NCBI GenBank assembly: GCA_902702965.1
Contig: CACRXP010000071.1
Location: 1,237,904 to 1,301,903, forward strand
From: Spirometra erinaceieuropaei
Lineage: Eukaryota > Platyhelminthes > Cestoda > Diphyllobothriidea > Diphyllobothriidae
Direction: 5' to 3'
Length of the DNA stretch: 64,000 nucleotides
Shown: one piece after another, positions 1-64,000 of the stretch
Position numbering within the stretch: position 1 is the first letter of the stretch
How the letters are laid out: the number at the start of each line of letters is the position of its first letter
Position numbers and translations under genes: made by a program
The notes under the pieces: generated by a model
Database searches by the model: none
What the model saw: the letters and a program-made list of their open reading frames with translations, nothing else
What the model was told of the DNA's origin: nothing

Positions 1-133
1 AGTATTTGGCGAGTGTGTGCACGGTCAACTTATAGTCAACTTATGTAATCTAATCATTCAATCAAGCCGCTGAGTGCTTAAGAGATTAATGCATTCACAC
101 CACTGGTGTTTGGTGACTAAAAACAGTCATACA

Positions 134-456
134 TGCCTTGTTTAATTTCCGAGGAAATTAATGCGCGAACTTGGAGTAAATCTTTCGAAACGGGCCTTTT
201 CTGGCACGCTCCAAATTTTGATATGAATATTTGAGCTGAAATCCATCAGCTACTGCGGAATAACCGTTTACTATTCACAAACCGCCAACAGACAGCCAAT
301 AGTATAGGACTGTGCAATGATTTACCGTACTTACAACACAGATGGATTTCAGCTCAAATATTCATATCAAAATTTGGAGCGTGCCAGAAAAGGCCCGTTT
401 AGAAAGATTTACTTTAAGTTCGCGCATTAATGTCCTCGGAAATCAAACAAGGCAAG
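134..456. repeat. Inverted repeat, ~115-bp arms, ~88-bp spacer
   Basis: The sequence at about 134-254 reappears as its reverse complement at about 340-456. The arms share the segment centred on the palindromic CAAATATTCATATC region and differ at scattered positions and small indels. The right arm lies inside the smaller 313-621 inverted-repeat unit, so the two structures are nested. No transposase is encoded. The open frame at 342-923 runs through this arm and the SINE behind it and is judged accidental. Confidence 0.85.
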
Positions 457-621
457 TTGAAACTGGAGTTCATATACCAAAAAACACACGGAGAAAGCTG
501 GGGGACCCACTGACGAGCCGAATCCCTCGCAGCTGCGTCAGGCAGCGGCACAAAATCGGCAAAACGCGTGTGTCTGGGTTTTTAGCTAACACCTGTGTTG
601 TAAGTACGGTAAATCATTGCA
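313..621. mobile_element. Short element with perfect 29-bp terminal inverted repeats
   Basis: Bases 313-341 and 593-621 are perfect reverse complements over 29 bp and bound a 309-bp unit. This is the layout of a MITE. No target-site duplication is obvious: the left flank is GGACTG and the right flank TACCAG. The right half (about 465-621) resembles a degenerate stretch at 37650-37785, so the family occurs more than once here. Superfamily unknown. Confidence 0.7.
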
Positions 622-689
622 TACCAGTGATAAAGTTGATTATTTTTCCCCTCAATTTCTTTATTCATATCCAAAAAGTGTCCTCAAAA

Positions 690-850
690 CCATGGCCTAG
701 GGAGAGGTTTCAGCATCAAGTCGTCTGGGGTAAGGACGTTGAACTTCTAGCCAACAAGTCGCGGGTTCGAGCCTCGAGGGTTGCATGCCTCGGGCTTGAG
801 TATGGCTGGCTGACGGCAGTAATGCCATTCTGTTTGGAATCAGCTGTTAT
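690..850 (+). repeat. tRNA-Arg-derived SINE, internally deleted copy
   Basis: Around 735-775 the sequence has the anticodon-to-T-arm layout of a tRNA: GAACTTCTAGCC (anticodon region like tRNA-Arg TCT), then GGGTTCGAGCC, a B-box consensus. The non-tRNA body that follows (GGCTTGAGTATGGCTGGCTGA) matches the SINE copies at 6758-7020 and 12413-12570. Relative to those copies about 40 bp are missing after the GGCTGAC motif. An RNA polymerase III retroposon is inferred from the B-box and the family resemblance. Confidence 0.7.
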
Positions 851-884
851 TGAGTGGTTGACTTTTAAAGATAAACTGTTCCCA

Positions 885-1040
885 GAGAACACTCACTTCT
901 GCAAAAACAACCATAGAAAGTGAACTTACTTTCTTTAAGTTTAGCAAACCGATCGGCTTAATTTGGATAGTAAAACCAATCGGACTGACATACTTGACAA
1001 AACTTAGCGAGATGTTTCTAAATAAAAAAAACTTTAATAG
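885..1040 (+). repeat. Old dispersed repeat (R3), copy 1
   Basis: A ~150-bp segment around AAACCGATCGG and TTTCTAAATAA recurs in diverged form at 3170-3345, 3870-4040 and 5440-5570. All copies read in the same direction. Shared anchors are the run 'TTAGCAAAC..AT.GG', a second 'ACCAATCGG'-like block and a 'TTTCCAAATAA'-like block. No coding potential is seen. Identity is low, roughly two thirds by eye, so the family is old. Confidence 0.5.
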
Positions 1041-1129
1041 GTGAAAGATGTCTTGAGGAAGGACAGTGAACAGTGTTTCTAGGTTTATCTAATTAACATG
1101 CTTGGGCTACATCTGTCGTGTGTGACATG

Positions 1130-1530
1130 ATGCAATGAGTATTTTAATTTATTTTACTTAAGTGTGCAGTTCGGTGAGCAGACTTCTAGCATATTAAATT
1201 TGGCGCTGCAACTAGTTGACCCTATAATCCGCAGCATTCCTTCATTATGCTAATAAGTTCTATTTCCTGACACGACGGAGGGGATCAGTTGCGTTTTAAA
1301 TCTAGATTCCCAGTAGTCCAGGAAGAGTCAAAGAACGAGTTACGCTCAATCGAATCTACCTTTAACCGAAACCGCATCTGTAACCTTAATCAAAACCCCA
1401 TAAATGCTGTCATGTGGGCGAAGATTTAATGAGTATTTCAACATGATTTTCCACAGAAAGCAACTAGGTGAGCAGAGTCCTAATATATTAAATTCGGTGT
1501 TGTGACCACTCTGCCTTATCACTTGCATTT
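1130..1530 (+). repeat. Pair of diverged direct repeats ending in a PBS-like motif
   Basis: About 1165-1220 and 1462-1515 share the order GGTGAGCAGA, then ATATTAAATT, then a GGCGCTGCAAC-like block. TTGGCGCTGCAAC resembles the end of an LTR plus a primer-binding site, but there are no paired LTR boundaries and no gag or pol. It could equally be a decayed tandem repeat. The stretch 1540-2500 after it holds nothing recognisable. Confidence 0.35.
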
Positions 1531-1539
1531 CTGGTGCTT

Positions 1540-2510
1540 CCGTCTACGACATCTCGGCATCCCTAAGAACTAGTACTTCCATGTCCATCTAATAAGCATT
1601 CTTGGACTCCACTTATTGCTCTCTAATTATTCTTCCTTACTGAGGGCAGGGCTTAAACTAACTTTAATCTGAACAGCTAAACTTGCTTGCATGTACAATG
1701 GCTGCATAGATATGCACTGAGATTAGCAGCTCCAGGTGTCAGAATACTAGGAAAGTTTTTGCACGCCACGTGTTCTTTTATTCTCGAGAATCGCCAGTCT
1801 GATCATAATAAGAAACTCCTGTTGTTAGTATGATAATGCGCAAATTGCTCATGCTCTAATCGAAATCCGCTCCATAAATTAATTTCCAGGGAAAATGTTT
1901 AGGCCTTTTCCATTTCGATCCTCCGCTTCTTTCTGCATGAAGTAACAGTGCCCCTTTGCATAAGCATGATAGCCCTTACGGTCTCTGCACTTCGTCTCTG
2001 GATAATGAATCTGCAGGCATAAATGGTAATCAGTCATTGGGGTTCTAAAATATCCTGACCCAAATGTACCTTAAGTAGCCAGATGTGGTTTTTCGTTCGA
2101 GAATTGAAATCGCGGCTGATGAACCCTTCTCATGTAATCAAACGATCTATGTCTTTCGATATATTTCTCCTCACACTAAGTTTTGCTCTAAATCAACCAT
2201 CTTGGTGACGGACATACCCATGCTTTTGTCTTAATTGGACTCGCAGGGACTAATATAAATGTGATGTAGTCTAACCCTTGGAATCCATTATTGTAAAATA
2301 TCATTTCACTGGCCACCTTAATTATTTTAAGACTCAAAAACTTGCGGTCAGTCGATTTGCACAACAGTAATTGTCTTCATTGTCTTCTCCCTTATTATAA
2401 ACCATGCCAAAAGCCATGCCAAAATTAGATGCTTTTTCTCATGCAAGATATCAGGGTAAATTCGTCATCAGTGCACCTTATCAGTCTAAAACGAAATTTA
2501 ATCAAGCATT
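1540..2510. other. No recognisable gene or repeat
   Basis: AT-rich sequence with frequent stops on both strands. The only open frame over 60 codons (2429-2620) starts in an A+T-rich stretch and continues into the decayed repeat beginning near 2515. It shows no motif. Confidence 0.5.
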
Positions 2511-2514
2511 TTGT

Positions 2515-3075
2515 GAACTTTAGCCAACTTCAGCAACATTTCGCGAGATACATTTTGTCTAATTTGCGTAAACCGCTTCCGAATATTCATATACCTATTC
2601 ATTTTTCGGATACACAATAGAACAGTATTCGCAATAATTTGCCCACAAAGCCTTCATTTAAGCGCATTTAAATTGCGAATATTACTTACACACATTTGGA
2701 AGACCGTTTATTTCGAAGCTTAGTCGAGTGTTTGATTGTATTCTGTGGCAGTCGGTTTTCTGCTAGAAGGAATTTGGACTCTGCTTGTAGTCGATCCACT
2801 TAATTGTCTGTTCAGTCAGCGCGCTTTTCTATCGCTTTGGAAAAAAATGTAGATCTGAACAGCAACATCTTGTCCACTCAGGAAAAACGGTAGGAAATAA
2901 AACGCGCGGTTCGATTTTATGATCACATCTGCGTGTGTTTTTCATCATTCCTCATAGCCCGCTGAAAGCAACAGTTATCACAGCCAAGTAGAAACCTTGT
3001 CGACCCAACAAAGCTCTGCTGCAACGTAAAACACCTTATTTGTATGCTGATCGTGTCAGGCTAGTAAGACCGCGA
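2515..3075 (+). repeat. Old ~560-bp dispersed repeat, copy 1
   Basis: This segment aligns collinearly with 4590-5130. Anchors in the same order are GCAATAATTT, ATTACTTACA, GTAGGAAATAAAA, CTGCGTGTGTTT, ATAGCCCGCT and CACCTTATTTGTATGCTG. Neither copy has a conserved open frame. The unit could be a decayed DNA element or a satellite monomer. Confidence 0.6.
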
Positions 3076-3169
3076 TTTACGTATAGACTTCCATATCAAG
3101 TCGTTCGAACTAAACAACAAAGCAAATAAGGAAAAGAACATTATACGCTGTAACATTTTAATTTAGAAA

Positions 3170-3345
3170 CAAAATGCCTCAGAAAAGTAGTGCTTTAATG
3201 AAAAACGATCAAATTAAGCGAACCTACCGTCTTCAAATCTGGCAGACCGATTGACTTTATACTGGTACTGAAACCAATAGGACTTATACACTCGGGATCT
3301 ACTTAGTGACAGGTTTCCAAATAAGAAACTTTGCTGAGTAAAAAG
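3170..3345 (+). repeat. Old dispersed repeat (R3), copy 2
   Basis: Matches the repeat at 885-1040 through CAGACCGATTG, AAACCAATAGG and TTTCCAAATAAG. It lies directly left of the foldback at 3395-3860. Confidence 0.5.
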
Positions 3346-3394
3346 ATACATGCGCGAAGACACCGTTCTTCGTTCAAGCCACTTGTTTTTGACA

Positions 3395-3860
3395 CTAATG
3401 CAAATAAGACAGAGAAATTAGCGGCAACGGTATAAAGAATGACCCATCTTAACTGTCAGTAGACTGTTGATCATGCCATACGTAATTTATAGCAAAGGGA
3501 ATTTTATGGGTGCGACAGCACGCTAGACAGTAAGCTGACAACATGAAAGAAACACAGATTTTGTCTGGATTTGTGCCGACATTCTTATCCTACTCTATTG
3601 TACGACAACGGAAACGAGAGTAGTAGTTAAACAATAAACAAAACATAAATTTGAGAAAATAACTGGTTTTGAGTTAAGGTGTGGGTTCATGGGAAGTAAT
3701 TGCTGTTGGCAATGTAATTTCTGTAACAGCCTGCGAATGTATGCCAAGATAAAACTTTACGTGATATGATTCACAGCCCACTGACAGTTAAGTGGGGTCC
3801 ATTACTATATCTTCGCCGTTAATTTCGCTGTCTTATTTGCATTACTGTTAGGATCAAGTG
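3395..3860. repeat. Foldback with ~75-bp inverted arms
   Basis: The left arm (about 3395-3470, with ACTAATGCAAATAAGACAG and TTAACTGTCAGT) is the reverse complement of the right arm (about 3772-3855, with ACTGACAGTTAA and CTGTCTTATTTGCATTA). The spacer of about 300 bp has no open frame. R3 copies flank it on both sides, so it may be part of a larger decayed element. A related single arm occurs near 5385-5425. Confidence 0.65.
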
Positions 3861-3869
3861 TCTAGCCGG

Positions 3870-4040
3870 CACGTGTCTCAATTAAACAAGGCGATCATTA
3901 TAAACTAACTAACCTTCTTCTTAACTAACAAACTGACTGGTTTTATGCGAAAGGTAAACCGATAAAATTGATGTACTTGAGACCTGCTTATTGGCACGTT
4001 TTCAAATAACACAATCTTTTGTGAGTAAAATGCCTATTAG
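3870..4040 (+). repeat. Old dispersed repeat (R3), copy 3
   Basis: Shares ATTAAACAA, CTAACCTTCTTCTTAACTAAC and GGTTTTATGCG with the copy at 5440-5570 and TTTTCAAATAACACAATC with the copies at 885-1040 and 3170-3345. Confidence 0.5.
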
Positions 4041-4059
4041 GCGTGGAAAATGCTTCCCG

Positions 4060-4560
4060 ATCTACTTTTTATTCATTGTCTTTGTTCTTCGCCTATCAGT
4101 TAGCCGAGGCCATAGCAGTTGCATGACCGCCCGCGTCTGAGCGTGAAAGTTACAGTCCCTTCGCTTTTGCCTCAGTCCCTGAAACATAGTAGACTGTAAT
4201 GCGAGGTTTGTCTCAGCGGAATCAATTCTAGCACTATTCTGTCCAACAGTAAATAAATACTAAGCTGTTGAAGTCCGTATAACGAAATCTGTGAACCAAC
4301 ATGTACACGTGAATGCCAAGCCAAGTAAGCTAGTAGAGACTGCTGAAAAATAAATCAAATCGATTATTTGTCGTTTGTAATGTGTTTTTCCCTTCTGCAG
4401 CAGATAGTAAATCTAATGCATACAGTTGAAGGAATTCTATGAGTTAGCGCGTGGCAACTCTCAGTCTACCCAAAAAAGTCTAGATATTGGAAAGTTATTG
4501 GAAATGATCGATTATATTAGTATGCTGATTCTCAGCGCTTGGCTAAGTATGAGGTAATCC
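4060..4560. other. No gene; one short repeat block
   Basis: The only structure seen is at 4364-4401, ending CTTCTGCAG. It repeats as a direct copy at 5568-5605 with a few substitutions. Confidence 0.5.
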
Positions 4561-4589
4561 TATCTGCAGCTCCCCAGTCATGAACCAAC

Positions 4590-5130
4590 CCTTTCGGAAA
4601 CTTCAGACATCTTTTGATATGTGATTTGTCCATAACAGTAAACGCTGCTTCTAAATATTTATATTCTCGTACATATTTGATCTATGCAACAAAACAGTGT
4701 GTGCAATAATTTTCAGATAACTTCCTTAAGCCCTCAGCAAAGGATTCTCAAATTCGTATTATTACTTACAGACAGTTAGAAAACCCTTTAGATTGAGACT
4801 TAAATAAATGCTTGATATATACTGCGGCAATTGGTTTTGGCTTGAAATAATTCGATCATCCCATTTATTCAGTGCACCAATTTTTTCTAAATCGGTGCTT
4901 TTGAAGAAAATGGAAATTCAAACAGTAAACATTTCACCAATATGAAGAAAACTGTAGGAAATAAAAAATCGTAGGTCGTTTTTCCGGTACACTCTGCGTG
5001 TTTGTTTGGTTATTTCTTATATCCCGCTAAAAGGGAGATTTATTTCGGCCAGTTAAAATCTTTGTAGCGTATTAACGTAAATCTCCTTATTTGCATGCAT
5101 CCATATGCTGTTCGCGTCTGGCACAACAGA
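4590..5130 (+). repeat. Old ~560-bp dispersed repeat, copy 2
   Basis: Collinear with 2515-3075; see that copy for the anchors. Diverged from it by both substitutions and indels. Confidence 0.6.
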
Positions 5131-5439
5131 TATGTGGATGCCGCCTGCATTTCCCTTACGACATTTATATGAGTGTCAAATTATAGTATTCGACAGTGTA
5201 TTTACACACCATCAAAGCGTTCATTTAGACTATTAAGTGACATCGCGAACGCTTCATTTCCAGTAATGATGCTTGGTTATTAAAGTTTGTGATGAAGTTA
5301 ACTGTTTATGCCTTAAATCTGGCTTTAACATCCTAACCTTGTCGTTTATACCATGGCCTTAGTGGAGACCCCCGTATCAATTTACTTGATCTTGACATTA
5401 ATGCAAATAAGAAAAGGAATTTAATATGTCTGAGCAATT

Positions 5440-5605
5440 TCCCTTTTAGAGCCAAACTATTCCCAGCAAACTCGTGTGTTTATTAAACAACGGGATTATT
5501 AGCAGCTAATCCATCTTCTCTAAAATTAGCAAGCTCATTAGTTTTATACGGACAGTAGGCCGAAAGGATTATCTGTCGTTTGCAATGTGCTTTTCGCTTC
5601 TGCAG
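5440..5605 (+). repeat. Old dispersed repeat (R3), copy 4
   Basis: Contains TATTCCCAGCAAACTC, TTCTCTAAAATTAGCAAGC and ATTAGTTTTATACGG, matching the order in copies 1 and 3. It ends in the block shared with 4364-4401. Confidence 0.5.
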
Positions 5606-5609
5606 TCAG

Positions 5610-6535
5610 TTGGCAAGATGTTGCGGACAACTTCAACTGGTCGGCAGGTTTTGCTTTTTAATGCACTGCTCCGTTGGCCACATACGAAATGTACGCAGAC
5701 AGGCGGCAGTGTAGTTGAGGCCTAGAAATCCTTCGAGCGAATAGCATCTTTAGCCATTTTAAAGTAATTCTTACTTTTATCTTAATCACTCGGAAGTCCG
5801 TTCGGCGAATCAGAATGTATCAAATTCGAAGCAACCTAAAAATAGGTCGATATCGTTCGAGGATTCTGCGTGTGATTGTGTCTCTCGGTGAAGTATTAAA
5901 ACCAAAAATGGTTTCTGCAAACAATACAGTTTAAAAATCGAATAAACATCCCCGAATAATTCCATTTTAACTTTGTTGGTAAAGACGATGCCGAATATGC
6001 CCAGTGTTGATAAAAGCGGGCAAGTAGGTCTCGAATTCATCAGGTATCGCATAAGTGATTGAAAAAAGAGATGTTTCATCTCACTGTTTAACCTTCTGCT
6101 ATTACAACTCCTTGTAAACAATTTGGTTTACTCGTCTGATATTCTTGCTAGTCCCAGGTTCTAGTCCGTGTGTTACTAGCTAACAAGATATTCGGTCCGA
6201 AATATGCCATCATTCCAGTGTCTGATTATTTGAGATTCGGAATTTCACCTCGTTTTATTGTCCGTTGTGCGATCTGGTATGTTATTACAGTTGGTGACCG
6301 TTTTGTTGGTCACAAAACTAAAAGTAAACAGCTCCCGCGTCTAATAAGACATCGATGAGCCCACTTTCCCGGGAATCCTGATCTGTTTTCACAATGAAAA
6401 GCTTGGTAATGACGAATAGTTGCAATTTTTCATTTGGTATGCAGCTGACACTTCTGCTGGCACTCGTACTTTTATGATACTACCTGTGGTAGTCCTAACG
6501 CGTGATAACCATGAGAAGTTACTGTTCAGATATCC
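5610..6535. other. No recognisable gene
   Basis: Several 60-100 codon open frames overlap on both strands (for example minus 5810-6121 and plus 6170-6358). None shows a domain, signal peptide or conserved motif. I treat them as chance frames. Confidence 0.45.
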
Positions 6536-6538
6536 GTG

Positions 6539-6735
6539 TTGCTGGCAGAAGGTCATTATCGACAAAGCCAAGAGAGTCTGGATTGGCCATTTCTGACTTA
6601 TTAGCCGTCGTCAGCCCGTCATACCCAAACCCGAAGTGTGGAACACCCGAGCCTCGAACTCGCGACCTGTTAGTTAGAAGTCCGCGCCTCCAACCCCTGG
6701 GCTACGAGTCCGTTGCCCTGTCGGTTTTGATCGGG
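6539..6735 (-). repeat. tRNA-Arg-derived SINE, left arm of palindrome
   Basis: On the minus strand the order is a leader with AACCGACAGGGCAACGG, an A-box-like region, GGACTTCTAACTAACAGGTC (anticodon arm resembling tRNA-Arg TCT), the B-box GAGTTCGAGGCTCG, and the SINE body GGGTATGACGGGCTGACG. It is almost the mirror image of the copy at 6758-6958, with a 22-bp loop between them. Orientation is head to head: the two 5' ends face each other. Confidence 0.8.
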
Positions 6736-6757
6736 AGCGCCTCCTACCATTGTATAT

Positions 6758-7025
6758 CCCCGATCGAAAACCGACAGGGCAACGGGCTCGTGACCAATGG
6801 TTAGAGGCGTGGACTTCTAACTAACAGGTCGCGAGTATGAGCCTCGAGTGTTCCACGCTTCGCGGTTGGGTATGACTGGCTGATGATGGCCAATAAGTCA
6901 GAAATGACCATTCCAGTCTCCCTTGTCTTTGTCGGTAATATCATTCTGCCTATATCAGGCGCCACTGTGTAGCTGCTGGTTGGGCCAGAGAGAGCCCGTA
7001 AGGCACAACGGAATGAGTGAGTTCC
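6758..7025 (+). repeat. tRNA-Arg-derived SINE, right arm and full tail
   Basis: This is the longest SINE copy here. The head (6765-6850) has GGGCTCGTGACCAATGGTTAG as A-box region, GGACTTCTAACT as anticodon region and GAGTATGAGCCTCG as a mutated B-box (consensus GAGTTCGAGCC). The body continues with GGGTATGACTGGCTGATGATGG, GTCGGTAATATCATTCTGCC, CTGCTGGTTGGGCCAG and AACGGAATGAGTGAGTTCCG. The last two blocks recur on the minus strand at 12413-12500, which defines the family 3' end. Confidence 0.8.
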
Positions 7026-7129
7026 GTTAGAACGATCGGTGAGCGCTCCCTACCATCCGTGTCATTGTTTGTCCATAGTCCCATTTCTTCGGAAGGTTAC
7101 CGGTACAAGCGAAAACATGAGTTTCAGGA

Positions 7130-7230
7130 ACTAGTTGATAAGAAGCCGAGGCGATTGTCGGAACAAGGGCTTTCTTCGCCTGACGTTTCTGATTCTCACT
7201 TGAAATCATCATCATCCTAAACCTCTCATG
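7130..7230 (-). mobile_element. Penelope-like element end fragment with decayed hammerhead
   Basis: Read on the minus strand, GAAACGTCAGGC is followed by GAAGAAAGCCCTTGTTCC, the same order seen after the intact hammerheads at 31812 and 46500. Only the terminal repeat remains; no coding part is present. It abuts the SINE tail. Confidence 0.6.
7175..7215 (-). ncRNA. Decayed hammerhead ribozyme motif of a PLE
   Basis: On the minus strand the core reads ATGATGA instead of CTGATGA. A stem II (TGATTTC / GAATCA around loop AAGTGA) follows, then an intact GAAACGTC. The change at C3 of the core should abolish cleavage. Confidence 0.6.
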
Positions 7231-10200
7231 TACGGCCGAGCATTTGGACTCGCGTAGATCGCCACTAAAATGTAAAACTTTGTTGTCATGGAGACAACTG
7301 TATTAGGTGGTCGGCTGCAGCAGCTACTCATTTCGAATGTCCGCGGCTACGGAAATGTCAAGTCTTGTGTTGGCAAGATTTCAGTTGGATCTTTTTTCCG
7401 TGGGCTGTCAAACTATGAAAAGAGACACCACGTCAATTAGTCTTTAGGTCTGGCGACCAGAATTGCCTGTCGCCCTTGCATCCTGTGCGAGTCCTAAAGC
7501 TCAGACGTTTGTGTTGTGTCAAGCTCTTGTACAAAGTCGGCTACTACCTGCACGAAAATACCAATAAATGAAATCTCGACCATAGCCACATCCTTCATAC
7601 TCTCATTGTCCTCGAGCACGACCATCATTATCATCATTGCAAGCGAAAGCTGCTGCCTCCGCGGCCGCTGGACGAAGCAAGTTCAAAAGTAGATCGCGTT
7701 AGGGCAGACCCCTCAGCGTCACTGTCAGATGCTGCTGGGAGAGCACTTGACTCACCGCAAAAATGATTCTCTAATTAAAAGATTCGACTATTTGACATCT
7801 GCGGGGCCGCCCATTTTCCGGTGATGGGTGTTTCGGATGCTTGTTTCCGAGGATCGGGGAGCCTGCATGACATTACAACGATAGATTCCAAGATCGCCCG
7901 TACATGCAAAGCCACGTCAGCAGGTTTGCCCTGGTAAAGATGGTATCAGAGTTCTTAATTGACTGATTTCAACGATTCGCCTGCATGGGGTGTCAGTGAT
8001 ATCAAGGATGCAGACAGTACTCAGCTAAGGAACCGTCTGTAGTAACTACTAATTTTAGTAGGCTTGAGCTACTGTACCGCAGCAGTGCAGCTCAATCTTC
8101 TCAAAAAAGCGGGTAAGTAGACACTTGCATCATGCCTGGAATGACGAATTTCTACACCAGTGCTCTGAATTGACAAGTTCTAATTTGACATAGTTAAAAC
8201 AATGAATTTTTAAGCATCTTTTGAGAACAAGAACTTCCCCCGTAAACACTGCCATTTTGGCGTTCGAGCTGGCTAATTCGTCACTTCTCTACAAGTGGTA
8301 ACATTTAAACTCCGGGAATTTTATGTTTTATTGTAGCCGTTGTGGAAGACCGTATCCAACTTGTTAGCTTTGCAAGATATTTCATTGATGAGGTTGTATA
8401 ATGACAGCATCCTTTGATGTTAACTTTCTCTTCCACGCTTGGAAAATCATAAAACACCGATTTCTTATTAAAGAAAAAATCAAATCTCAACTGCTAATTG
8501 GTATTTTTGGCTACTGAAAAGATTGCACAGGGACGTATATGCCATTTGTGAACAGCTTGCTCCACTACTGCATTCCATGTTTGATAGGTATTCTGTCAAA
8601 ATTAATCGCATTTGAAATCCAAGTATAATTATTTCAATATTTCCACCCCTCAAATCATATTATACTTCATTTTGTAACCTTCTTCAGGCTAATCCCCTCA
8701 CAGCTTTGCACCTACTGTGGATGATTCGCAGTGACAAGTGTTTCCGTCACATAATCGTAATGAGCTTTAAAATATTAAAATGTACGAGAATGGACGATAT
8801 TGCATGCCCATTAACACGCTGTACTTTTAAACATATTCTTGTATCATTCCATAAGACTTTATCTCCGGGCAATGTAGGCCCCACACAGTTGTATTTCAAC
8901 TGATCTGATCTTATTTGTTTCGATTGTCCTGAAAAATTTATTATGGTCATCTAAAACTTCTTTCTTGAAGAGAGGTATACACGCCTTACTTTGGAGGGGT
9001 CGTTTCAGAATGTTAGTAAGAAGATCTTCATTCACAGTGGATAAAAGTGCCTAAAAATGCAGGTAACGCCAGAAGATCACAAGCGATTCCCAGTGACCAA
9101 AAATTGCAACTGTCGGCATCATGAAGAATCGTCAGTGAATGAGTGGCAGAATTCGCGTCAGATTTTACTTTCTTCAAAAAGGTGCTGGCGTAGTGCACAG
9201 ATGAAAATTGTAATTCAAATAAACAAAGGAGAAAATAAGTATAAACAGAGTAAAATGGGCCAACAGACGTACATATATAATGATTTAAATGTGAATGGGG
9301 AGCAGAAAAAGGTCGCCTCGATTTAAAAAGCAACAGGTAACTGACGAGTCGATATCCACCAATTGAGCTCACGTCAAGTCAGAATGAAAACAGCAGCTGC
9401 GTTTCTGCTTGGCACTATTTACAAATAATCAAGAATAAACAAAACGCAATCCTTGGTAGTAGATACCCATATACAAAAGGAGTTGGCCGAATGAAACTTC
9501 AAGGTCAAAGTCAAGGACTAATAACAAATCCATTTAATTTTTTCGACGGCGAGACAGAAAAGATAAAGAACAACGCGGAAACAAGTCGAATACAATATGG
9601 CAGATGAGAGATGTGGAAAATGTCTAGACTTCTTTCCTAGAAGACAACGCAATACACGTCAAGAATCAAACGTCGAAAATTAAACTTCAATGGAAACACA
9701 TCAAATTTCTATAGGGGGCTTGTTCTTCAAAGAGACAAAAACTGTTTGGATGGCTTGAGCTTTTGCGCCGCAGGAGCTCAGTCGACGCGCCAAGTCGGAA
9801 ATTTTGGATAACTGCACCCATGTCTCTAAATAATATGCCCTAAACGGACACTTTTAAGAAGATGAGAGAGAGATAATGTTGAGATATTAGAAGTTGTTCT
9901 CTGATTCTGACTGTTTGAACGTTCATATTTGCCGATTCGTCTCTTCTTAATCAAGTTTACACATAAAAAGTAAATGACAAATTTTTACTAGTACAAATTG
10001 GCGATTTACTATGACAAAACTAAGAAATTTATTTACTCCTTAACGGTTTCGCAACATGCTTCATTGGTAAACTTGCATCGCAGCGAAACCTGCTACGGTT
10101 AGCTGTATTCGCCTTGCTTCAAAATCGCTATTGTTTGAATTTTTATCAAAAAGGGAACTTAATCTTGACTGCAATTTGATAAGTAAGGTTAGTGGAGACG

Positions 10201-12410
10201 ATTACACAGGGTCGTATATACTTTTTGGGCAGTTTTTATTTGATCGGCATTTTGCTAAAATGGGCGGATTTAAAATTTCAAATGATCCACCCTCTGAACT
10301 TCAGAACATGTCATTGTTTTTGGCACTCTTCAACGAAAAACTCTCCTCACAGTTCCGCATCTACTATGAAAGACTGGGATTAGTAAGCACTTCCACCGCA
10401 TAAATCAGTGTCATGAAGATAGGATTAAATTGTGCGAGGCCGATAGAGTTGTACATCTATTGTCGTGATGTAATTTTCCGAAGTTTATTAAAGTTTTCGT
10501 CGAACACTGTTCATTAGACATGACAGGCATCATCAGTTGGATTCCAATCAGATCGACTTAAATAGGACGTTTTTCAGTAAGTAATCGTTTTGTGTTGCCT
10601 CATTTGTGCTGCGCACTGAGATACATCAGTTTTTTGCAACAGTGTCTCTACTCAGCTAGGAAGTATTAGTCACAAAGTATAACTTCTGAATAACCATCAG
10701 CGTTATGCGTCGGTCTTAGACAATCGACTGTACTCTTTACTGGTTATACGGGAAATCCCTGTTCTCTTGAATTTTAACGTTGAACGAATGAGAATGTTAC
10801 CTTTAAAGAGAATCAGAACCCAGTGCTTCGTGTAAAATGTATTTCATGATTGCTCGATTATTCTCGTTAAAGACATGATGTGTCACACTTACCTAGGTAT
10901 TTCCTGGATTTTTCACCTATAAATGCGCAAAATCTAGTAAAAGACAAAAAACTAATTGTTTCCACGGACAAGCCCACTTGTTTGCAAGAAAAGTAAATAC
11001 TCCTGTTTGTGTAGTCTAGTGAAAAACTATCATGAGAATAATAGCCTAGGCGTTTATAGCAGTGATTTAAATATAAGGAGGAAAATTGCGCTGCTGGTGG
11101 ATACGATGAATCGTCAGCTTCCTAACTTCGGCTTGGCATTCAGAGGTGTCAAGCAGTACTTTTACGGACAGGGATACAGTCGCCATGCAATGAACGGCAC
11201 ACTGGACTCTCACCGTGAACGCTGCCCTGCGCAAGTGCTTTTGGGACCGCGCTGTCGGACATTGTTCCGCTATGCCACCCTAAAAATGTTCCATCTTTTT
11301 CTAAAAATGAACTCCCGATCAGCATAAAAACTGAGAGGAGTAAATTAATGTTGTGGGCATCTTGTATTTAACTAAAATTGATTTACTTTAAGGGTAACGC
11401 AGTAATCTCATATATTTTTTCATTTCGTCATGTTTTTAACGGACTCTCTTCTCATCCCTTCCTTTTTTGTAAGTTCAATACTTGTATTATCAGAATTTAT
11501 GTGTCGTTGGTAGCACAGAAGAATTCAAATGTGGTCATGATACTTAAACATAAAACAGTTGCATGTGACGGAAAGTCAGAAGTGCAGACCACGATAACAG
11601 GTTATTCCAACTAGGACTCTTTAAAGATATCCGCCAACTGTCTGCAGAAGATTTTGTCAAGTTTATATTTCAATGTAAATCAGTGAAAATATGAATGTTG
11701 TATATGATACACACAAATTTTACCTGTAAACAACGTTCAGTTAATTCAGACTTAGTTGTAGTGTCTAAGAGGAACTATATGACCTTTTATGGGAGACATT
11801 AACAACACGCCCTCTCACTTTCCTGGCGGCTGGTTGAAATGTCAGATTTTCGGCTCAAAATAACTTGGTCAGTATAAAGATCAGTTTAGCGACCTATTTT
11901 ATTAAAATGTTTTAAATTTTAATTCTCACAGCGTCATGTCATTAAATGTACACTTACGAATGACCCAGATTACACATTTCTCAAGCTAGAGAATATCTGT
12001 TACGGAAAGGACGGATCAGCATATAATCCTCCGACCGTTCTACTCAGAACAAGTGAAGTTTGTAATCGCGGGGGAAGAATGGCGTGAAAACGACGTTTAA
12101 AGTCTCTTAGGTAAGTAGTTCAACAATTCCCACTAAAGGGATGTCTCATAAAAATATATGAATTGAAACTTTCGTGTTCAGCAGATAGTGAAGTCATTAA
12201 AATTTTTTATGGCAGCACGCTCTTTGTCTTGGATGTCTGGGTAGCAGTCTACCCTCTGATGTTACTTATAATTTTACCCTAAGCACACATGTACCTAAAA
12301 CATGCGGGCATACACACTGCAGTATCGTTGGAAACCAGCATTTTTTTAGAAGGTCCGAGGAAATACACCGAAATTTTAAAACTGGAATTGTGAAGATAAA
12401 ATGGTAGGGG
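7231..12410. other. Long stretch without a recognisable gene
   Basis: About 5.2 kb of mostly AT-rich sequence. Open frames reach 123 codons (plus 10956-11327) and 114 codons (minus 9028-9372) but carry no domain, repeat or composition that marks a real exon. Several overlap on opposite strands. Exons of an intron-rich gene could be hidden here; I cannot see any. Confidence 0.4.
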
Positions 12411-12412
12411 AC

Positions 12413-12570
12413 GGAACTCACTCGTTTCGTTGAGCCTTCAAGGCTCTCTATCGAGCCCAGCCAGCAGCCGCACAGCGGCGCATGATCTGGACAGTATGCT
12501 ATTACCGCCAAAGACGAGGGAGACTGGAATGGGAATTTTTGACCTATTAGCCGTCGTTAGCCAGCCATAA
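12413..12570 (-). repeat. 5'-truncated copy of the tRNA-Arg SINE
   Basis: On the minus strand it reads GGCTGGCTAACGACGGCTAA, then CATTCCAGTCTCCCTCGTC, GGCGGTAATAGCATACTG, CTGCTGGCTGGGCTCG and AACGAAACGAGTGAGTTCCG. These are body and tail blocks of the 6758-7025 copy in the same order. The tRNA-like head is missing, as expected of incomplete reverse transcription. Confidence 0.75.
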
Positions 12571-12587
12571 AATTGATAAAACCGCTT

Positions 12588-13720
12588 AATAATTACTATG
12601 ACAGCATTTTATTTTTATTTTCAAAACGCTTTAACATGATCAAACGATTAGAACATTTCATAGTTATTTGTTTAGCTTCTTATCTCATTTTTAAGGACCA
12701 TTTCATTTCACATTTAAATTTTTGCCGCTACTTATATTGCAGATAGATCTACGCTTTTTACGGGAGTATAATTTGCCAATCTCCAGTAAGTCCCACCTCT
12801 TGAACATCCGTTTGATTTAAATGCCTTCTGTTAGCGTTCGCGCGTTTCAACGACGACGCCGAGGGGGCCAGTAAGTATATCGCAGCGAAGTTAGCAAGCA
12901 TATATCAGACTGATTCAATGTAAATTTGTTTACTATTTCACAAAGGTTAGCCATCTGTAGACGACAGACTCTTTTAGCTTGTACGAACTTTGTGAAGACG
13001 ATGTTTACTCCGCAGCACTAAATTCCGTTGGTGTCGTGAACAAACTCACGTTCGCTGTGATAATCACTGTCGTTTTGTTCAGTCGGTCATATTTACGTTT
13101 TTGTAGATTAGTGTTGAGGGCAATGAAAGTAATATATTGCAGATAAATGTCGGTGAAAACATTTATAATTACTCCGACAGTATTTTATTTTATTTTTAGA
13201 ACGCTTCTAAACGATCACATGATAAATGCTTCGTTACCACTTGTCAAGCTTTTTAGCCTGTTTTTATGTTCCTTTTCATTTCATACTTTTAGTTCTTGAT
13301 TTCGCAAATATTTAAATAACTTTTATGCTTATATGTGACTTTCTGCCGAAAGTTCCGCCCTCGCAAATAACAATTAAGTGTGAATACCGCCCGTTTCATG
13401 AGTGAAGTTCAGGTCGCTGGTAAATATATCGCATTAGAGCCAGAGGGGATTTATCTGGAGCATACGAAGTGGACTTTTATTCTTTCGCATATGCCAGCAA
13501 TCTGTAGAGTCATTTTTGCCGATACACATGTACAAACGATAATATACAAGCTACAATGGTATGTAGGCTTTTGTATAGCCGGTTATCCGTAAAAACTGTC
13601 ACTACCGTCTTAATCGGTCGTATTTAATACTTATCTTCATTTAGGTCATTTTACCAGGTCACTCAAGCATAGGCTTTAAATTAGAGTCTATTTCCTTATG
13701 ACCCAAAAATTAGGGGTAAG
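12588..13720 (+). repeat. Tandem duplication, two diverged ~570-bp units
   Basis: Unit 1 begins near 12588 and unit 2 near 13157. Shared anchors in order are ATAATTACT.{2}GACAG.ATTTTATTTT, GAACGCTT, CATTTCAT, GGTAAATATATCGCA, ATCTGTAGA and a final block ending TCGGTC.TATTTA. The 70-codon frame at 13380-13592 exists in unit 2 only, so it is not conserved. Confidence 0.65.
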
Positions 13721-14719
13721 GGTTAAGAATTGTCCTCGAATAGAACATAATTATGGAATAAGTTGTAGACAAGAGGTGTGGAACAGACAGATATTCAGCC
13801 ATTAGACATGCCAAAATTCTTCAGAAATTCACGTAAATTACGGGATGTGAAAACATATGATACCACTCTATGCAGGTAAGCACTTAAAAAACCAAACACA
13901 TCCATCTACTTGTGAAAAAACGCATAAGAAAACGCTCGTTACCTCTAAATGGCTATAAATATAAGGGTACTATGTCTTTGGTTTTAGACGAATTAACAAA
14001 AAGGTATATGGTTGCAGAACAAAGGAAAATACACTTTTTAATGAAATGATCCCGCGTTTCAGCCCTATGGGTTTAAAACTCACTCCTTACAGAAAGGCGA
14101 TTAAATAATCTTCCGTAATTACTTAACTAATGTTCTTATTTAAAATGGTTTTGGAATTATAGCCCAGGTTTCCACGGTCTTGCTATAGGCTATTTTTGTG
14201 CTTTCTATTACGTGTCAAAAGAATAAAAATGGCAAAGGAAGACGCAAACATCAGCAGGCAATTTGGCTGCCACCGATGACAACTGATAACGCTGACTCCA
14301 TTCTAAGACAATAAATTAATTTTAGCATCAGCTTAAAGCCGAAAAGTGGACTGACTTTTGAACAGAGTCTTGCCTGACAAAAATATTTGCAGGATGTTTG
14401 CTGTCAGGCGTCAGCAAATTAAAGTTGGAAATTTTGCTACATCATTAGGTTGCTTATTGTTTCTCTAATTTGCTCAGTTCGGTAGACTTCAATTCCGTGT
14501 CTGTATCGCTCTATGAAATCGGTCATTTTAATAAAGTGAAGATTTAACATTTGGAGAAAATTGGTACACTGCCGGATGAACCTATATCTAATTTATTATG
14601 ATTCGACCGTCCAGCTGTTTATAAGTCTATAAGAATACGGCATTCGTAGATAATAGGGACTTCTTTATAAGACTGAATTTTCTAGAAGACGTAGCAAGCG
14701 ACCTAGTAAGTCGACGTCT
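13721..14719. other. No recognisable gene
   Basis: AT-rich with stops in all frames. A short TTAGGGGTAAGGGTTAAG run at 13709-13727 resembles the degenerate telomere-like repeats elsewhere in the window. Confidence 0.5.
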
Positions 14720-15310
14720 AAAGGCAACGATCGCTAGCGCTTTCCATTGGCGAATTTACGCGTTTGTTTCACGAACTCTCTAATCCTACGCTTAGGAGGC
14801 AAAATCCGACTATCCTTGCAGACTACATTGATTTGTATTTACTCATTCATTTGCTGCTTCGGAGAAGGATATGGTGGCCGTACAAAAAGACGTTTATTAA
14901 AGAGTATACGCGAACACATACCTGCTTGGCCAGGTAGAGGCAAGCATATATCGATTTCGAGTTCTCCTTTCGCCCGTCTAGCAGGCACCAATCACTGAGT
15001 GAACGTCAAAGGAATCCTTCAGGTGGTCTATCAGGGGCCTGTGCCAACGGGCGTTACTTACAATCGAGGCACTTGGTAAACGGTCAGCGAATCCAGTTAT
15101 CGCGCCCTCCCCCAAACCCCCTGATAGCAGTGATGTGTACTCCACGTACTCGAAAAACTATCGCCAATCATAACCCGTGTCATTCCCCGCTTGTTGCCCC
15201 AATGAACATAGCAAGCCGACTTCGTCATTCGGATAGAGAGCGAACGATGGGTGCCAATAACCCTTCAGCCTCAAATTTTCAATGCCTTGGCCTAATGATG
15301 AGTTAATGGA
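14720..15310 (+). pseudogene. PLE GIY-YIG nuclease relic (lineage 2)
   Basis: The frame from 14747 encodes a start (ANLRVCFTNS, RLGGK, then IYSF and a degraded GYGGRTKRRL where YIGRTTRRL is expected) that aligns with the better copy at 40101-40640. In that copy these positions form the GIY-YIG signature. Here the second half of the motif is changed (YIG to YGG). The frame stops at 14998, and the part carrying the catalytic Glu is deleted or frameshifted (about 15045-15105). Homology with the tail of the 40-kb copy resumes at 15106 (CTGATAGCAGTGATG) and ends near 15310. The usual PLE product is a telomerase-like reverse transcriptase fused to this nuclease; no RT part is present. Confidence 0.75.
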
Positions 15311-16526
15311 AGCATATGTTCGCCAACTTGACTTTTTAAATGTAACTTAGGAATATCCGCAAATCTAATAGTGTTTTAAATTTGGAACAGAAGGCTTTTG
15401 TAGACTTTTTTTGTTCCATTTTCTTTCTCAAAAAGCTGACTAGTTGCTGTTCAGGCGAGGTTATATCTCACAAGACGTTAATCTAACACACAAATGATGA
15501 CCAAAGGTCCTTCTGTTTTTCACATTTCATCTTATTATTCTGTCCATTATTTCACATTAGGTAGTATTTTTGCATAACTTGCCGGTTGTGATTAAATAAT
15601 GTGCTCTTAAAGGATATGTACTCCGCCTCTTAAAAATAAACATATCTATATGAAAACAGAAAACATGAAGACAGCCTAGGCTCCAACTGCAATTTCAACA
15701 CATTTTCTGATTACGATGCACAAAAACAGCATTTTCCGGCTTGGAGTTAACGCCTTGTTTTCTGACCACTAAAAAAACGTCTAAAAAATATGCATAAAAA
15801 CGTTTCCAAAAGTCCTTGCGAGTTGTCAGTATTGGTATTAATGCACTAATAAAAACCAGTCTTGTGAGCTAGATGTAAGGGTATTTAGTTTTACATTGTC
15901 ATTTTAAATGACAATTCGTTAACTTAGAAATTAATATAAATTAATAAAGAAAATTCATGACAACTTGATTAAAAAAGCGCAAAATAAAGAAGTCTAAAAC
16001 AACATTAAAGACTGGGACCAAAATAAACCTGTTAAATTCCTTTTTAAGAGTTAAAAACTATTTATAAATTTCGTTTCATACGCCAACGAATTGTGTTGGC
16101 GCTATATTTAAACGGACTTGAACTGAGTAAAATTCGATAAAATAAAAAATCACATTAGTTTTCGAACGAATGAGACTAAAAAACACACTTCAAGCCCTTA
16201 ATCATTTAATTCATGGTGGGAAAGACTCACGAACTGGAAGACAAAGGACTTTCACTGAATGTTAGCAGTGGCCAAAGAAAAAAACTCCCACAAAATTAGA
16301 GAAATTTGGATTAAACAGAAATAGCGTTGACCATCTTCAAGTCGGTCGAGTTTAGCAAAGCAAACTGCCTGCGGAAGCATATCGCTTTACAAGTGGCTTA
16401 TCTCAAAAACGTTTTGCAAAAGTCAGACTTTATAATTTTCTGAAACATTATCTGGTAACAAACTTTCCCTTGTCATAGTAAATATGACAGATTTTATGCA
16501 AGTGTTTAATGAGTTAACACATTAAA
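15311..16526. other. No recognisable gene
   Basis: Very AT-rich, with no open frame of note. It separates a PLE relic from a chimeric inverted-repeat element. Confidence 0.5.
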
Positions 16527-16818
16527 GAATGAGTATTTTTATGCATGTTTTCCATGAAATATAATTGAATATTCAAGGGCATCGAAATTCAATGAGAAAA
16601 TTTCATACTACTTAAGTAGTCATTTTTTGCAGACTATAGATTTTGCATGCAGCCGAACATAAGTTCTTTCAAAAGACGATAATCTGAGGTAACTGGATCA
16701 TTATAGATTTATGCTGCATCATGATTGCTTTTACAACACTACTTAATTTATCTTTTCGAAACGAGAACGCATTTCGAAATTTTGATTGACATTTCATGAG
16801 TTAGCACATCTACTGTAA
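16527..16818 (+). mobile_element. Right arm of subfamily-2 inverted-repeat element
   Basis: Runs from TTTTTATGCATGTTTTCCATG through CAAGGGCATCGAAA and CTACTTAAGTAGTCA to the terminal ACATTTCATGAGTTAGC and CTACTGTA. It matches the right ends of the elements at 27945-28729 and 57813-58656. The left part of the element is absent. It is followed directly by a subfamily-1 element that lacks its own left end. Confidence 0.75.
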
Positions 16819-17560
16819 GTAGCACGCATTTTTCCCGTTGATTTTCGATGGTTTTGCAAATTCCAATATAGCTCATAGAAACCATAAACAAAAATAAGCT
16901 TTCTTTCAGTCCAGTAATAGATACTCACGTCTTCTTTATAGTTAATACTCAAGGGAGAAGTATTAGTAGGTTTTAAAAAGTTTTTTAATAGCCGAATCAT
17001 TTAGAACCCGATCATTCGTTGCATTAGCGCTTAAGGATTTTAGTCTACAAGGTGTTTGCTTTAAGCGTAAAGAAAATCACGCATTTTTATATGCCATTAA
17101 ATGACATCATAATGTCCATAAAATTTTGCAACGTATGCGAACTGTGTTGTACATTTCATGATGAACTGTGGTAAACGGCGTGGTACGATGCTATGTGAAT
17201 GAACATTGTGAGGTCTTAAAGAGCCTGATTACTTGAAACTTTTTTTAAAACTTAATTATGCTGTTTTCTTGAGTATAAAATACAAAGAAGACGTGATTCT
17301 CTATTAATTGACTGAATGAAAACATATTTTGTTTGTGGTTTCTATAAGCTATATTTGAATTTGCAAAACCATCATTTTTTACCAAGTACGGTTTCTGCAG
17401 AAGATCGAAAATCCGCCTATTCAAAAGCTGACTTTCTGCCAAGTCCGAATTATTATAAGACCATGCCGAAAGATAATCAGTATTACAAGTGTGACCAAGT
17501 AATCCTTCCTAATCGGAAAAGCATTTCAGAATTTCAGCCAACATTTCACGAGATCGGTAT
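16819..17560 (+). mobile_element. Subfamily-1 inverted-repeat element, left terminus missing
   Basis: Starts inside the left arm (AGTAGCACGCATTTTTCCC, GATTTTCGATGG), continues through the core (ATCATTCGTTGCATTAGCGC, GGTAAACGGC) and the right arm to ACATTTCACGAGATCGGT. The outermost ~230 bp of the left arm are lacking and the last bases of the right terminus are altered. The join to the preceding subfamily-2 arm falls at the shared CTTAAGTAG palindrome. Confidence 0.75.
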
Positions 17561-18322
17561 AATTCGAAAAAAAGAAGAGGCTAGCTAAAACGGTTTTTAT
17601 TTTTTCCTCGACTTTAATTTAAAACGAGGTGATTTGCATGGAGATTCATTGGCGAAGTAGTCGACGAAGGTCCTTTTAAGATAGGCGTCAGTGACGGTTT
17701 ATTAATCCGTAAAAAGCACTTTCGTTACTGATCACCGTTAAGAATGTATGTGCTTTCGGCGACAGAATTTGCGTAGGAAGAATGCTCATGAGCCTTTACT
17801 TCGGCAAATACTGTCAAAAAACATTTTATTGTAAAGGTTTTGATAGGCATGTAGTGCAGAACCTCTCTTTTGGGCCTTTTTGACAAAAACTAAAACCCGT
17901 AAAGTATTTGCCGAAGTCTTGCTAGCACTGGAGCTTAACGGACGCCATCGCAACTAAAGTCTATATTAGGATTTTACCAGAAGAATTTTTTCTTGATTCT
18001 TGCGGTTGTATTGGGAAAGTACCCACTGACATTAAAAGGACACTAAATCGCTCAGCGGATTCAAACGCTGCCAATCAATTACAATTTTCCTCAAACGCAA
18101 AAGAGAGCAAACTTAAAATTGCATCTAATAATTATATTCCAGTTCTTTTATTCACTGTTTGGCGCCATGAAGAATGTTCCTATAAAAACTCGAATTCCTG
18201 ATACGCGCATTCCTCCGAAATCTGACGAACTCCTCTATGTCTTAGTTAACTATAGTACACGTCGCGTAAAAGTATCATTGAACATTTTCAGAACCTATGA
18301 TCAATTTGTAGACACTTAGACA
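17561..18322. other. No gene; one imperfect hairpin
   Basis: Contains the nested inverted repeat at 17798-17917, listed separately. Open frames here are short and featureless. Confidence 0.5.
17798..17917. repeat. Nested hairpin
   Basis: ACTTCGGCAAATACT (17798-17812) is the exact reverse complement of 17903-17917, and TGTCAAAAA (17812-17820) pairs with 17876-17884. A small foldback; function unknown. Confidence 0.55.
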
Positions 18323-18376
18323 CTTAGGCAAATAAATTTCTTGTTCCGGTGATCGCATCTTCATCTTCTGAACTTA
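18323..18376 (+). mobile_element. PLE terminal-repeat tail fragment
   Basis: GGCAAATAAATTTCTTGTTCC followed by GGTGATCGCATCTTCATCTTC matches the sequence that follows the PLE hammerhead at 46217-46261. The hammerhead itself is missing here, so this is a ~50-bp remnant. Confidence 0.65.
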
Positions 18377-19434
18377 GATAACCGCCAGACTTAATGGTTT
18401 ACTAATTTCTATGGAGATTTAAGTAAAAACCATGCAAAACACAATTTAAACACTATGTTGCGCATACTTTACTACCTACCTAGATTTGCATGGACCGCTT
18501 TGTGTATATTCAAAGATTAAGGTGACTCACTCAAGACTGATTTTCGTTTTTTTGGCCTCTCGGATATTTTTAAGGTCGTTGCTATTTTCCGCTTTCGTAT
18601 AAGTGAGGGTTCTTTCAAATATAGGCAAGTGTTTTGGTCGATTTGTTTGAACTAGTTTTCTATTAAAAATTTTGGCATGTGTCATTAATTACGTCATTAA
18701 ATAAACAAATGTTTTAGATAGTAGTTTCTGCTCACAGGCAGATGGCTTAAATCTCATTTATGTTCTCTGCTCCTAACTAACACCCAGGTTTTCACTTAAC
18801 TCCTAAATAGGCCGAAATTATGTCAAGAAAGTCTACTGAGCATGTCATAACTTTATTATTTTGCGTGCGTTTTTCGTGACATTGTCGAGACACTCTGCGG
18901 AATATTTAAACCTTGAGATAACTTGCAGCTTGCTGTCCATTTCCTTAGTTTTTCATCCCTTTAATATTTCACTTTCGTTGACATCGCCGCTACTTTCCCA
19001 ATCAGCACATCTGGTCATCTGTAGAAAATTTTTTTCAAGTAAAAATGTTTTAAAATATACCATGCATATGTCCTCAGTGTGGTACGCTGATCAAAGGGCT
19101 TGTAAAAATTTTATGATGAGATAAATGCAAAAACAAGCTACTTTCCAAACAGCCTTCTGTTGTTAACTATAAAAAAGAAGAGATATCAGTGGATATTTGA
19201 GGCAGTTAAAATTACTTCACATAAAGTGTAAAAAGTTTTCGTACACACATACAAACTATGAACCTCTCATTTCTCTCACAACACGCCGACTCCATCCGTT
19301 CATGAGGCTTCTGTTGGCTCCACGTCCTCCACCGAATCTGATAGAGTATCGACAATAATGTGCTTGAAGTAGTTATTTTTGGTACTGGTGGTCACTCTCG
19401 GCTGCAGTTCTGCCAGACCTGCAATCGTAGGCCG
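18377..19434. other. 3' flank of the GPCR gene; no other gene seen
   Basis: The minus-strand downstream region of the receptor. The first AATAAA in transcript sense is at 18852-18857, about 580 bp after the stop codon, a possible polyadenylation signal. The 87-codon plus frame at 18861-19124 is featureless. Confidence 0.4.
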
Positions 19435-20547
19435 CTAACATCCCTGTTTATGCAATTTTACCAGTCTTACCATACTCTTCCTGAAGGGTTTATAAGTCGC
19501 ATAGTAGATGAGCACATTTGTACAGGTGTGTAACATGGCAAGCCATATTAGGATGAAATCTCGTGCACGCCGACCGAATGAACAGGCGCTCCGATCTGAT
19601 CGCCTACTCCAGGGCTCTTGTGCCGCATGCGTTACACGGTAAGCGTCCAGTAATAGGAACACAAAGTAGGGGAACCACAGCATGGAGAAGGCCATAATGA
19701 CTAGTCCGATGGTTTTTGTGCCTTTCAGGCTGACCGAGGACCGGTGGACCAAAGTGTTTCGAGCGCAAACGCTGGTTTCCTGAGTGACGCACAATGCCAC
19801 CTGCTGCTGTTGTCGCTGAGGCCTCGAAGTTCGCCTCGGCTGAAATTCAGGCGGCGCCGCGAAACGCCGAATAATTATACACAGACCCAAATAGCCAATC
19901 AAAAATAGGAGAACCAGAGCAAAAAAGAGAACGGCCCGCCAGATGAAGAGGCTGGAGACCTGAGAGTCGTGTACAGTCAGAAAGGTGAGCGTGCGTTTGT
20001 CAAATTTGTAAAAGTAGTGTGGAATGGAGGCCAGACGTGAGGGCAGAATTGCAGGAATGGGCGATAGGAGCCAGTAAGTGAGGATGAAGCAGGCACACCT
20101 CCTAGGTGTCCAGTAGCGTGCGTAAGCGAAGGGTTGAGTCACGTGGACCAGTTTATCCAATCCGATGCAGATAGTACTGACGAGACTGATATTGAGCAAG
20201 CAGTAGAGCAGACCAGCACCAATATCCAATTCCCAGCGATCCACTGGCCCCCGACCTAGGAGAGCATAACGGGAACTGAATAGGATAAAACAAAGAGCCG
20301 AAGCCAAATCGGAAAAACCGAGACTTAGCATGAAAAGAGGCTGGTTACTGGAATGTTGGAGAGGCTGGAGAGAGGATGTGAAAAGCAGGACGACAAGAAC
20401 TCCGATATTTCCCACAGTGCCGGCGAGACCGGTGCAGAGCGGTACCAGAGCCAGTATTCGGGAGCTTCCATTGTCGTTGAAGGGGCCGCAACCTGCACAC
20501 ATGTGATCCTCGTTCGGGTGGGATTCATTTCCATAGAGTTTATCCAT
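19435..20547 (-). CDS. Rhodopsin-type G-protein-coupled receptor, orphan, intronless
   Basis: A complete 370-residue frame with seven hydrophobic segments: TM1 ~31-56 (GN at 46-47), TM2 ~69-92 (LSLGFSDLAS, D80 as D2.50), TM3 ~106-130, TM4 ~150-169 (W159), TM5 ~202-227, TM6 ~279-301 (FSMLWFP, the FxxxWxP signature) and TM7 ~329-350, then the helix-8-like KPFRKSM. NES at 7-9 is a possible N-glycosylation site. The protein would sit in the plasma membrane and signal through G proteins; its ligand is unknown. It departs from the family in several ways. DRY is DKL (131-133). NPxxY is NVLIY (344-348). TM5 lacks its proline. No cysteine lies at the start of TM3 or in the second extracellular loop, so the usual disulfide cannot form. 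The start is the first in-frame ATG after an in-frame stop near 20628. Flatworms have orphan, often intronless rhodopsin-like families (PROF1 and relatives); membership is plausible but unproven. Its GC content is clearly higher than its flanks. Confidence 0.9.
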   Translation of the reverse strand: MDKLYGNESHPNEDHMCAGCGPFNDNGSSRILALVPLCTGLAGTVGNIGVLVVLLFTSSLQPLQHSSNQPLFMLSLGFSDLASALCFILFSSRYALLGRGPVDRWELDIGAGLLYCLLNISLVSTICIGLDKLVHVTQPFAYARYWTPRRCACFILTYWLLSPIPAILPSRLASIPHYFYKFDKRTLTFLTVHDSQVSSLFIWRAVLFFALVLLFLIGYLGLCIIIRRFAAPPEFQPRRTSRPQRQQQQVALCVTQETSVCARNTLVHRSSVSLKGTKTIGLVIMAFSMLWFPYFVFLLLDAYRVTHAAQEPWSRRSDRSACSFGRRARDFILIWLAMLHTCTNVLIYYATYKPFRKSMVRLVKLHKQGC

Positions 20548-20790
20548 CTGATTGACGGACTCATTCCGCCAAAAATGATTTGAGCCTTTGGAATGGTGGC
20601 AGCTCTTCCTGGGCGTGATCAGGGATTATCAAAATCGATCTAACAATATGCCGAAGAAGCAACTTGATTGGACGACGTTTCTAATGCGCTGATTGGCCAG
20701 AGACCAAAATTTTGCGTGATAGGACAAAGTCTACTCAATGACACTCAGATAATGTCCGAAAAGTCGCTTATGAGTGAAAAAGCATATTCA

Positions 20791-20797
20791 TATATAT
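20791..20797 (-). promoter_or_regulatory. Possible TATA box for the GPCR gene
   Basis: TATATAT on the minus strand about 245 bp upstream of the receptor start codon. It is the only TATA-like run near the gene. AT-rich sequence gives such matches by chance, so support is weak. Confidence 0.2.
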
Positions 20798-20799
20798 AA

Positions 20800-23700
20800 G
20801 AAAAGTGCTGGCTGAAATGTATGCCCATTTCATCATTTTGCACCCCTAATATTCTGCAAACCCAGTTCTATTAATGGACTTAAACCCGGCGGAACAGATG
20901 TAATAACTAGAAGAGTAGCATGATTTAATGTCAAAGGCTCCCGTTTTCAAGCGCAATATTTACTTTGTATCTGTGATGCAAGGATGGACACTAAATTACG
21001 TTTAGTAATTGCTTGATCTTACAAAGTCATGTAGCCATTACCCTATTGCACAATTTAAAAGCAAAAATTCTGGGAGATTTTAAAAAAACGGTGAATTGTA
21101 ATATTTGAATTAGCGCTTTTAATTTGCTTGGAAAAATATGAACTATTTACCCTTGTTTTCATCAGACAATTTAAAGTGATTAGAAGATCGGACTATTCAT
21201 TAATGATTCGGATTTTCGAGGTTGTCATGTGCGGAGGGCGAATATCCTTAAATATAACTAAATGTGACTTTCAAAATTACTCGCGCATTTACAGAAGATT
21301 TGATTAATGATATTCAGGATTCTTTTGTAATGACCGACGTTTAAAACTCCAATTTTTTCACTTTATCTTTACAATTTCGGAGATTTTTTGACAAAACCAT
21401 GATTGCTTTGAAGGGGTAAGGGATCAAGGGAAACGTGTGAGCAGTACGCGAAGTCAAGTAGTACGCATCCTTACGCACAATGACATAGGGGGTGTAATTG
21501 AAAGTAGACACTGTCTACCTAGATTGGTGGCTATGGTTAGTTTGGATTGGGAGGATTTTTTTAAGGGTCGTGTCAGGGGAGGGGGGAGAAGGTGCGGAGA
21601 ATTTCCTGCAGCAAACTGACCTTTGGCCATGGTAAACACGAGGCCTGCATGATATTCTTTTGCACGCACAAGACCGGCTTACTTTACTCGACTGCGCACG
21701 CGCGTTGTGATGGGTTCGAGCGCGCCAAGCTTATTACAGCGAGAAATACGCTGGTATGTTGTGAGGTGAGTTTCACCTTCTCGATCTCATTCCCTCCTTC
21801 CTTCCCCAGTCGACAGTCCATGCCTGCCAGCCAACAGGCAATCATAAAGGAGGAATAAAACACCTTTTAGCACACGAAAGACGGATCATGTTCCGAGTTA
21901 GCGACGACGCTCTGGCGGTACACTAGTCGCCTTGGTGCGTTCCTACCATAGTGCCATGACAACTGTAGAAAGAAAGATTATGGTACTTGGTATACATATG
22001 TCCTTCTTGCTCTTTGACTTCAGACAAGTTAGCGAACCGATCATCATTGTGCCTATCGTCAGACTCAAAGAGCGGACCATCGTGCCGTGGTTCAAACCAC
22101 AGGAATGAGAATTTTGTTCCATCAAACTAGAATCCATGCGTTCAATGAATGTGTCAAAAAAAAACAGCAGAATGAAGCCTTGCTAACCGTGAAGGCGAGC
22201 CGTTATGGACGGAGCGGGAGTAAAAGGGAAGGAATGTCCCAAGTGGTCGGACTTCTGTCTATCTCATTAATCTGGTATAGGCCGGGGTGGAGAGACAGAG
22301 AGAGAGAGGAAAAGGGAGGATGACGCTGCTTTTGATACTCAATTGATACTTCATTTCTGTCCATATGGCCGTTTTGGGTTGCAAAAACGGGCAGTTAAAG
22401 GTTCAGTATGGTTATATAGGATCCCTGCCTAGTGTTACTTTCTCTTCAACGTACTATGTTTTTAAAGTCACCTTTTGACTACTCTTGACCACTTTTTTAT
22501 CAGCGCTCAAATCGATATTTCACAAAGAAGTGTGTCGCCTTGCAACCCATCCAGTCCACACTTTAGTTCCTTTACCACTCTGTCTAACATTTTTTCCTGA
22601 GGAAGACATTTTTTCTTTTGCTTTTTTTCGTGTTTGAGAACACGTTTTTGCAGAAAAGTCGCAAAAGCATGCAGTCTCTCGTTCCTTCCTGACTACTCTT
22701 CAGTATTCTGCTTACGACATTGATACATGTTGCTTCTTTGTCCCCTCCGACTGCTGATGGATTAATCTTTTGAACTGAAAGTCCAAAGGCTGCTCTTTCG
22801 TCATTCGTTTTCATTATAAGTCGTTGAACTGTCTTGTTACTGTCGTTTTTATCCGTCAATGGGATTTTTTATGTCTTTAAAATAGGACTCTACATCAGAC
22901 ATCATGTTAGCTTCAGTTTTTAACACAATTCAACTAACATTCAAGTCATCTGCCGAATTCTCAGCACGCCTTCGAATCGGTTTTTTAAAATCTCGTAAGA
23001 CGGGTATTCATGACGTTAACATTCTTCTTCAATGGCCACCATCCCTACGGCCCAATGGCGACAACAGTATACACGAAACTGACTAACCGTGGTAACTGCA
23101 CCGCTAAATGGAAACCAATACCAGTAAGATTTTCACCGAGCGAAACGAATTCGAATGTTTCTGAGGCGTTTTTGTACTCAATTACCTACCCAGGAGAGTT
23201 TGCTGAGAGAAAGTGATTGCCCAAAGAAAGTAGAGTAAGACCTCTAATTAATACACACTATGGCGAAGCATTTGGCTTAAACCGGAATAAATGTCGAGCC
23301 CAGGCTAGACCAATGTTGTGCTCAAAGGTGCTGAAGCCAAAAGACTAGAGAAGGCAGTCCTTGTCCACTGACTTCGGTGAAACTGCTGAGAGGTGTGAAT
23401 GTGGAGGCGCAAACATCGGCGTGATCGTTCGGAGGTTGGAATCGAAGTCCCAGATGACAACACTACTGCACAGGGCGAAGATACTTCGACACTTTATGGA
23501 GTTTATGCTCTCTGATGAGAAGGGAATCACAGACCAGGTCACGTGAGTGCGAGCGTTGCTGTCAACCGGTACATACAATTTTCTACGTCCTACCGGGCCT
23601 TACAGACCTAATAAGAGAAGGGAAGTCAAAACGCAAAACCGTCCAGGCCGCCAGTTATCGTCACGGTCAGTGAAGACGTGACGCTTCTGCCCCGGCGAGA

Positions 23701-23940
23701 AGAAGGCTGCGGTTCGTATTTATTGGCGACATTGCCATGCAAAAATGTGCTTGCAGTACAGACATATGATCATAAATATTGGAATATGAGCAATCGAAAT
23801 CGATATCTCAAGTGTCGAAACACAAATACAATTCTTCGAATGAATGTCGTCCTTTTGCTTGATTGGTTACAGGAAATCGTCCTGACATCCCTTTCGGTCT
23901 TCTGACCAAATCAGGATTTGAATTTCACATCGCCTATTAT
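20800..23940. other. Upstream region of the GPCR; no gene recognised
   Basis: About 3.1 kb. 21410-22330 is richer in GC and includes a GA-rich run at 22291-22319. Overlapping 60-91 codon frames on both strands (for example minus 22584-22859, plus 21592-21858) show no domain. 23290-23720 has balanced composition like an old element but I cannot identify it. Confidence 0.4.
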
Positions 23941-23943
23941 TTA

Positions 23944-24934
23944 CAGTGCGTGACCGATCTCATTAAATGTTGGCCAAAATTCTGGAATGCGATTCCGATT
24001 AGGAAGGATTACTTAAGTGGGGTTGTTATGTTGAATATCGTGCAGCATAACCCTATAAAATTTCGGACTTGTCAGGATGTCGGCTTTTGAATGCTTTTTG
24101 TTTTGGCCTCCTGCAGAAACCACACTCGGTAAAAAATGGCTGCTTAAGTAGCATGGATTTTTCCCATTGATTTTCGATAGTCCTATAAATTCAAATATAT
24201 TACACAGAACACATATAAAAAATATGCTTTCTTTTGCTCATTTTGCAGGAAATCACATCGTCTTCCTATTTTATACTTGAAGAAAGCGTGTGTTTAGGTT
24301 ATAAAAAGGTTTTCCAATTCTCGAATAATTTTCAGCCTAATATGCCATTGCATCGACGTTTAGCAATTACAGTCTACAAGGGGCATGGTTTCCGCGTAAG
24401 GAAAATCATATATTCCTCAATGTCTTTAAGAAGATACCACATAGAGTTCATGAAATTTCGCAATGGATCTAAATTTTGTTGCACATTTCATGAGGAGCAT
24501 CAGTAAACGGACATGTGCGGTCTTGCATGCATTGACATCGCACGGTCTTAAAAATTTCATAGTTAGAAACTTTTTAAAATCTAAATATATACTTTCTTCG
24601 GGCATAAAATATGAAGACAATGTGACTTCCTACACAATGAACAAAGGAAAGCACATTTTTGTGCATGTTTTCTATAGAACATGCTTAAATTTATATGACC
24701 AGCGAAAATCAATTGAAAAATGCACGTTACTTTAGTAGTCATTTTTTACCGAGTGTGGTTTCTGCAGGAGGCCAAAACAAAAAGCATTCAAAAGCCGACA
24801 TCCTGGCAAGTCCGAAATTTTATAGGGTTATGCTGCATGATATTCAGCATAACAACCCCACTTAAGTAATCCTTCCTAATCGGAATCGCATTCCAGAATT
24901 TTGGCCAAAATTTCATGAGATCGGTCACACACTG
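23944..24934. mobile_element. Full-length ~990-bp inverted-repeat element (subfamily 1)
   Basis: Begins CAGTGCGTGACCGATCTCAT and ends with its reverse complement (one mismatch). TA stands directly outside both ends (23942-43 and 24935-36), the signature of Tc1/mariner-type insertion. The arms extend about 380 bp inward; the outer ~235 bp are nearly identical to each other, the inner part less so. A ~210-bp core separates them. No transposase is encoded, so it is a non-autonomous element. Both arms carry changes not present in the copies at 36391 and 48311. Confidence 0.85.
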
Positions 24935-24936
24935 TA

Positions 24937-26100
24937 TGTATAAGGATTTTAATGATTAAAGTAGTCGTTTATCTACTTTTTTTCAGCATGTGTTAGTCAG
25001 CCAATTTTATTTTAAAAAATTCAACGTTTTGTGTGAGGAAATCCCACCGTTGTCTGGAAAAATTTAATTTGCGAACTGCGTCTACTTAAGCGGTGTCTGG
25101 GCATTTCTGCTGAAAGGACGGATCAAGGCCATAATGATCAACTGTACCACATGAGGAGAGTCTTGGCTCCCACTACTGTGCGGATGGTACCCGAATTAAA
25201 CATTAAAATGGTTAAGGAAACTGAATCTCAGAATTGGTCAGGCTCTGAGCATCTGCACATGAACTATAATTCAGTCCTCTTCGGACAGATCTAGCCGTAT
25301 GCTGTCGTTAAAATAAGAGCTCGGAGTTGATCGTTTTTGAAGCCCGGCTCTGATCACAGACGTGATAAGGATCGTCCGCGGGGTGCCCTAGCCAGACAGA
25401 AAAAATTTTAAAAGTTACTAAGATTTGGGACGGTTTTACATCTGATTAAATGTGTAGTCGACCGCCGCCTGCCTGAAGGGCCATCTTTTTTTACTCTGGA
25501 CTTCGAGATCCAATTTTATCTTCTCGGCCGATGGCTTTATTTAGCAACCTCGATGTCCTTACCACCTAGGGCTACAGTCGGTAAAAATTCAGCCAGAACA
25601 ATTTCTTCTTTGTGTCGGTGTGGCCAATAACTGCATGATTTCGGTCAACGTGTTAGATGGGCGCAGTAAAGAAGTTGTGTTTCGGACCGAACATGTGATT
25701 AATCTCTAACGGCTCTATCAGGACAGTCATCTCCTCCAGGCGATTAAAATCTTCTGCCTCCACAGACACAGGGTAGAAGATCCAGCATATATTCCCATAT
25801 TTTGGCACGCATGTTCTTGTTCACATGTCACAAGGGATCATTCAAATTAAACCGCCCTCAGTCCGGATTGCGGTATTAAGCGGCTTCAAAACAACTGCAT
25901 GCAGTGACCAAGAGAGTTTTTAGTGCCACGCGCATGCCAGGGGGTAGGGTATCACGGCTCTCACTGCTTGACCATCAAGGAGTTACGTCCAAAATAAGTA
26001 AGAATCGCCTGCCCAAAGTGATTAGTCGTCCCGAAGATCGTTTGATGCTGTAATAGAGACTGATAAGGGCTTTATTTACCTATCATAGTTGATGCATATG
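24937..26100. other. No recognised gene; possible old retroelement
   Basis: 25060-25990 has higher GC than its surroundings. On the minus strand there are short stretches of codon-like sequence between many stops, which suggests a dead coding element. I could not match it to a named family. Confidence 0.35.
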
Positions 26101-26103
26101 CAA

Positions 26104-27060
26104 AAGGTGGGTTATCTCGGAAAATGCTGATCTAAATTCTAAAATGTATTTTCGACTGGAAAGGATCACTTGGATGATGTTGCAATATCAATTACTGTGA
26201 AGCACAATGCCACACTAATTACGTCACTCTTGGATGCGGTTTTCGAATGGGCTTCTGCCCGGCCACAGCATAAAACAAACTCAGTAAAATGGAAGATCCA
26301 AGTATTGGAAATTTTAATCATCGATTTCGATGCCCTTACAAATCCATGTGTGTTTTACAGATAAGACATATAAAATTATTTTTCCCAGAGCTTTTTTGCT
26401 GGGAGATTGCTCTGCTTGAAGGTATTATTTAAAGAAAGAGCATCTTTCAACTTTAAGGCTTATCTATTGCCAAGTGATTTTGAACCCGATCCCCAATCAC
26501 GCTTATGTTTAGGGTTTCAAATCTCAATGCTGCATGCTTCCAGTGAAGAGAAAATCTTATAATTCTCTAAACTGTTAGGAAACTGTCACGTAAGGCTAAT
26601 TAAATGTTGTGACGACTTGGAGCTTGTTTCTTGCTACAAAAGCGGCATTAACGATCGTGCTGACAAGATGCCGTATGAACGACCACTTTACGGTTTTAAA
26701 AGATATCATAATTAGAAACTTTTCAAAGCCTTTTCATTTACTACAAAACTTCAAAACAATTCTTAACTAGCATAGTAAGAACAGTATTTTATCCATGATT
26801 TCTAGAAAATTTATTTGAATTTATAGGAACATTTGAAAGCAGCAGGAAAATTGTCCCACGGCGTAAGGAGTCACTATTTGTCCATTTTCGTTTATGCAGG
26901 TGGCCGCAAAAAAGGCTAAATCAAACGGCGCGATCAAGACTTGACTGGAATATTTTTGGGTTTTGTTGTACAATGATTATTTATTACAGTCCCGCTTAGG
27001 CGATCCTTTCAAAATCAAAACACTTGTCAGAATTTCGGTCAGAAGTTTGCGAGATATAAT
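26104..27060. mobile_element. Degenerate ~960-bp inverted-repeat element
   Basis: The left end (GGTGGGTTATCTCGGAAAATG, then GATCACTTGGATGATG) and the right end (CTTGTCAGAATTTCGGTCAG, GAGATATAATA) follow the arm order of subfamily 1 and 2 elements, with GATTTCGATGCCCTTACAAA inside the left arm. Divergence is high and the terminal bases are hard to place. An old copy. Confidence 0.55.
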
Positions 27061-27064
27061 ATTT

Positions 27065-27940
27065 ATTGTATTGAATGCAGCGTAGGTGATATAACACGCG
27101 AAATGTCGTGATCGGTATTTAAGACCGTAGGACCGTATACATTTAGTATGGTAACTTTGTGTACTAAATTTATTTGAGGCGCAGAAAGCACATGACCAAG
27201 GAAAAGATCGTTTCAAGTATGTTCTATGAAAGTAAAACAGGTCAAATTTACCCAAGGTTGCGTGTTTTCTGACGTCCAAACAGTTTCTTACGCTGTTTAG
27301 TGTCACATGCCGAAGCCTACTGCTTATGAAAGTTGTGTTATAAAAGAACATGAAAATGAGCAACAAAATTTTCTAGTAAATTCCTTCTGGAAATTTAAGG
27401 TGGGCTTGTTCGTCCATAAAACTGAAGTAAAGGCAGACAGAAGGAATCACATTGCTTTCAAATAACAAACGATTGATTCAGCTTTGAAAATTCTGTTTTG
27501 CTAACTTATGGCGTTTGTGCAGTAGAAAACCCGTCAATAGACGGTTGTTGTACCAAACAAATATATACTGAGTACCCATGACGTTCTGTCACGCCCTAAG
27601 AGGCAAATGTCGAAGCATTTCCTGTTGGGCGTCCATGTGGAGTATATATTAAAATTTGGGGCCGAAAGATAAGTCTTTTGCAAGTATTTTCAGTATTGGG
27701 CAGGTCACCCTGTGGAGAACTATTATTAATAGAACAGTCCTGAATAAACCAAGGTGGAACAAAACGATCCACAGGCAAGAAAGATGACGATTTTATTCGC
27801 CGTGCACCAAAAAGTACCACTGTGTGTCTCTCAAGACTATTCATGGGGATGAAACAATTAGATCCCCATCAGCAAAACAAACATGATAAGGCCGACTTTA
27901 AGTTGTAAATTATTAGCGAGTGTTCTTGGCTTGTTCGGGA
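27065..27940. other. No recognisable gene
   Basis: The 129-codon minus frame at 26977-27366 overlaps the end of the decayed element and has no motif; the 82-codon frame at 27596-27844 is likewise featureless. Confidence 0.4.
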
Positions 27941-27944
27941 ACAG

Positions 27945-28729
27945 AGCAGGTGGGCTAACTCACGAAATGTCAAACGAAATCCGGAAATGTGCTTTTGTTT
28001 CGAAAAAATAAATAAATGAGGGTTGCAACATTACTCGTCATGCAGCATAATTCTATAATAATTCAGCTACATCAGGAAGAGCATAATTCGGTTTTAAATT
28101 CTTTTCCTAATTCCTTGATAATTTTGAGCCCGACCTGCCGTTACACTGTCATTCAGGGTTCCCAAACTACAAGCCGCACACTTTCCGCGTACGGCAAACC
28201 ATACATTTCTATACGGTATTAAGAGGAGACAATGTGGGGTTCATAAAATGTAGCAGTGGATTCGAGACATATTGCTAACTTTATAAGCCACACTCGTAAA
28301 TGCAGAGACACGGCGTTTCATGAACGGCCATTGTCCGGTATTAAAAAATCTCACAATTAGAAAATTTTTAAAACCGAATTACACTTTCCCTTCGAGCATA
28401 ACATTGAAAGAAGGCGTAAGTCCCTATCGAATAAGCAAAAAGTGACTATTTTTTATGCATGTTTTCCATGAACTATAATTGAATTTTCAAGGGCATCGAA
28501 ACTCAATGAGAAAGTTGGATGCTACTTAAGTAGTCATTTTTGCAGTGTATAGTTCTTGCATGTAATCGAAAATAAGTTCATTCGAAAGCCGATACTCTGA
28601 GGTAACTGGATCATTATAGAATTATGCTGCAAGATGACTAGTTTTACAATCCTACTTAATTAATTTTTTCGAAACGAGAACCGCACTCCGAAATTTCGGT
28701 TGGCATTTCATTAGTCGGCCCACCTATCG
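27945..28729. mobile_element. Inverted-repeat element, subfamily 2 (~785 bp)
   Basis: Left end GCAGGTGGGCTAACTCACGA; right end TTGGCATTTCATTAG then GGCCCACCTATC. The internal blocks AAGGGCATCGAAACTCAATG and GATGCTACTTAAGTAGTCA are shared with 57813-58656. No coding capacity. The termini differ from subfamily 1 (GGTGGGCTAACTC instead of GCGTGACCGATCTC), but the inner arms are related. Confidence 0.75.
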
Positions 28730-30828
28730 TAATTTACCGTTGGTTAAGTGTCATCAAGTCCGAATGTGGCAAAAGTTGGCGTTTCCTATATGAAAAAATC
28801 GCTTTAGTTAGCCATAAAAGGCTTTGCTAAGCGAACATTTATATGCAGCTTGGAAAATACGGTCTTCTGGAGCGGTTTGCCTTCTGAACTCTGGCTGACA
28901 TCCTCTTAGACGACTTCTTTTTAATTTTCATACTTCGGAATATGAAATTTCGGGAAGTTGTACACTCCAACCTAAGCGACTTAAAATTACAAGTGCTTTA
29001 AGCTACCGCAAGAAGGCGCCTTTTACAACACAAAATATGTTTAATGGCTAAATGGCGTCTGCAGAAGGTGAATTTAAATTTGGTTATAATATGTTCGTGT
29101 TGAACTTCCTCTATGGTGAACTGACAAAGGAATTTAAAGGAATTAAGTTGTCAGGCATCGTTTGACCTGTCTTTTCTCGAAAAATTTGCATGTGATATAG
29201 TTTAGCGTGTCGCGTCCATTGTTTCCTGGGGAAGATTTAGAAGAAGAGAAGGCGAGTTCATTGACCGAACTGTATTTAGGCCGGAGTTTCGGAAACTTCC
29301 CTGTTTCTATCATCAGGGTGCTGTCACTGCTGGTCTTGAACCCCGCATCCTTTCCGTCTACCTGGTATTATAACCGTGCTGGGCTAACGAACTTTGGCTT
29401 GACTAGCCGTGCTTATTGGTCTCCCCTTCGTCGGCCGGCCGGCTGTTTGGCCGCTGCTGCCCTTGCAGGCGCGCCGGTGAGGCAGTGCTCCGTGCTGGTC
29501 ACGTGACCTCTCGTTGGTTCCCCCCGTTTTCCCGTGGGCCTCGGCTGCCGGCTTCTCGTGTGGTTGCGCACCTGTCCAAAACGACTCGGGCCTTGCGCGT
29601 AGCGCCTGGTAGACGGCATGTAGTTCCATGACTCGTATAAGTCTGTCAGTCGAAAACCAAAATCCGAACATCATTCTGACCATCCTTTCACCGACTCGGC
29701 TAATGACTCTCGTTTTCTCAGAGGCGAAACAGTGGTTTTGCCGTTGCGCATGTCCGCAGACCAGAGGTAATTTATCCTTGTGATTAATTACAAGCTAGTG
29801 TTCGTTCAAACTCGCGTCAGATCGAGCTGAAAACGTTCACCATACAGTTTGCAAGTGATGTTTTAGCACCAAAAGCTGGGGCTGATTATTGTCTCGTGTG
29901 CAATACATTTTGTCTATGGTGCTACCTGACTAGAATCATATCCGACGGATTCTGTCAAGTGTACACTTTGATTTTATCAGTTTCGGTTGTCTTGAAGGGA
30001 CACCTTTAATACTTCGAAAAGAGACCAAAGAACAAGTAAAAAGTAATTTGGAGCCATTAAAATGGCGTACGCTAACGTTCTCTAAATATGCTGAAAGTCC
30101 AAACAATGTTTGCTGTACTCTGCAACCTGGCGACAGAGTCGCACTTTGCTGGCATCCTAGACTCGCATATCACTTTATTAGTTTGAGTGCTAGGGAGCAG
30201 TTCTTCTGTCGCCACTTTTGGCCAGATGAAAGCAAAAAAGAGTAGTAATACTCTCGCGGCTGATAAACCGTTCTTTTTCTGGGATGAGCCCGTTAATTGC
30301 GGTCCATTAGGGATGCGTGTTCGTCAAGTCGTAACAAAAGAAATATCTGGTGAACAAATTGGAGCAGTCGCCTTGACTTACTGGCCATGCGGGCTAGGAG
30401 AACATAGAGCCCAGCTGAGATGGAACGTTAGACAGTGAAAATTTAAATTTTGCTCCCTTCGGTTCTACTGCTTTTAGGTTTTTGCTATTGTTAAACTTTT
30501 GACAGAACTGCCCAGTCAGTTGCAAACCTCAATAAAACGCGATTATTCTGTTTGAACACCAAATGCTGGTACAGTCGAATAAAAGGACCAAATCTCAGTT
30601 TTTCTAGATATTCAGATCGTGACTAAAATTGCAAGCAAAGCGATAGTCCCCATCTAAGGCAAAGAGCAAAGTCTATAAGTTTTAAATCTAACGCAAGAAT
30701 TATTTGGGCTTTTGTGCATTTTCCGTTAAATTTGTTGGACACTGCGTTAGCATTCCTGACAGTAACTCGTATTTGATATAAGGTCAACACCCTTGGCCAT
30801 CTATTTTGAGCCTTTTCTGTGGCTGTAT
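28730..30828. other. No recognised gene; contains a GC-rich island
   Basis: 29395-29620 is strikingly GC-rich (CGGCCGGCCGGC, GGCGCGCC) in AT-rich surroundings. Overlapping 68-99 codon frames on both strands there follow from low stop density in GC-rich DNA. 30048-30438 has two overlapping plus frames (65 and 83 codons) without a motif. Confidence 0.4.
29395..29620. other. GC-rich island
   Basis: About 225 bp rich in CpG, including an AscI-like GGCGCGCC and a run of GGCC steps. It could be a CpG-rich promoter or first exon, or a fragment of a GC-rich mobile element. Nothing in the sequence decides between these. Confidence 0.5.
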
Positions 30829-30866
30829 CTGATGACAGCTTCGAGTGAGAATCCAGAACACCAGAC
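30829..30866 (+). ncRNA. Decayed hammerhead motif, upstream terminal repeat
   Basis: CTGATGA is intact at 30829-30835, followed by CTTCGAGTGAGAATCC, the stem II/loop sequence of the family. The second core segment is mutated (AGAACACC where GAAACGTC is expected), so it should be inactive. The tail AACAAGCCTCTGGCTCCAGTC resembles the family tail. Confidence 0.6.
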
Positions 30867-30983
30867 TAACAAGCCTCTGGCTCCAGTCACCATACTTTCT
30901 TCCACATGTCTAATCCGGGAGTATTCTGCATTACTACACCCCACAGTGTTGATAAACTCTGATGAACAATAGAACTGCACTAT

Positions 30984-31733
30984 TTCCGACGGGTCTTCAA
31001 AGCCAATGGCTACCCGCGCAACTTCCTCAACCGGTGCGTGCGCAAAACGGACGACAGACCTAACCGCATAGAAACCTAATTTTAACGAGCGCTTCCGTAT
31101 GTCAAGAACGCTTTGGAAGCCGTTGGCCGCCCTCTCGCACCACATGGGGTTGGAGTTGCACACAGACCGGAGACAACCATCAGGCGTCAGGTAATGAAAT
31201 CGAAAGATCCGTTGCGACGACAGGAAAAGTCTGGAGTCGTTTATCGGACCTGGTGCGGTTGTGGACAAAACAACTACGTCGGAGAAACCGGAAGACAGCT
31301 CCGAACGAGAATGGCCGAACACGCTGCAGCGGTACAGAGAAATGACGCAAGCTCTCAAGTTGCGGCTCAAACGACGAGATCCGGCCACACATTCAAATTC
31401 GACGAGGCCGAAATTCTCGTCAGAGGTGACAAACGCGTGGGCTGCGAGCTGATTGAGTCATGGTGCGCTGACTCCCAGTGTATTAACAAGTTCAATGATC
31501 CTCCTCTTCCATACTCGGTGCTGAGACTTCGCCTAAGCGGAGTAATTAGCCACATGGTGAACACCTTTCCCAACGCCAAGGTCGGTGGGTCAGATGATCG
31601 AGCAATCATCACACCGACATCCAACACACGTGATGAAATTGCAGCAATTAACGACGCGAATGACGACAATCGAACGATCATCACACCAAGTGTAACGATC
31701 CCTTATGAAGGGGGGAGCCGTGAATATTCATAG
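30984..31733 (+). pseudogene. PLE coding relic with GIY-YIG endonuclease (lineage 1)
   Basis: One frame runs through FRRVFKANGYPRNF and, after two in-frame stops (TAA at 31077 and 31083), RALPYVKNALEA and an open 206-codon stretch from 31113. In that stretch GVVY (residues 41-44) and YVGETGRQLRTR (55-66) form the GIY-YIG signature, H70 follows, and E112/E115 with N125 are candidates for the catalytic Glu and the conserved Asn. In PLEs this nuclease follows a telomerase-like RT and makes the nick that primes reverse transcription. The RT part is lost. The nuclease fold itself has no stop, but the element as a whole is dead. Confidence 0.85.
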
Positions 31734-31760
31734 GTATGCGGTAGCATGTCGACTGCATCC

Positions 31761-31767
31761 TATAAAT
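31761..31767 (+). promoter_or_regulatory. TATAAAT box upstream of PLE hammerhead
   Basis: TATAAAT, followed by TCTGCAGTC, 51 nt before the CTGATGA core. The same box occurs 50 nt before the cores at 39828, 46183 and 46500, followed there by ACTGCA. A start about 30 nt downstream would put the ribozyme at the 5' end of the RNA. Confidence 0.65.
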
Positions 31768-31807
31768 TCTGCAGTCCCCTGTGCATGAGCCACCCGTATA
31801 TGCTTTT

Positions 31808-31849
31808 GTCTCTGATGATGGGTTCGAGCAGGGATCCGAAACGTCAGGC
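31808..31849 (+). ncRNA. Minimal hammerhead ribozyme of a PLE, intact core
   Basis: CTGATGA (31812-31818), stem II of six pairs including two G-U wobbles (GGGTTC / GGATCC, loop GAGCAG), then GAAACGTC (31838-31845). The bases AC and GT of the last block can form only a two-pair stem III with no loop, so the expected cleavage (after C31845) probably needs a dimer, as proposed for PLE hammerheads. Stem I is GTCT / AGGC, and a further helix GCTTT (31802-31806) / AAAGC (31854-31858) lies beyond an internal loop. All conserved core bases are present. Confidence 0.8.
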
Positions 31850-31876
31850 TAATAAAGCTCTTGTCTTAGCGGCCAT

Positions 31877-32629
31877 GTCTTCTTCTTCTTCTTTACGAAC
31901 TCTGGTCACTCGGGTCCAGTGAGGAAAATAAGTGGAGGTCCTACTGGAGCAGCTAATTCTGATACCTTAAATGTCATGCTGATGACTCTTCGTCCTTTTG
32001 GAAGAGAACTTGATTGAATATGAAATCGAGAAAATAAATTTGTGCAAGTCGCAAGAAGAACTATACAGTACGGGGCCTATCTAATGAAATCTGATAACGG
32101 AAACTGATCCCAAAATTCCTGAACGTCTTTAACCTTGCCCAATTTGGTCGCTGATTTGATCGGCTAGTCTTCTGTCCCGTCATGGAAAACCCGTTGATCC
32201 TGGTTGTCCTCTTCCAAAATTCTATCGATTATCTAGAATCCAAATCCCGCAATGCGATGTGGAGTGGTTTGACAAAAATAACTCCCACTTACATGATTCC
32301 GCTCAAGAGCCTCTGACATATCGATCTGGTAAAACCTTTCTGTGATCCCAAGCTGTCAGACTTAAAGCAGATTTGGCGTAAAAGTGTGCGGCCATTATTT
32401 CAAGCAACAGTTCGCTCATCGGCCGCTGGCAGGCCTGCCAACCAGAGACAGGAGATTATGTCCATTCCACTCCCTTTTTGAAGGACTTCTTCTGCAGAGA
32501 CAAAAATGAACATTAAGATATGAGTTGACATAAGTTCATGGCTGTGTTTCCGTTCGGGTTCTGTGCCCGGTCCACCGTTCAGTAGACCTAGGTAACATGT
32601 CTCATAAACTGTCAAGTGAAATACTAAAA
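31877..32629. other. No recognisable gene
   Basis: Short frames only. 32040-32160 has AATCTGATAACGGAAACTGAT and a following ACGTCTTTAAC block repeated in diverged form at 33060-33115, pointing to another old repeat. Confidence 0.4.
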
Positions 32630-33075
32630 CATTATTTCTGTTAGAAGAAAGTACTCAGATTCGGTTGTAATGTTGATTATCGTGCAGCATAATGTCAAGA
32701 TATTTTGCTCACGACAGGGCGGGGGCTTTTTCATGAGCATCGTATGCCGTAAAAAAGATTCAAAAATCGGCATGAATTTTTTATCGATTTTCGATGCCTC
32801 CACTCATGTATATATACTTTTATAGAAAGTATAAACACGAAAATGTTGTTTGTTTCAAATGTATTACTAAGATGAACGATATCTTATATTTTCAAAAAAA
32901 GTATTTTCAAATCACAAATAATTTTGGATTGATATTATCGTTTACGGTTCTTGCACCCTACGCCGGAAACCCAATTACGAAAAATAATGCATCCGTCTAT
33001 ATCACGAACACGACTGCACATAAGGCCTGGGAAATTTTAAAATGTACAGTACGTGACCTATCCCCTAAAATCTGA
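32630..33075. mobile_element. Degenerate inverted-repeat element fragment
   Basis: GGTTGTAATGTTGATTATCG and GCAGCATAATG, later ATCGATTTTCGATGCC, follow the left-arm order of the subfamily-1 elements. The rest is too diverged to place. The 93-codon frame at 32794-33075 lies inside this relic. Confidence 0.5.
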
Positions 33076-34859
33076 TAGCGGAAACCGATGCGAGGATTTC
33101 TGGGCGTCTTTAACGTTGCGCGTTTTGTTCGCTCATCTACTTCCTTTAATAAAATGTCCTTTTTTTGTGCAGAAATTGTGGTTAAGTAGTTATATAAAGT
33201 AAAATATCAATAAATTTTAGAGAAAATGGACTTTGAAATATATTCGTGCAATTTCTCATGCAAATACATGTCCTAGACTCCATTTATGCATCTGAGTGAC
33301 TTTTTCATGGAAAGAATAGTAATCTACGCTCTAGAGGTTTAAGAAACAGATTTATCCGAACTTTAAAATTTATTTTATGTCCGATGTTGACCGCGGTAAT
33401 AAACCTGCTAACACAAAGGCAATTTTAAGAAGACCAACGGTTTTATCAGTTCCTAAATGTCAATTTCGCAGATCTCTGCGATTAAGTGCCCTAAAGAGCA
33501 GTAATAACACAGACAGGGATTCCTCCGTTTAAATGGGCTGACATTGTTTTGCCGTTTGGAAAATTCTACCTGATGTCACATAAATGACCACAACCAAATG
33601 GTCATTTTCAGTTTTGAACACATAAAACACTACCTGTGGTGTTGCTTAGTTTCCGTGCATACTTTATTCAGCAATAAAACGAGCAAGACATTAAGAGTTT
33701 CAGCAAAATATCAGTATTTATATGGACGCTCTGCCATGCATTTGCAATCGTAAAACTGAATCTATAAGCGTGCAAAAATAATGGAAATGGTCTCAATGTA
33801 TAGAGAAACGTATGTTCCTATGTCTACGGTCGAAAAACTAGTATTTTGTAGAAACGTGAGAGAAACGGACAAAAGTGTCACATTTTTACTTGGCCTCGTC
33901 GTGCAAAAATGCAAGGGACAGAGATCCGTCAACGGAGTGCAGTGATAAAGCATTTTCTCGAGAAATAAATTATTAAGGAAAGTTTTCTTATTGGTCGAAG
34001 ACATATTTGTTGCTGGCTTTCGTTGTGGACAGCCATTCTTCTCGAAAATAAAGTTTGATGTTTGAATGCGTCTTCATATGTGATCCAAACGACCATCCTT
34101 GTGAAAAAGAAAGCCCGAATATTCACTAAGTCGATAAATGCTTTCAAGAATAATCTTATATTTAGGTTCTCAACAGACAGGTAGGTTAAAATCTGTCTTA
34201 ATGGACGATCGGGTGAAAACATTGAAACTCATGAAGTACTCTGTACGAACCCCTGGAAAACTGTTTTGAAATCTGCACTCAGATTTTAGGCAGTTGACAA
34301 ACCGTCACATATGAAATCACACTAATAATTAAACGAGATTTAGATGTAAACTTCGCTGAAACACGATTATTAGACGTTATTTTACCTCTACTTTCATATT
34401 TATTACGTTTTTGGTATGAGAATACATTATATACACCTAAAAACGAAGTTAGCTAAATTGGAGCCATCTCTGATGTTTTCGGGATAATTTGTTTTTCAAA
34501 ATAAATCGGAATTTCTAAACAACGCAACACTGCCTTTTATATACCTTAAACTGTTTTAATTCTTTTAAACTTGTACTTAACTAACTTAGACATTGGACTC
34601 ATTAAATGGTGTCGGTTTGCGAGTGAGTAGCAATCATTCGTAAATTTTGACACATTTCGTGAGTTAGGTCCCTAACTGTACTTTTTATTATAGTGTCGCA
34701 TTAGCCGGAGCTGAAGTCTTATAAGTAGAATTTTAAAAAGCCTTTGTCTATGCACTTTATGTGACAAAAGTACTTTTCAAACGTTTCTCCTAAAATCGCC
34801 CGTTTTTTGACGCGTGGTCTGTGTTTAGAGTGTTAGCGTCTCAAAGCCTACGCCCTCTT
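33076..34859. other. No recognisable gene
   Basis: AT-rich. Minus frames of 80 and 97 codons (33762-34004, 33929-34222) overlap each other and lack motifs. Confidence 0.45.
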
Positions 34860-34899
34860 TTATTATCCGGGTGGTTGTTAAAGCCCGGAAAATGAAACC

Positions 34900-35610
34900 A
34901 CTGTGTTTCAAAAGTTCAGAGGACAGTTCGGCCGTCGTTGCTGACTGTGTTCACCTTGTGGCTCAAAGCAGAGTGGACGCAGGAACGGTGACTTGTGCAT
35001 GCATTTGTCGGTAAGACGTGGTTATGTAGCGCCACCTGATGGACACAGTACTGATGGAGTTGGGTTAGGGGTCAGGTTTAGGGATTTGAGCTAGGGGTTA
35101 AGGTTAGTGCTTAGGGCACTAATGTGCAACTACGCACTCCCAATAGCGTTTTTTGCATGCAACTGTTTTTCAACTATCTACTTAGCGCCATCTTTTATCT
35201 TAAGAAATTAACTTTACGAGCAAGTTTGGAGCTAACTCGCCCTTTCACCCCATAACCCCTGGAAGAAATCCAAAGTCTGCAGTTAACAATTTAACTGAGT
35301 AGACATCTCCATGCGATCTTCTTCCATTTCAAACGATTGTTCTGCGATTTCGAGGGCCTAACGATCATTGGTAAGGAAACAACGAGTATGAGCGAACTTT
35401 GTTTACACCGACGCCTTCTATACTTCCGACGAAAATGTTCTTAGTAAGTAATGTAAAATAAGAAATGACGCGCATTGCATCATTCAGGAGTAACGGAGTT
35501 ATTTTGCTCGTGCAGAACAATGAGAGGTAAGATGCGGTCATCTAGCTGTTATTTAGAGTTTAGGGTTAGGGGTCAGGTTTAGGTATTAGAGTTAGGGGGC
35601 AGGGTAAGTG
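34900..35610. repeat. Dispersed repeat with two degenerate telomere-like tracts
   Basis: 34915-34990 (GACAGTTCGGCCGTCGTTG, later CTCAAAGCAGAG) matches 47512-47585. Two tracts rich in GGTTAGGG-like words follow at 35061-35117 and 35553-35610; both contain GGGTTAGGGGTCAGGTTTAG, so they are direct repeats of each other. They are too irregular to be telomeric arrays. Confidence 0.5.
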
Positions 35611-36385
35611 GTTAGAATAACTATTTTTCAACCACTCAAATTGCGACTGTGCACTCCATACAACTGTTTGACCTCGTCGCTTGTGCATAACCCGACTCCA
35701 CCTGTAAAACCCCCTATGACCACCGGTCCCGTAAAACAGGTGGCTGAGATTTGTTTACTTCAGGTTGGGCTACATAGTCACATCTGGCCAATTAGTCTAT
35801 ATTGATAGCCGACTTTCACTGCGTCTGCAGCATTCCTTCCTCTACAAGGATCTCGAGTAATCGTAGAGACAGAAAGACCGGAGGCGGGACAGGCACTACA
35901 TGGGCCCGAATCTCGGCGTAATGTCAGTGCTGCTCATATTTGGTTTTTTAAATTAGACGTATCCAAATCCTTTTTTAAGTAATTTGCTGCTAGAGCACAA
36001 AACTTCGCCTCTGACTAGAATTAGATTTGACTGTTTGGTTTCATCCAGCCTTGCCTGCTTCTGAGTTTACAAAAAATAAAGTTTAGGCATCATCTAACTG
36101 ATATCGCAGGAAAGACCTGAAATTTGAACAACTGATAAGAACTGTGGACGACGTTAAATAATTGGCACTGTGCTGTGCTTCGGCCAATCTTGCTAATGCA
36201 AGATTGCTCCACGTGTGGAAAGATTGTTACATTGCCTCAATAGAACGATATTATAAGAAGAAATTGAAACAATCATTAATCGACTCCCATTTTGAACTTT
36301 CGTCGATTACAAAAAGGTTAGATATGAAAGTCCTGCTTTCCGAAATTTTTAGCGGATATTTCTTGCCGAACAGAATGGTTGAATG
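35611..36385. other. No recognisable gene
   Basis: Small frames only. 36163-36200 (CTGTGCTGTGCTTCGGCCAA) resembles 44177-44205, another trace of a dispersed repeat. Confidence 0.4.
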
Positions 36386-36390
36386 AATTA

Positions 36391-37380
36391 CAGTGAGTCA
36401 CCGATCTCATGAAATGTTGACTGAAATTCAGAAATGCGTTTTTGATTAGGAAGGATTACTTAAGCACGGTTGTAATACTGATTATCTTGCGACATAACCC
36501 CGTTTTATTTCGTACTCGGTAGTATGTCAGCTGCTAACTACGCTGCTTTTAAAACTTCCGCAGGAACCGTACTTAGCAAAAAAGACTACTTGTGCAGCAT
36601 GCATTTTTCCCATTGGCTTTAAGTGGTCTGGAAAATTCAAACATATTATATAGAAAACCCGGACAAAAACAAGCTTTCTTTCAGTCGTTTGATAGAGAAT
36701 CACGTCACCGTTATATTTTGTACTCAAAGAAGTAGTATAATAAGTTTTAAAAATATTTCTTATTATGAGTTTTTTCAAGACCGCGCAATGTCCGTTCATA
36801 TAGCATCATAGCTCTCCGTTTACACCTGCTCCTCATAAAATGCACAACATAGTCCGCATCCGTTGAAACTTTTACGGGCTCTGTATTATATCTGTTTAAA
36901 GGCATAAAAGAGTATGTGATTTTCCTTACGCGGAACACATGCACCTTGTAGACTGAAACCACTAAGTGCCAATGCAGTGACTGATCGGGCTCCAAATTAT
37001 ACGGCAATTAAGAAACATTTTTAAAACTCAACTGTACCCCTTCTTCAAAAATAAAATATGAAAATGACATGATTCTCTATCAAACGACTGAAAGAAAGCA
37101 TACTTTTGTTCGGAGTTTTCATAAAATATATTTGAATTTGCAAGGCCATCGAAAATCAACGGGAAAATGCATGCTACAAAAATGGTCATTTTTGCCAAGT
37201 ACGTTTCCTGCAGAAGTTTTAAAAGCAGTTTATCCGGCAACTGACATTTCGCCGAGTCCGAAATATTACAGGATTATGGTGCAGGGTAATTAGTATTACA
37301 ACCGCGTCTAAGTAGTCCTTGCTAATCAAAAACGCACTTCAGAATTTTAGCCAGCATTTCATGAGATCGCTCACCAACTG
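36391..37380. mobile_element. ~990-bp inverted-repeat element (subfamily 1)
   Basis: Begins CAGTGAGTCACCGATCTCAT, ends with GAGATCGCTCACCAACTG, and TA flanks both ends (36389-90, 37381-82). The length matches the copies at 23944 and 48311. The arms are more diverged from each other than in those copies, yet both keep private features such as AAAACTTC.GCAGGAA, CGTACTT.GCAAAAA and CTTTCAGTCGTTTGATAG. No coding capacity; frames here come from the arms. Confidence 0.8.
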
Positions 37381-37509
37381 TATACTGCTGCGGCATATTT
37401 GACGCATTCCTACGCACGTTTCAGTAGTGCCATTAACCAACATCTAGACTTGTGTTTCCTCACTATTTTTCCTCCGTGTGCGCTTTCCGCGTGCGATTTC
37501 TGCTAACCA

Positions 37510-37785
37510 GTTCAGACCCAAATTTATATATTTTAATCTTTTCGAAAACTAATGTTTGGGCTGATGGATTACGGCCAAAGCATTCATAACAAATCACCAA
37601 CCAAGTACATACAGCCTCGCTTCGAATTATTCACTTCAAGTCAGCGCAACAATTTCTGAGGAAGGCTGGGGGGCCACTAATGAACGAAACATCTCGTAGA
37701 TCTGCCACACCGGCAGAGTATTGGGGTAGCAGGTGTCTGAGTTTTTAAGTAGTACCTGTGCGGGCAGTAGGGCGAACCATACGGA
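37510..37785 (+). repeat. Degenerate copy of the window-start repeat
   Basis: GGCTGGGGGGCCACTAA, CGTAGATCTGCCACACCGGCAG and GGTGTCTGAGTTTTTAAGTAG follow the order found at 497-600. It ends just before the large duplicated segment. Confidence 0.45.
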
Positions 37786-37890
37786 AGGATGCCTGTTATG
37801 CGGGAGTTTTCGAAATAAACAATGGTTGACCTAACTCGAGAAAAGTGATGACGGGAACGTATGTGATCATTACGGTGTATCTTAAACTTT

Positions 37891-38136
37891 GTGCAGTTTG
37901 CGCATCCACCATCTCCTTTCCAAGCGATGTCTTTTGTTCATGCAGAATGTTTCGAAGTAATTTTATCAGGCGATCTGTCTACAAAATTGAGCGTAAATTT
38001 ACGTTGCCTTGCATTTAAGGGATTCCCCATTTTAACGGACCTCACAGACTGCGTTTGCGCTTCTGTGCCTGTTTTTCTACGAGAGAAAAGTAATCTGAAC
38101 TGGCGAATTCTACCAAACTGTCTGTTGTCCACTTGA
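37891..38136 (+). CDS. 81-codon frame conserved between duplicated copies, unknown
   Basis: The frame starts ATG, runs MQFAHPPSPFQAMSFVHAEC... and ends in NCLLST. The equivalent frame at 43252-43497 has the same length, start and stop, with a handful of replacements such as L/M, V/I and P/R. No domain, signal peptide or membrane segment is evident. The opposite strand is also open for 64 codons in both copies. With only ~5% divergence, an open frame can survive by chance, so coding status is doubtful. Confidence 0.2.
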   Translation: MQFAHPPSPFQAMSFVHAECFEVILSGDLSTKLSVNLRCLAFKGFPILTDLTDCVCASVPVFLREKSNLNWRILPNCLLST

Positions 38137-38801
38137 AATTTCTTTTTATCGTTAGCTTGAATGAGTGAGACAGTGTGTAGACACAGAGTACTTTTAGAAA
38201 ACTAGACGATTTGGGGTTCCGAAAATTCGGGTCTATAAAAATGTGTGCTTTTATGTTCTAGAAAGCAGTATTAGCGTCTAAAAGCGATATTTTCCTTTAA
38301 CGTATCCATATTTTCCTGGCTTGTGGGAATATCTCATGAGTAACTGCATCCAGTAAAATACCTTTTGTACAATCCAAATTCAGCCAATACGATATTTCAA
38401 AACAGAACGGCCAGAACATAAGTGGGCTGAATGATTTGCTAGAATCTTAATGCACATTCCGTTGTGTATTTCTAAGTACAAAACAGAGCCTAGAAATAGG
38501 CACGAATAATTAAAATGGTTCCAGTTTAAAGAGAAAAGTAGGTTTTCTTGCCTGGGCAAAAATTTTTTTATTTTTTAAGGAAGTGAAATGTTCAGCGAAA
38601 CGTTTTATTTTTTTCCTTAGAACTCGTCAGCAAAATGCCTTATTAGATCGCGGTTTAAAGGGATATTGTTTACAAGTTTTTCCGCTGATTAAGAACATGT
38701 CCATCGCAGACTTTCGTTCTGGGTGTCTGTTTTTTTCAGGAATGAAGTTCATGTTTGGATGAATCTACATCTATGATGCAAACGCAAATTAACATCTGCA
38801 T

Positions 38802-38920
38802 NNNNNNNNNNNNNNNNNNNNNNNNNNNNNNNNNNNNNNNNNNNNNNNNNNNNNNNNNNNNNNNNNNNNNNNNNNNNNNNNNNNNNNNNNNNNNNNNNNN
38901 NNNNNNNNNNNNNNNNNNNN
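38802..38920. other. Assembly gap (119 N)
   Basis: A run of 119 Ns. The duplicated segment B has 966 bp (44168-45133) at the matching position, so the true gap may be far longer than 119. Confidence 0.95.
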
Positions 38921-38934
38921 CTTTCTAGCCGCTG

Positions 38935-39335
38935 GCAAATGTCACACCCTGCAAAACATGACTGCTTAATCATTATGAGTGTTTCCATTGATTTTCAAAG
39001 CCCTTATCAATTCAAATGTGTTTCATGGAGAGTACGATTAAAAATATCCTGTCTTAAATGAACTTAGTAGATGACCACGTCTCCTTTGAAATTATTACTA
39101 AAAATGAAGATATCTTTAGGGTTTAACAAACACCTTACAATTATCGCATAATCATGGGCCCGATCTGCCGCTGCGCTTGTGTTTGGTATTTGGAGTCTAT
39201 AATCGGTATACTTTCTATGTATGAAAAATCATGCACTTTTCTATGACATTAAAAATGCACCGTAACATGATCACAATGTTTTGGAATGAGTGTGGACTAT
39301 GTTTTACGTCTCATGACAAACGTTAATTAGCCAAC
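38935..39335 (+). mobile_element. Inverted-repeat element interior in copy A
   Basis: CATTGATTTTCAAAGCCCTTA, ATTCAAATGTGTTTCATGGAG and ATCATGGGCCCGATCTGCCG correspond to left-arm and core blocks of the subfamily-1/2 elements. The same relic lies at 45150-45545. Its left end may be inside the Ns. Confidence 0.6.
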
Positions 39336-39341
39336 CAATGC

Positions 39342-39738
39342 GATGAGGAGGAAAGACGCTAGCTCTCAGGTGAAGGCTCATTCTACGGAACCCGGCCATA
39401 TTTCCAAGTTTCAATAAGCCGAAATACTTGCAAGAGCTGACAACCGCGTGAGCCGCGAGCTGCTCAAGTCATGGATCTCAGGCCCGCAATCCATCAACAA
39501 GCGTAATGACCTCCTGGTACCGTGTTCAGTGCTGAGGCATTCCCTGAGCAGGGGAATTAATCACGTGGGAAGGACGCTGGCGAGCAACAATCCCTGTAAC
39601 AGCGGGCCGAATGGCTGAGCAGTCATAACGCCAACATCCAACACGGATGATGGAGTTACTGCCATTAACGACTTGAACCTGGACTTACGAACCATCGTCG
39701 CCTCGATTACGACCACCAGCGGTGATCGCGTGAGCTGT
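39342..39738 (+). pseudogene. PLE GIY-YIG C-terminal relic (lineage 1), copy A
   Basis: The frame gives RRKDASSQVKAHSTEPGHI, then a stop, AEILARADNRVSRELLKSWIS and GPQSINKRNDL, aligning with residues 76-130 of the 31-kb nuclease. The GIY-YIG half is missing; the ELLKSW block carries the candidate catalytic Glu. Further stops follow. Confidence 0.75.
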
Positions 39739-39777
39739 TAACTATAGTACCTATGTGGCCCCACGGCAGCTGTGTAC

Positions 39778-39785
39778 TATAAATA
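39778..39785 (+). promoter_or_regulatory. TATAAATA box upstream of PLE hammerhead
   Basis: TATAAATA followed by CTGCAGTC, 50 nt before the hammerhead core at 39828. Confidence 0.6.
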
Positions 39786-39824
39786 CTGCAGTCATTCTGT
39801 CTCCACTACCTTTATCCGCAACTT

Positions 39825-39866
39825 TCCTTGATGATGGGTTCGAGTGAGAATCCGAAACGTCAGGCC
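39825..39866 (+). ncRNA. PLE hammerhead with C3-to-T core mutation
   Basis: The core reads TTGATGA (39828-39834) in place of CTGATGA. Stem II GGGTTC / GAATCC with loop GAGTGA and GAAACGTC (39854-39861) are intact. Loss of the conserved C should inactivate it. Confidence 0.7.
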
Positions 39867-40100
39867 AATAAATTTCTTGTTGCAGTGATCGCTTCTTCCT
39901 CTTCTAAATTGCTACCTGGAAATCGCCTGTTCGCTTCTGTTGGCAGGATTTTGTTTGATTTCAATGATAGAGACGTTTCGGGCTAAGTGCGCAGCATTTA
40001 AGACGTCCAAAAATTCTCATAGCACTTTCTGCCATCAAGTTCCGTGAAGTAGGTCACGTACTGTCCTGTATGTAATCGGAATAACCGGTTATGACAATCA

Positions 40101-40640
40101 GTGCATTCAGCTGTCACAAGAGCATTCCCCGCGGCGAATTTACGCGTATGTTTCACAAACTCTCCCCTCCTACGTTTGGGAGGTAAAGACAGACTACCGT
40201 TGGAGGCCACATCAATGTGCATCTACTCATTCACTTGCTCCTGTGGAGCAGGATACATCGGCCGTACAACGAGACGCCTGGTAAAGAGGGTGCGTGGACA
40301 TATGCCCGCCTGGCTAGGCAGAGGTGAGACCCGATCGGTTTCGAGTTCTATTCTCGCACATTTAATCGATACGGATCACCGAGTCGATGCCAAGGAAGCA
40401 TTTCAGGTTGTCTATCGGACACCAACAAGCTTCTCTAAAGGCCTTCGCCAACGGATACTAGCAACGGCCGAGGCAGTGGCAATACGGCTAACGAATCCGG
40501 TGCTATACTGTCAGAAAACCCTGACACAAGCGCTCTCTCTGCCGTGGCCAGCGCCAACCTCACGTGATGACGACATGCCGCCTCAAATCCCTGATTACAG
40601 TGATGGGTACTCCGTGTACTCAATCCAAGAGCATCACTCA
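40101..40640 (+). pseudogene. PLE GIY-YIG endonuclease fragment (lineage 2)
   Basis: An open 223-codon frame whose first ~180 residues are PLE. IYSF (41-44) and GYIGRTTRRL (51-60) form the GIY-YIG signature, R64 and H67 follow, E124 in TAEAVAI and N132 in TNPVLY are the expected metal-binding Glu and Asn. It cuts DNA to prime reverse transcription in intact PLEs. The RT half is absent. The last ~43 codons (from 40641) come from the adjoining inverted-repeat element, so the C-terminus is chimeric. It belongs to a lineage different from the nuclease at 31 kb: spacing and flanking residues differ and no hammerhead follows. Confidence 0.85.
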
Positions 40641-40967
40641 AAATCTGAAGACCATGTGATTTTCTATCAAAGAAGCAAAAGAAAGCATATTTTTATACAT
40701 GTTTTTATAGAATGCATTTTAATATATAAGACCATCGAAAATCAATGCGAAATATGCATGCTACTTAAGTAGTCATTTTTTACCGATTGTGGTTTCTGCG
40801 GGAGGTCCTAAGAAGTGTATTCAAAAGTCGACATCCCGCTGAGTTCGAAATGCTATATAATTATGCTGCATGCTAATCAGTATTACAACCCCACTTAAGT
40901 AATCCTTCCTAATCGAAAACGCATTCCAGAATTTCGGCCAACATTTCATAAGATCGGTCACGCACTG
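40641..40967 (+). mobile_element. Right arm of subfamily-1 inverted-repeat element
   Basis: Starts in the inner right arm (GAAGACCATGTGATTTTC) and runs to ATAAGATCGGTCACGCACTG with TA outside (40968-69). The left arm and core are absent. The PLE fragment abuts it directly. Confidence 0.75.
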
Positions 40968-40969
40968 TA

Positions 40970-41158
40970 GTTAGCAACAGTATGAACACGGTTTGTGGTT
41001 GTGGATATCGGTAAGCCACTTTAAAACCTTCTTAAAACAACAGAATTTGTAGACAACGTAATGTCGCAGAAGTAAATGGAGAAACTAAATGCCTTTTTTG
41101 CAGATTTTAGTTGGACGCGGAAGTAAGTACCTCCCCCGTACTACGGGCGGACTTTCTT
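40970..41158. other. Spacer between element fragments
   Basis: No gene or repeat recognised. Confidence 0.5.
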
Positions 41159-41299
41159 GAGAGAGAGAGAGGAATGCTTTATTTTGAAAATAGCTTTCAA
41201 AACGTTCAGCAAAAACGGTTTTCCAGTACACAGTGATTACCATAGAGATAAACAGGTTTTGGACAGGTGGATATAATTATATATGAAGAAAAAAGGACT

Positions 41300-42829
41300 T
41301 TAAGGTGCAAGATCGAGTTTTAGTTTTTGTTTTTCAGCATCTTTGCAGGTGAGATACCGGGCTAGAAATGGCAGTATGGAATTCTGATAAGCCGAAATGT
41401 GACAAGGGACGCGGCGGAAGCATCGACGCATGGGGCGTAAGGATTTCGCAGCCATTAACTCATTATGAAGGAGATGGACGGTGTCATTCAGAATTCGGTC
41501 AGCAAATTGCTCCACCGTATTGAAGTGTCGCTGCACGATGATATCAACTAAAATATGATAGGAAACACCAGCAGCAGAGGCGAGCATTCGAAGGACACGT
41601 TTAAAAATAATTAGATCTTTTTTAAGTAAAGCTGGAAAAATAACTGGAGAACAATAAAGAATGAGTGGAAGAATACAGCCACCTATGAATCGCCAGATTA
41701 TGGACTGGGGTGTATGATATGAACGTAGACGACGAATGTAATAAACAAGTTTTTGAATTTTTGTTAAAAGTGTTTCCATATGAAGAGAGAAAGAGCGATT
41801 TGAGGACAAAGTAACACCTAGGTACCGGAAAGAGGATACCTCATTGGGAAGAATATCCAAAGGTTCAGGAATGGAAGAGGGCCGCAATCGAAACAAACAC
41901 TGTACTGATTTCTGATTGTTGAGTAGGAGTCCATTATTCGACGACCATGCGGAGACGTGATCTAATCCATCCTTTAAAGACTGTAGGTGAGTCAGGTTTT
42001 TGAGTGGGTGGCCTACGACCATGTCATCGGCATACTTAACATACAGGCAGTCGTTTGGTGATCTCAAATCATCAGTATGAACATAGAAAAGATGAGGGGA
42101 TAAGATGGAACCTTGTAGAACTCCACAATCATTTGGAAGAATAGCAGATTTTCTCTTTCCCGACTGGACAAACTGTGTGCGGAAGGAAACATAATCTCTA
42201 AGCCAAGAAACAACCCAGCTCGGAGCGTCACACGCAGCTGCTTTGGTCAGTAGGAGTTGGCGCGGAATAGTATTGAAGGCGGATGAATAGTCGAGAAAAG
42301 CACATGCATATGCACGGCATCCCTTGTCTAAGTCTATCATAGCTGAATGGACAACTAAAGCAACAGCATCCAAGGTGCTACGCTTTGCCTCGTATGCAAA
42401 TTGTAGAGGATCATTAAAATTGACGGAGGAGTGCTTAAGGCAATCTAATGCAACTCGTTCAGTAAGTTTCAGGAGTACAGAAGAGCAGGCAATAGGACGG
42501 AAAGATTTAGGAGCAAAAGTTAAAGATTTTTTAGGGATTGGAGTAATTCTTACTGTACGCCAGGCGTCAGGAGTCTTGGACTCTATGAAGGATAGATTAA
42601 TAAGGTGGGTCAAGGCGGGAGCTATCTGCGAACAGCAAGACTTAAGGAGAAGAGGAGAGACACCGTCCGGCCCAGCCGCCGTTGACCCGCGAACCTTTTT
42701 GAGATGTTGTTCCACTGTTGTCACAGTCACAGGAGTAAAGTCGCATGGTGGTAGGTAAATTTCGTTTGGGCGAGAATGGGAGTCTTTAGAAGTACAGATA
42801 AAATTTCGATTTAAAGAGTTGAAAGCCAC
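41300..42829 (-). CDS. LINE reverse transcriptase, frame still open
   Basis: 509 codons without a stop. RT blocks in order: GPDGVSPLLLK (53-63), ITPIPKK and SFRPIACSSVLLKLTER (109-125), FAYEAKRSTLDA (144-155), motif A FLDYSSAFNTIPR (178-190, Asp180), motif B GVLQGSILSPHLF (236-248), motif C YVKYADDMVV (263-272, catalytic DD 268-269) and a FRYLGVTLSS block. All catalytic aspartates are present. The sequence copies RNA into DNA at the target site in an intact element. The DYSSAFNTI wording fits the CR1/Rex/jockey group; a precise clade needs a tree. Two frameshifts (near 42900 and 42840) separate it from the upstream linker, so the element is not a complete ORF2. Confidence 0.9.
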   Translation of the reverse strand: MAFNSLNRNFICTSKDSHSRPNEIYLPPCDFTPVTVTTVEQHLKKVRGSTAAGPDGVSPLLLKSCCSQIAPALTHLINLSFIESKTPDAWRTVRITPIPKKSLTFAPKSFRPIACSSVLLKLTERVALDCLKHSSVNFNDPLQFAYEAKRSTLDAVALVVHSAMIDLDKGCRAYACAFLDYSSAFNTIPRQLLLTKAAACDAPSWVVSWLRDYVSFRTQFVQSGKRKSAILPNDCGVLQGSILSPHLFYVHTDDLRSPNDCLYVKYADDMVVGHPLKNLTHLQSLKDGLDHVSAWSSNNGLLLNNQKSVQCLFRLRPSSIPEPLDILPNEVSSFRYLGVTLSSNRSFSLHMETLLTKIQKLVYYIRRLRSYHTPQSIIWRFIGGCILPLILYCSPVIFPALLKKDLIIFKRVLRMLASAAGVSYHILVDIIVQRHFNTVEQFADRILNDTVHLLHNELMAAKSLRPMRRCFRRVPCHISAYQNSILPFLARYLTCKDAEKQKLKLDLAP

Positions 42830-42830
42830 A

Positions 42831-43145
42831 TCAATGGATTAAGTATATTACGTTGACCAGTGAGACGCTTGAGATTCCTCCACAGTTCAGCATAAGAAAA
42901 GGAGAGGAGGGGGTGGATGAAGTAGAAAAAAGTTGACTGACAAATAAACCGTTAAGTCTGGCGATTTCGTTCTTTATTAAAACATTGATATCCTTCACCT
43001 TGTCACGCTGATCTAGTTTGTAGAAGGCTTCTTTGCGACGTCTCAAGTGTTTGAGGTATAGTGAGGAGATTCTGTCAAGCCTGACTATAACAGTTTCACG
43101 GGGACGACAAATATCAAAAATGTGATTCAAAAATACCGTAAGATT
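42831..43145 (-). pseudogene. LINE linker between endonuclease and RT, frameshifted
   Basis: The frame FLNHIFDICRPRETVIVRLD...RRRKEAFYKL is basic and helical, typical of the region just before the RT of CR1-like ORF2. It shifts frame near 42900 to give YAELWRNLKRLTGQRN, then shifts again near 42840 into the RT frame. Confidence 0.7.
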
Positions 43146-43251
43146 GTTAGAGCCTGTTATGCTGGAGTTTTTGAAATCACTAATAGTTGACCTAACTCGA
43201 TAAAAGTGGTGAAGGGAACGTATATCATCATTACGGTGTATCTTAAACTTT

Positions 43252-43497
43252 GTGCAGTTTGAGCATCCACCATCTCCGTTCCGAGCGATGTCTTTTGTTC
43301 ATGCAGAATGTTTCGAAGTAATTTTATCAGGCGATATGTCTACAAAATTGAGCATAAATTTACGTTGCCTTGCATTTAAGGGATTCCCCATTTTAACGGA
43401 CCTCACAGACTGCGTTTGCGCTTCTGTGCGTGTTTTCCTACGAGAGAAAAGTAATCTGAACCTGCAAATTCTACCAAACGGTTTGTTGTCCACTTGA
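43252..43497 (+). CDS. 81-codon frame conserved with copy A, unknown
   Basis: Same length and ends as the frame at 37891-38136. No recognised domain. See that entry for doubts about coding status. Confidence 0.2.
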   Translation: MQFEHPPSPFRAMSFVHAECFEVILSGDMSTKLSINLRCLAFKGFPILTDLTDCVCASVRVFLREKSNLNLQILPNGLLST

Positions 43498-44167
43498 AAT
43501 TTCTTTTTATCGTTAGCTTGAATGAGTAAGACAGTGTGTAGACACAGAGTACTTTTAGAATACTAGACGATTTGGGGTTCCAGAAGTTCAGGCCTACAAA
43601 AATGTGTGATTTTATGTTCTAGAAAGCAGTATTAGCGTCTAAAGGTGATATTTTCCTTCAACGTATCCATATTTTCCTGGCTTGTAGGAACATGCCATGA
43701 GTAACTGCACCCAGTAAAATACATTTTGTACAATCCAAATTCAGCCAATACGATATTTTAAAACAGAACGACCAGAACATTAGTGAGCTGAATGATTTGC
43801 CAGAATCTTAATGCTCATTCTGTTGTGTATTTCTAAGTACAAAACAGAGCCTAGGAATAGGCGCAGATAATTGAAATGGTTCCAGTTTAAAGAGAAAAGT
43901 AGGTTTTCTCGCCTGGACAAAAAAATGTTTTTTTTTATTTTTTAAGGAAGTGAAATGCTCAGCCAAACGTTCTATTTTTCTCAATAGAATTCGTCAGCAA
44001 AATGCCTTATTAGATGCGGTTTAAGGGGATATTGTTTACAAGTTTTTCCGCTGATTAAGAACATGTCCATCGCAGACTTTCGTTCTGGGTGTCTGTTTTT
44101 TTCAGGAATGAAGTTCATGTTTGGATGAATCTACATCTATGATGCAAACGCAAATTAACATCTGCAT

Positions 44168-44745
44168 AAAAAGAACGCCGAACTGTGCTCTGCTTCGGCA
44201 AGGGCTCTCAAAAGATATCTCATCCAGGGCGTTTCCTTAAGCGCATCGGATAAAACATACATCTTTGGACAGTCAATTTGGAACATTGGAACTCAACGGA
44301 CTCCATCACAACCACCATCGCCACCAAAATCCATAAACTAATTTTTCGGAAAAGAAATTTTTCGTGATACACAAAAGATGGTGCACTTTCAATTGCGCCT
44401 GCCAATTCTATTCCAACTTCTTTATCCTTATCTGGTCTGTCGACATGTGACCCTTTAAAAATTCTTATTGCAGTGATAACATTGTCACCGAAATTAAGTC
44501 CATCTCAAACGACGCAAAAACGGATAAAATTACAGAAAATTCTTGTGGAACCACTATCAATCCCTACTTAGGGCGTAGATGGTTGACTAACCGCCAAACC
44601 GGATACTACAGTAGTTCTAGGGGAATATTTGTGTACAAACGGCAAAGCATTGCAACCACCACGGTTACTATGCCAGTCGGTAAGCTGGTACAACCAGTCC
44701 GGTCCTGAAAACTGACACCACTTCGGTGGCCCATCTCGTAGAGTG
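44168..44745. repeat. Unclassified repeat within copy B
   Basis: No gene. CTGTGCTCTGCTTCGGCAAG resembles 36168-36190, and GGAACCACTATCAATC with the following block resembles 52952-53000, so parts of this stretch are dispersed repeats. Confidence 0.4.
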
Positions 44746-44746
44746 T

Positions 44747-44830
44747 TGACCGGAATTCTGAAATTCGTTTTGGGGAAGAAAGGATTACTTAAATGAAGTT
44801 GTAATGATGATTATCGTGCTTCAAATATTG
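44747..44830 (+). mobile_element. Left-arm fragment of inverted-repeat element
   Basis: GTTGACCGGAATTCTGAAATTC, AAAGGATTACTTAAATGAAG and TTGTAATGATGATTATCG match the subfamily-1 left arm. Interrupted at 44830; the interior of the same element probably resumes at 45150. Confidence 0.6.
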
Positions 44831-44849
44831 TGTGCATCTACTATGCCAC

Positions 44850-45060
44850 GCTTCATTAGACCATGACTCTTGCAGCCTGGTGTGCGTTGACAGTTCAGTT
44901 TTCTTGACTAGGTCTTGACACCGAGCTCAGACGGGACAGGAGGAGGGAGTGCGTTAGATGCTGTACAAGTCCGCCATCACCATAAACTAAGTCACGCACA
45001 AGCCACCGTGCCTGATCTCACCTTGCTGTGAAGCACATGGTGTACATAGTCGAAGACGAC
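44850..45060. repeat. Dispersed repeat (R5), copy 1
   Basis: Collinear with 47105-47290: AAGTCCGCCATCA, AAGTCACGCACAAGCC and CACCTTGCTGTGAAG recur there as AAGTCTGCCATCA, AGCTCACGCACAGCCC and CACTTTGCTGTGAAG. It appears to be inserted in the inverted-repeat element. Confidence 0.6.
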
Positions 45061-45149
45061 GGTGGAAATGACACCGTGCAACATAATCCGACTTTATTCC
45101 AATCACACCCGGATCCGGCCTTTGAAGGCTTTTCTTTCTAGCCGCTGGC

Positions 45150-45545
45150 AAATGTCACACCCTGCAAAACATGACTGCTTAATCATTATGAGTGTTTCCA
45201 TTGATTTTCAAAGCCCTTATCAATTCAAATGTGTTTCATGGAGAGTACGATTAAAAATATCCTGTCTTAAATGAATTCTGGTAGAAGACCAAGTCTCCTT
45301 TGAAATTATTACTCAAGATAAAAATATCTTTAGGGTTTAACAAACACCTTACAATTATCGCATAATCATGGGCCCGATCTGCCGCTGCCTTGTGTTTGGT
45401 ATTTGGAGTCTATAATCTGTATACTTTCTATGTATGGAAAATCATTCACTTTTATATGACATGAAAAATGCACCGTAACGGGATCGCAATGTTTTGGAAT
45501 GAGTGTGGACTATGTTTTACATCTCATGACGAACGTTAATTAGCT
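45150..45545 (+). mobile_element. Inverted-repeat element interior in copy B
   Basis: Near-identical to 38935-39335 of copy A. Left-arm blocks are followed by core blocks; the right arm is lost. Confidence 0.6.
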
Positions 45546-45549
45546 AGCC

Positions 45550-45806
45550 AATGCGATGAGGAGGAAAGACGCTAACTCTCAGGTGACGACTCGTTCTACG
45601 GAACCCGGCCATATTTCCAAGTTTCAATAAGCCGAAATGCTCGCAAGATCTGACAACCGCGTGAGTCGCGAGCTGCTCAAAGCATGGTTCTCAGGCCCGA
45701 AATCCATCAACAAGCGTAATGACCTCCCGGTACCGTGTTCAGTGCTGAGACATTCCCTGAACAGGGGAACCAATCACGTATGGAGGGTGCGGGCTAGCAA
45801 CAGTCT
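45550..45806 (+). pseudogene. PLE GIY-YIG C-terminal relic, copy B, first part
   Basis: The equivalent of 39342-39600 in copy A. The reading is broken by stops in the same places and is interrupted at 45806 by a younger PLE insertion; the remainder resumes at 46262. Confidence 0.7.
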
Positions 45807-46132
45807 TCGTAACTGATAAAAGCGAACAGGCGAGTCCCAGGTAGCAGTTCAGAAGATGAAGATGCGATCACTGGTACCCTATTTCGTATTGCGATTTTCC
45901 CTGTGCAGGAGAATCAGTCACGTGGGGAGGGCGCGGGTGAGCAATTATCACGGCGACAGTGGCCAGTTTGCCGAGCAATCGTCACACCAGCATCCAGCAC
46001 GGATGACGAAATCGCGGCCATTAACGACTCGGACTCGGACCGCCAAGCCACCGCCGCATCAATTACAACCCCAGCGGCGATTGCGAGAACTGTTAATTGC
46101 AGTGCGCATACGGTCCCACGGCAGCCACGTGC

Positions 46133-46140
46133 TATAAATA
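46133..46140 (+). promoter_or_regulatory. TATAAATA box upstream of PLE hammerhead
   Basis: TATAAATA then CTGCACTC, exactly 50 nt before the hammerhead core at 46183. Confidence 0.6.
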
Positions 46141-46178
46141 CTGCACTCCTGGTGTCACCTTCACTTCTATCTGCGAAT

Positions 46179-46221
46179 GTCTCTGATGGTGGATTCGAGT
46201 GAGAATCCGAAACGTCAGGCA
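46179..46221 (+). ncRNA. PLE hammerhead with A9-to-G core change
   Basis: The core reads CTGATGG (46183-46189); stem II is a perfect GGATTC / GAATCC with loop GAGTGA; GAAACGTC is at 46209-46216. Stem I TGTCT / AGGCA gives five pairs including one wobble. The last core base is altered, so activity is doubtful. Confidence 0.7.
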
Positions 46222-46261
46222 AATAAACTTCTTGTTCCAGTGATCGCATCTTCATCTTCTG

Positions 46262-46440
46262 AGTCTCTGTAACAGCGGGCCGAATGGCTGAGCAATCATT
46301 ACGCCAACAGCTAACACGAATGATGGAGTTGCCGCCATTAATGACTCGGACCGAACTGAAGAGCCATCATCGCTCCGATTACGACCCCCAGCGGTGATCG
46401 CGAGAACTGTTAACTATAGTACCCATGTGGCCTCACGGCA
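46262..46440 (+). pseudogene. PLE relic, copy B, second part
   Basis: Resumes the reading of 45550-45806 after the inserted PLE (GTAACAGCGGGCCGAATGG is also at 39596-39615 in copy A) and runs to the terminal repeat. Non-functional. Confidence 0.65.
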
Positions 46441-46449
46441 GCTACGTAC

Positions 46450-46457
46450 TATAAATA
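46450..46457 (+). promoter_or_regulatory. TATAAATA box upstream of PLE hammerhead
   Basis: TATAAATA then CTGCAGTC, exactly 50 nt before the intact core at 46500. Confidence 0.65.
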
Positions 46458-46495
46458 CTGCAGTCATTCTGCTTCCACTACTTTTATCTGCAACT

Positions 46496-46538
46496 GTCCC
46501 TGATGATGGATTCGAGTGAGAATCCGAAACGTCAGGCC
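46496..46538 (+). ncRNA. Minimal PLE hammerhead, intact core
   Basis: CTGATGA (46500-46506), a perfect six-pair stem II GGATTC / GAATCC with loop GAGTGA, and GAAACGTC (46526-46533). Stem III can form only AC/GT without a loop. Stem I is GTC / GGC with a C-A mismatch next to the core. Conserved core bases are all present. Confidence 0.75.
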
Positions 46539-46783
46539 ACTAAACGCTTTCTTCCAGCGATCGCATCTTCTTCTTCTGAACTGCTTCTTGGAACTCGCCT
46601 GCTTGCTTTTGTTGGCGGACAGGATTTTGCTTGATTTCGGTGGTAGACCGTTGCGAGCAAAATGTGCGGCATTTAAGACGTCCGAAAATTATCATATCAC
46701 TTTCTGTCATCAAGTTCCATAAAGTAGGTCACGTACTTTACTGCACGTAATCGGAATAACCTGTTATGACAACCAGTCCATTC

Positions 46784-47100
46784 ATTAATTATCAATGATG
46801 TCTTAAAACCTAGTGAACATGAATTTGCTCAAATTACAGGACTGCAAGGCGCGGTACGAAACGAGAATAGGTACTTTAAAATGATAGGCGGTCTTGCGCT
46901 AGATCCCAGGACGGCATCTACTCCCCAGGTCTAACTCTAACCCCAAACTTAACACCAACTCTGGCTATAACACCTACCCTAACCCTTATCTTCCCTAGGG
47001 TTTGGAAAAAAGCTAGCTGTTTATCGCAGGGCACTTATTCCCCTGTCCGATTTAAGGTCCCACATTGGCAAGCTTTCTGTGACTTAATGTATGCAGGCTA
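46784..47100. repeat. Degenerate telomere-like tract and flanks
   Basis: 46930-46992 is rich in CTAACCC-like words (CTAACTCTAACCCC, CTACCCTAACCC), the opposite strand sense of the tracts at 35.1 and 35.6 kb. No gene. Confidence 0.45.
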
Positions 47101-47104
47101 TTTT

Positions 47105-47290
47105 GACACGTCATCCACTGCTCCCGGTCCTATTGACGCTGCCTTGGGCGAGAGAGGGAAAGACGCAGTAGATGTAGCGCAAGTCTGCCATCATTGTTAA
47201 CAAGCTCACGCACAGCCCAGCGTTCCTGCGCCCACTTTGCTGTGAAGAGCACGATGAGCGACGTTGGTAACTTTAGTCGAACTATCATTT
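47105..47290. repeat. Dispersed repeat (R5), copy 2
   Basis: Collinear with 44850-45060; see that entry for the shared blocks. The 62-codon minus frame here is incidental. Confidence 0.6.
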
Positions 47291-47489
47291 TCAATTGTAA
47301 GAGTGTTCTTGAAAGCACTTGCCGAGTAAACCGTGCCTTAACATTGGGCGTTGCGTGTCGTATTTGTTAATCAAACCCCCATTATCAAGTCAAACAGGCT
47401 TTCGGTAGGTAGACCTATGATTGGTATGTTACTGTTTGGGTAAAAAAGGCCTCTCCCAGGTTTTCTGTCAAAGGAACCAGCTTCTGCTG

Positions 47490-47600
47490 AAATTTGCTTT
47501 TAAACGGTACATGACAGCTCGACCGTCGTTCCCGAGGACGTCTACCGTGTGCCCCAAACCAGAGAAGGTGCAGAAACGAGGAAATTAGTTTATTGTGGCA
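47490..47600. repeat. Dispersed repeat shared with 34.9 kb
   Basis: GACAGCTCGACCGTCGTTC and CCCCAAACCAGAGAAGG match 34920-34975. Both copies lie near telomere-like tracts, so these pieces may belong to one larger element. Confidence 0.5.
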
Positions 47601-47899
47601 ACGGACTTTCGCTGCACCTACTTCACTCCATCATCCCCCACCCATCTGAGCCCTAACATAAAAACAGTGTCAAAAAGACTGGAGATAGAGTCGGCTCAGT
47701 GGATGACAGGGCAAAGCAGTCCGACTGCGCGTATCACACACTGCTGGCCGACGCGCGATGGACTCGGATTTCATAAGACGAGATAGTGGATCGGATCGGG
47801 TCCCAACTAAGTGAAAATGCCGTAGAGGCTACATTAAAAAGGGAACAATTGTAGCCCGACTCTCCACTCTGAGAGGAAGACTCGTCAGTTGACAGTCCT
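47601..47899. other. No recognised gene; probable repeat flank
   Basis: GC-balanced sequence between two repeats. The 63-codon plus frame at 47595-47786 has no motif. Confidence 0.4.
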
Positions 47900-48308
47900 T
47901 CAAGCCACGGTTTTGGTACACTGTGACAGTTTAAGAGCGTGTAAAATTCCTGTGCTGGGTGGATTATGTGCTGAGAGAGTCAACCTCATTCTTTCTTCCG
48001 TCTCCTATGCCCTAGGCATTTGGCTGAAGCGGCCTCCCTAGAGATGCTGATATCACGCGAAGTGGCCGACGGAGCTAAGCAGCCGTCGCGATCTCACGAG
48101 GGGGGGAGCCTGTTCGAATCTCATGTGTCTTAGTGTCACACGGAGAAGGAGCCGAATATCCTGCACCCCACTTAAGCAATAGGTGTTGATTACGTGCCTG
48201 TAGTGGATGACTTGCGATGGATTGGTGTGTGGTGTATGTGCTAGTTAGGAAAAGTATGTTAATACGGCTTAACCGGCGGTGTTTCGCTGAGGTTTTCATA
48301 AATGCACA
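47900..48308 (-). pseudogene. 3' end of C2H2-finger retroelement, beyond the inserted element
   Basis: On the minus strand the reading continues from the last finger of the 49307-50163 relic once the inserted element and one TA are passed over: H-M-C-I-Y-E-N-L follows. A low-complexity C-terminal region and untranslated sequence come next. The Arg and final His expected in HMRIHE are replaced by Cys and Tyr. The frame at 48075-48299 is another phase of the same decayed sequence. Confidence 0.55.
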
Positions 48309-48310
48309 TG

Positions 48311-49304
48311 CAGTGCGTGACCTATCTCATGAAATGTTGGCTGAAATTCTGAAATGTGTTTTCGATTAGGAAGGATTACTTGGTGGCGGTTGTAATACTG
48401 ATTATCATAAGGCATACTCTTATAACATTTTGGACTCGGCAGGGTGTCAGCTTTAAAATGCACTTCTTTTCGATCTCCTGTAGAAAGCGTGCTTGGGAAA
48501 AAATGACTACTTATGTAGCATGCATTTTTCCCATTGATTTTCGATGGTCTTGGAAATTCAAATATATTTTATAGAGACCACAAACAAAAATATGCTTTCT
48601 TTTAGTCAATCAATAGAGAATCACGTCTTCTTTATATTTTATACTTAAGGAAGGAGTATAATTAGGTTTTAAAAAGCTTTTCTAATTGCCGAAAAATTTG
48701 GATCCTGATCATTCGTTGAATTAGCGCTTAGTAATTACATTCTACAAGGCGCATGCGTTCCGCGTAAAGAAAATCCCATATTTTTCTATGTCATTAAAGA
48801 GGTATCATACAGGGCCTATAAAATTTTGCAATGGATGAGGACCATTTTGTACATTTCATGAGGAGCAGTGGTAAACGGCCAGGTACGATGCTATGTGAAC
48901 GGACATATCGCGGTCTTAAAAGGTCTCATAAGTAGAAACTTTTTAAAACCTAATTATACTCCTTCCTTAAGTATATAATATAAAGAAGACGTGATTCTCT
49001 ATTGATTGACTAAAAGAAAGCATATTTTTGTTTGCGGTTTCTATAAAATGTATTTGAATTTCCAAGACCATCGAAAATCAATGGGAAAAATGAATGCTAC
49101 ATAAGTAGTCATTTTTTCCCAAGCACGCTTTCTACAGGAGATCGAAAAGAAGTGCATTTTAAAGCTGACACCCTGACGAGTCTAAAATGTTATAAGAGTA
49201 TGCCTTATGATAATCAGTATTACAACCGCCACCAAGTAATCCTTCCTAATCGAAAACACATTTCAGAATTTCAGCCAACATTTCATGAGATAGGTCACGC
49301 ACTG
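48311..49304. mobile_element. Full-length ~990-bp inverted-repeat element (subfamily 1)
   Basis: Starts CAGTGCGTGACCTATCTCAT and ends with the exact reverse complement. The arms are about 375 bp each and nearly identical (a handful of differences), separated by a ~240-bp core. It is flanked by TG on the left and TA on the right; the left probably mutated from TA. Both arms share features found in no other copy here (GACCTATCTC, TTGGTGGCGG, ATAAGGCATACTC). It sits inside the last zinc finger of a retroelement, which fixes its boundaries. No transposase is encoded. Confidence 0.9.
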
Positions 49305-49306
49305 TA

Positions 49307-50163
49307 TGATCGAATAGACCCATGTGACAACTGAATACACATCGGCAGTGCGAGCAGATGGAGCGAGAGCGGCGGGTGTATGTTGGCGCTTCAGGCGTTA
49401 GTACGCCGATCTCGATGCGATGGAGTCGCAAGTGACCGAACAGGCCGACGCTGGATGGGAAGGTGCGATCTCAATGAGGATAGGTTGGAATCGAGTTCGC
49501 ATAACTGGTATTGGGGACGGGATAGTAAGTGTGAGCCTGTCCTGGTGTCGGTAGTGTCCTAATCAGTAGTGGGAGTGGGAGAAGCGGTAGATGTTGCCAT
49601 TACTACGAGGGTTCTTGGTGTAATGATGGAGATGGTGGTATTCGGCGACTTCGGCGACATCGGGCATCAGAAGTGCCTGTGATGGTGGTGGTTGACGTCA
49701 GGGATGTCGATGTGGGTCGTGCGGGGGTGGCAATGAGGCTTTTGGGGAGGCAGCAGGTTTAGTTATCGGTTTATTTTTGCACTGGGTCTAATCGATATGT
49801 GCGCGGAGTGTACGATGACAGTGTGAGCGTGTTAGACGGCCTTGGAAATCGATGTTGTGGACCGGGGGTGTCTGTGACCAGCGTGTCGCTCTTTTGAGTC
49901 TGGAAGTGGTGATCGGCTTGGCTACTTAAACTGTTGCCCCAGTCTTCCCCGCACCTCTCCAGGCCTACCGGTGTTGGGCGAGGTACCCCCCGTCCCAGAT
50001 TTCCATGCTGATTCGTAGATTCTTGGGAGGAAATGTTCAGTGTCCTTGCGGCGAAGTTCCTGTTTTCCGTGTCGGCGAACACCTTTTGCAACATCGTCGT
50101 AGAATATTCGCTTAAATAGGCGCTCAATGTCGCGGGAAAAACTGACAAATTTCCTTTGTGCAT
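49307..50163 (-). pseudogene. Retroelement relic with C2H2 zinc fingers
   Basis: Minus strand. 50163-49771 is an open 130-codon Ser/Thr/Pro-rich stretch; stops follow. Nearer the element two fingers are readable: DRTFPSSVGLFGHLRLHR, whose second Cys codon has become a TGA stop, and CSHCRCVFSCHMGLFDH, with CxxC and the first His, cut by the inserted element just after that His. The linker APTYTRR lies between them. The layout resembles the finger-bearing region of tapeworm retroelements often annotated as reverse transcriptase/C2H2 proteins. No RT motif is present. Nucleic-acid binding is the expected role in an intact copy. Confidence 0.65.
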
Positions 50164-50199
50164 GAATTTATGGACATTCCTTTGGTCGGCAAACGAAAA

Positions 50200-53160
50200 A
50201 GCCTAATTTTTAGACAATAAAAAGTTTTTTTCCTCTCTACCTAATTTACGGCCTATTCGGTCCTTCCCTAATGCGTTTCATTGGGACCATTAACATAAAA
50301 TATAACGCGAGTTTTATTTTGCATTTAGAGTCCATATCATTTGGCGATGAAGTATCCGACAGCTACAATGATAAACCAATGAAAGCATCGTTCACTTTCG
50401 CTTCTGCACAGATAGCAGTCGTTATTTTAAGGTAACGTTTAGGACAACTGTATTTGGTCGTTAATTTTCGATGTTATAATAAAAATTCTGTCGCACTTTT
50501 TACGTAACTTAAGTGCAAAACGGCGCATTATTAGATTTAAAAGAGCGGAAGCACTACTGCCTTCTTGAAAACGATTTGTTTTTACACTATATTTCGCCAA
50601 AGCGATACGAGAACAAGAATCGATTTTTACCGTGAAGATTGTTTTTAAGCAAGTAGGTTTACTTTAAAATGTTCCTTGATATAAGAATCAACTGAGGTCT
50701 GAAGAACGGTTATTTTTATCGTTAGATGACAGGTTTTCCGGTGATTCAATACCATGCGTCATAGAAGGGTTAATTAGGCCTCCCAGTGGGTTGATCGGCT
50801 TCGACTCATTTGACTTTCGGTAGCTGTGGCCCACCGGTTACAGGATACGTTAACCAAATGAAACGGTAGTCCTTTTTCCACTGAATCAAAACACGAAAAA
50901 TGGAACTCCTCGCAATAAAGGTGGTTTTGCATTAAATTCCAGGAAGGGTACTTGTCCCCGCGTCCTAACCCCAACCCACACCTTGACTCTAACCTTAATC
51001 TCCCTGCCATTGCTCAAAAATGAGCTTATATTCGACCAGTTTTGTAGCTTCTGTGCCTATGTGCATTCCAGCTTTGAATAGCCCTTTTGTGTATACAAAC
51101 TATCGGCAGATATCAAGCCTTCATAGACTTTAACTGAGAGCGTAGTTAACGATCAGTAAAGCTCCGCGCAGTTGGGGCGATATTTCAATACCTTCGGTTA
51201 ACGCATCCATTTTAAAGAGTTTATACGCAGAGGGAGAAGAAGTTGAGAAAATCTGATTTGCTAAAGTTCATTAGACTCCTTTAGGATCGAGTGAAATCAA
51301 ACGAGTGACCTGCTAAAACGTAAAAGAATCTGTTCATCAGCAGGATCTCAGCTTAAGTTTTATGTTTGTCTAAGAATTCACTGTTACCCAACGGCAGTCG
51401 TAAAGAAGCAGGTCTTCAACTACTGCTTATTATAAAACCGTGGACACTGAAGAGTCTAAGTCTCTGAAATCGGCATTTTTCCAAATCTTTATATGCTCAA
51501 AAGCAAACGCAGTAGATCTGGGTAACAATATTCAATTATGGAGAAACGTTAAAAGGTGGGCAGATACCTCATTGGACAAATAATTATGTGAACCTTTATT
51601 CCCTCAGGGTCAAAAGCTAAGGAAGACACAATTTCCTACAAAGTTACTACAGGAAATGAAGCCGAGGCGCCTTATTGTTACGAACTAGTGGCAAAATTTA
51701 GAACGACATACCAAATGAAAACTCTGCGCATTACTAGAGGGCTAATTGTACCTCGCATAGGACGGAGGTAGGTGAGCGGACGGATGATAGGCTGGAAGTT
51801 AATGTTCCTCCGTGTTTCTGTAGTTAGCTTAGAGTATGTTTCATTTTAATCAACACACAAATCTAGTATGGGCATAATTTCAGTTGAAAACCTAGCTAAT
51901 AAATGCAATGAGTACTCTGAGCTCTTTGGCGCCTGCTTCAAAGGCAGAAACCTTGGCAGGAAATGACGCAAGATGCACAGCGTTTAACGGAAATCAGGAC
52001 TTGAAATTGCATTGCCTATTGCACTGACAGCGTTTCCTTTTTGTGGGTTGACTAGCAGGCAACCTAGTGAAGACAATTTCAACTGATTTTGTGAATATAC
52101 AACAGAGGGAAAATCCTAAAATGACCGTGCCGACAGTTCTACGGTGCATCATTGACTAGAGTGACAAGTATCATCGTGCTCTTGCACACAAATCCTACCC
52201 ACATATCATTAAAGATCATTCAAACCCGCTCTAGTTATTCACCATTGACTCTGGCGTTTAGATTGGACCAGTTGATGGGAATATTCGAGCCAGATATAGC
52301 CCTCGCTGATTTTTTCTGCAGAGAGCGATATAATGTCTGAAATTTGTATAACTTCATGGAAAAATCTTCTAAAACCGACCCGAATGTGCCATCAGAAATC
52401 ACAAATAATATTAAAGAACCTTTGAGTAAATAGAAGCGCAAAAACATTCAGTGTGGTACCATATAGATCAGAAACAAACAATTTTAAAATGACGCGAAAT
52501 GCCAAAAATTCAAACGTTCGTAAGCTTGCAGAAGTGCATAAAGTCTGTTTAAACATCACGACATAGCAGCATTTAAAAAGCGTTTTATATAGTCCTGAGC
52601 TAAAAAGATGCTGGAAACTAGTCATCTGCCCACTGTTTGATTATGTATTCCAGAATGGTGTTACGAGAATTTGATGCAGATTTTTTGATTGCATTGAACG
52701 AGATAGTGATTGACGGAAGGAAAATGAGTTCGCTCGGTTTTGCGGATAGCAAACTTACCATTGCTTTACAGCCCATGAACGTAAAGGGCCCAGAATTTTT
52801 CGAAAATAAATTTTCCCTTTGCTGAAAGCTGTCTGAATACTAACATCCTGCCTTGCTCGACTTTCGTCGCCTAGAAATCCGTATTACTGTCTTCTGCTAT
52901 TATTAATGTCCTCCGGAAGGAAAGTTCGGATAAATGTACGATTGCCATGTAGAACCATTATCAATGCGAGGTATCGCCTGACTAAACGGTAACGGCAGTT
53001 TCCGTCGAAATTTGCAGATGTTTTCTATTTTAACATCACGCTGAAACTGTTTCCACGTAAAAAAACAGACCTTATCCAGAGAACGTTAGACTATTAAACG
53101 GAAGCGAATATGCGAGTCCCCGGTTCTTGTTGCAAACTCCCGATCACTGGCACAGCACTT
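50200..53160. other. No recognisable gene
   Basis: About 3 kb. 50963-51004 is another short CTAACC-like tract preceded by ATTAAATTCCAGG, a block also present at 58670-58682. 52952-53000 resembles 44555-44605. Frames of 60-78 codons overlap on both strands and have no motif. Confidence 0.4.
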
Positions 53161-53170
53161 GTGTAAGTCT

Positions 53171-53207
53171 TAGCCTTCGGTCTCGTACGAGAAGTCATCA
53201 TCAGAGA
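53171..53207 (-). ncRNA. Hammerhead-like motif, left arm
   Basis: On the minus strand: CTGATGA (53204-53198), TGACTTCTCGTACGAGACC as a stem-loop, then GAAGGCTAAG. The last A of GAAA is G here, so the core is imperfect. Confidence 0.5.
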
Positions 53208-53407
53208 CTATGAGAGTGCGGCGTCAAATAAGCAGTTTTGCAGTCCAAACAAAGAAGGGGGATAGGAGTGGGGGGGTGACGTTTGCGATAGGCCTGATTC
53301 CACGCCGTCTCACGGCGGCGTCACTGCAGTCGCCCTTGGCTGGGAGGTGGGTCTCGCCTACTGGCCGCGAAAAAGGAGCGCGCGTGTACATCAACTGCTC
53401 ATTTGAC

Positions 53408-53449
53408 GCCTCTGATGATGACCTCTCGTTCGAGACCGAAAGCTCGGAC
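53408..53449 (+). ncRNA. Hammerhead-like motif, right arm
   Basis: CTGATGA (53412-53418), a stem-loop around TCTCGTTCGAGA, then GAAAGCTC (53438-53445). Stem III would be AG/CT with no loop, the same minimal form as the PLE ribozymes. The base pairs of stem II nearest the core are not complementary, so folding is uncertain. Confidence 0.55.
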
Positions 53450-53463
53450 TAATACACCTACAG

Positions 53464-53727
53464 TAAGTGGGCTAATTCATGAAATCTCAACAGAAATTGC
53501 GAAATGCGTTTCCGTTTCGAAAATATTAATTAAGTACGGTTGTAAAACCAATCATCTTGCAGAATAATCCCACAGTAACTCAGTTACTACAGGATGCTGA
53601 CATTCGAACTTCTTTTTGGCTGATTCCAAAAACCATACTCCGAAAAAATGGCTACTTAAGTAGCGTGCCTTTTTTCACTGATTTGGGGCCTTTAAAGATT
53701 CAAACATATTTCATAGAAAAAATGCCT
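53464..53727 (+). mobile_element. Left arm of subfamily-2 inverted-repeat element
   Basis: AAGTGGGCTAATTCATGAAAT, AATTAAGTACGGTTGTAAAAC and GGCTACTTAAGTAGCG match the left arm at 57813. It stops at 53727, where the LINE relic begins; the core and right arm are missing. Confidence 0.7.
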
Positions 53728-54900
53728 TGAGAGTCATCCAGGCATCTTGTATTTCTCGCAACCGTTGCTGCGCTAGGCAGTGACATTGGTAGAAGACCGC
53801 TTTGTCCGCACTGGTTGGACGGCCGAGGCAGGCTTCGTGCAGCCTGTTCTTCTCGGTAACTGATGGCGATGTCGTTGTCGTCAAACCAGTCCTGGTGCTG
53901 GCAACGTGCGCGGCAGGGGACACCCAGGTCTGTAGAATGAATGGCGTTCCACAGTTGTCACCACCGAGTCTCCACGGAGGCGTTTTCGTCCGCAGCTGGC
54001 AGGTCTCCCAGCCGCTAGGTCAGTTGCTTGTCGAAATGTAAACGGTGGGCAGACAAAGACCACAAAGCAGTGTTCAGCTTGTCTGGGGGTCGCTTAGCTT
54101 GTGGCCTCCTACGGGCTTGCCGCCGGAGCTTTATCTTGGAGATAAAGAAGCGGTGGTCCGCCCAGCCCTCATCGTCACAGATCGCCCTGGTCACCGTCAC
54201 GTCCTGCTGATCTCGCCGTAGGACGAGAACTTAGTCTATCAGCTGCCAGCGCCGGGATCAGGAGTGCAACCAGGTGGCCTTCTTTCACATCGGCAAGCGG
54301 AGGAAGGTGTTAGTCAGCAGGAGGCTTTATTCAGCGTAGGTTCGCAGGAGAGAGAGAGAGGCCATCGTCGCCGCAGCCGGCGATTCTGTGAGGACCCAGA
54401 ATTTCACTCCAGACAGCGAAGTGTGCTCCGACGCTGGCATTGAAGTTATCAAGGACAATCAACATATCCGCCTTCGCCACAGACGCCAGAAAGGCGTGCA
54501 GGCCTTCGTAGAACTTGGTCTTTGTCTCTTCTGAGCCAGTCACTGGTAGGATGCAGGCGCTGATAATGACGATGAAGTTGGATTCCCGAAAACGCAGGCG
54601 GAGGCTCATCAGTTGGCCGTTGATGCCTTGCGGCAGCCGGGGATGTCGTCCCGCGATGTCCCTCCGGGTGGCAAAGACGACTACCGCATATAGTCGCCCT
54701 GCCCTGAGTCGTTCGTTCCAGAAGAAGGTATAGCCGACAACCACCTTCTCCAGTTGACCTTCTTCGGAGCACCGGGCCTCGCTGAGTGCAGCAATGTCCA
54801 CCCTGTAACCGGCCAGTTCCCAAACGACTAGCTGCGTTCTCCGTTCCCGTTGGCTGTTCCGGGGATTGTCTTAAAGGGAACGAACATTCCGGGCTACCAG
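53728..54900 (-). pseudogene. LINE apurinic-type endonuclease relic
   Basis: Minus strand, reading from 54893: ARNVRSL, a stop, then DNPRNSQRE, QLVVWELAGYRVDIAALSEAR (the Glu of the SE(T/A)R motif), the 156-codon open part 54801-54331 with LIVLDNFNASVG, then at least four stops (54315-54230) and ICDDEGWADHRFFIS (the DHR motif near 54180) continuing to 53730. These are motifs of the exonuclease-endonuclease-phosphatase domain of non-LTR retrotransposons. GDFNA has become DNFNA, so a catalytic Asp is lost as well. No RT follows, because the copy is cut at 53728 by an inverted-repeat fragment. Confidence 0.85.
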
Positions 54901-54904
54901 AGTG

Positions 54905-55272
54905 AGCAGACTCACACTAGCAGCCTATCGGGTGAGGCGGAGGGGGGAAGATGAGGAAGAGGAGAGGGATGAGCGAGAGTATCGTTTCTGGTTTGCTGGT
55001 TTCGACCGCAGGTATTGCAGTCTGCGAGCAACGGTCTGCGCGCAGATGTCGTGAATCCAGCATTTGTTTAGGACACCTTTTATAACCAACTCCCCCCCCC
55101 TCGGGGGTAAGAAGTGCTGTCCCAAATGGAGCTGCTTAACTGAACCAGTTGGCTGCCGTTCTGTACAATGTGTCACGAGTTGGTTTAGTAGAAGAAAGAC
55201 CCAATTGGTCTGGGCCACCTATATGATTGTATGTCGCCCTCGCCGTAGAGCTTTCCGACCTCGAGGGAAACA
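54905..55272. other. Purine-rich flank, no gene
   Basis: 54935-54985 is GA-rich and 55089-55101 has a run of C followed by TCGGGGG. The 97-codon minus frame is low-complexity. Confidence 0.4.
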
Positions 55273-55443
55273 GTAGAGAAGAGAGAAAGGAGAAGCGGAG
55301 AGGGGAAGGGAGGAGGAGAAGGCCGGAGGGGATGGTGGAGGGCTGAGGAGAGGAGCGAGGAGGAGGGTGGAGGAGAAGGGAAGAGAAGAAGGGGGAGGGA
55401 CGGAGGGGAATGGAAGGAGAAGGGAAAAGGGGAAGAAGAGCAT
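55273..55443 (+). repeat. ~170-bp polypurine tract
   Basis: Almost only A and G on the plus strand, with isolated pyrimidines and no fixed period. Such tracts can form triplex DNA and expand by slippage. The minus frame at 55219-55485 (Ser/Pro/Leu-rich) is its translation artefact. Confidence 0.85.
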
Positions 55444-55804
55444 GGATACCCTTACCTGGTTCAACCCGCTGGCCGACGCGGTCACTGGAGTGTGGTTGAT
55501 GGGCAGAGCCTAGCTGCCAGGAGTCACAGATGAGAGTTGACCGCCAGTTAACAAGCGTTAGGCGTAGTCACCATCTTCAAGCAAGAAAGCGACCTTCTAC
55601 GACCATCACATGGACCCACAACTGGACATCCCTGCACCCCGCGAAACCATATAACATTAGGACTGTCACCTGTTCGAAGCCGGTGATCCTGAAAGTCAGC
55701 AGATTTATGGCTCCACTAAAGACACGTGAAACCTAACCCTGCAAAGCCTGCTTTACTCCAGAGCCCAGCGAAGCAGTCACAGTGTAGTCCTGTGGCCGGT
55801 TTTC

Positions 55805-56160
55805 GAGTGAACTTATGTCCGACTGCATGCAAGAACTATACTCCGCAAAAAATGACTACTTTAATAGCATAAGTTTTTCCCGTTGATTTTTGATGCCCTT
55901 AAAAATTCAATTATATTTCAGAGAAAGCATGCATAACAATATTCATTCTTTTACCTACTGGATAGAAACCACGTCTTCTACCGATTTCATAGTCGAAAGA
56001 AGAGTATAATCTGGTTTTCAAAAACCCTTCCAATTCCCGAACAATGTTGAACCCGACCTGCTGTAACACTTGCATTCAGGGTTTCAAAACTACAAGCCGT
56101 GTATTTTCCGTGTACGAAAAGCCATGCACTTCGTTACGGTATTAAGAGGAGACCATAGAT
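55805..56160 (+). mobile_element. Interior fragment of subfamily-2 inverted-repeat element
   Basis: From TCCGACTGCATGCAAGAACT through GACTACTTTAATAGCAT and AACCCGACCTGCTG to GGTATTAAGAGGAGACCAT, the same order as 57970-58312. Both termini are missing. Confidence 0.7.
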
Positions 56161-56211
56161 GTTTTGGCAGATTTTGACTAATTCACATTGACCCAACTGC
56201 GACAAACTCGG

Positions 56212-56272
56212 CGCCTCGGTGAGAATCGAACCCACGCAGTAAGGAGAAGGCTTCAGTAAAGCCAACGAGGCC
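56212..56272 (-). repeat. tRNA-like sequence, probably a repeat remnant
   Basis: The minus strand can fold a T-arm (GTGGG TTCGATT CTCAC) with a B-box, a D-like arm (GGCT / AGCC) and an acceptor stem with six of seven pairs (GGCCTCG / CGAGGCG). At 61 nt it is too short for a proper anticodon arm plus variable loop, so a functional tRNA is unlikely. A SINE head or decayed tRNA is possible. Confidence 0.35.
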
Positions 56273-56279
56273 TCACCGG

Positions 56280-57810
56280 ACGACTCGAGTTTAATCACAT
56301 TTGGGTCAAGTTTACCCGCCCAACCTACTGCAACGTCTGGAATCCACCAAATCTGATACAGTAAATTGACTGCCCAAGCAGGATTTCCTAAGTAATTCAC
56401 CTAGAATCCGCCACATGACTACCAGGCTCACGTAATTCGCGTCCTATTTTTATTTTTAGTCCTCAGAGTTTACGCACAGGTTACTTAATAATCTATAATA
56501 GTAGCAGTTTTCTCCTCAGGAGGATAGAGCCATTTGATCGGCGCCCATCAATTAAACATTTCTCGATTAGTTGGCTAAGGATGATATTGTAAATCGCCAT
56601 TATTTTTCCTTAAAGCGACCGGTGGTACTCAGACAAATGGCATCTTTTATTGTATTTTATTGAAAATGGAAATTATTGCGTTGAATGCGGTCAGGAGTTG
56701 CTGTTGCATCATTAAACAGCGATTAATGGGCCACTTGAAATCGGCGAAATTGGCGTAGCGAGAGAAAGCAATCGATCCGTTTGAGTAGATTCCCGGTCTA
56801 ACCCACAAAATATGCTAAATGCCCTAAAAAATCCTCGCCTTCAGGGAACTTACCAGATTCTTTGGTCGCGTTAATTTGCTGATGTATTCCAACTGCTCTT
56901 TGTCAAAATTGGGCTTTTGGAAGGCGTCGGAAAAATAATTCCGTGCATGCTTTGTTAGTAGCACGCGACGGAAGTCAGTACTAATTCATCAAACAGGAGA
57001 CGAGGTTGACTTGGAGCCAAGGCATGCTTTAAGTGACAACAAAATCATTAAGCAGATCTGATAATTCCCTGGAAAGAAATGCTTTTTTCAAAAAAATTAA
57101 GTCCATTTCGCAGAATGGGCTGAAAACCCACTCCAGTGGACTAATGCCCTTATGCTGCCTTGATGCATTAGATGCATTGTGCAACTTCAGCCGTCCATTT
57201 GCATGCCAGCTGAATTTAGGCCTTTTGTTATCGCAGCCCCACTGACGCCAAGGGAACCGAATAAAAAACAGCTTTTAAAAAAAGCATTTAGAAATGAAAC
57301 TCTAGACTAAGCAACGTTTTTATACGGTCTTCTTTCGCGTGTCTGTCCATGGTCTTTCAGAAAGAGACGAACGGATGATCGGGTCCAAAAATCGCTCAAT
57401 AAAACCATTGTACCTAATTTCATTGTCAACACCTACTGTAATGTTTAAAAATCTAATTTCTTCGCACCATACAAAATAAGCAGTAAAAGTTTTGTGCTAA
57501 ACCACGAGTACAAGACTTTTGCGCCCGATGCATTAACAGGATATCGGGACCAAAATTCTCCTTGTTTTTATTAATAATGAAAAGAGGGGGGTATTTTGGA
57601 ACACTCCTGTTTTGTGATGAGGAACGACTAAATCTTTGACCTTGTCTAAAAGTTGCCCCGGGTAGTCTCACATACAAAGTACGCTACGTTTTATGCAATA
57701 GTGCTCTGAGGTTTCTGCCTTTAGCTGCTGTTTCATCTTCCTTGAAAAAGGCAGTGAGCAAAGACTGGATTTGGTGGTAGGAGACGAAAACTGCTAACAT
57801 TTCCGCAATA
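56280..57810. other. No recognisable gene
   Basis: AT-rich, with frames of 70-74 codons and no motif. Confidence 0.45.
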
Positions 57811-57812
57811 TA

Positions 57813-58656
57813 CAATAGGTGGGCTAACTCATGAAATGTCAACCGAAATTCCCAAATGCGTTTTCATTTCGAAAAGGTTAATTAAGTAGGGTTGTAAAAC
57901 TAATCCTCGAGCAGCATAATTCTATAATATTTCAGTTACCTCAGGATGCCGGCTTTCGAATGAACTTCCTTCCGGCTGCATGCAAAAACTTTACTCTGTG
58001 AAAAACGACTACTTCAGTAGCATGAATTTTTCTCATTGTTTTTCGGTATCCCTAAAAGTCCAATTATATTTCATTGAAAACATGCATGAAAATATTCATT
58101 CTGTTACTCAGTCGGTAGATAATTGTGTATTCTTCAAATCTTATACTCGAAGGAGGAGTCTAATTCGATTTTAAAAAACGTTTTCAATTCTCGAATATTT
58201 TTGAACCCGCCCTACCGCTACACTTGAATTCAGAGTTTCCCAGCTACAAGTCGTTTATTTTCCGCGTACGGAAAACAATACATTTCTCTACGGTATTAAA
58301 AGGAGACCATATGGGGTTCATAAAATTTAGCAGTGGATTTGATTCATATTGTTAATTTTACAAGCGACATTGGTAAATGCAGAGATATGACGTGACATGA
58401 AATATAAATGGACTTTTAGGGGCATCGATAATCAATGAGGAAAATGCATGCTACTGAAGTAGTCATTTTTTATAAAGTGGGCTTTTAATGCAGCCGAAAG
58501 GAAATCCACTCGAAAGCCGGCATCCTGAGGTGACTGAAATATTATAGACTTATGTTGCAGGCTGACTAGTTTTACAACCCTACTTAAGTAATCTTTTCAA
58601 AACGAAAACGCATTTCAGAATTCCGGTTGACATTTCATGAGTTAACCCACCTATTA
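57813..58656. mobile_element. Full-length subfamily-2 inverted-repeat element (~845 bp)
   Basis: The left end CAATAGGTGGGCTAACTCAT and the right end GAGTTAACCCACCTATTA are reverse complements with two mismatches, and TA flanks both ends. The arms run more than 200 bp inward. Inner blocks CTTCAGTAGCATG and GGGGCATCGATAATCAATG relate it to subfamily 1. No coding capacity. It serves as the reference for the fragments at 16527, 27945, 53464 and 55805. Confidence 0.85.
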
Positions 58657-61600
58657 TAGGTGTCTTTGAACTAAATTCCAGGTGAATCACGGCTGGGTTA
58701 AGGGATGGTTGGGATTGGAGTTAAGTTCAGGGTCGGTGCATATTTTGGATCCGGAGTGGTAGCCTCCCGGGAAGTTTGCCCCGTTTACTGTGTTGTAACA
58801 CTCTCAAAATAATACGTCTCACTGTCATTTTTCGTCTGTAGAAACCTAAACAGTCTTCTCGCCCAGCGGTGGAAAACCAACCACAAATCGAGGTTCTGAT
58901 GGTAATAATCTGCTTGTGCAAACTAGCATGCTGTCTTTGGTTTTCCGTTTCTCGACACGTCATACTCGATGCCAAGAAAATAGATCGCGAACTAAGGTTT
59001 CATCTGCGTAGGATTTAAGAGGTTGGCAGGGTACTTTCAGTGGCAGATTAAAACATGTGTATTAGGACTTGTTATTGAATTCCAGCATGGATTCTCAATG
59101 AAACCGGGCTTTAAACTGAATCGTTGGGTAACGGTAAGTTGTGCAGCTCCACCTCGTACCCGGTAACTCCTGGCCAGTGTAATATGGAGATAGGGGTAAT
59201 AGGGGTTTTGCGGGCGAGGTATCACCGTGGACAGAGAACAGACGGAATGCAATAAGACTGAAAATAAATAGATTTCCGTCTAACTCCCTCTCCTACGCCT
59301 AGATATAGCAACGGAATTGAGTCCGATAATTGAAAAATGAATATAAAACAATGTTCAATAAATAAAATGCAATGGAATAAACCGCCAAGTGCGCATTTGA
59401 AGCGGATTTGTAAACAATAGAACAGACAACCAATAGCAAAGAAGAACAGTAAGTGCCAAATAGTGCAACTACGGGAATTTACTCTGAGATGACATGATAG
59501 ACATGGGTGTTAGACGAGCTGTGGAAATACACCCTAATGAGTACGAAAAATGTCAAATAATACAAATTTGATGACATATTTACATCTATGCAATACGCCC
59601 ACTTAATAATGTAATATAAAAATATAGAAAAAATAAACCCGCCCATGTAAAGGTTATGTGCAAAAATGAAATACATTGATGAGCAGAGTAATAATGTTTA
59701 TTTTCTCTCCTTCCAAAATACAGACCATTGTCTTTAGGTCGCAGAAACTTCAGACAACCACAGTTTGATTTGCTGACGAAAAAGAAAGAAATAACCGAAG
59801 ATATAAACTTGGAAGTGGTAGAATACTCCCAAGCAAGTGGACTCCACCTAGTGTGGCAAAATGCCAGTGTAGACGCCAAATTCGTCAGCACTGAGTGCTT
59901 TACAGGCAATTGTACCAAGCATTTCAAGGATCGGACCACAGGAAAACACATAAATGGGGCCTATGGAGCAGAGTAAAACGGTATCTCTACGGAGGAGAAC
60001 CAGTGTCGAGTCATGCAGTATAGGTCCATTTAGACGTGGTCCAATATCGTCTGTTGTTTGGCTTAAACAGCGTTTGCTTAGCGCTAGCGCGGGAAATATC
60101 CTTCTTGCATATTGCGGAAACATATCCGGTGCAACAGCTCTCCGTGAAAGGGGCCTGAAGAACTCCCTGAAGGCAATTTAATGAAATTTTACTGTGTTAC
60201 TATTGATTATGCGAGGGAGTACGCATAAATATTCTTAAAGAGTTGAATAAGTCACGGCGTACGCGTTCGGCAATAGAAACCGTTCAGAGATGTCGAGGAA
60301 GCTAAGCATTTGTGCTCTGACCGAGGCAAAGTAAGTCAAACGCAGTTGACGATCATTACAGCACACGTCGTATAGTGAGTACTGAAATGACTCAGAAAGA
60401 CATAACCACTCATTTGGGAGAAATAAGTAGTTTATGACGCACTAAATCGACAACGGAAGGCAATGCAAGTACATTTGGAAAACTAAGAAATCATGGTAGG
60501 GCACATCGGATCACAGAGAGGGGGAGCGAAAACCGAAGGTCACCTCGTGCCAAATAAATTACCATCAACATTTTGTACTGAAACAGCTCGGTGCGTGCGG
60601 TTTTGTCACTGCGCTAGATACCACACAAAGGGAGACTTCCTGTTGTTATTAATTAGAAAACTAATTCAGCTAAGTTCTGCGTTTAGATCATTGTCAAAGA
60701 ACTCGGTATACTGGTTTCCCTACTTATAACGCACTTAAATGAAGGATGTTTTCTGATTAAAGTGACTGAAAAGGGTTTTAAATGAGTCCACATGAAATAG
60801 CGCCATACTTATGAACGCTATCTTAGAAAATGTTCTGTCTGTTATCGTTTTTGGTCTTTTGGATTTGAAGAAAACCTTTGTCCCAACAGAAAAAATAGGC
60901 CACGTAAATAAAGCGTCCAGGCTTACTTCAGCAACACACTAGGATGCCGGAGGTGTTCCAAACAGTCATCAGCTACAGGGCCGCGCACAATTCAGTCCTA
61001 TTTGTGTCGACGAATATTAGTTGCACAGAAGAGACAACCTTCTGTAAAAGGGCCATAAATGGCAAGGTTGTTGTTAGCATTTTATAAGAGAATGCTCTGC
61101 GCTGGTGTCTTCCTGAGTGAGCGTGTCGTGGGTGGGCAAAAAACGCTCAATGGCATGTTAACGTGCCGGGGTTTACCAACTGGTTTCGGGTGGCCTTTCC
61201 GTGACATAGAGCAGACGACAGGCACATTTTTCTCGACCTTTTGAATGACTGTCTATGTGCAATTTTTCTTAATTGAGATAAACTTTTGAACCTTCATACC
61301 GCCCATATGACAAAACATATACACAGGACTAAGAACATAAGATTTATGGCACACACACTAAACTGTTTTTATTGCTCTTGGATACTTATAATAAACACAC
61401 GATTATGAAGATAATTCCTTTCTTCAAAAACCAATACCCCCATTCGGCGTGATTCCTCCTTCGGTAGACTATAACTTTCAAGTAAACCAACTGGATGGAA
61501 GTTTAGTGCTCGAAATTTAATGAGTCTAAATGGAAGTGTTTGCCAATAATCAGATATACCACATCACCTCGTCCCAATCTGTCATATTCAATCTTCTTGA

Positions 61601-62030
61601 AGGTTTCTAGTTCGAAAAAACGAAGGTTGTCCCTTTTATTCATGAACATTACCAGGACACTTTGTTCCCCTACAAATCTCAATCAAGCATATTATCAATC
61701 GGCCTTGTTGTTGTGATTGTTCCTGGATCCATTCATTCACGTTCGTTTGAGAGCGTGTATTCCAACTAATTAACACATGCTCACTTCAGATTTTGCTCGA
61801 TTATATGCAACTTCGGCTGAAAACTCATAAATCGAAGATAAGATTTACACAACTCCCTCTGTCAAATAGATCCAAAATTACACCCGTTTGATGTATTCAG
61901 AAGTTACGGGTATCCATAGGCAGCCGTCCTCATAAATATTTAAAGCGCCATATGTTAGAACTGAGACTTCCTTCTGTATATCTGCGAGTGTACCTAAAGC
62001 GGACTTCTTTGTGTTTAAGTAATAGATAAA
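58657..62030. other. No recognisable gene
   Basis: About 3.4 kb. 58690-58735 is a short GGGTTAAGGG-like tract. Around 59586-60181 frames of 75-121 codons overlap on both strands, slightly more open than the neighbourhood, but with no domain or splice pattern I can support. 61059-61244 likewise. Confidence 0.4.
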
Positions 62031-62037
62031 ACATGTG

Positions 62038-63190
62038 ATAAATTACCAAATTCTGACATCCGATTAACCAATTTTACCGTCTAAACATCGTCCATGATAG
62101 AAATATAGTATTAAGAGTATTTAAAAGAATACAATCGGTAAATCGGAAGTTTTATTACACTTTCGCTTCTCCGTTCGGATTTTGAAGACATCTGTTAGAT
62201 GAATTGGGGTTCGACAAATACTGTTCGTCGTATTTAACCGCGCCTTCGAGAAAGGCTTATTTTAACTACCACGGCATAACCAATTAGTACGGTAAACAGC
62301 CAAAGTTCCGCTCATTAATTAGAACCCTCTGGGCTTTTGTCGGCCATCGTTCCAGACATTTGGGTAAATCAAATTCAGCGCGAAAAGCACAACTACAGTA
62401 TACTGGGTGTTCTCACGGCGCTAACAAACATTCATCTCCATTTGCTCGAAAGGGGCACGCGAGTTCATGGGGGAAATTCCGTTTTCACCAAATTTTTACC
62501 TAGCAGTTTGACGTACACCGGTTTGAAATTTCTTTGAAAATTCCTGTATACTTTGGTAAGAAATCTGCGTTTCTAAACTGCATATTACATGTCTTTCTTC
62601 TCTCTTAGTTGATAGCACTTAACAAAACAAAGAGACTCCGACATCCTGCTAACCAATACTTCCTGTTTGAACATCGTGTATGGTTGCGAAGTATAATAAG
62701 AAGTGTCGTTATATCATTAAATCGTAAGTGATAAATCTGCGGTCTTATTTTGCTCTCCAGAGATTTCTGGTAACCAACTCGTGTCCCCCTCTTTTAGATT
62801 ATGAAAACACTTGGTGGAGGAACTGTGTAATGCTAGCCGTTTTATTTAATCCCACTTTCATGGACAATCTTTTAACAATGATTGCAAAACCAATTAATAT
62901 GGTAAACAGTCAAAATTGCGCTCATTAATTAAAGCACTCTGTTTTTTGAACATCGTTCCAAGACATCCATATGAAGCACGTTAAGAGTGAAAAACACAAC
63001 TGCAGTAGCCCGGGTGTTTTCACGGTGCAAACAAAAATTTACGTTTAGGTCAAAAATTGCACACGAATTTATGCCTTGTATTTAAGTGGGAAATTCCGTT
63101 TTTACTAAAGTATTACCTAGAAATTAAATGCATACGGGTTTGGAAATTTTTTAAAACCTGTATATTTAGACAAGAAATTTGCATTTCCAA
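62038..63190 (+). repeat. Tandem duplication, two diverged ~600-bp units
   Basis: Unit 1 (about 62038-62580) and unit 2 (about 62636-63190) share, in order: GACATCC.{2}.TTAACCAAT-like start, AACATCGT, ACCAATTA.TA.GGTAAACAG, CGCTCATTAATTA, CATCGTTCCA.GACAT, GGGTGTT.TCACGG, GGGAAATTCCGTTTT and AAGAAAT.TGC.TTTC. The 66-codon frames in each unit do not correspond, so no gene is implied. Confidence 0.7.
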
Positions 63191-63720
63191 TTATTTGTAA
63201 GGTCAAGAAATTGTATTGTATTTTTTAAAATAAACTCATATGACTCATCCAGTTTTGTGCACTGACCTTAACATGCTCTCAATCTATTACAGTAGCCAGG
63301 GAGCAGTCATTGAACTGTGTATGGTAGTGTTTCTTACTCAGCAAACATTGGATTGAGTAGTCTACAAATTAAAACGCTTATGCCCACTTACACACCTGCT
63401 TCACGTGCAAAATTTACCAAAAGGGTCATTTTCAAATATAAGGAGTAGAAGCAATGTGTTTCTTGTGTATCTCCTTGAAAATATGCCTAAATTTGCACAT
63501 TTACCAAAAATAAACAAAAACTAGCAAATCCTAGGTTATTTTTTACTTATTAGAATTCACATGCACAGTTGTGAGCATGCCCAGATAAAAACCCACTGCG
63601 TTATCGGGCATGAATTACCTTTGAATGGCTTACCTTGTTAACCAGTATTACAATCTTGTATATGTGATTGTTCCAGCCTGGGGGGAAATTTAAAGACATC
63701 AGTCTGTGTTTTGTGAGTTG
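63191..63720. other. No recognisable gene
   Basis: AT-rich, all frames closed within short distances. Confidence 0.5.
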
Positions 63721-63725
63721 GGACG

Positions 63726-64000
63726 ACGCGCTTACTTTCCATATTGATATGTCGCCCTTTACTAGATCTATGGCTCACTGATGATCTGTGACGACCGTTA
63801 AACAACCGTCTGCATCTGACCTGTTGTACTATTAGTGAGCTGCCTGCGTATTATATGTGGTATGTGTTCTATGACACAGCGTTCGTAGTCGCCATGATCA
63901 TAACTACAACGAAGGGGGTCATACGCTTACTTAACTCATTTATATACCTTAGTTTATAAGACCTATGACGTACTGATGGTCGGTAACGACCGTGGAATAG
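63726..64000 (+). repeat. Start of a ~197-bp period tandem repeat
   Basis: CGCTTACTT at 63730 recurs at 63924, and the following blocks (ATATACCTT-like, CTATG.C.TACTGATG.TC.GT, ACGACCGT) recur with the same spacing. Only about 1.4 units are visible before the window ends. It could be a satellite. Confidence 0.5.

What the first reader, a model, noticed from the sequence alone, without database searches (positions are those of the whole stretch)
31761..46538. TATA box at a fixed 50-51 nt upstream of PLE hammerheads
Four hammerhead copies (cores at 31812, 39828, 46183, 46500) each have TATAAAT 51, 50, 50 and 50 nt before the core, in the same order with a CTGCA motif just after the box. Two belong to different PLE insertions, and one (31 kb) is clearly diverged. 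If transcription starts ~30 nt after the box, the RNA would begin about 20 nt before the ribozyme, so cleavage would trim nearly the whole leader and give a defined 5' end. PLE hammerheads are known; a rigid promoter-ribozyme module is, to my knowledge, less explored.
Basis: partly seen in the sequence, partly recalled or inferred. Interest (0 to 1): 0.75.

Follow-up and report, generated by a model that had tools for sequence, protein, structure and literature searches.

The report
Retroelement promoter, start codon and ribozyme

Summary
TATAAAT lies 51, 50, 50 and 50 nt before the four ribozyme cores, each time followed by CTGCA. A fifth, decayed copy (core 30829) has TATAAG at 52. The host is, by inference, a Spirometra-like tapeworm rich in Penelope-like elements. 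The copies are homologous pLTR segments, so the spacing is shared by descent. In 42 of 50 copies where it could be measured it is 50 (4), 51 (33), 52 (2) or 53 (3), while an upstream intergenic interval varies from 68 to 97. A diverged clade has a box at 35 nt and another old copy at 43.

The fixed distance is therefore TATA, start site, short leader, AUG. Cleavage would remove cap and AUG, not just trim a leader. The spacing persists in copies whose ribozyme core is mutated (A14 to G). Some insertion 5' ends near -20 agree with a start site 30-31 nt after the box; many lie elsewhere.

The parts are published: hammerhead over the start codon (Anolis), TATA and first codons in a pLTR (rotifer), promoter plus hammerhead in a retrozyme LTR. 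New member of a known kind.

The parts
30777..30782 (+). TATA-like box (TATAAG) of a fifth, decayed pLTR copy, 52 nt before its core
30829..30865 (+). decayed hammerhead / ORF start copy (frame MTASSENPEHQTNK...)
31761..31767 (+). TATAAAT box, pLTR copy 1 (51 nt before core)
31792..31792 (+). putative transcription start (A at -20, CCA+1CCC)
   Evidence: inference
31812..31848 (+). hammerhead core without stem III, copy 1; predicted cut 31845/31846; ORF ATGs at 31815 and 31818
39778..39784 (+). TATAAAT box, copy 2 (50 nt before core)
39828..39864 (+). hammerhead copy 2, core C3 mutated; ORF ATGs at 39831 and 39834
46133..46139 (+). TATAAAT box, copy 3 (50 nt before core)
46183..46219 (+). hammerhead copy 3, A9 mutated to G; ORF ATG at 46186; first unit of a tandem pLTR (317-bp period)
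46450..46456 (+). TATAAAT box, copy 4 (50 nt before core)
46480..46480 (+). putative transcription start (A at -20, CTA+1CTTT)
   Evidence: inference
46500..46536 (+). hammerhead copy 4, core intact; stem II 46508-46513/46520-46525; predicted cut 46533/46534; ORF ATGs at 46503 and 46506 (MMDSSENPKRQ...)
18325..18376 (+). PLE stub whose homology begins at the predicted ribozyme cut site (AGG), flanked by ACTTAG on both sides (overlap of up to 2 nt with the element)
31086..31733 (+). PLE ORF fragment with GIY-YIG-like motif (by eye; no Pfam hit at 0.001), upstream of pLTR copy 1

Best explanation
These are pLTR segments of an abundant Penelope-like retroelement in a diphyllobothriidean (Spirometra-like) tapeworm. 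Each holds a compact TATA promoter. RNA polymerase II would start at an A about 30 nt after the box (inferred). The leader is then 23-26 nt, and the ORF begins at an AUG made from hammerhead core bases (C3-U-G-A-U-G-A9-U-G), so the ribozyme overlaps the first ten codons. The constant TATA-to-core distance comes from common descent plus the need to keep TATA, start site and start codon together. The ribozyme lacks stem III. By analogy with published PLE hammerheads it would cut as a dimer or with the element's protein (inferred), after the GUC 28 nt into the ORF. Cutting would remove cap and AUG, so an RNA would be either messenger or cleaved template (inferred). Not every amplified copy keeps an intact ribozyme core.
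For: Spacing 50-53 in 42 of 50 copies (the other 8 had no measurable box) against 68-97 for an upstream interval in 28 copies. TATA to the A at -20 is 30 (2) or 31 (38); length differences sit between that A and the core (20 x35, 21 x2, 22 x3). The frame is open across the ribozyme in the five window copies, for 28-51 codons before a stop, and 4 of 120 listed relatives, all annotated 786-aa proteins, start MMDSSRNPKRQ; the one scanned, P0073, has RT and GIY-YIG matches near the Pfam cut-offs. Insertions starting at about -20 with duplications: L022 (12-14 nt) and L017 (about 9-11 nt). Stem II has 6 double-changed cells in 57 unique rows, shuffle mean 1.45, 0 of 500 shuffles reach it. The Anolis element has the same ribozyme-over-start-codon geometry.
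Against: No RNA data. 5' ends of insertions are broad: of 14 resolved between -100 and -1, three are at -17 to -21 and the rest at -86, -81, -79, -62 (next to N), -55, -45, -41, -38, -37, -6 and -5. Rfam finds no hammerhead in the window at gathering score nor at E up to 10 in 46100-46700. Two diverged copies have a box at 35 and one at 43. Stem I shows no covariation above shuffles. RNA folding prefers another hairpin for four of five single units. P0073 lacks internal stretches that P0005 has, so its gene model may be spliced or imperfect. In the Anolis element ribozyme mutants did not change insertion in vitro and no RNA-seq reads ended at the cut site.
Confidence: 0.75

Rival explanations
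1. A rigid promoter-ribozyme module selected so that cleavage trims the leader to a defined 5' end.
For: Narrow spacing; one stub, window 18325-18376, begins at the cut site with ACTTAG on both sides.
Against: The AUG lies upstream of the cut, so trimming destroys the ORF start. 15 fetched copies with A14 changed to G keep TATAAAT at 51 or 53. The L017/L029 clade has a box at 35.
Confidence: 0.12
2. Pure descent: the spacing is fixed only because the copies are recent relatives and indels are rare, with no functional promoter.
For: The copies are homologous; a 35-nt interval upstream of the box is equally invariant (36 of 36) and core to +54 is invariant (47 of 47).
Against: The intergenic interval further upstream varies widely (68-97, 28 copies); a box is kept at 50-52 in diverged copies w30829 and L010 and between subfamilies; a putative TATA box in a PLE pLTR is published.
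Confidence: 0.25
3. The tandem pLTR at 46183/46500 is a retrozyme-like unit whose RNA is cut at both ribozymes into a 317-nt monomer that circularises.
For: Two ribozymes 317 nt apart in tandem; invertebrate retrozyme circRNAs are about 170-400 nt (PMC7229834 passages).
Against: Only two units; the first core is mutated at A9; hammerheads lack stem III unlike the canonical ones of retrozymes; tandem pLTRs are normal in PLEs.
Confidence: 0.05

Closest known systems
PAc, Poseidon/Penelope element of Anolis carolinensis (PMC11167929; passages and second part of the main text seen)
   Same: RT plus GIY-YIG ORF, pLTRs, hammerhead described by stems I and II only that overlaps the start codon; cut 26 bp after the start codon there, 28 nt here; reverse transcription starts 111-118 bp into the ORF there, and here most 3' ends lie about 103-114 nt into it, with a second cluster about 70-82
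   Different: No TATA box or TATA-ribozyme distance in what I saw; host is a lizard; there the ribozyme was shown to need protein
Adineta vaga Penelope families (PMC3846280; passages seen)
   Same: pLTR with putative TATA and initiator, pLTR includes first codons of the ORF, optional tail, head-to-head inverted copies with palindromes
   Different: The word ribozyme does not occur in the main text; TATA 20 bp from initiator
NbRZ1 retrozyme LTR of Nicotiana benthamiana (PMC12029980; passages and section 2.1 seen)
   Same: Pol II-type promoter followed by a hammerhead in one terminal repeat; active ribozyme cuts off the 5' end and a reporter behind it is not translated
   Different: Plant, non-autonomous LTR element, not a Penelope element; start site mapped by 5' RACE in a ribozyme-dead mutant
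Small PLE hammerhead variants that cleave as dimers (Luense et al. 2017; Cervera and de la Pena 2014; not held, titles seen in reference lists only)
   Same: Hammerheads in PLEs; this one has GAAACGUC, a palindromic ACGU in place of stem III, fit for dimers (inference)
   Different: Could not compare sequences; Rfam models do not match here

Membership tests
Penelope-like element | RT and GIY-YIG endonuclease in one ORF | tested here: met
   L009 ORF 476 aa: RVT_1 2.2e-8 (34.5 bits, cut-off 29.6), GIY-YIG 9.9e-5 (23 bits, cut-off 22.6). P0073: RVT_1 28.4 bits (below 29.6), GIY-YIG 22.6 bits. The two short window ORFs 31086-31733 and 40095-40772 gave no Pfam hit.
Penelope-like element | pLTRs in tandem or inverted order, optional short tail, target-site duplications | tested here: met
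   317-bp tandem; 3' ends at +76..88 in 11 of 39 and +109..120 in 23 of 39, 5 uninformative (reference itself or near-duplicate); duplications of 11-14 nt with one mismatch at L022, L017, L042, other repeats reported there look like chance or internal; head-to-head pairs in L009, L013, L014, L018
Hammerhead ribozyme | core CUGANGA ... GAAA ... UH | tested here: met
   Present in 31812 and 46500; mutated in 39828 (C3) and 46183 (A9); A14 is G in 18 of 57 unique rows
Hammerhead ribozyme | stem II supported by compensatory change | tested here: met
   88.6% of cells paired, 6 double changes, 0 of 500 shuffles reach either; shuffles do not keep relatedness
Hammerhead ribozyme | three helices including stem III (canonical form) | tested here: not met
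   GAAAC joins GUC with no loop; fits only the stem-III-less PLE variants
Hammerhead ribozyme | match to an Rfam hammerhead model | tested here: not met
Hammerhead ribozyme | self-cleavage | not testable with these tools
   needs RNA
TATA-dependent Pol II promoter | transcription starts about 30 nt after the box | tested here: inconclusive
   indirect: some insertions begin at about -20, others do not
Retrozyme | non-autonomous tandem units making circRNA | not tested
   no RNA data; element has coding relatives

The most novel reading that the evidence does not exclude
A promoter, a 20-odd-nt leader and a start codon built into a dimer- or protein-dependent hammerhead form a fate switch: newly made capped RNA is messenger until element protein accumulates and triggers cutting, which removes cap and AUG and leaves only template; genomic insertions keep a fossil record of both RNA 5' ends, at -20 and at the cut site.
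Probability: 0.2. Interest if true: 0.65.

Novelty: new member of a known kind. Interest (0 to 1): 0.33.

Why it matters
To my knowledge it is open why PLEs carry hammerheads. Here the cut site, start codon and probable start site lie within about 55 nt, in an element present in very many copies, so both RNA ends can be tested from ordinary 5'-end data and from insertion boundaries. Amplified copies with a changed A14 suggest that cutting is not strictly needed for spread.

Tried and rejected
Rfam search for a hammerhead: none. Extended hairpin that RNA folding prefers in four of five units: no double changes in 57 rows, so variation does not support it as it does stem II. TATA spacing as chance: rejected. 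The idea that insertion 5' ends map only the start site: weakened, since they are broad. One stub at the cut site (window 18325) could not be extended to a distribution because the genome search stayed busy. Papers most relevant to PLE hammerheads and the D. virilis promoter are not held. Searches for Penelope-like+hammerhead+TATA and retrozyme+TATA box found 0 papers in the open library; that library lacks most subscription papers.
Full report
Observation. TATAAAT.CTGCA occurs only at these four places in the window. The four sites lie in homologous repeats, so they count as one ancestral arrangement, not four. A fifth copy (core 30829) is decayed and has TATAAG at 52. Cores 39828 and 46183 carry changes at C3 and A9.

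What it is. The genome (758.7 Mb) is, by inference, a diphyllobothriidean tapeworm: an open GPCR ORF at 19435-20625 is 83% identical to a Schistocephalus protein, and the PLE ORF next to the window (L009:3499-4926:-) matches 1078 proteins, the best at 93% identity in Sparganum proliferum (120 listed). That ORF has RT and GIY-YIG matches and stops 87 nt before a TATA box. A published repeat table gives about 198,000 Penelope elements, about 10% of bases, for each of two Spirometra/Sparganum genomes (PMC8166898, passages). In 229,174 non-N bases in hand (window plus 22 stretches) a profile built from ten of the copies finds 33 hammerhead-unit copies or fragments at E up to 0.001, 9 of them in the window.

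Start codon in the ribozyme. Reading from the core gives ATGATGGATTCGAGTGAGAATCCGAAACGTC, that is MMDSSENPKRQ..., open across the ribozyme in the five window copies and for 28-51 codons before a stop. Of the 120 listed relatives, 4 (P0073, P0074, P0076, P0077; 786 aa, consecutive locus tags) are annotated from exactly this start; none of the other 116 shows the SS..P..Q motif in its first 200 residues. P0073, the one scanned, carries RT and GIY-YIG matches, but it lacks internal stretches present in P0005, so the gene model may be spliced or imperfect. The PAc element of Anolis has the same layout, with the cut 26 bp after the start codon and in vitro cutting only with protein; there, ribozyme mutants did not change insertion in vitro and no RNA-seq reads ended at the cut (PMC11167929). 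Here the cut falls 28 nt after the A of the second ATG.

Spacing. 39 further copies were fetched from the 41 places (one was L022 itself, one a short second hit). They are biased to relatives of the L022 unit. In one search, 27 of 39 have TATAAAT (24 at 51, 1 at 50, 2 at 53), 2 have TATGAAT (51, 53), 5 have a mutated box in place, and 5 lack the pLTR. With 11 copies from the window and large stretches added, 42 of 50 gave a TATA-core distance, mutated boxes included: 50 x4, 51 x33, 52 x2, 53 x3; the 35-nt interval before the box was constant in 36 of 36; core to a point 54 nt on was constant in 47 of 47; an intergenic interval varied from 68 to 97 in 28. Against one reference (L034), indels fell in 9 of 41 TATA-core intervals and 1 of 49 ribozymes, against 20 of 30 and 32 of 34 for the two upstream intervals and 16 of 17 for +37..+85; the second upstream value is inflated by a poly-G run and the last by the reference's own 3' end near +79. 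So the rigid block is promoter, leader and ORF start together. In the profile sample, 28 of 33 hits were scored for a full core (one, L013 minus, only by a poor match); TATA-like boxes stand at 50 x4, 51 x3, 52 x3, 43 x1, 35 x2, 30 x1, 65 x1, 29 x1, and 12 have none. The two at 35 (L017, L029) share flanking sequence and TATAACTG and look like one diverged clade.

Ribozyme. 57 unique rows support stem II (88.6% paired; 6 double changes; 0 of 500 shuffles reach either) and give no double changes for the competing hairpin; stem I does not exceed shuffles. L019 has two stem II pairs changed on both sides (GGAAAC/GTTTCC) and L017 has AGCU instead of ACGU at the junction. A14 is G in 18 of 57 unique rows and in 19 of the 39 fetched copies; 15 of these 19 have TATAAAT at 51 or 53. 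That A14 is essential is recalled, not tested; the query L022 itself carries G, which biases this share.

RNA 5' ends as seen in insertions. L022 (105 bp) starts at about -21 with a 12-14 nt duplication, and L017 at about -17 to -20 with about 9-11 nt. L032, one half of an inverted pair, also starts at -21. The L014 pair seems to start near -20 by the profile alignment but was not resolved. Of 59 records examined, 14 have an end between -100 and -1; besides these three they lie at -86 (12-nt duplication), -81, -79, -62 (next to N), -55, -45, -41, -38, -37, -6 and -5. One stub, window 18325-18376, begins at the predicted cut product AGG with ACTTAG on both sides; the automatic boundary misplaced it, so this rests on the profile alignment and reading by eye. 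This is suggestive of a start site at -20 and of use of cut RNA, not proof; L022 was also the query for the fetched set.

How it works, most likely. Shown: the box, spacing, open frame from an AUG in the ribozyme, stem II covariation, PLE proteins, tails. Inferred: Pol II start at -20, translation from that AUG, cutting as dimer or with protein, and the choice between messenger and template. NbRZ1 gives experimental precedent that an active hammerhead behind a promoter removes the 5' end and blocks translation of a reporter (PMC12029980).

Verdict. Real, well placed, mostly ordinary for PLEs; the start-codon overlap changes the meaning of the fixed distance.

Noticed in passing
L019:3298-3220 (-), L017:3290-3185 (-), L029:7561-7468 (-): Diverged hammerhead units: L019 with two compensatory stem II pairs, L017 with AGCU and L029 with AGGU at the stem III junction; L017 and L029 have TATAACTG 35 nt before the core.
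   Followed up: partly
window 18325-18376: PLE stub starting at the predicted ribozyme cut site, with ACTTAG on both sides.
   Followed up: partly
L009 (5182+, 3379-), L013, L014, L018, L032, L052: Head-to-head inverted pLTR or ribozyme units, some folding back on themselves, as reported for rotifer Penelope elements.
   Followed up: partly
window 41300-42838 (-): 512-aa RVT_1 ORF of a different retroelement between the PLE copies.
   Followed up: no
window 19435-20625 (-): Open 396-aa rhodopsin-family GPCR ORF, 83% identical to a Schistocephalus solidus protein over 90% of its length.
   Followed up: partly
P0073, P0074, P0076, P0077: Four PLE proteins of the same length with consecutive Sparganum locus tags, perhaps a tandem array.
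   Followed up: no
L021, L023, L025, L026, L022, L019, L009: Long runs of N in the sampled stretches (two wholly N), which lower the searched total to 229,174 bases.
   Followed up: yes
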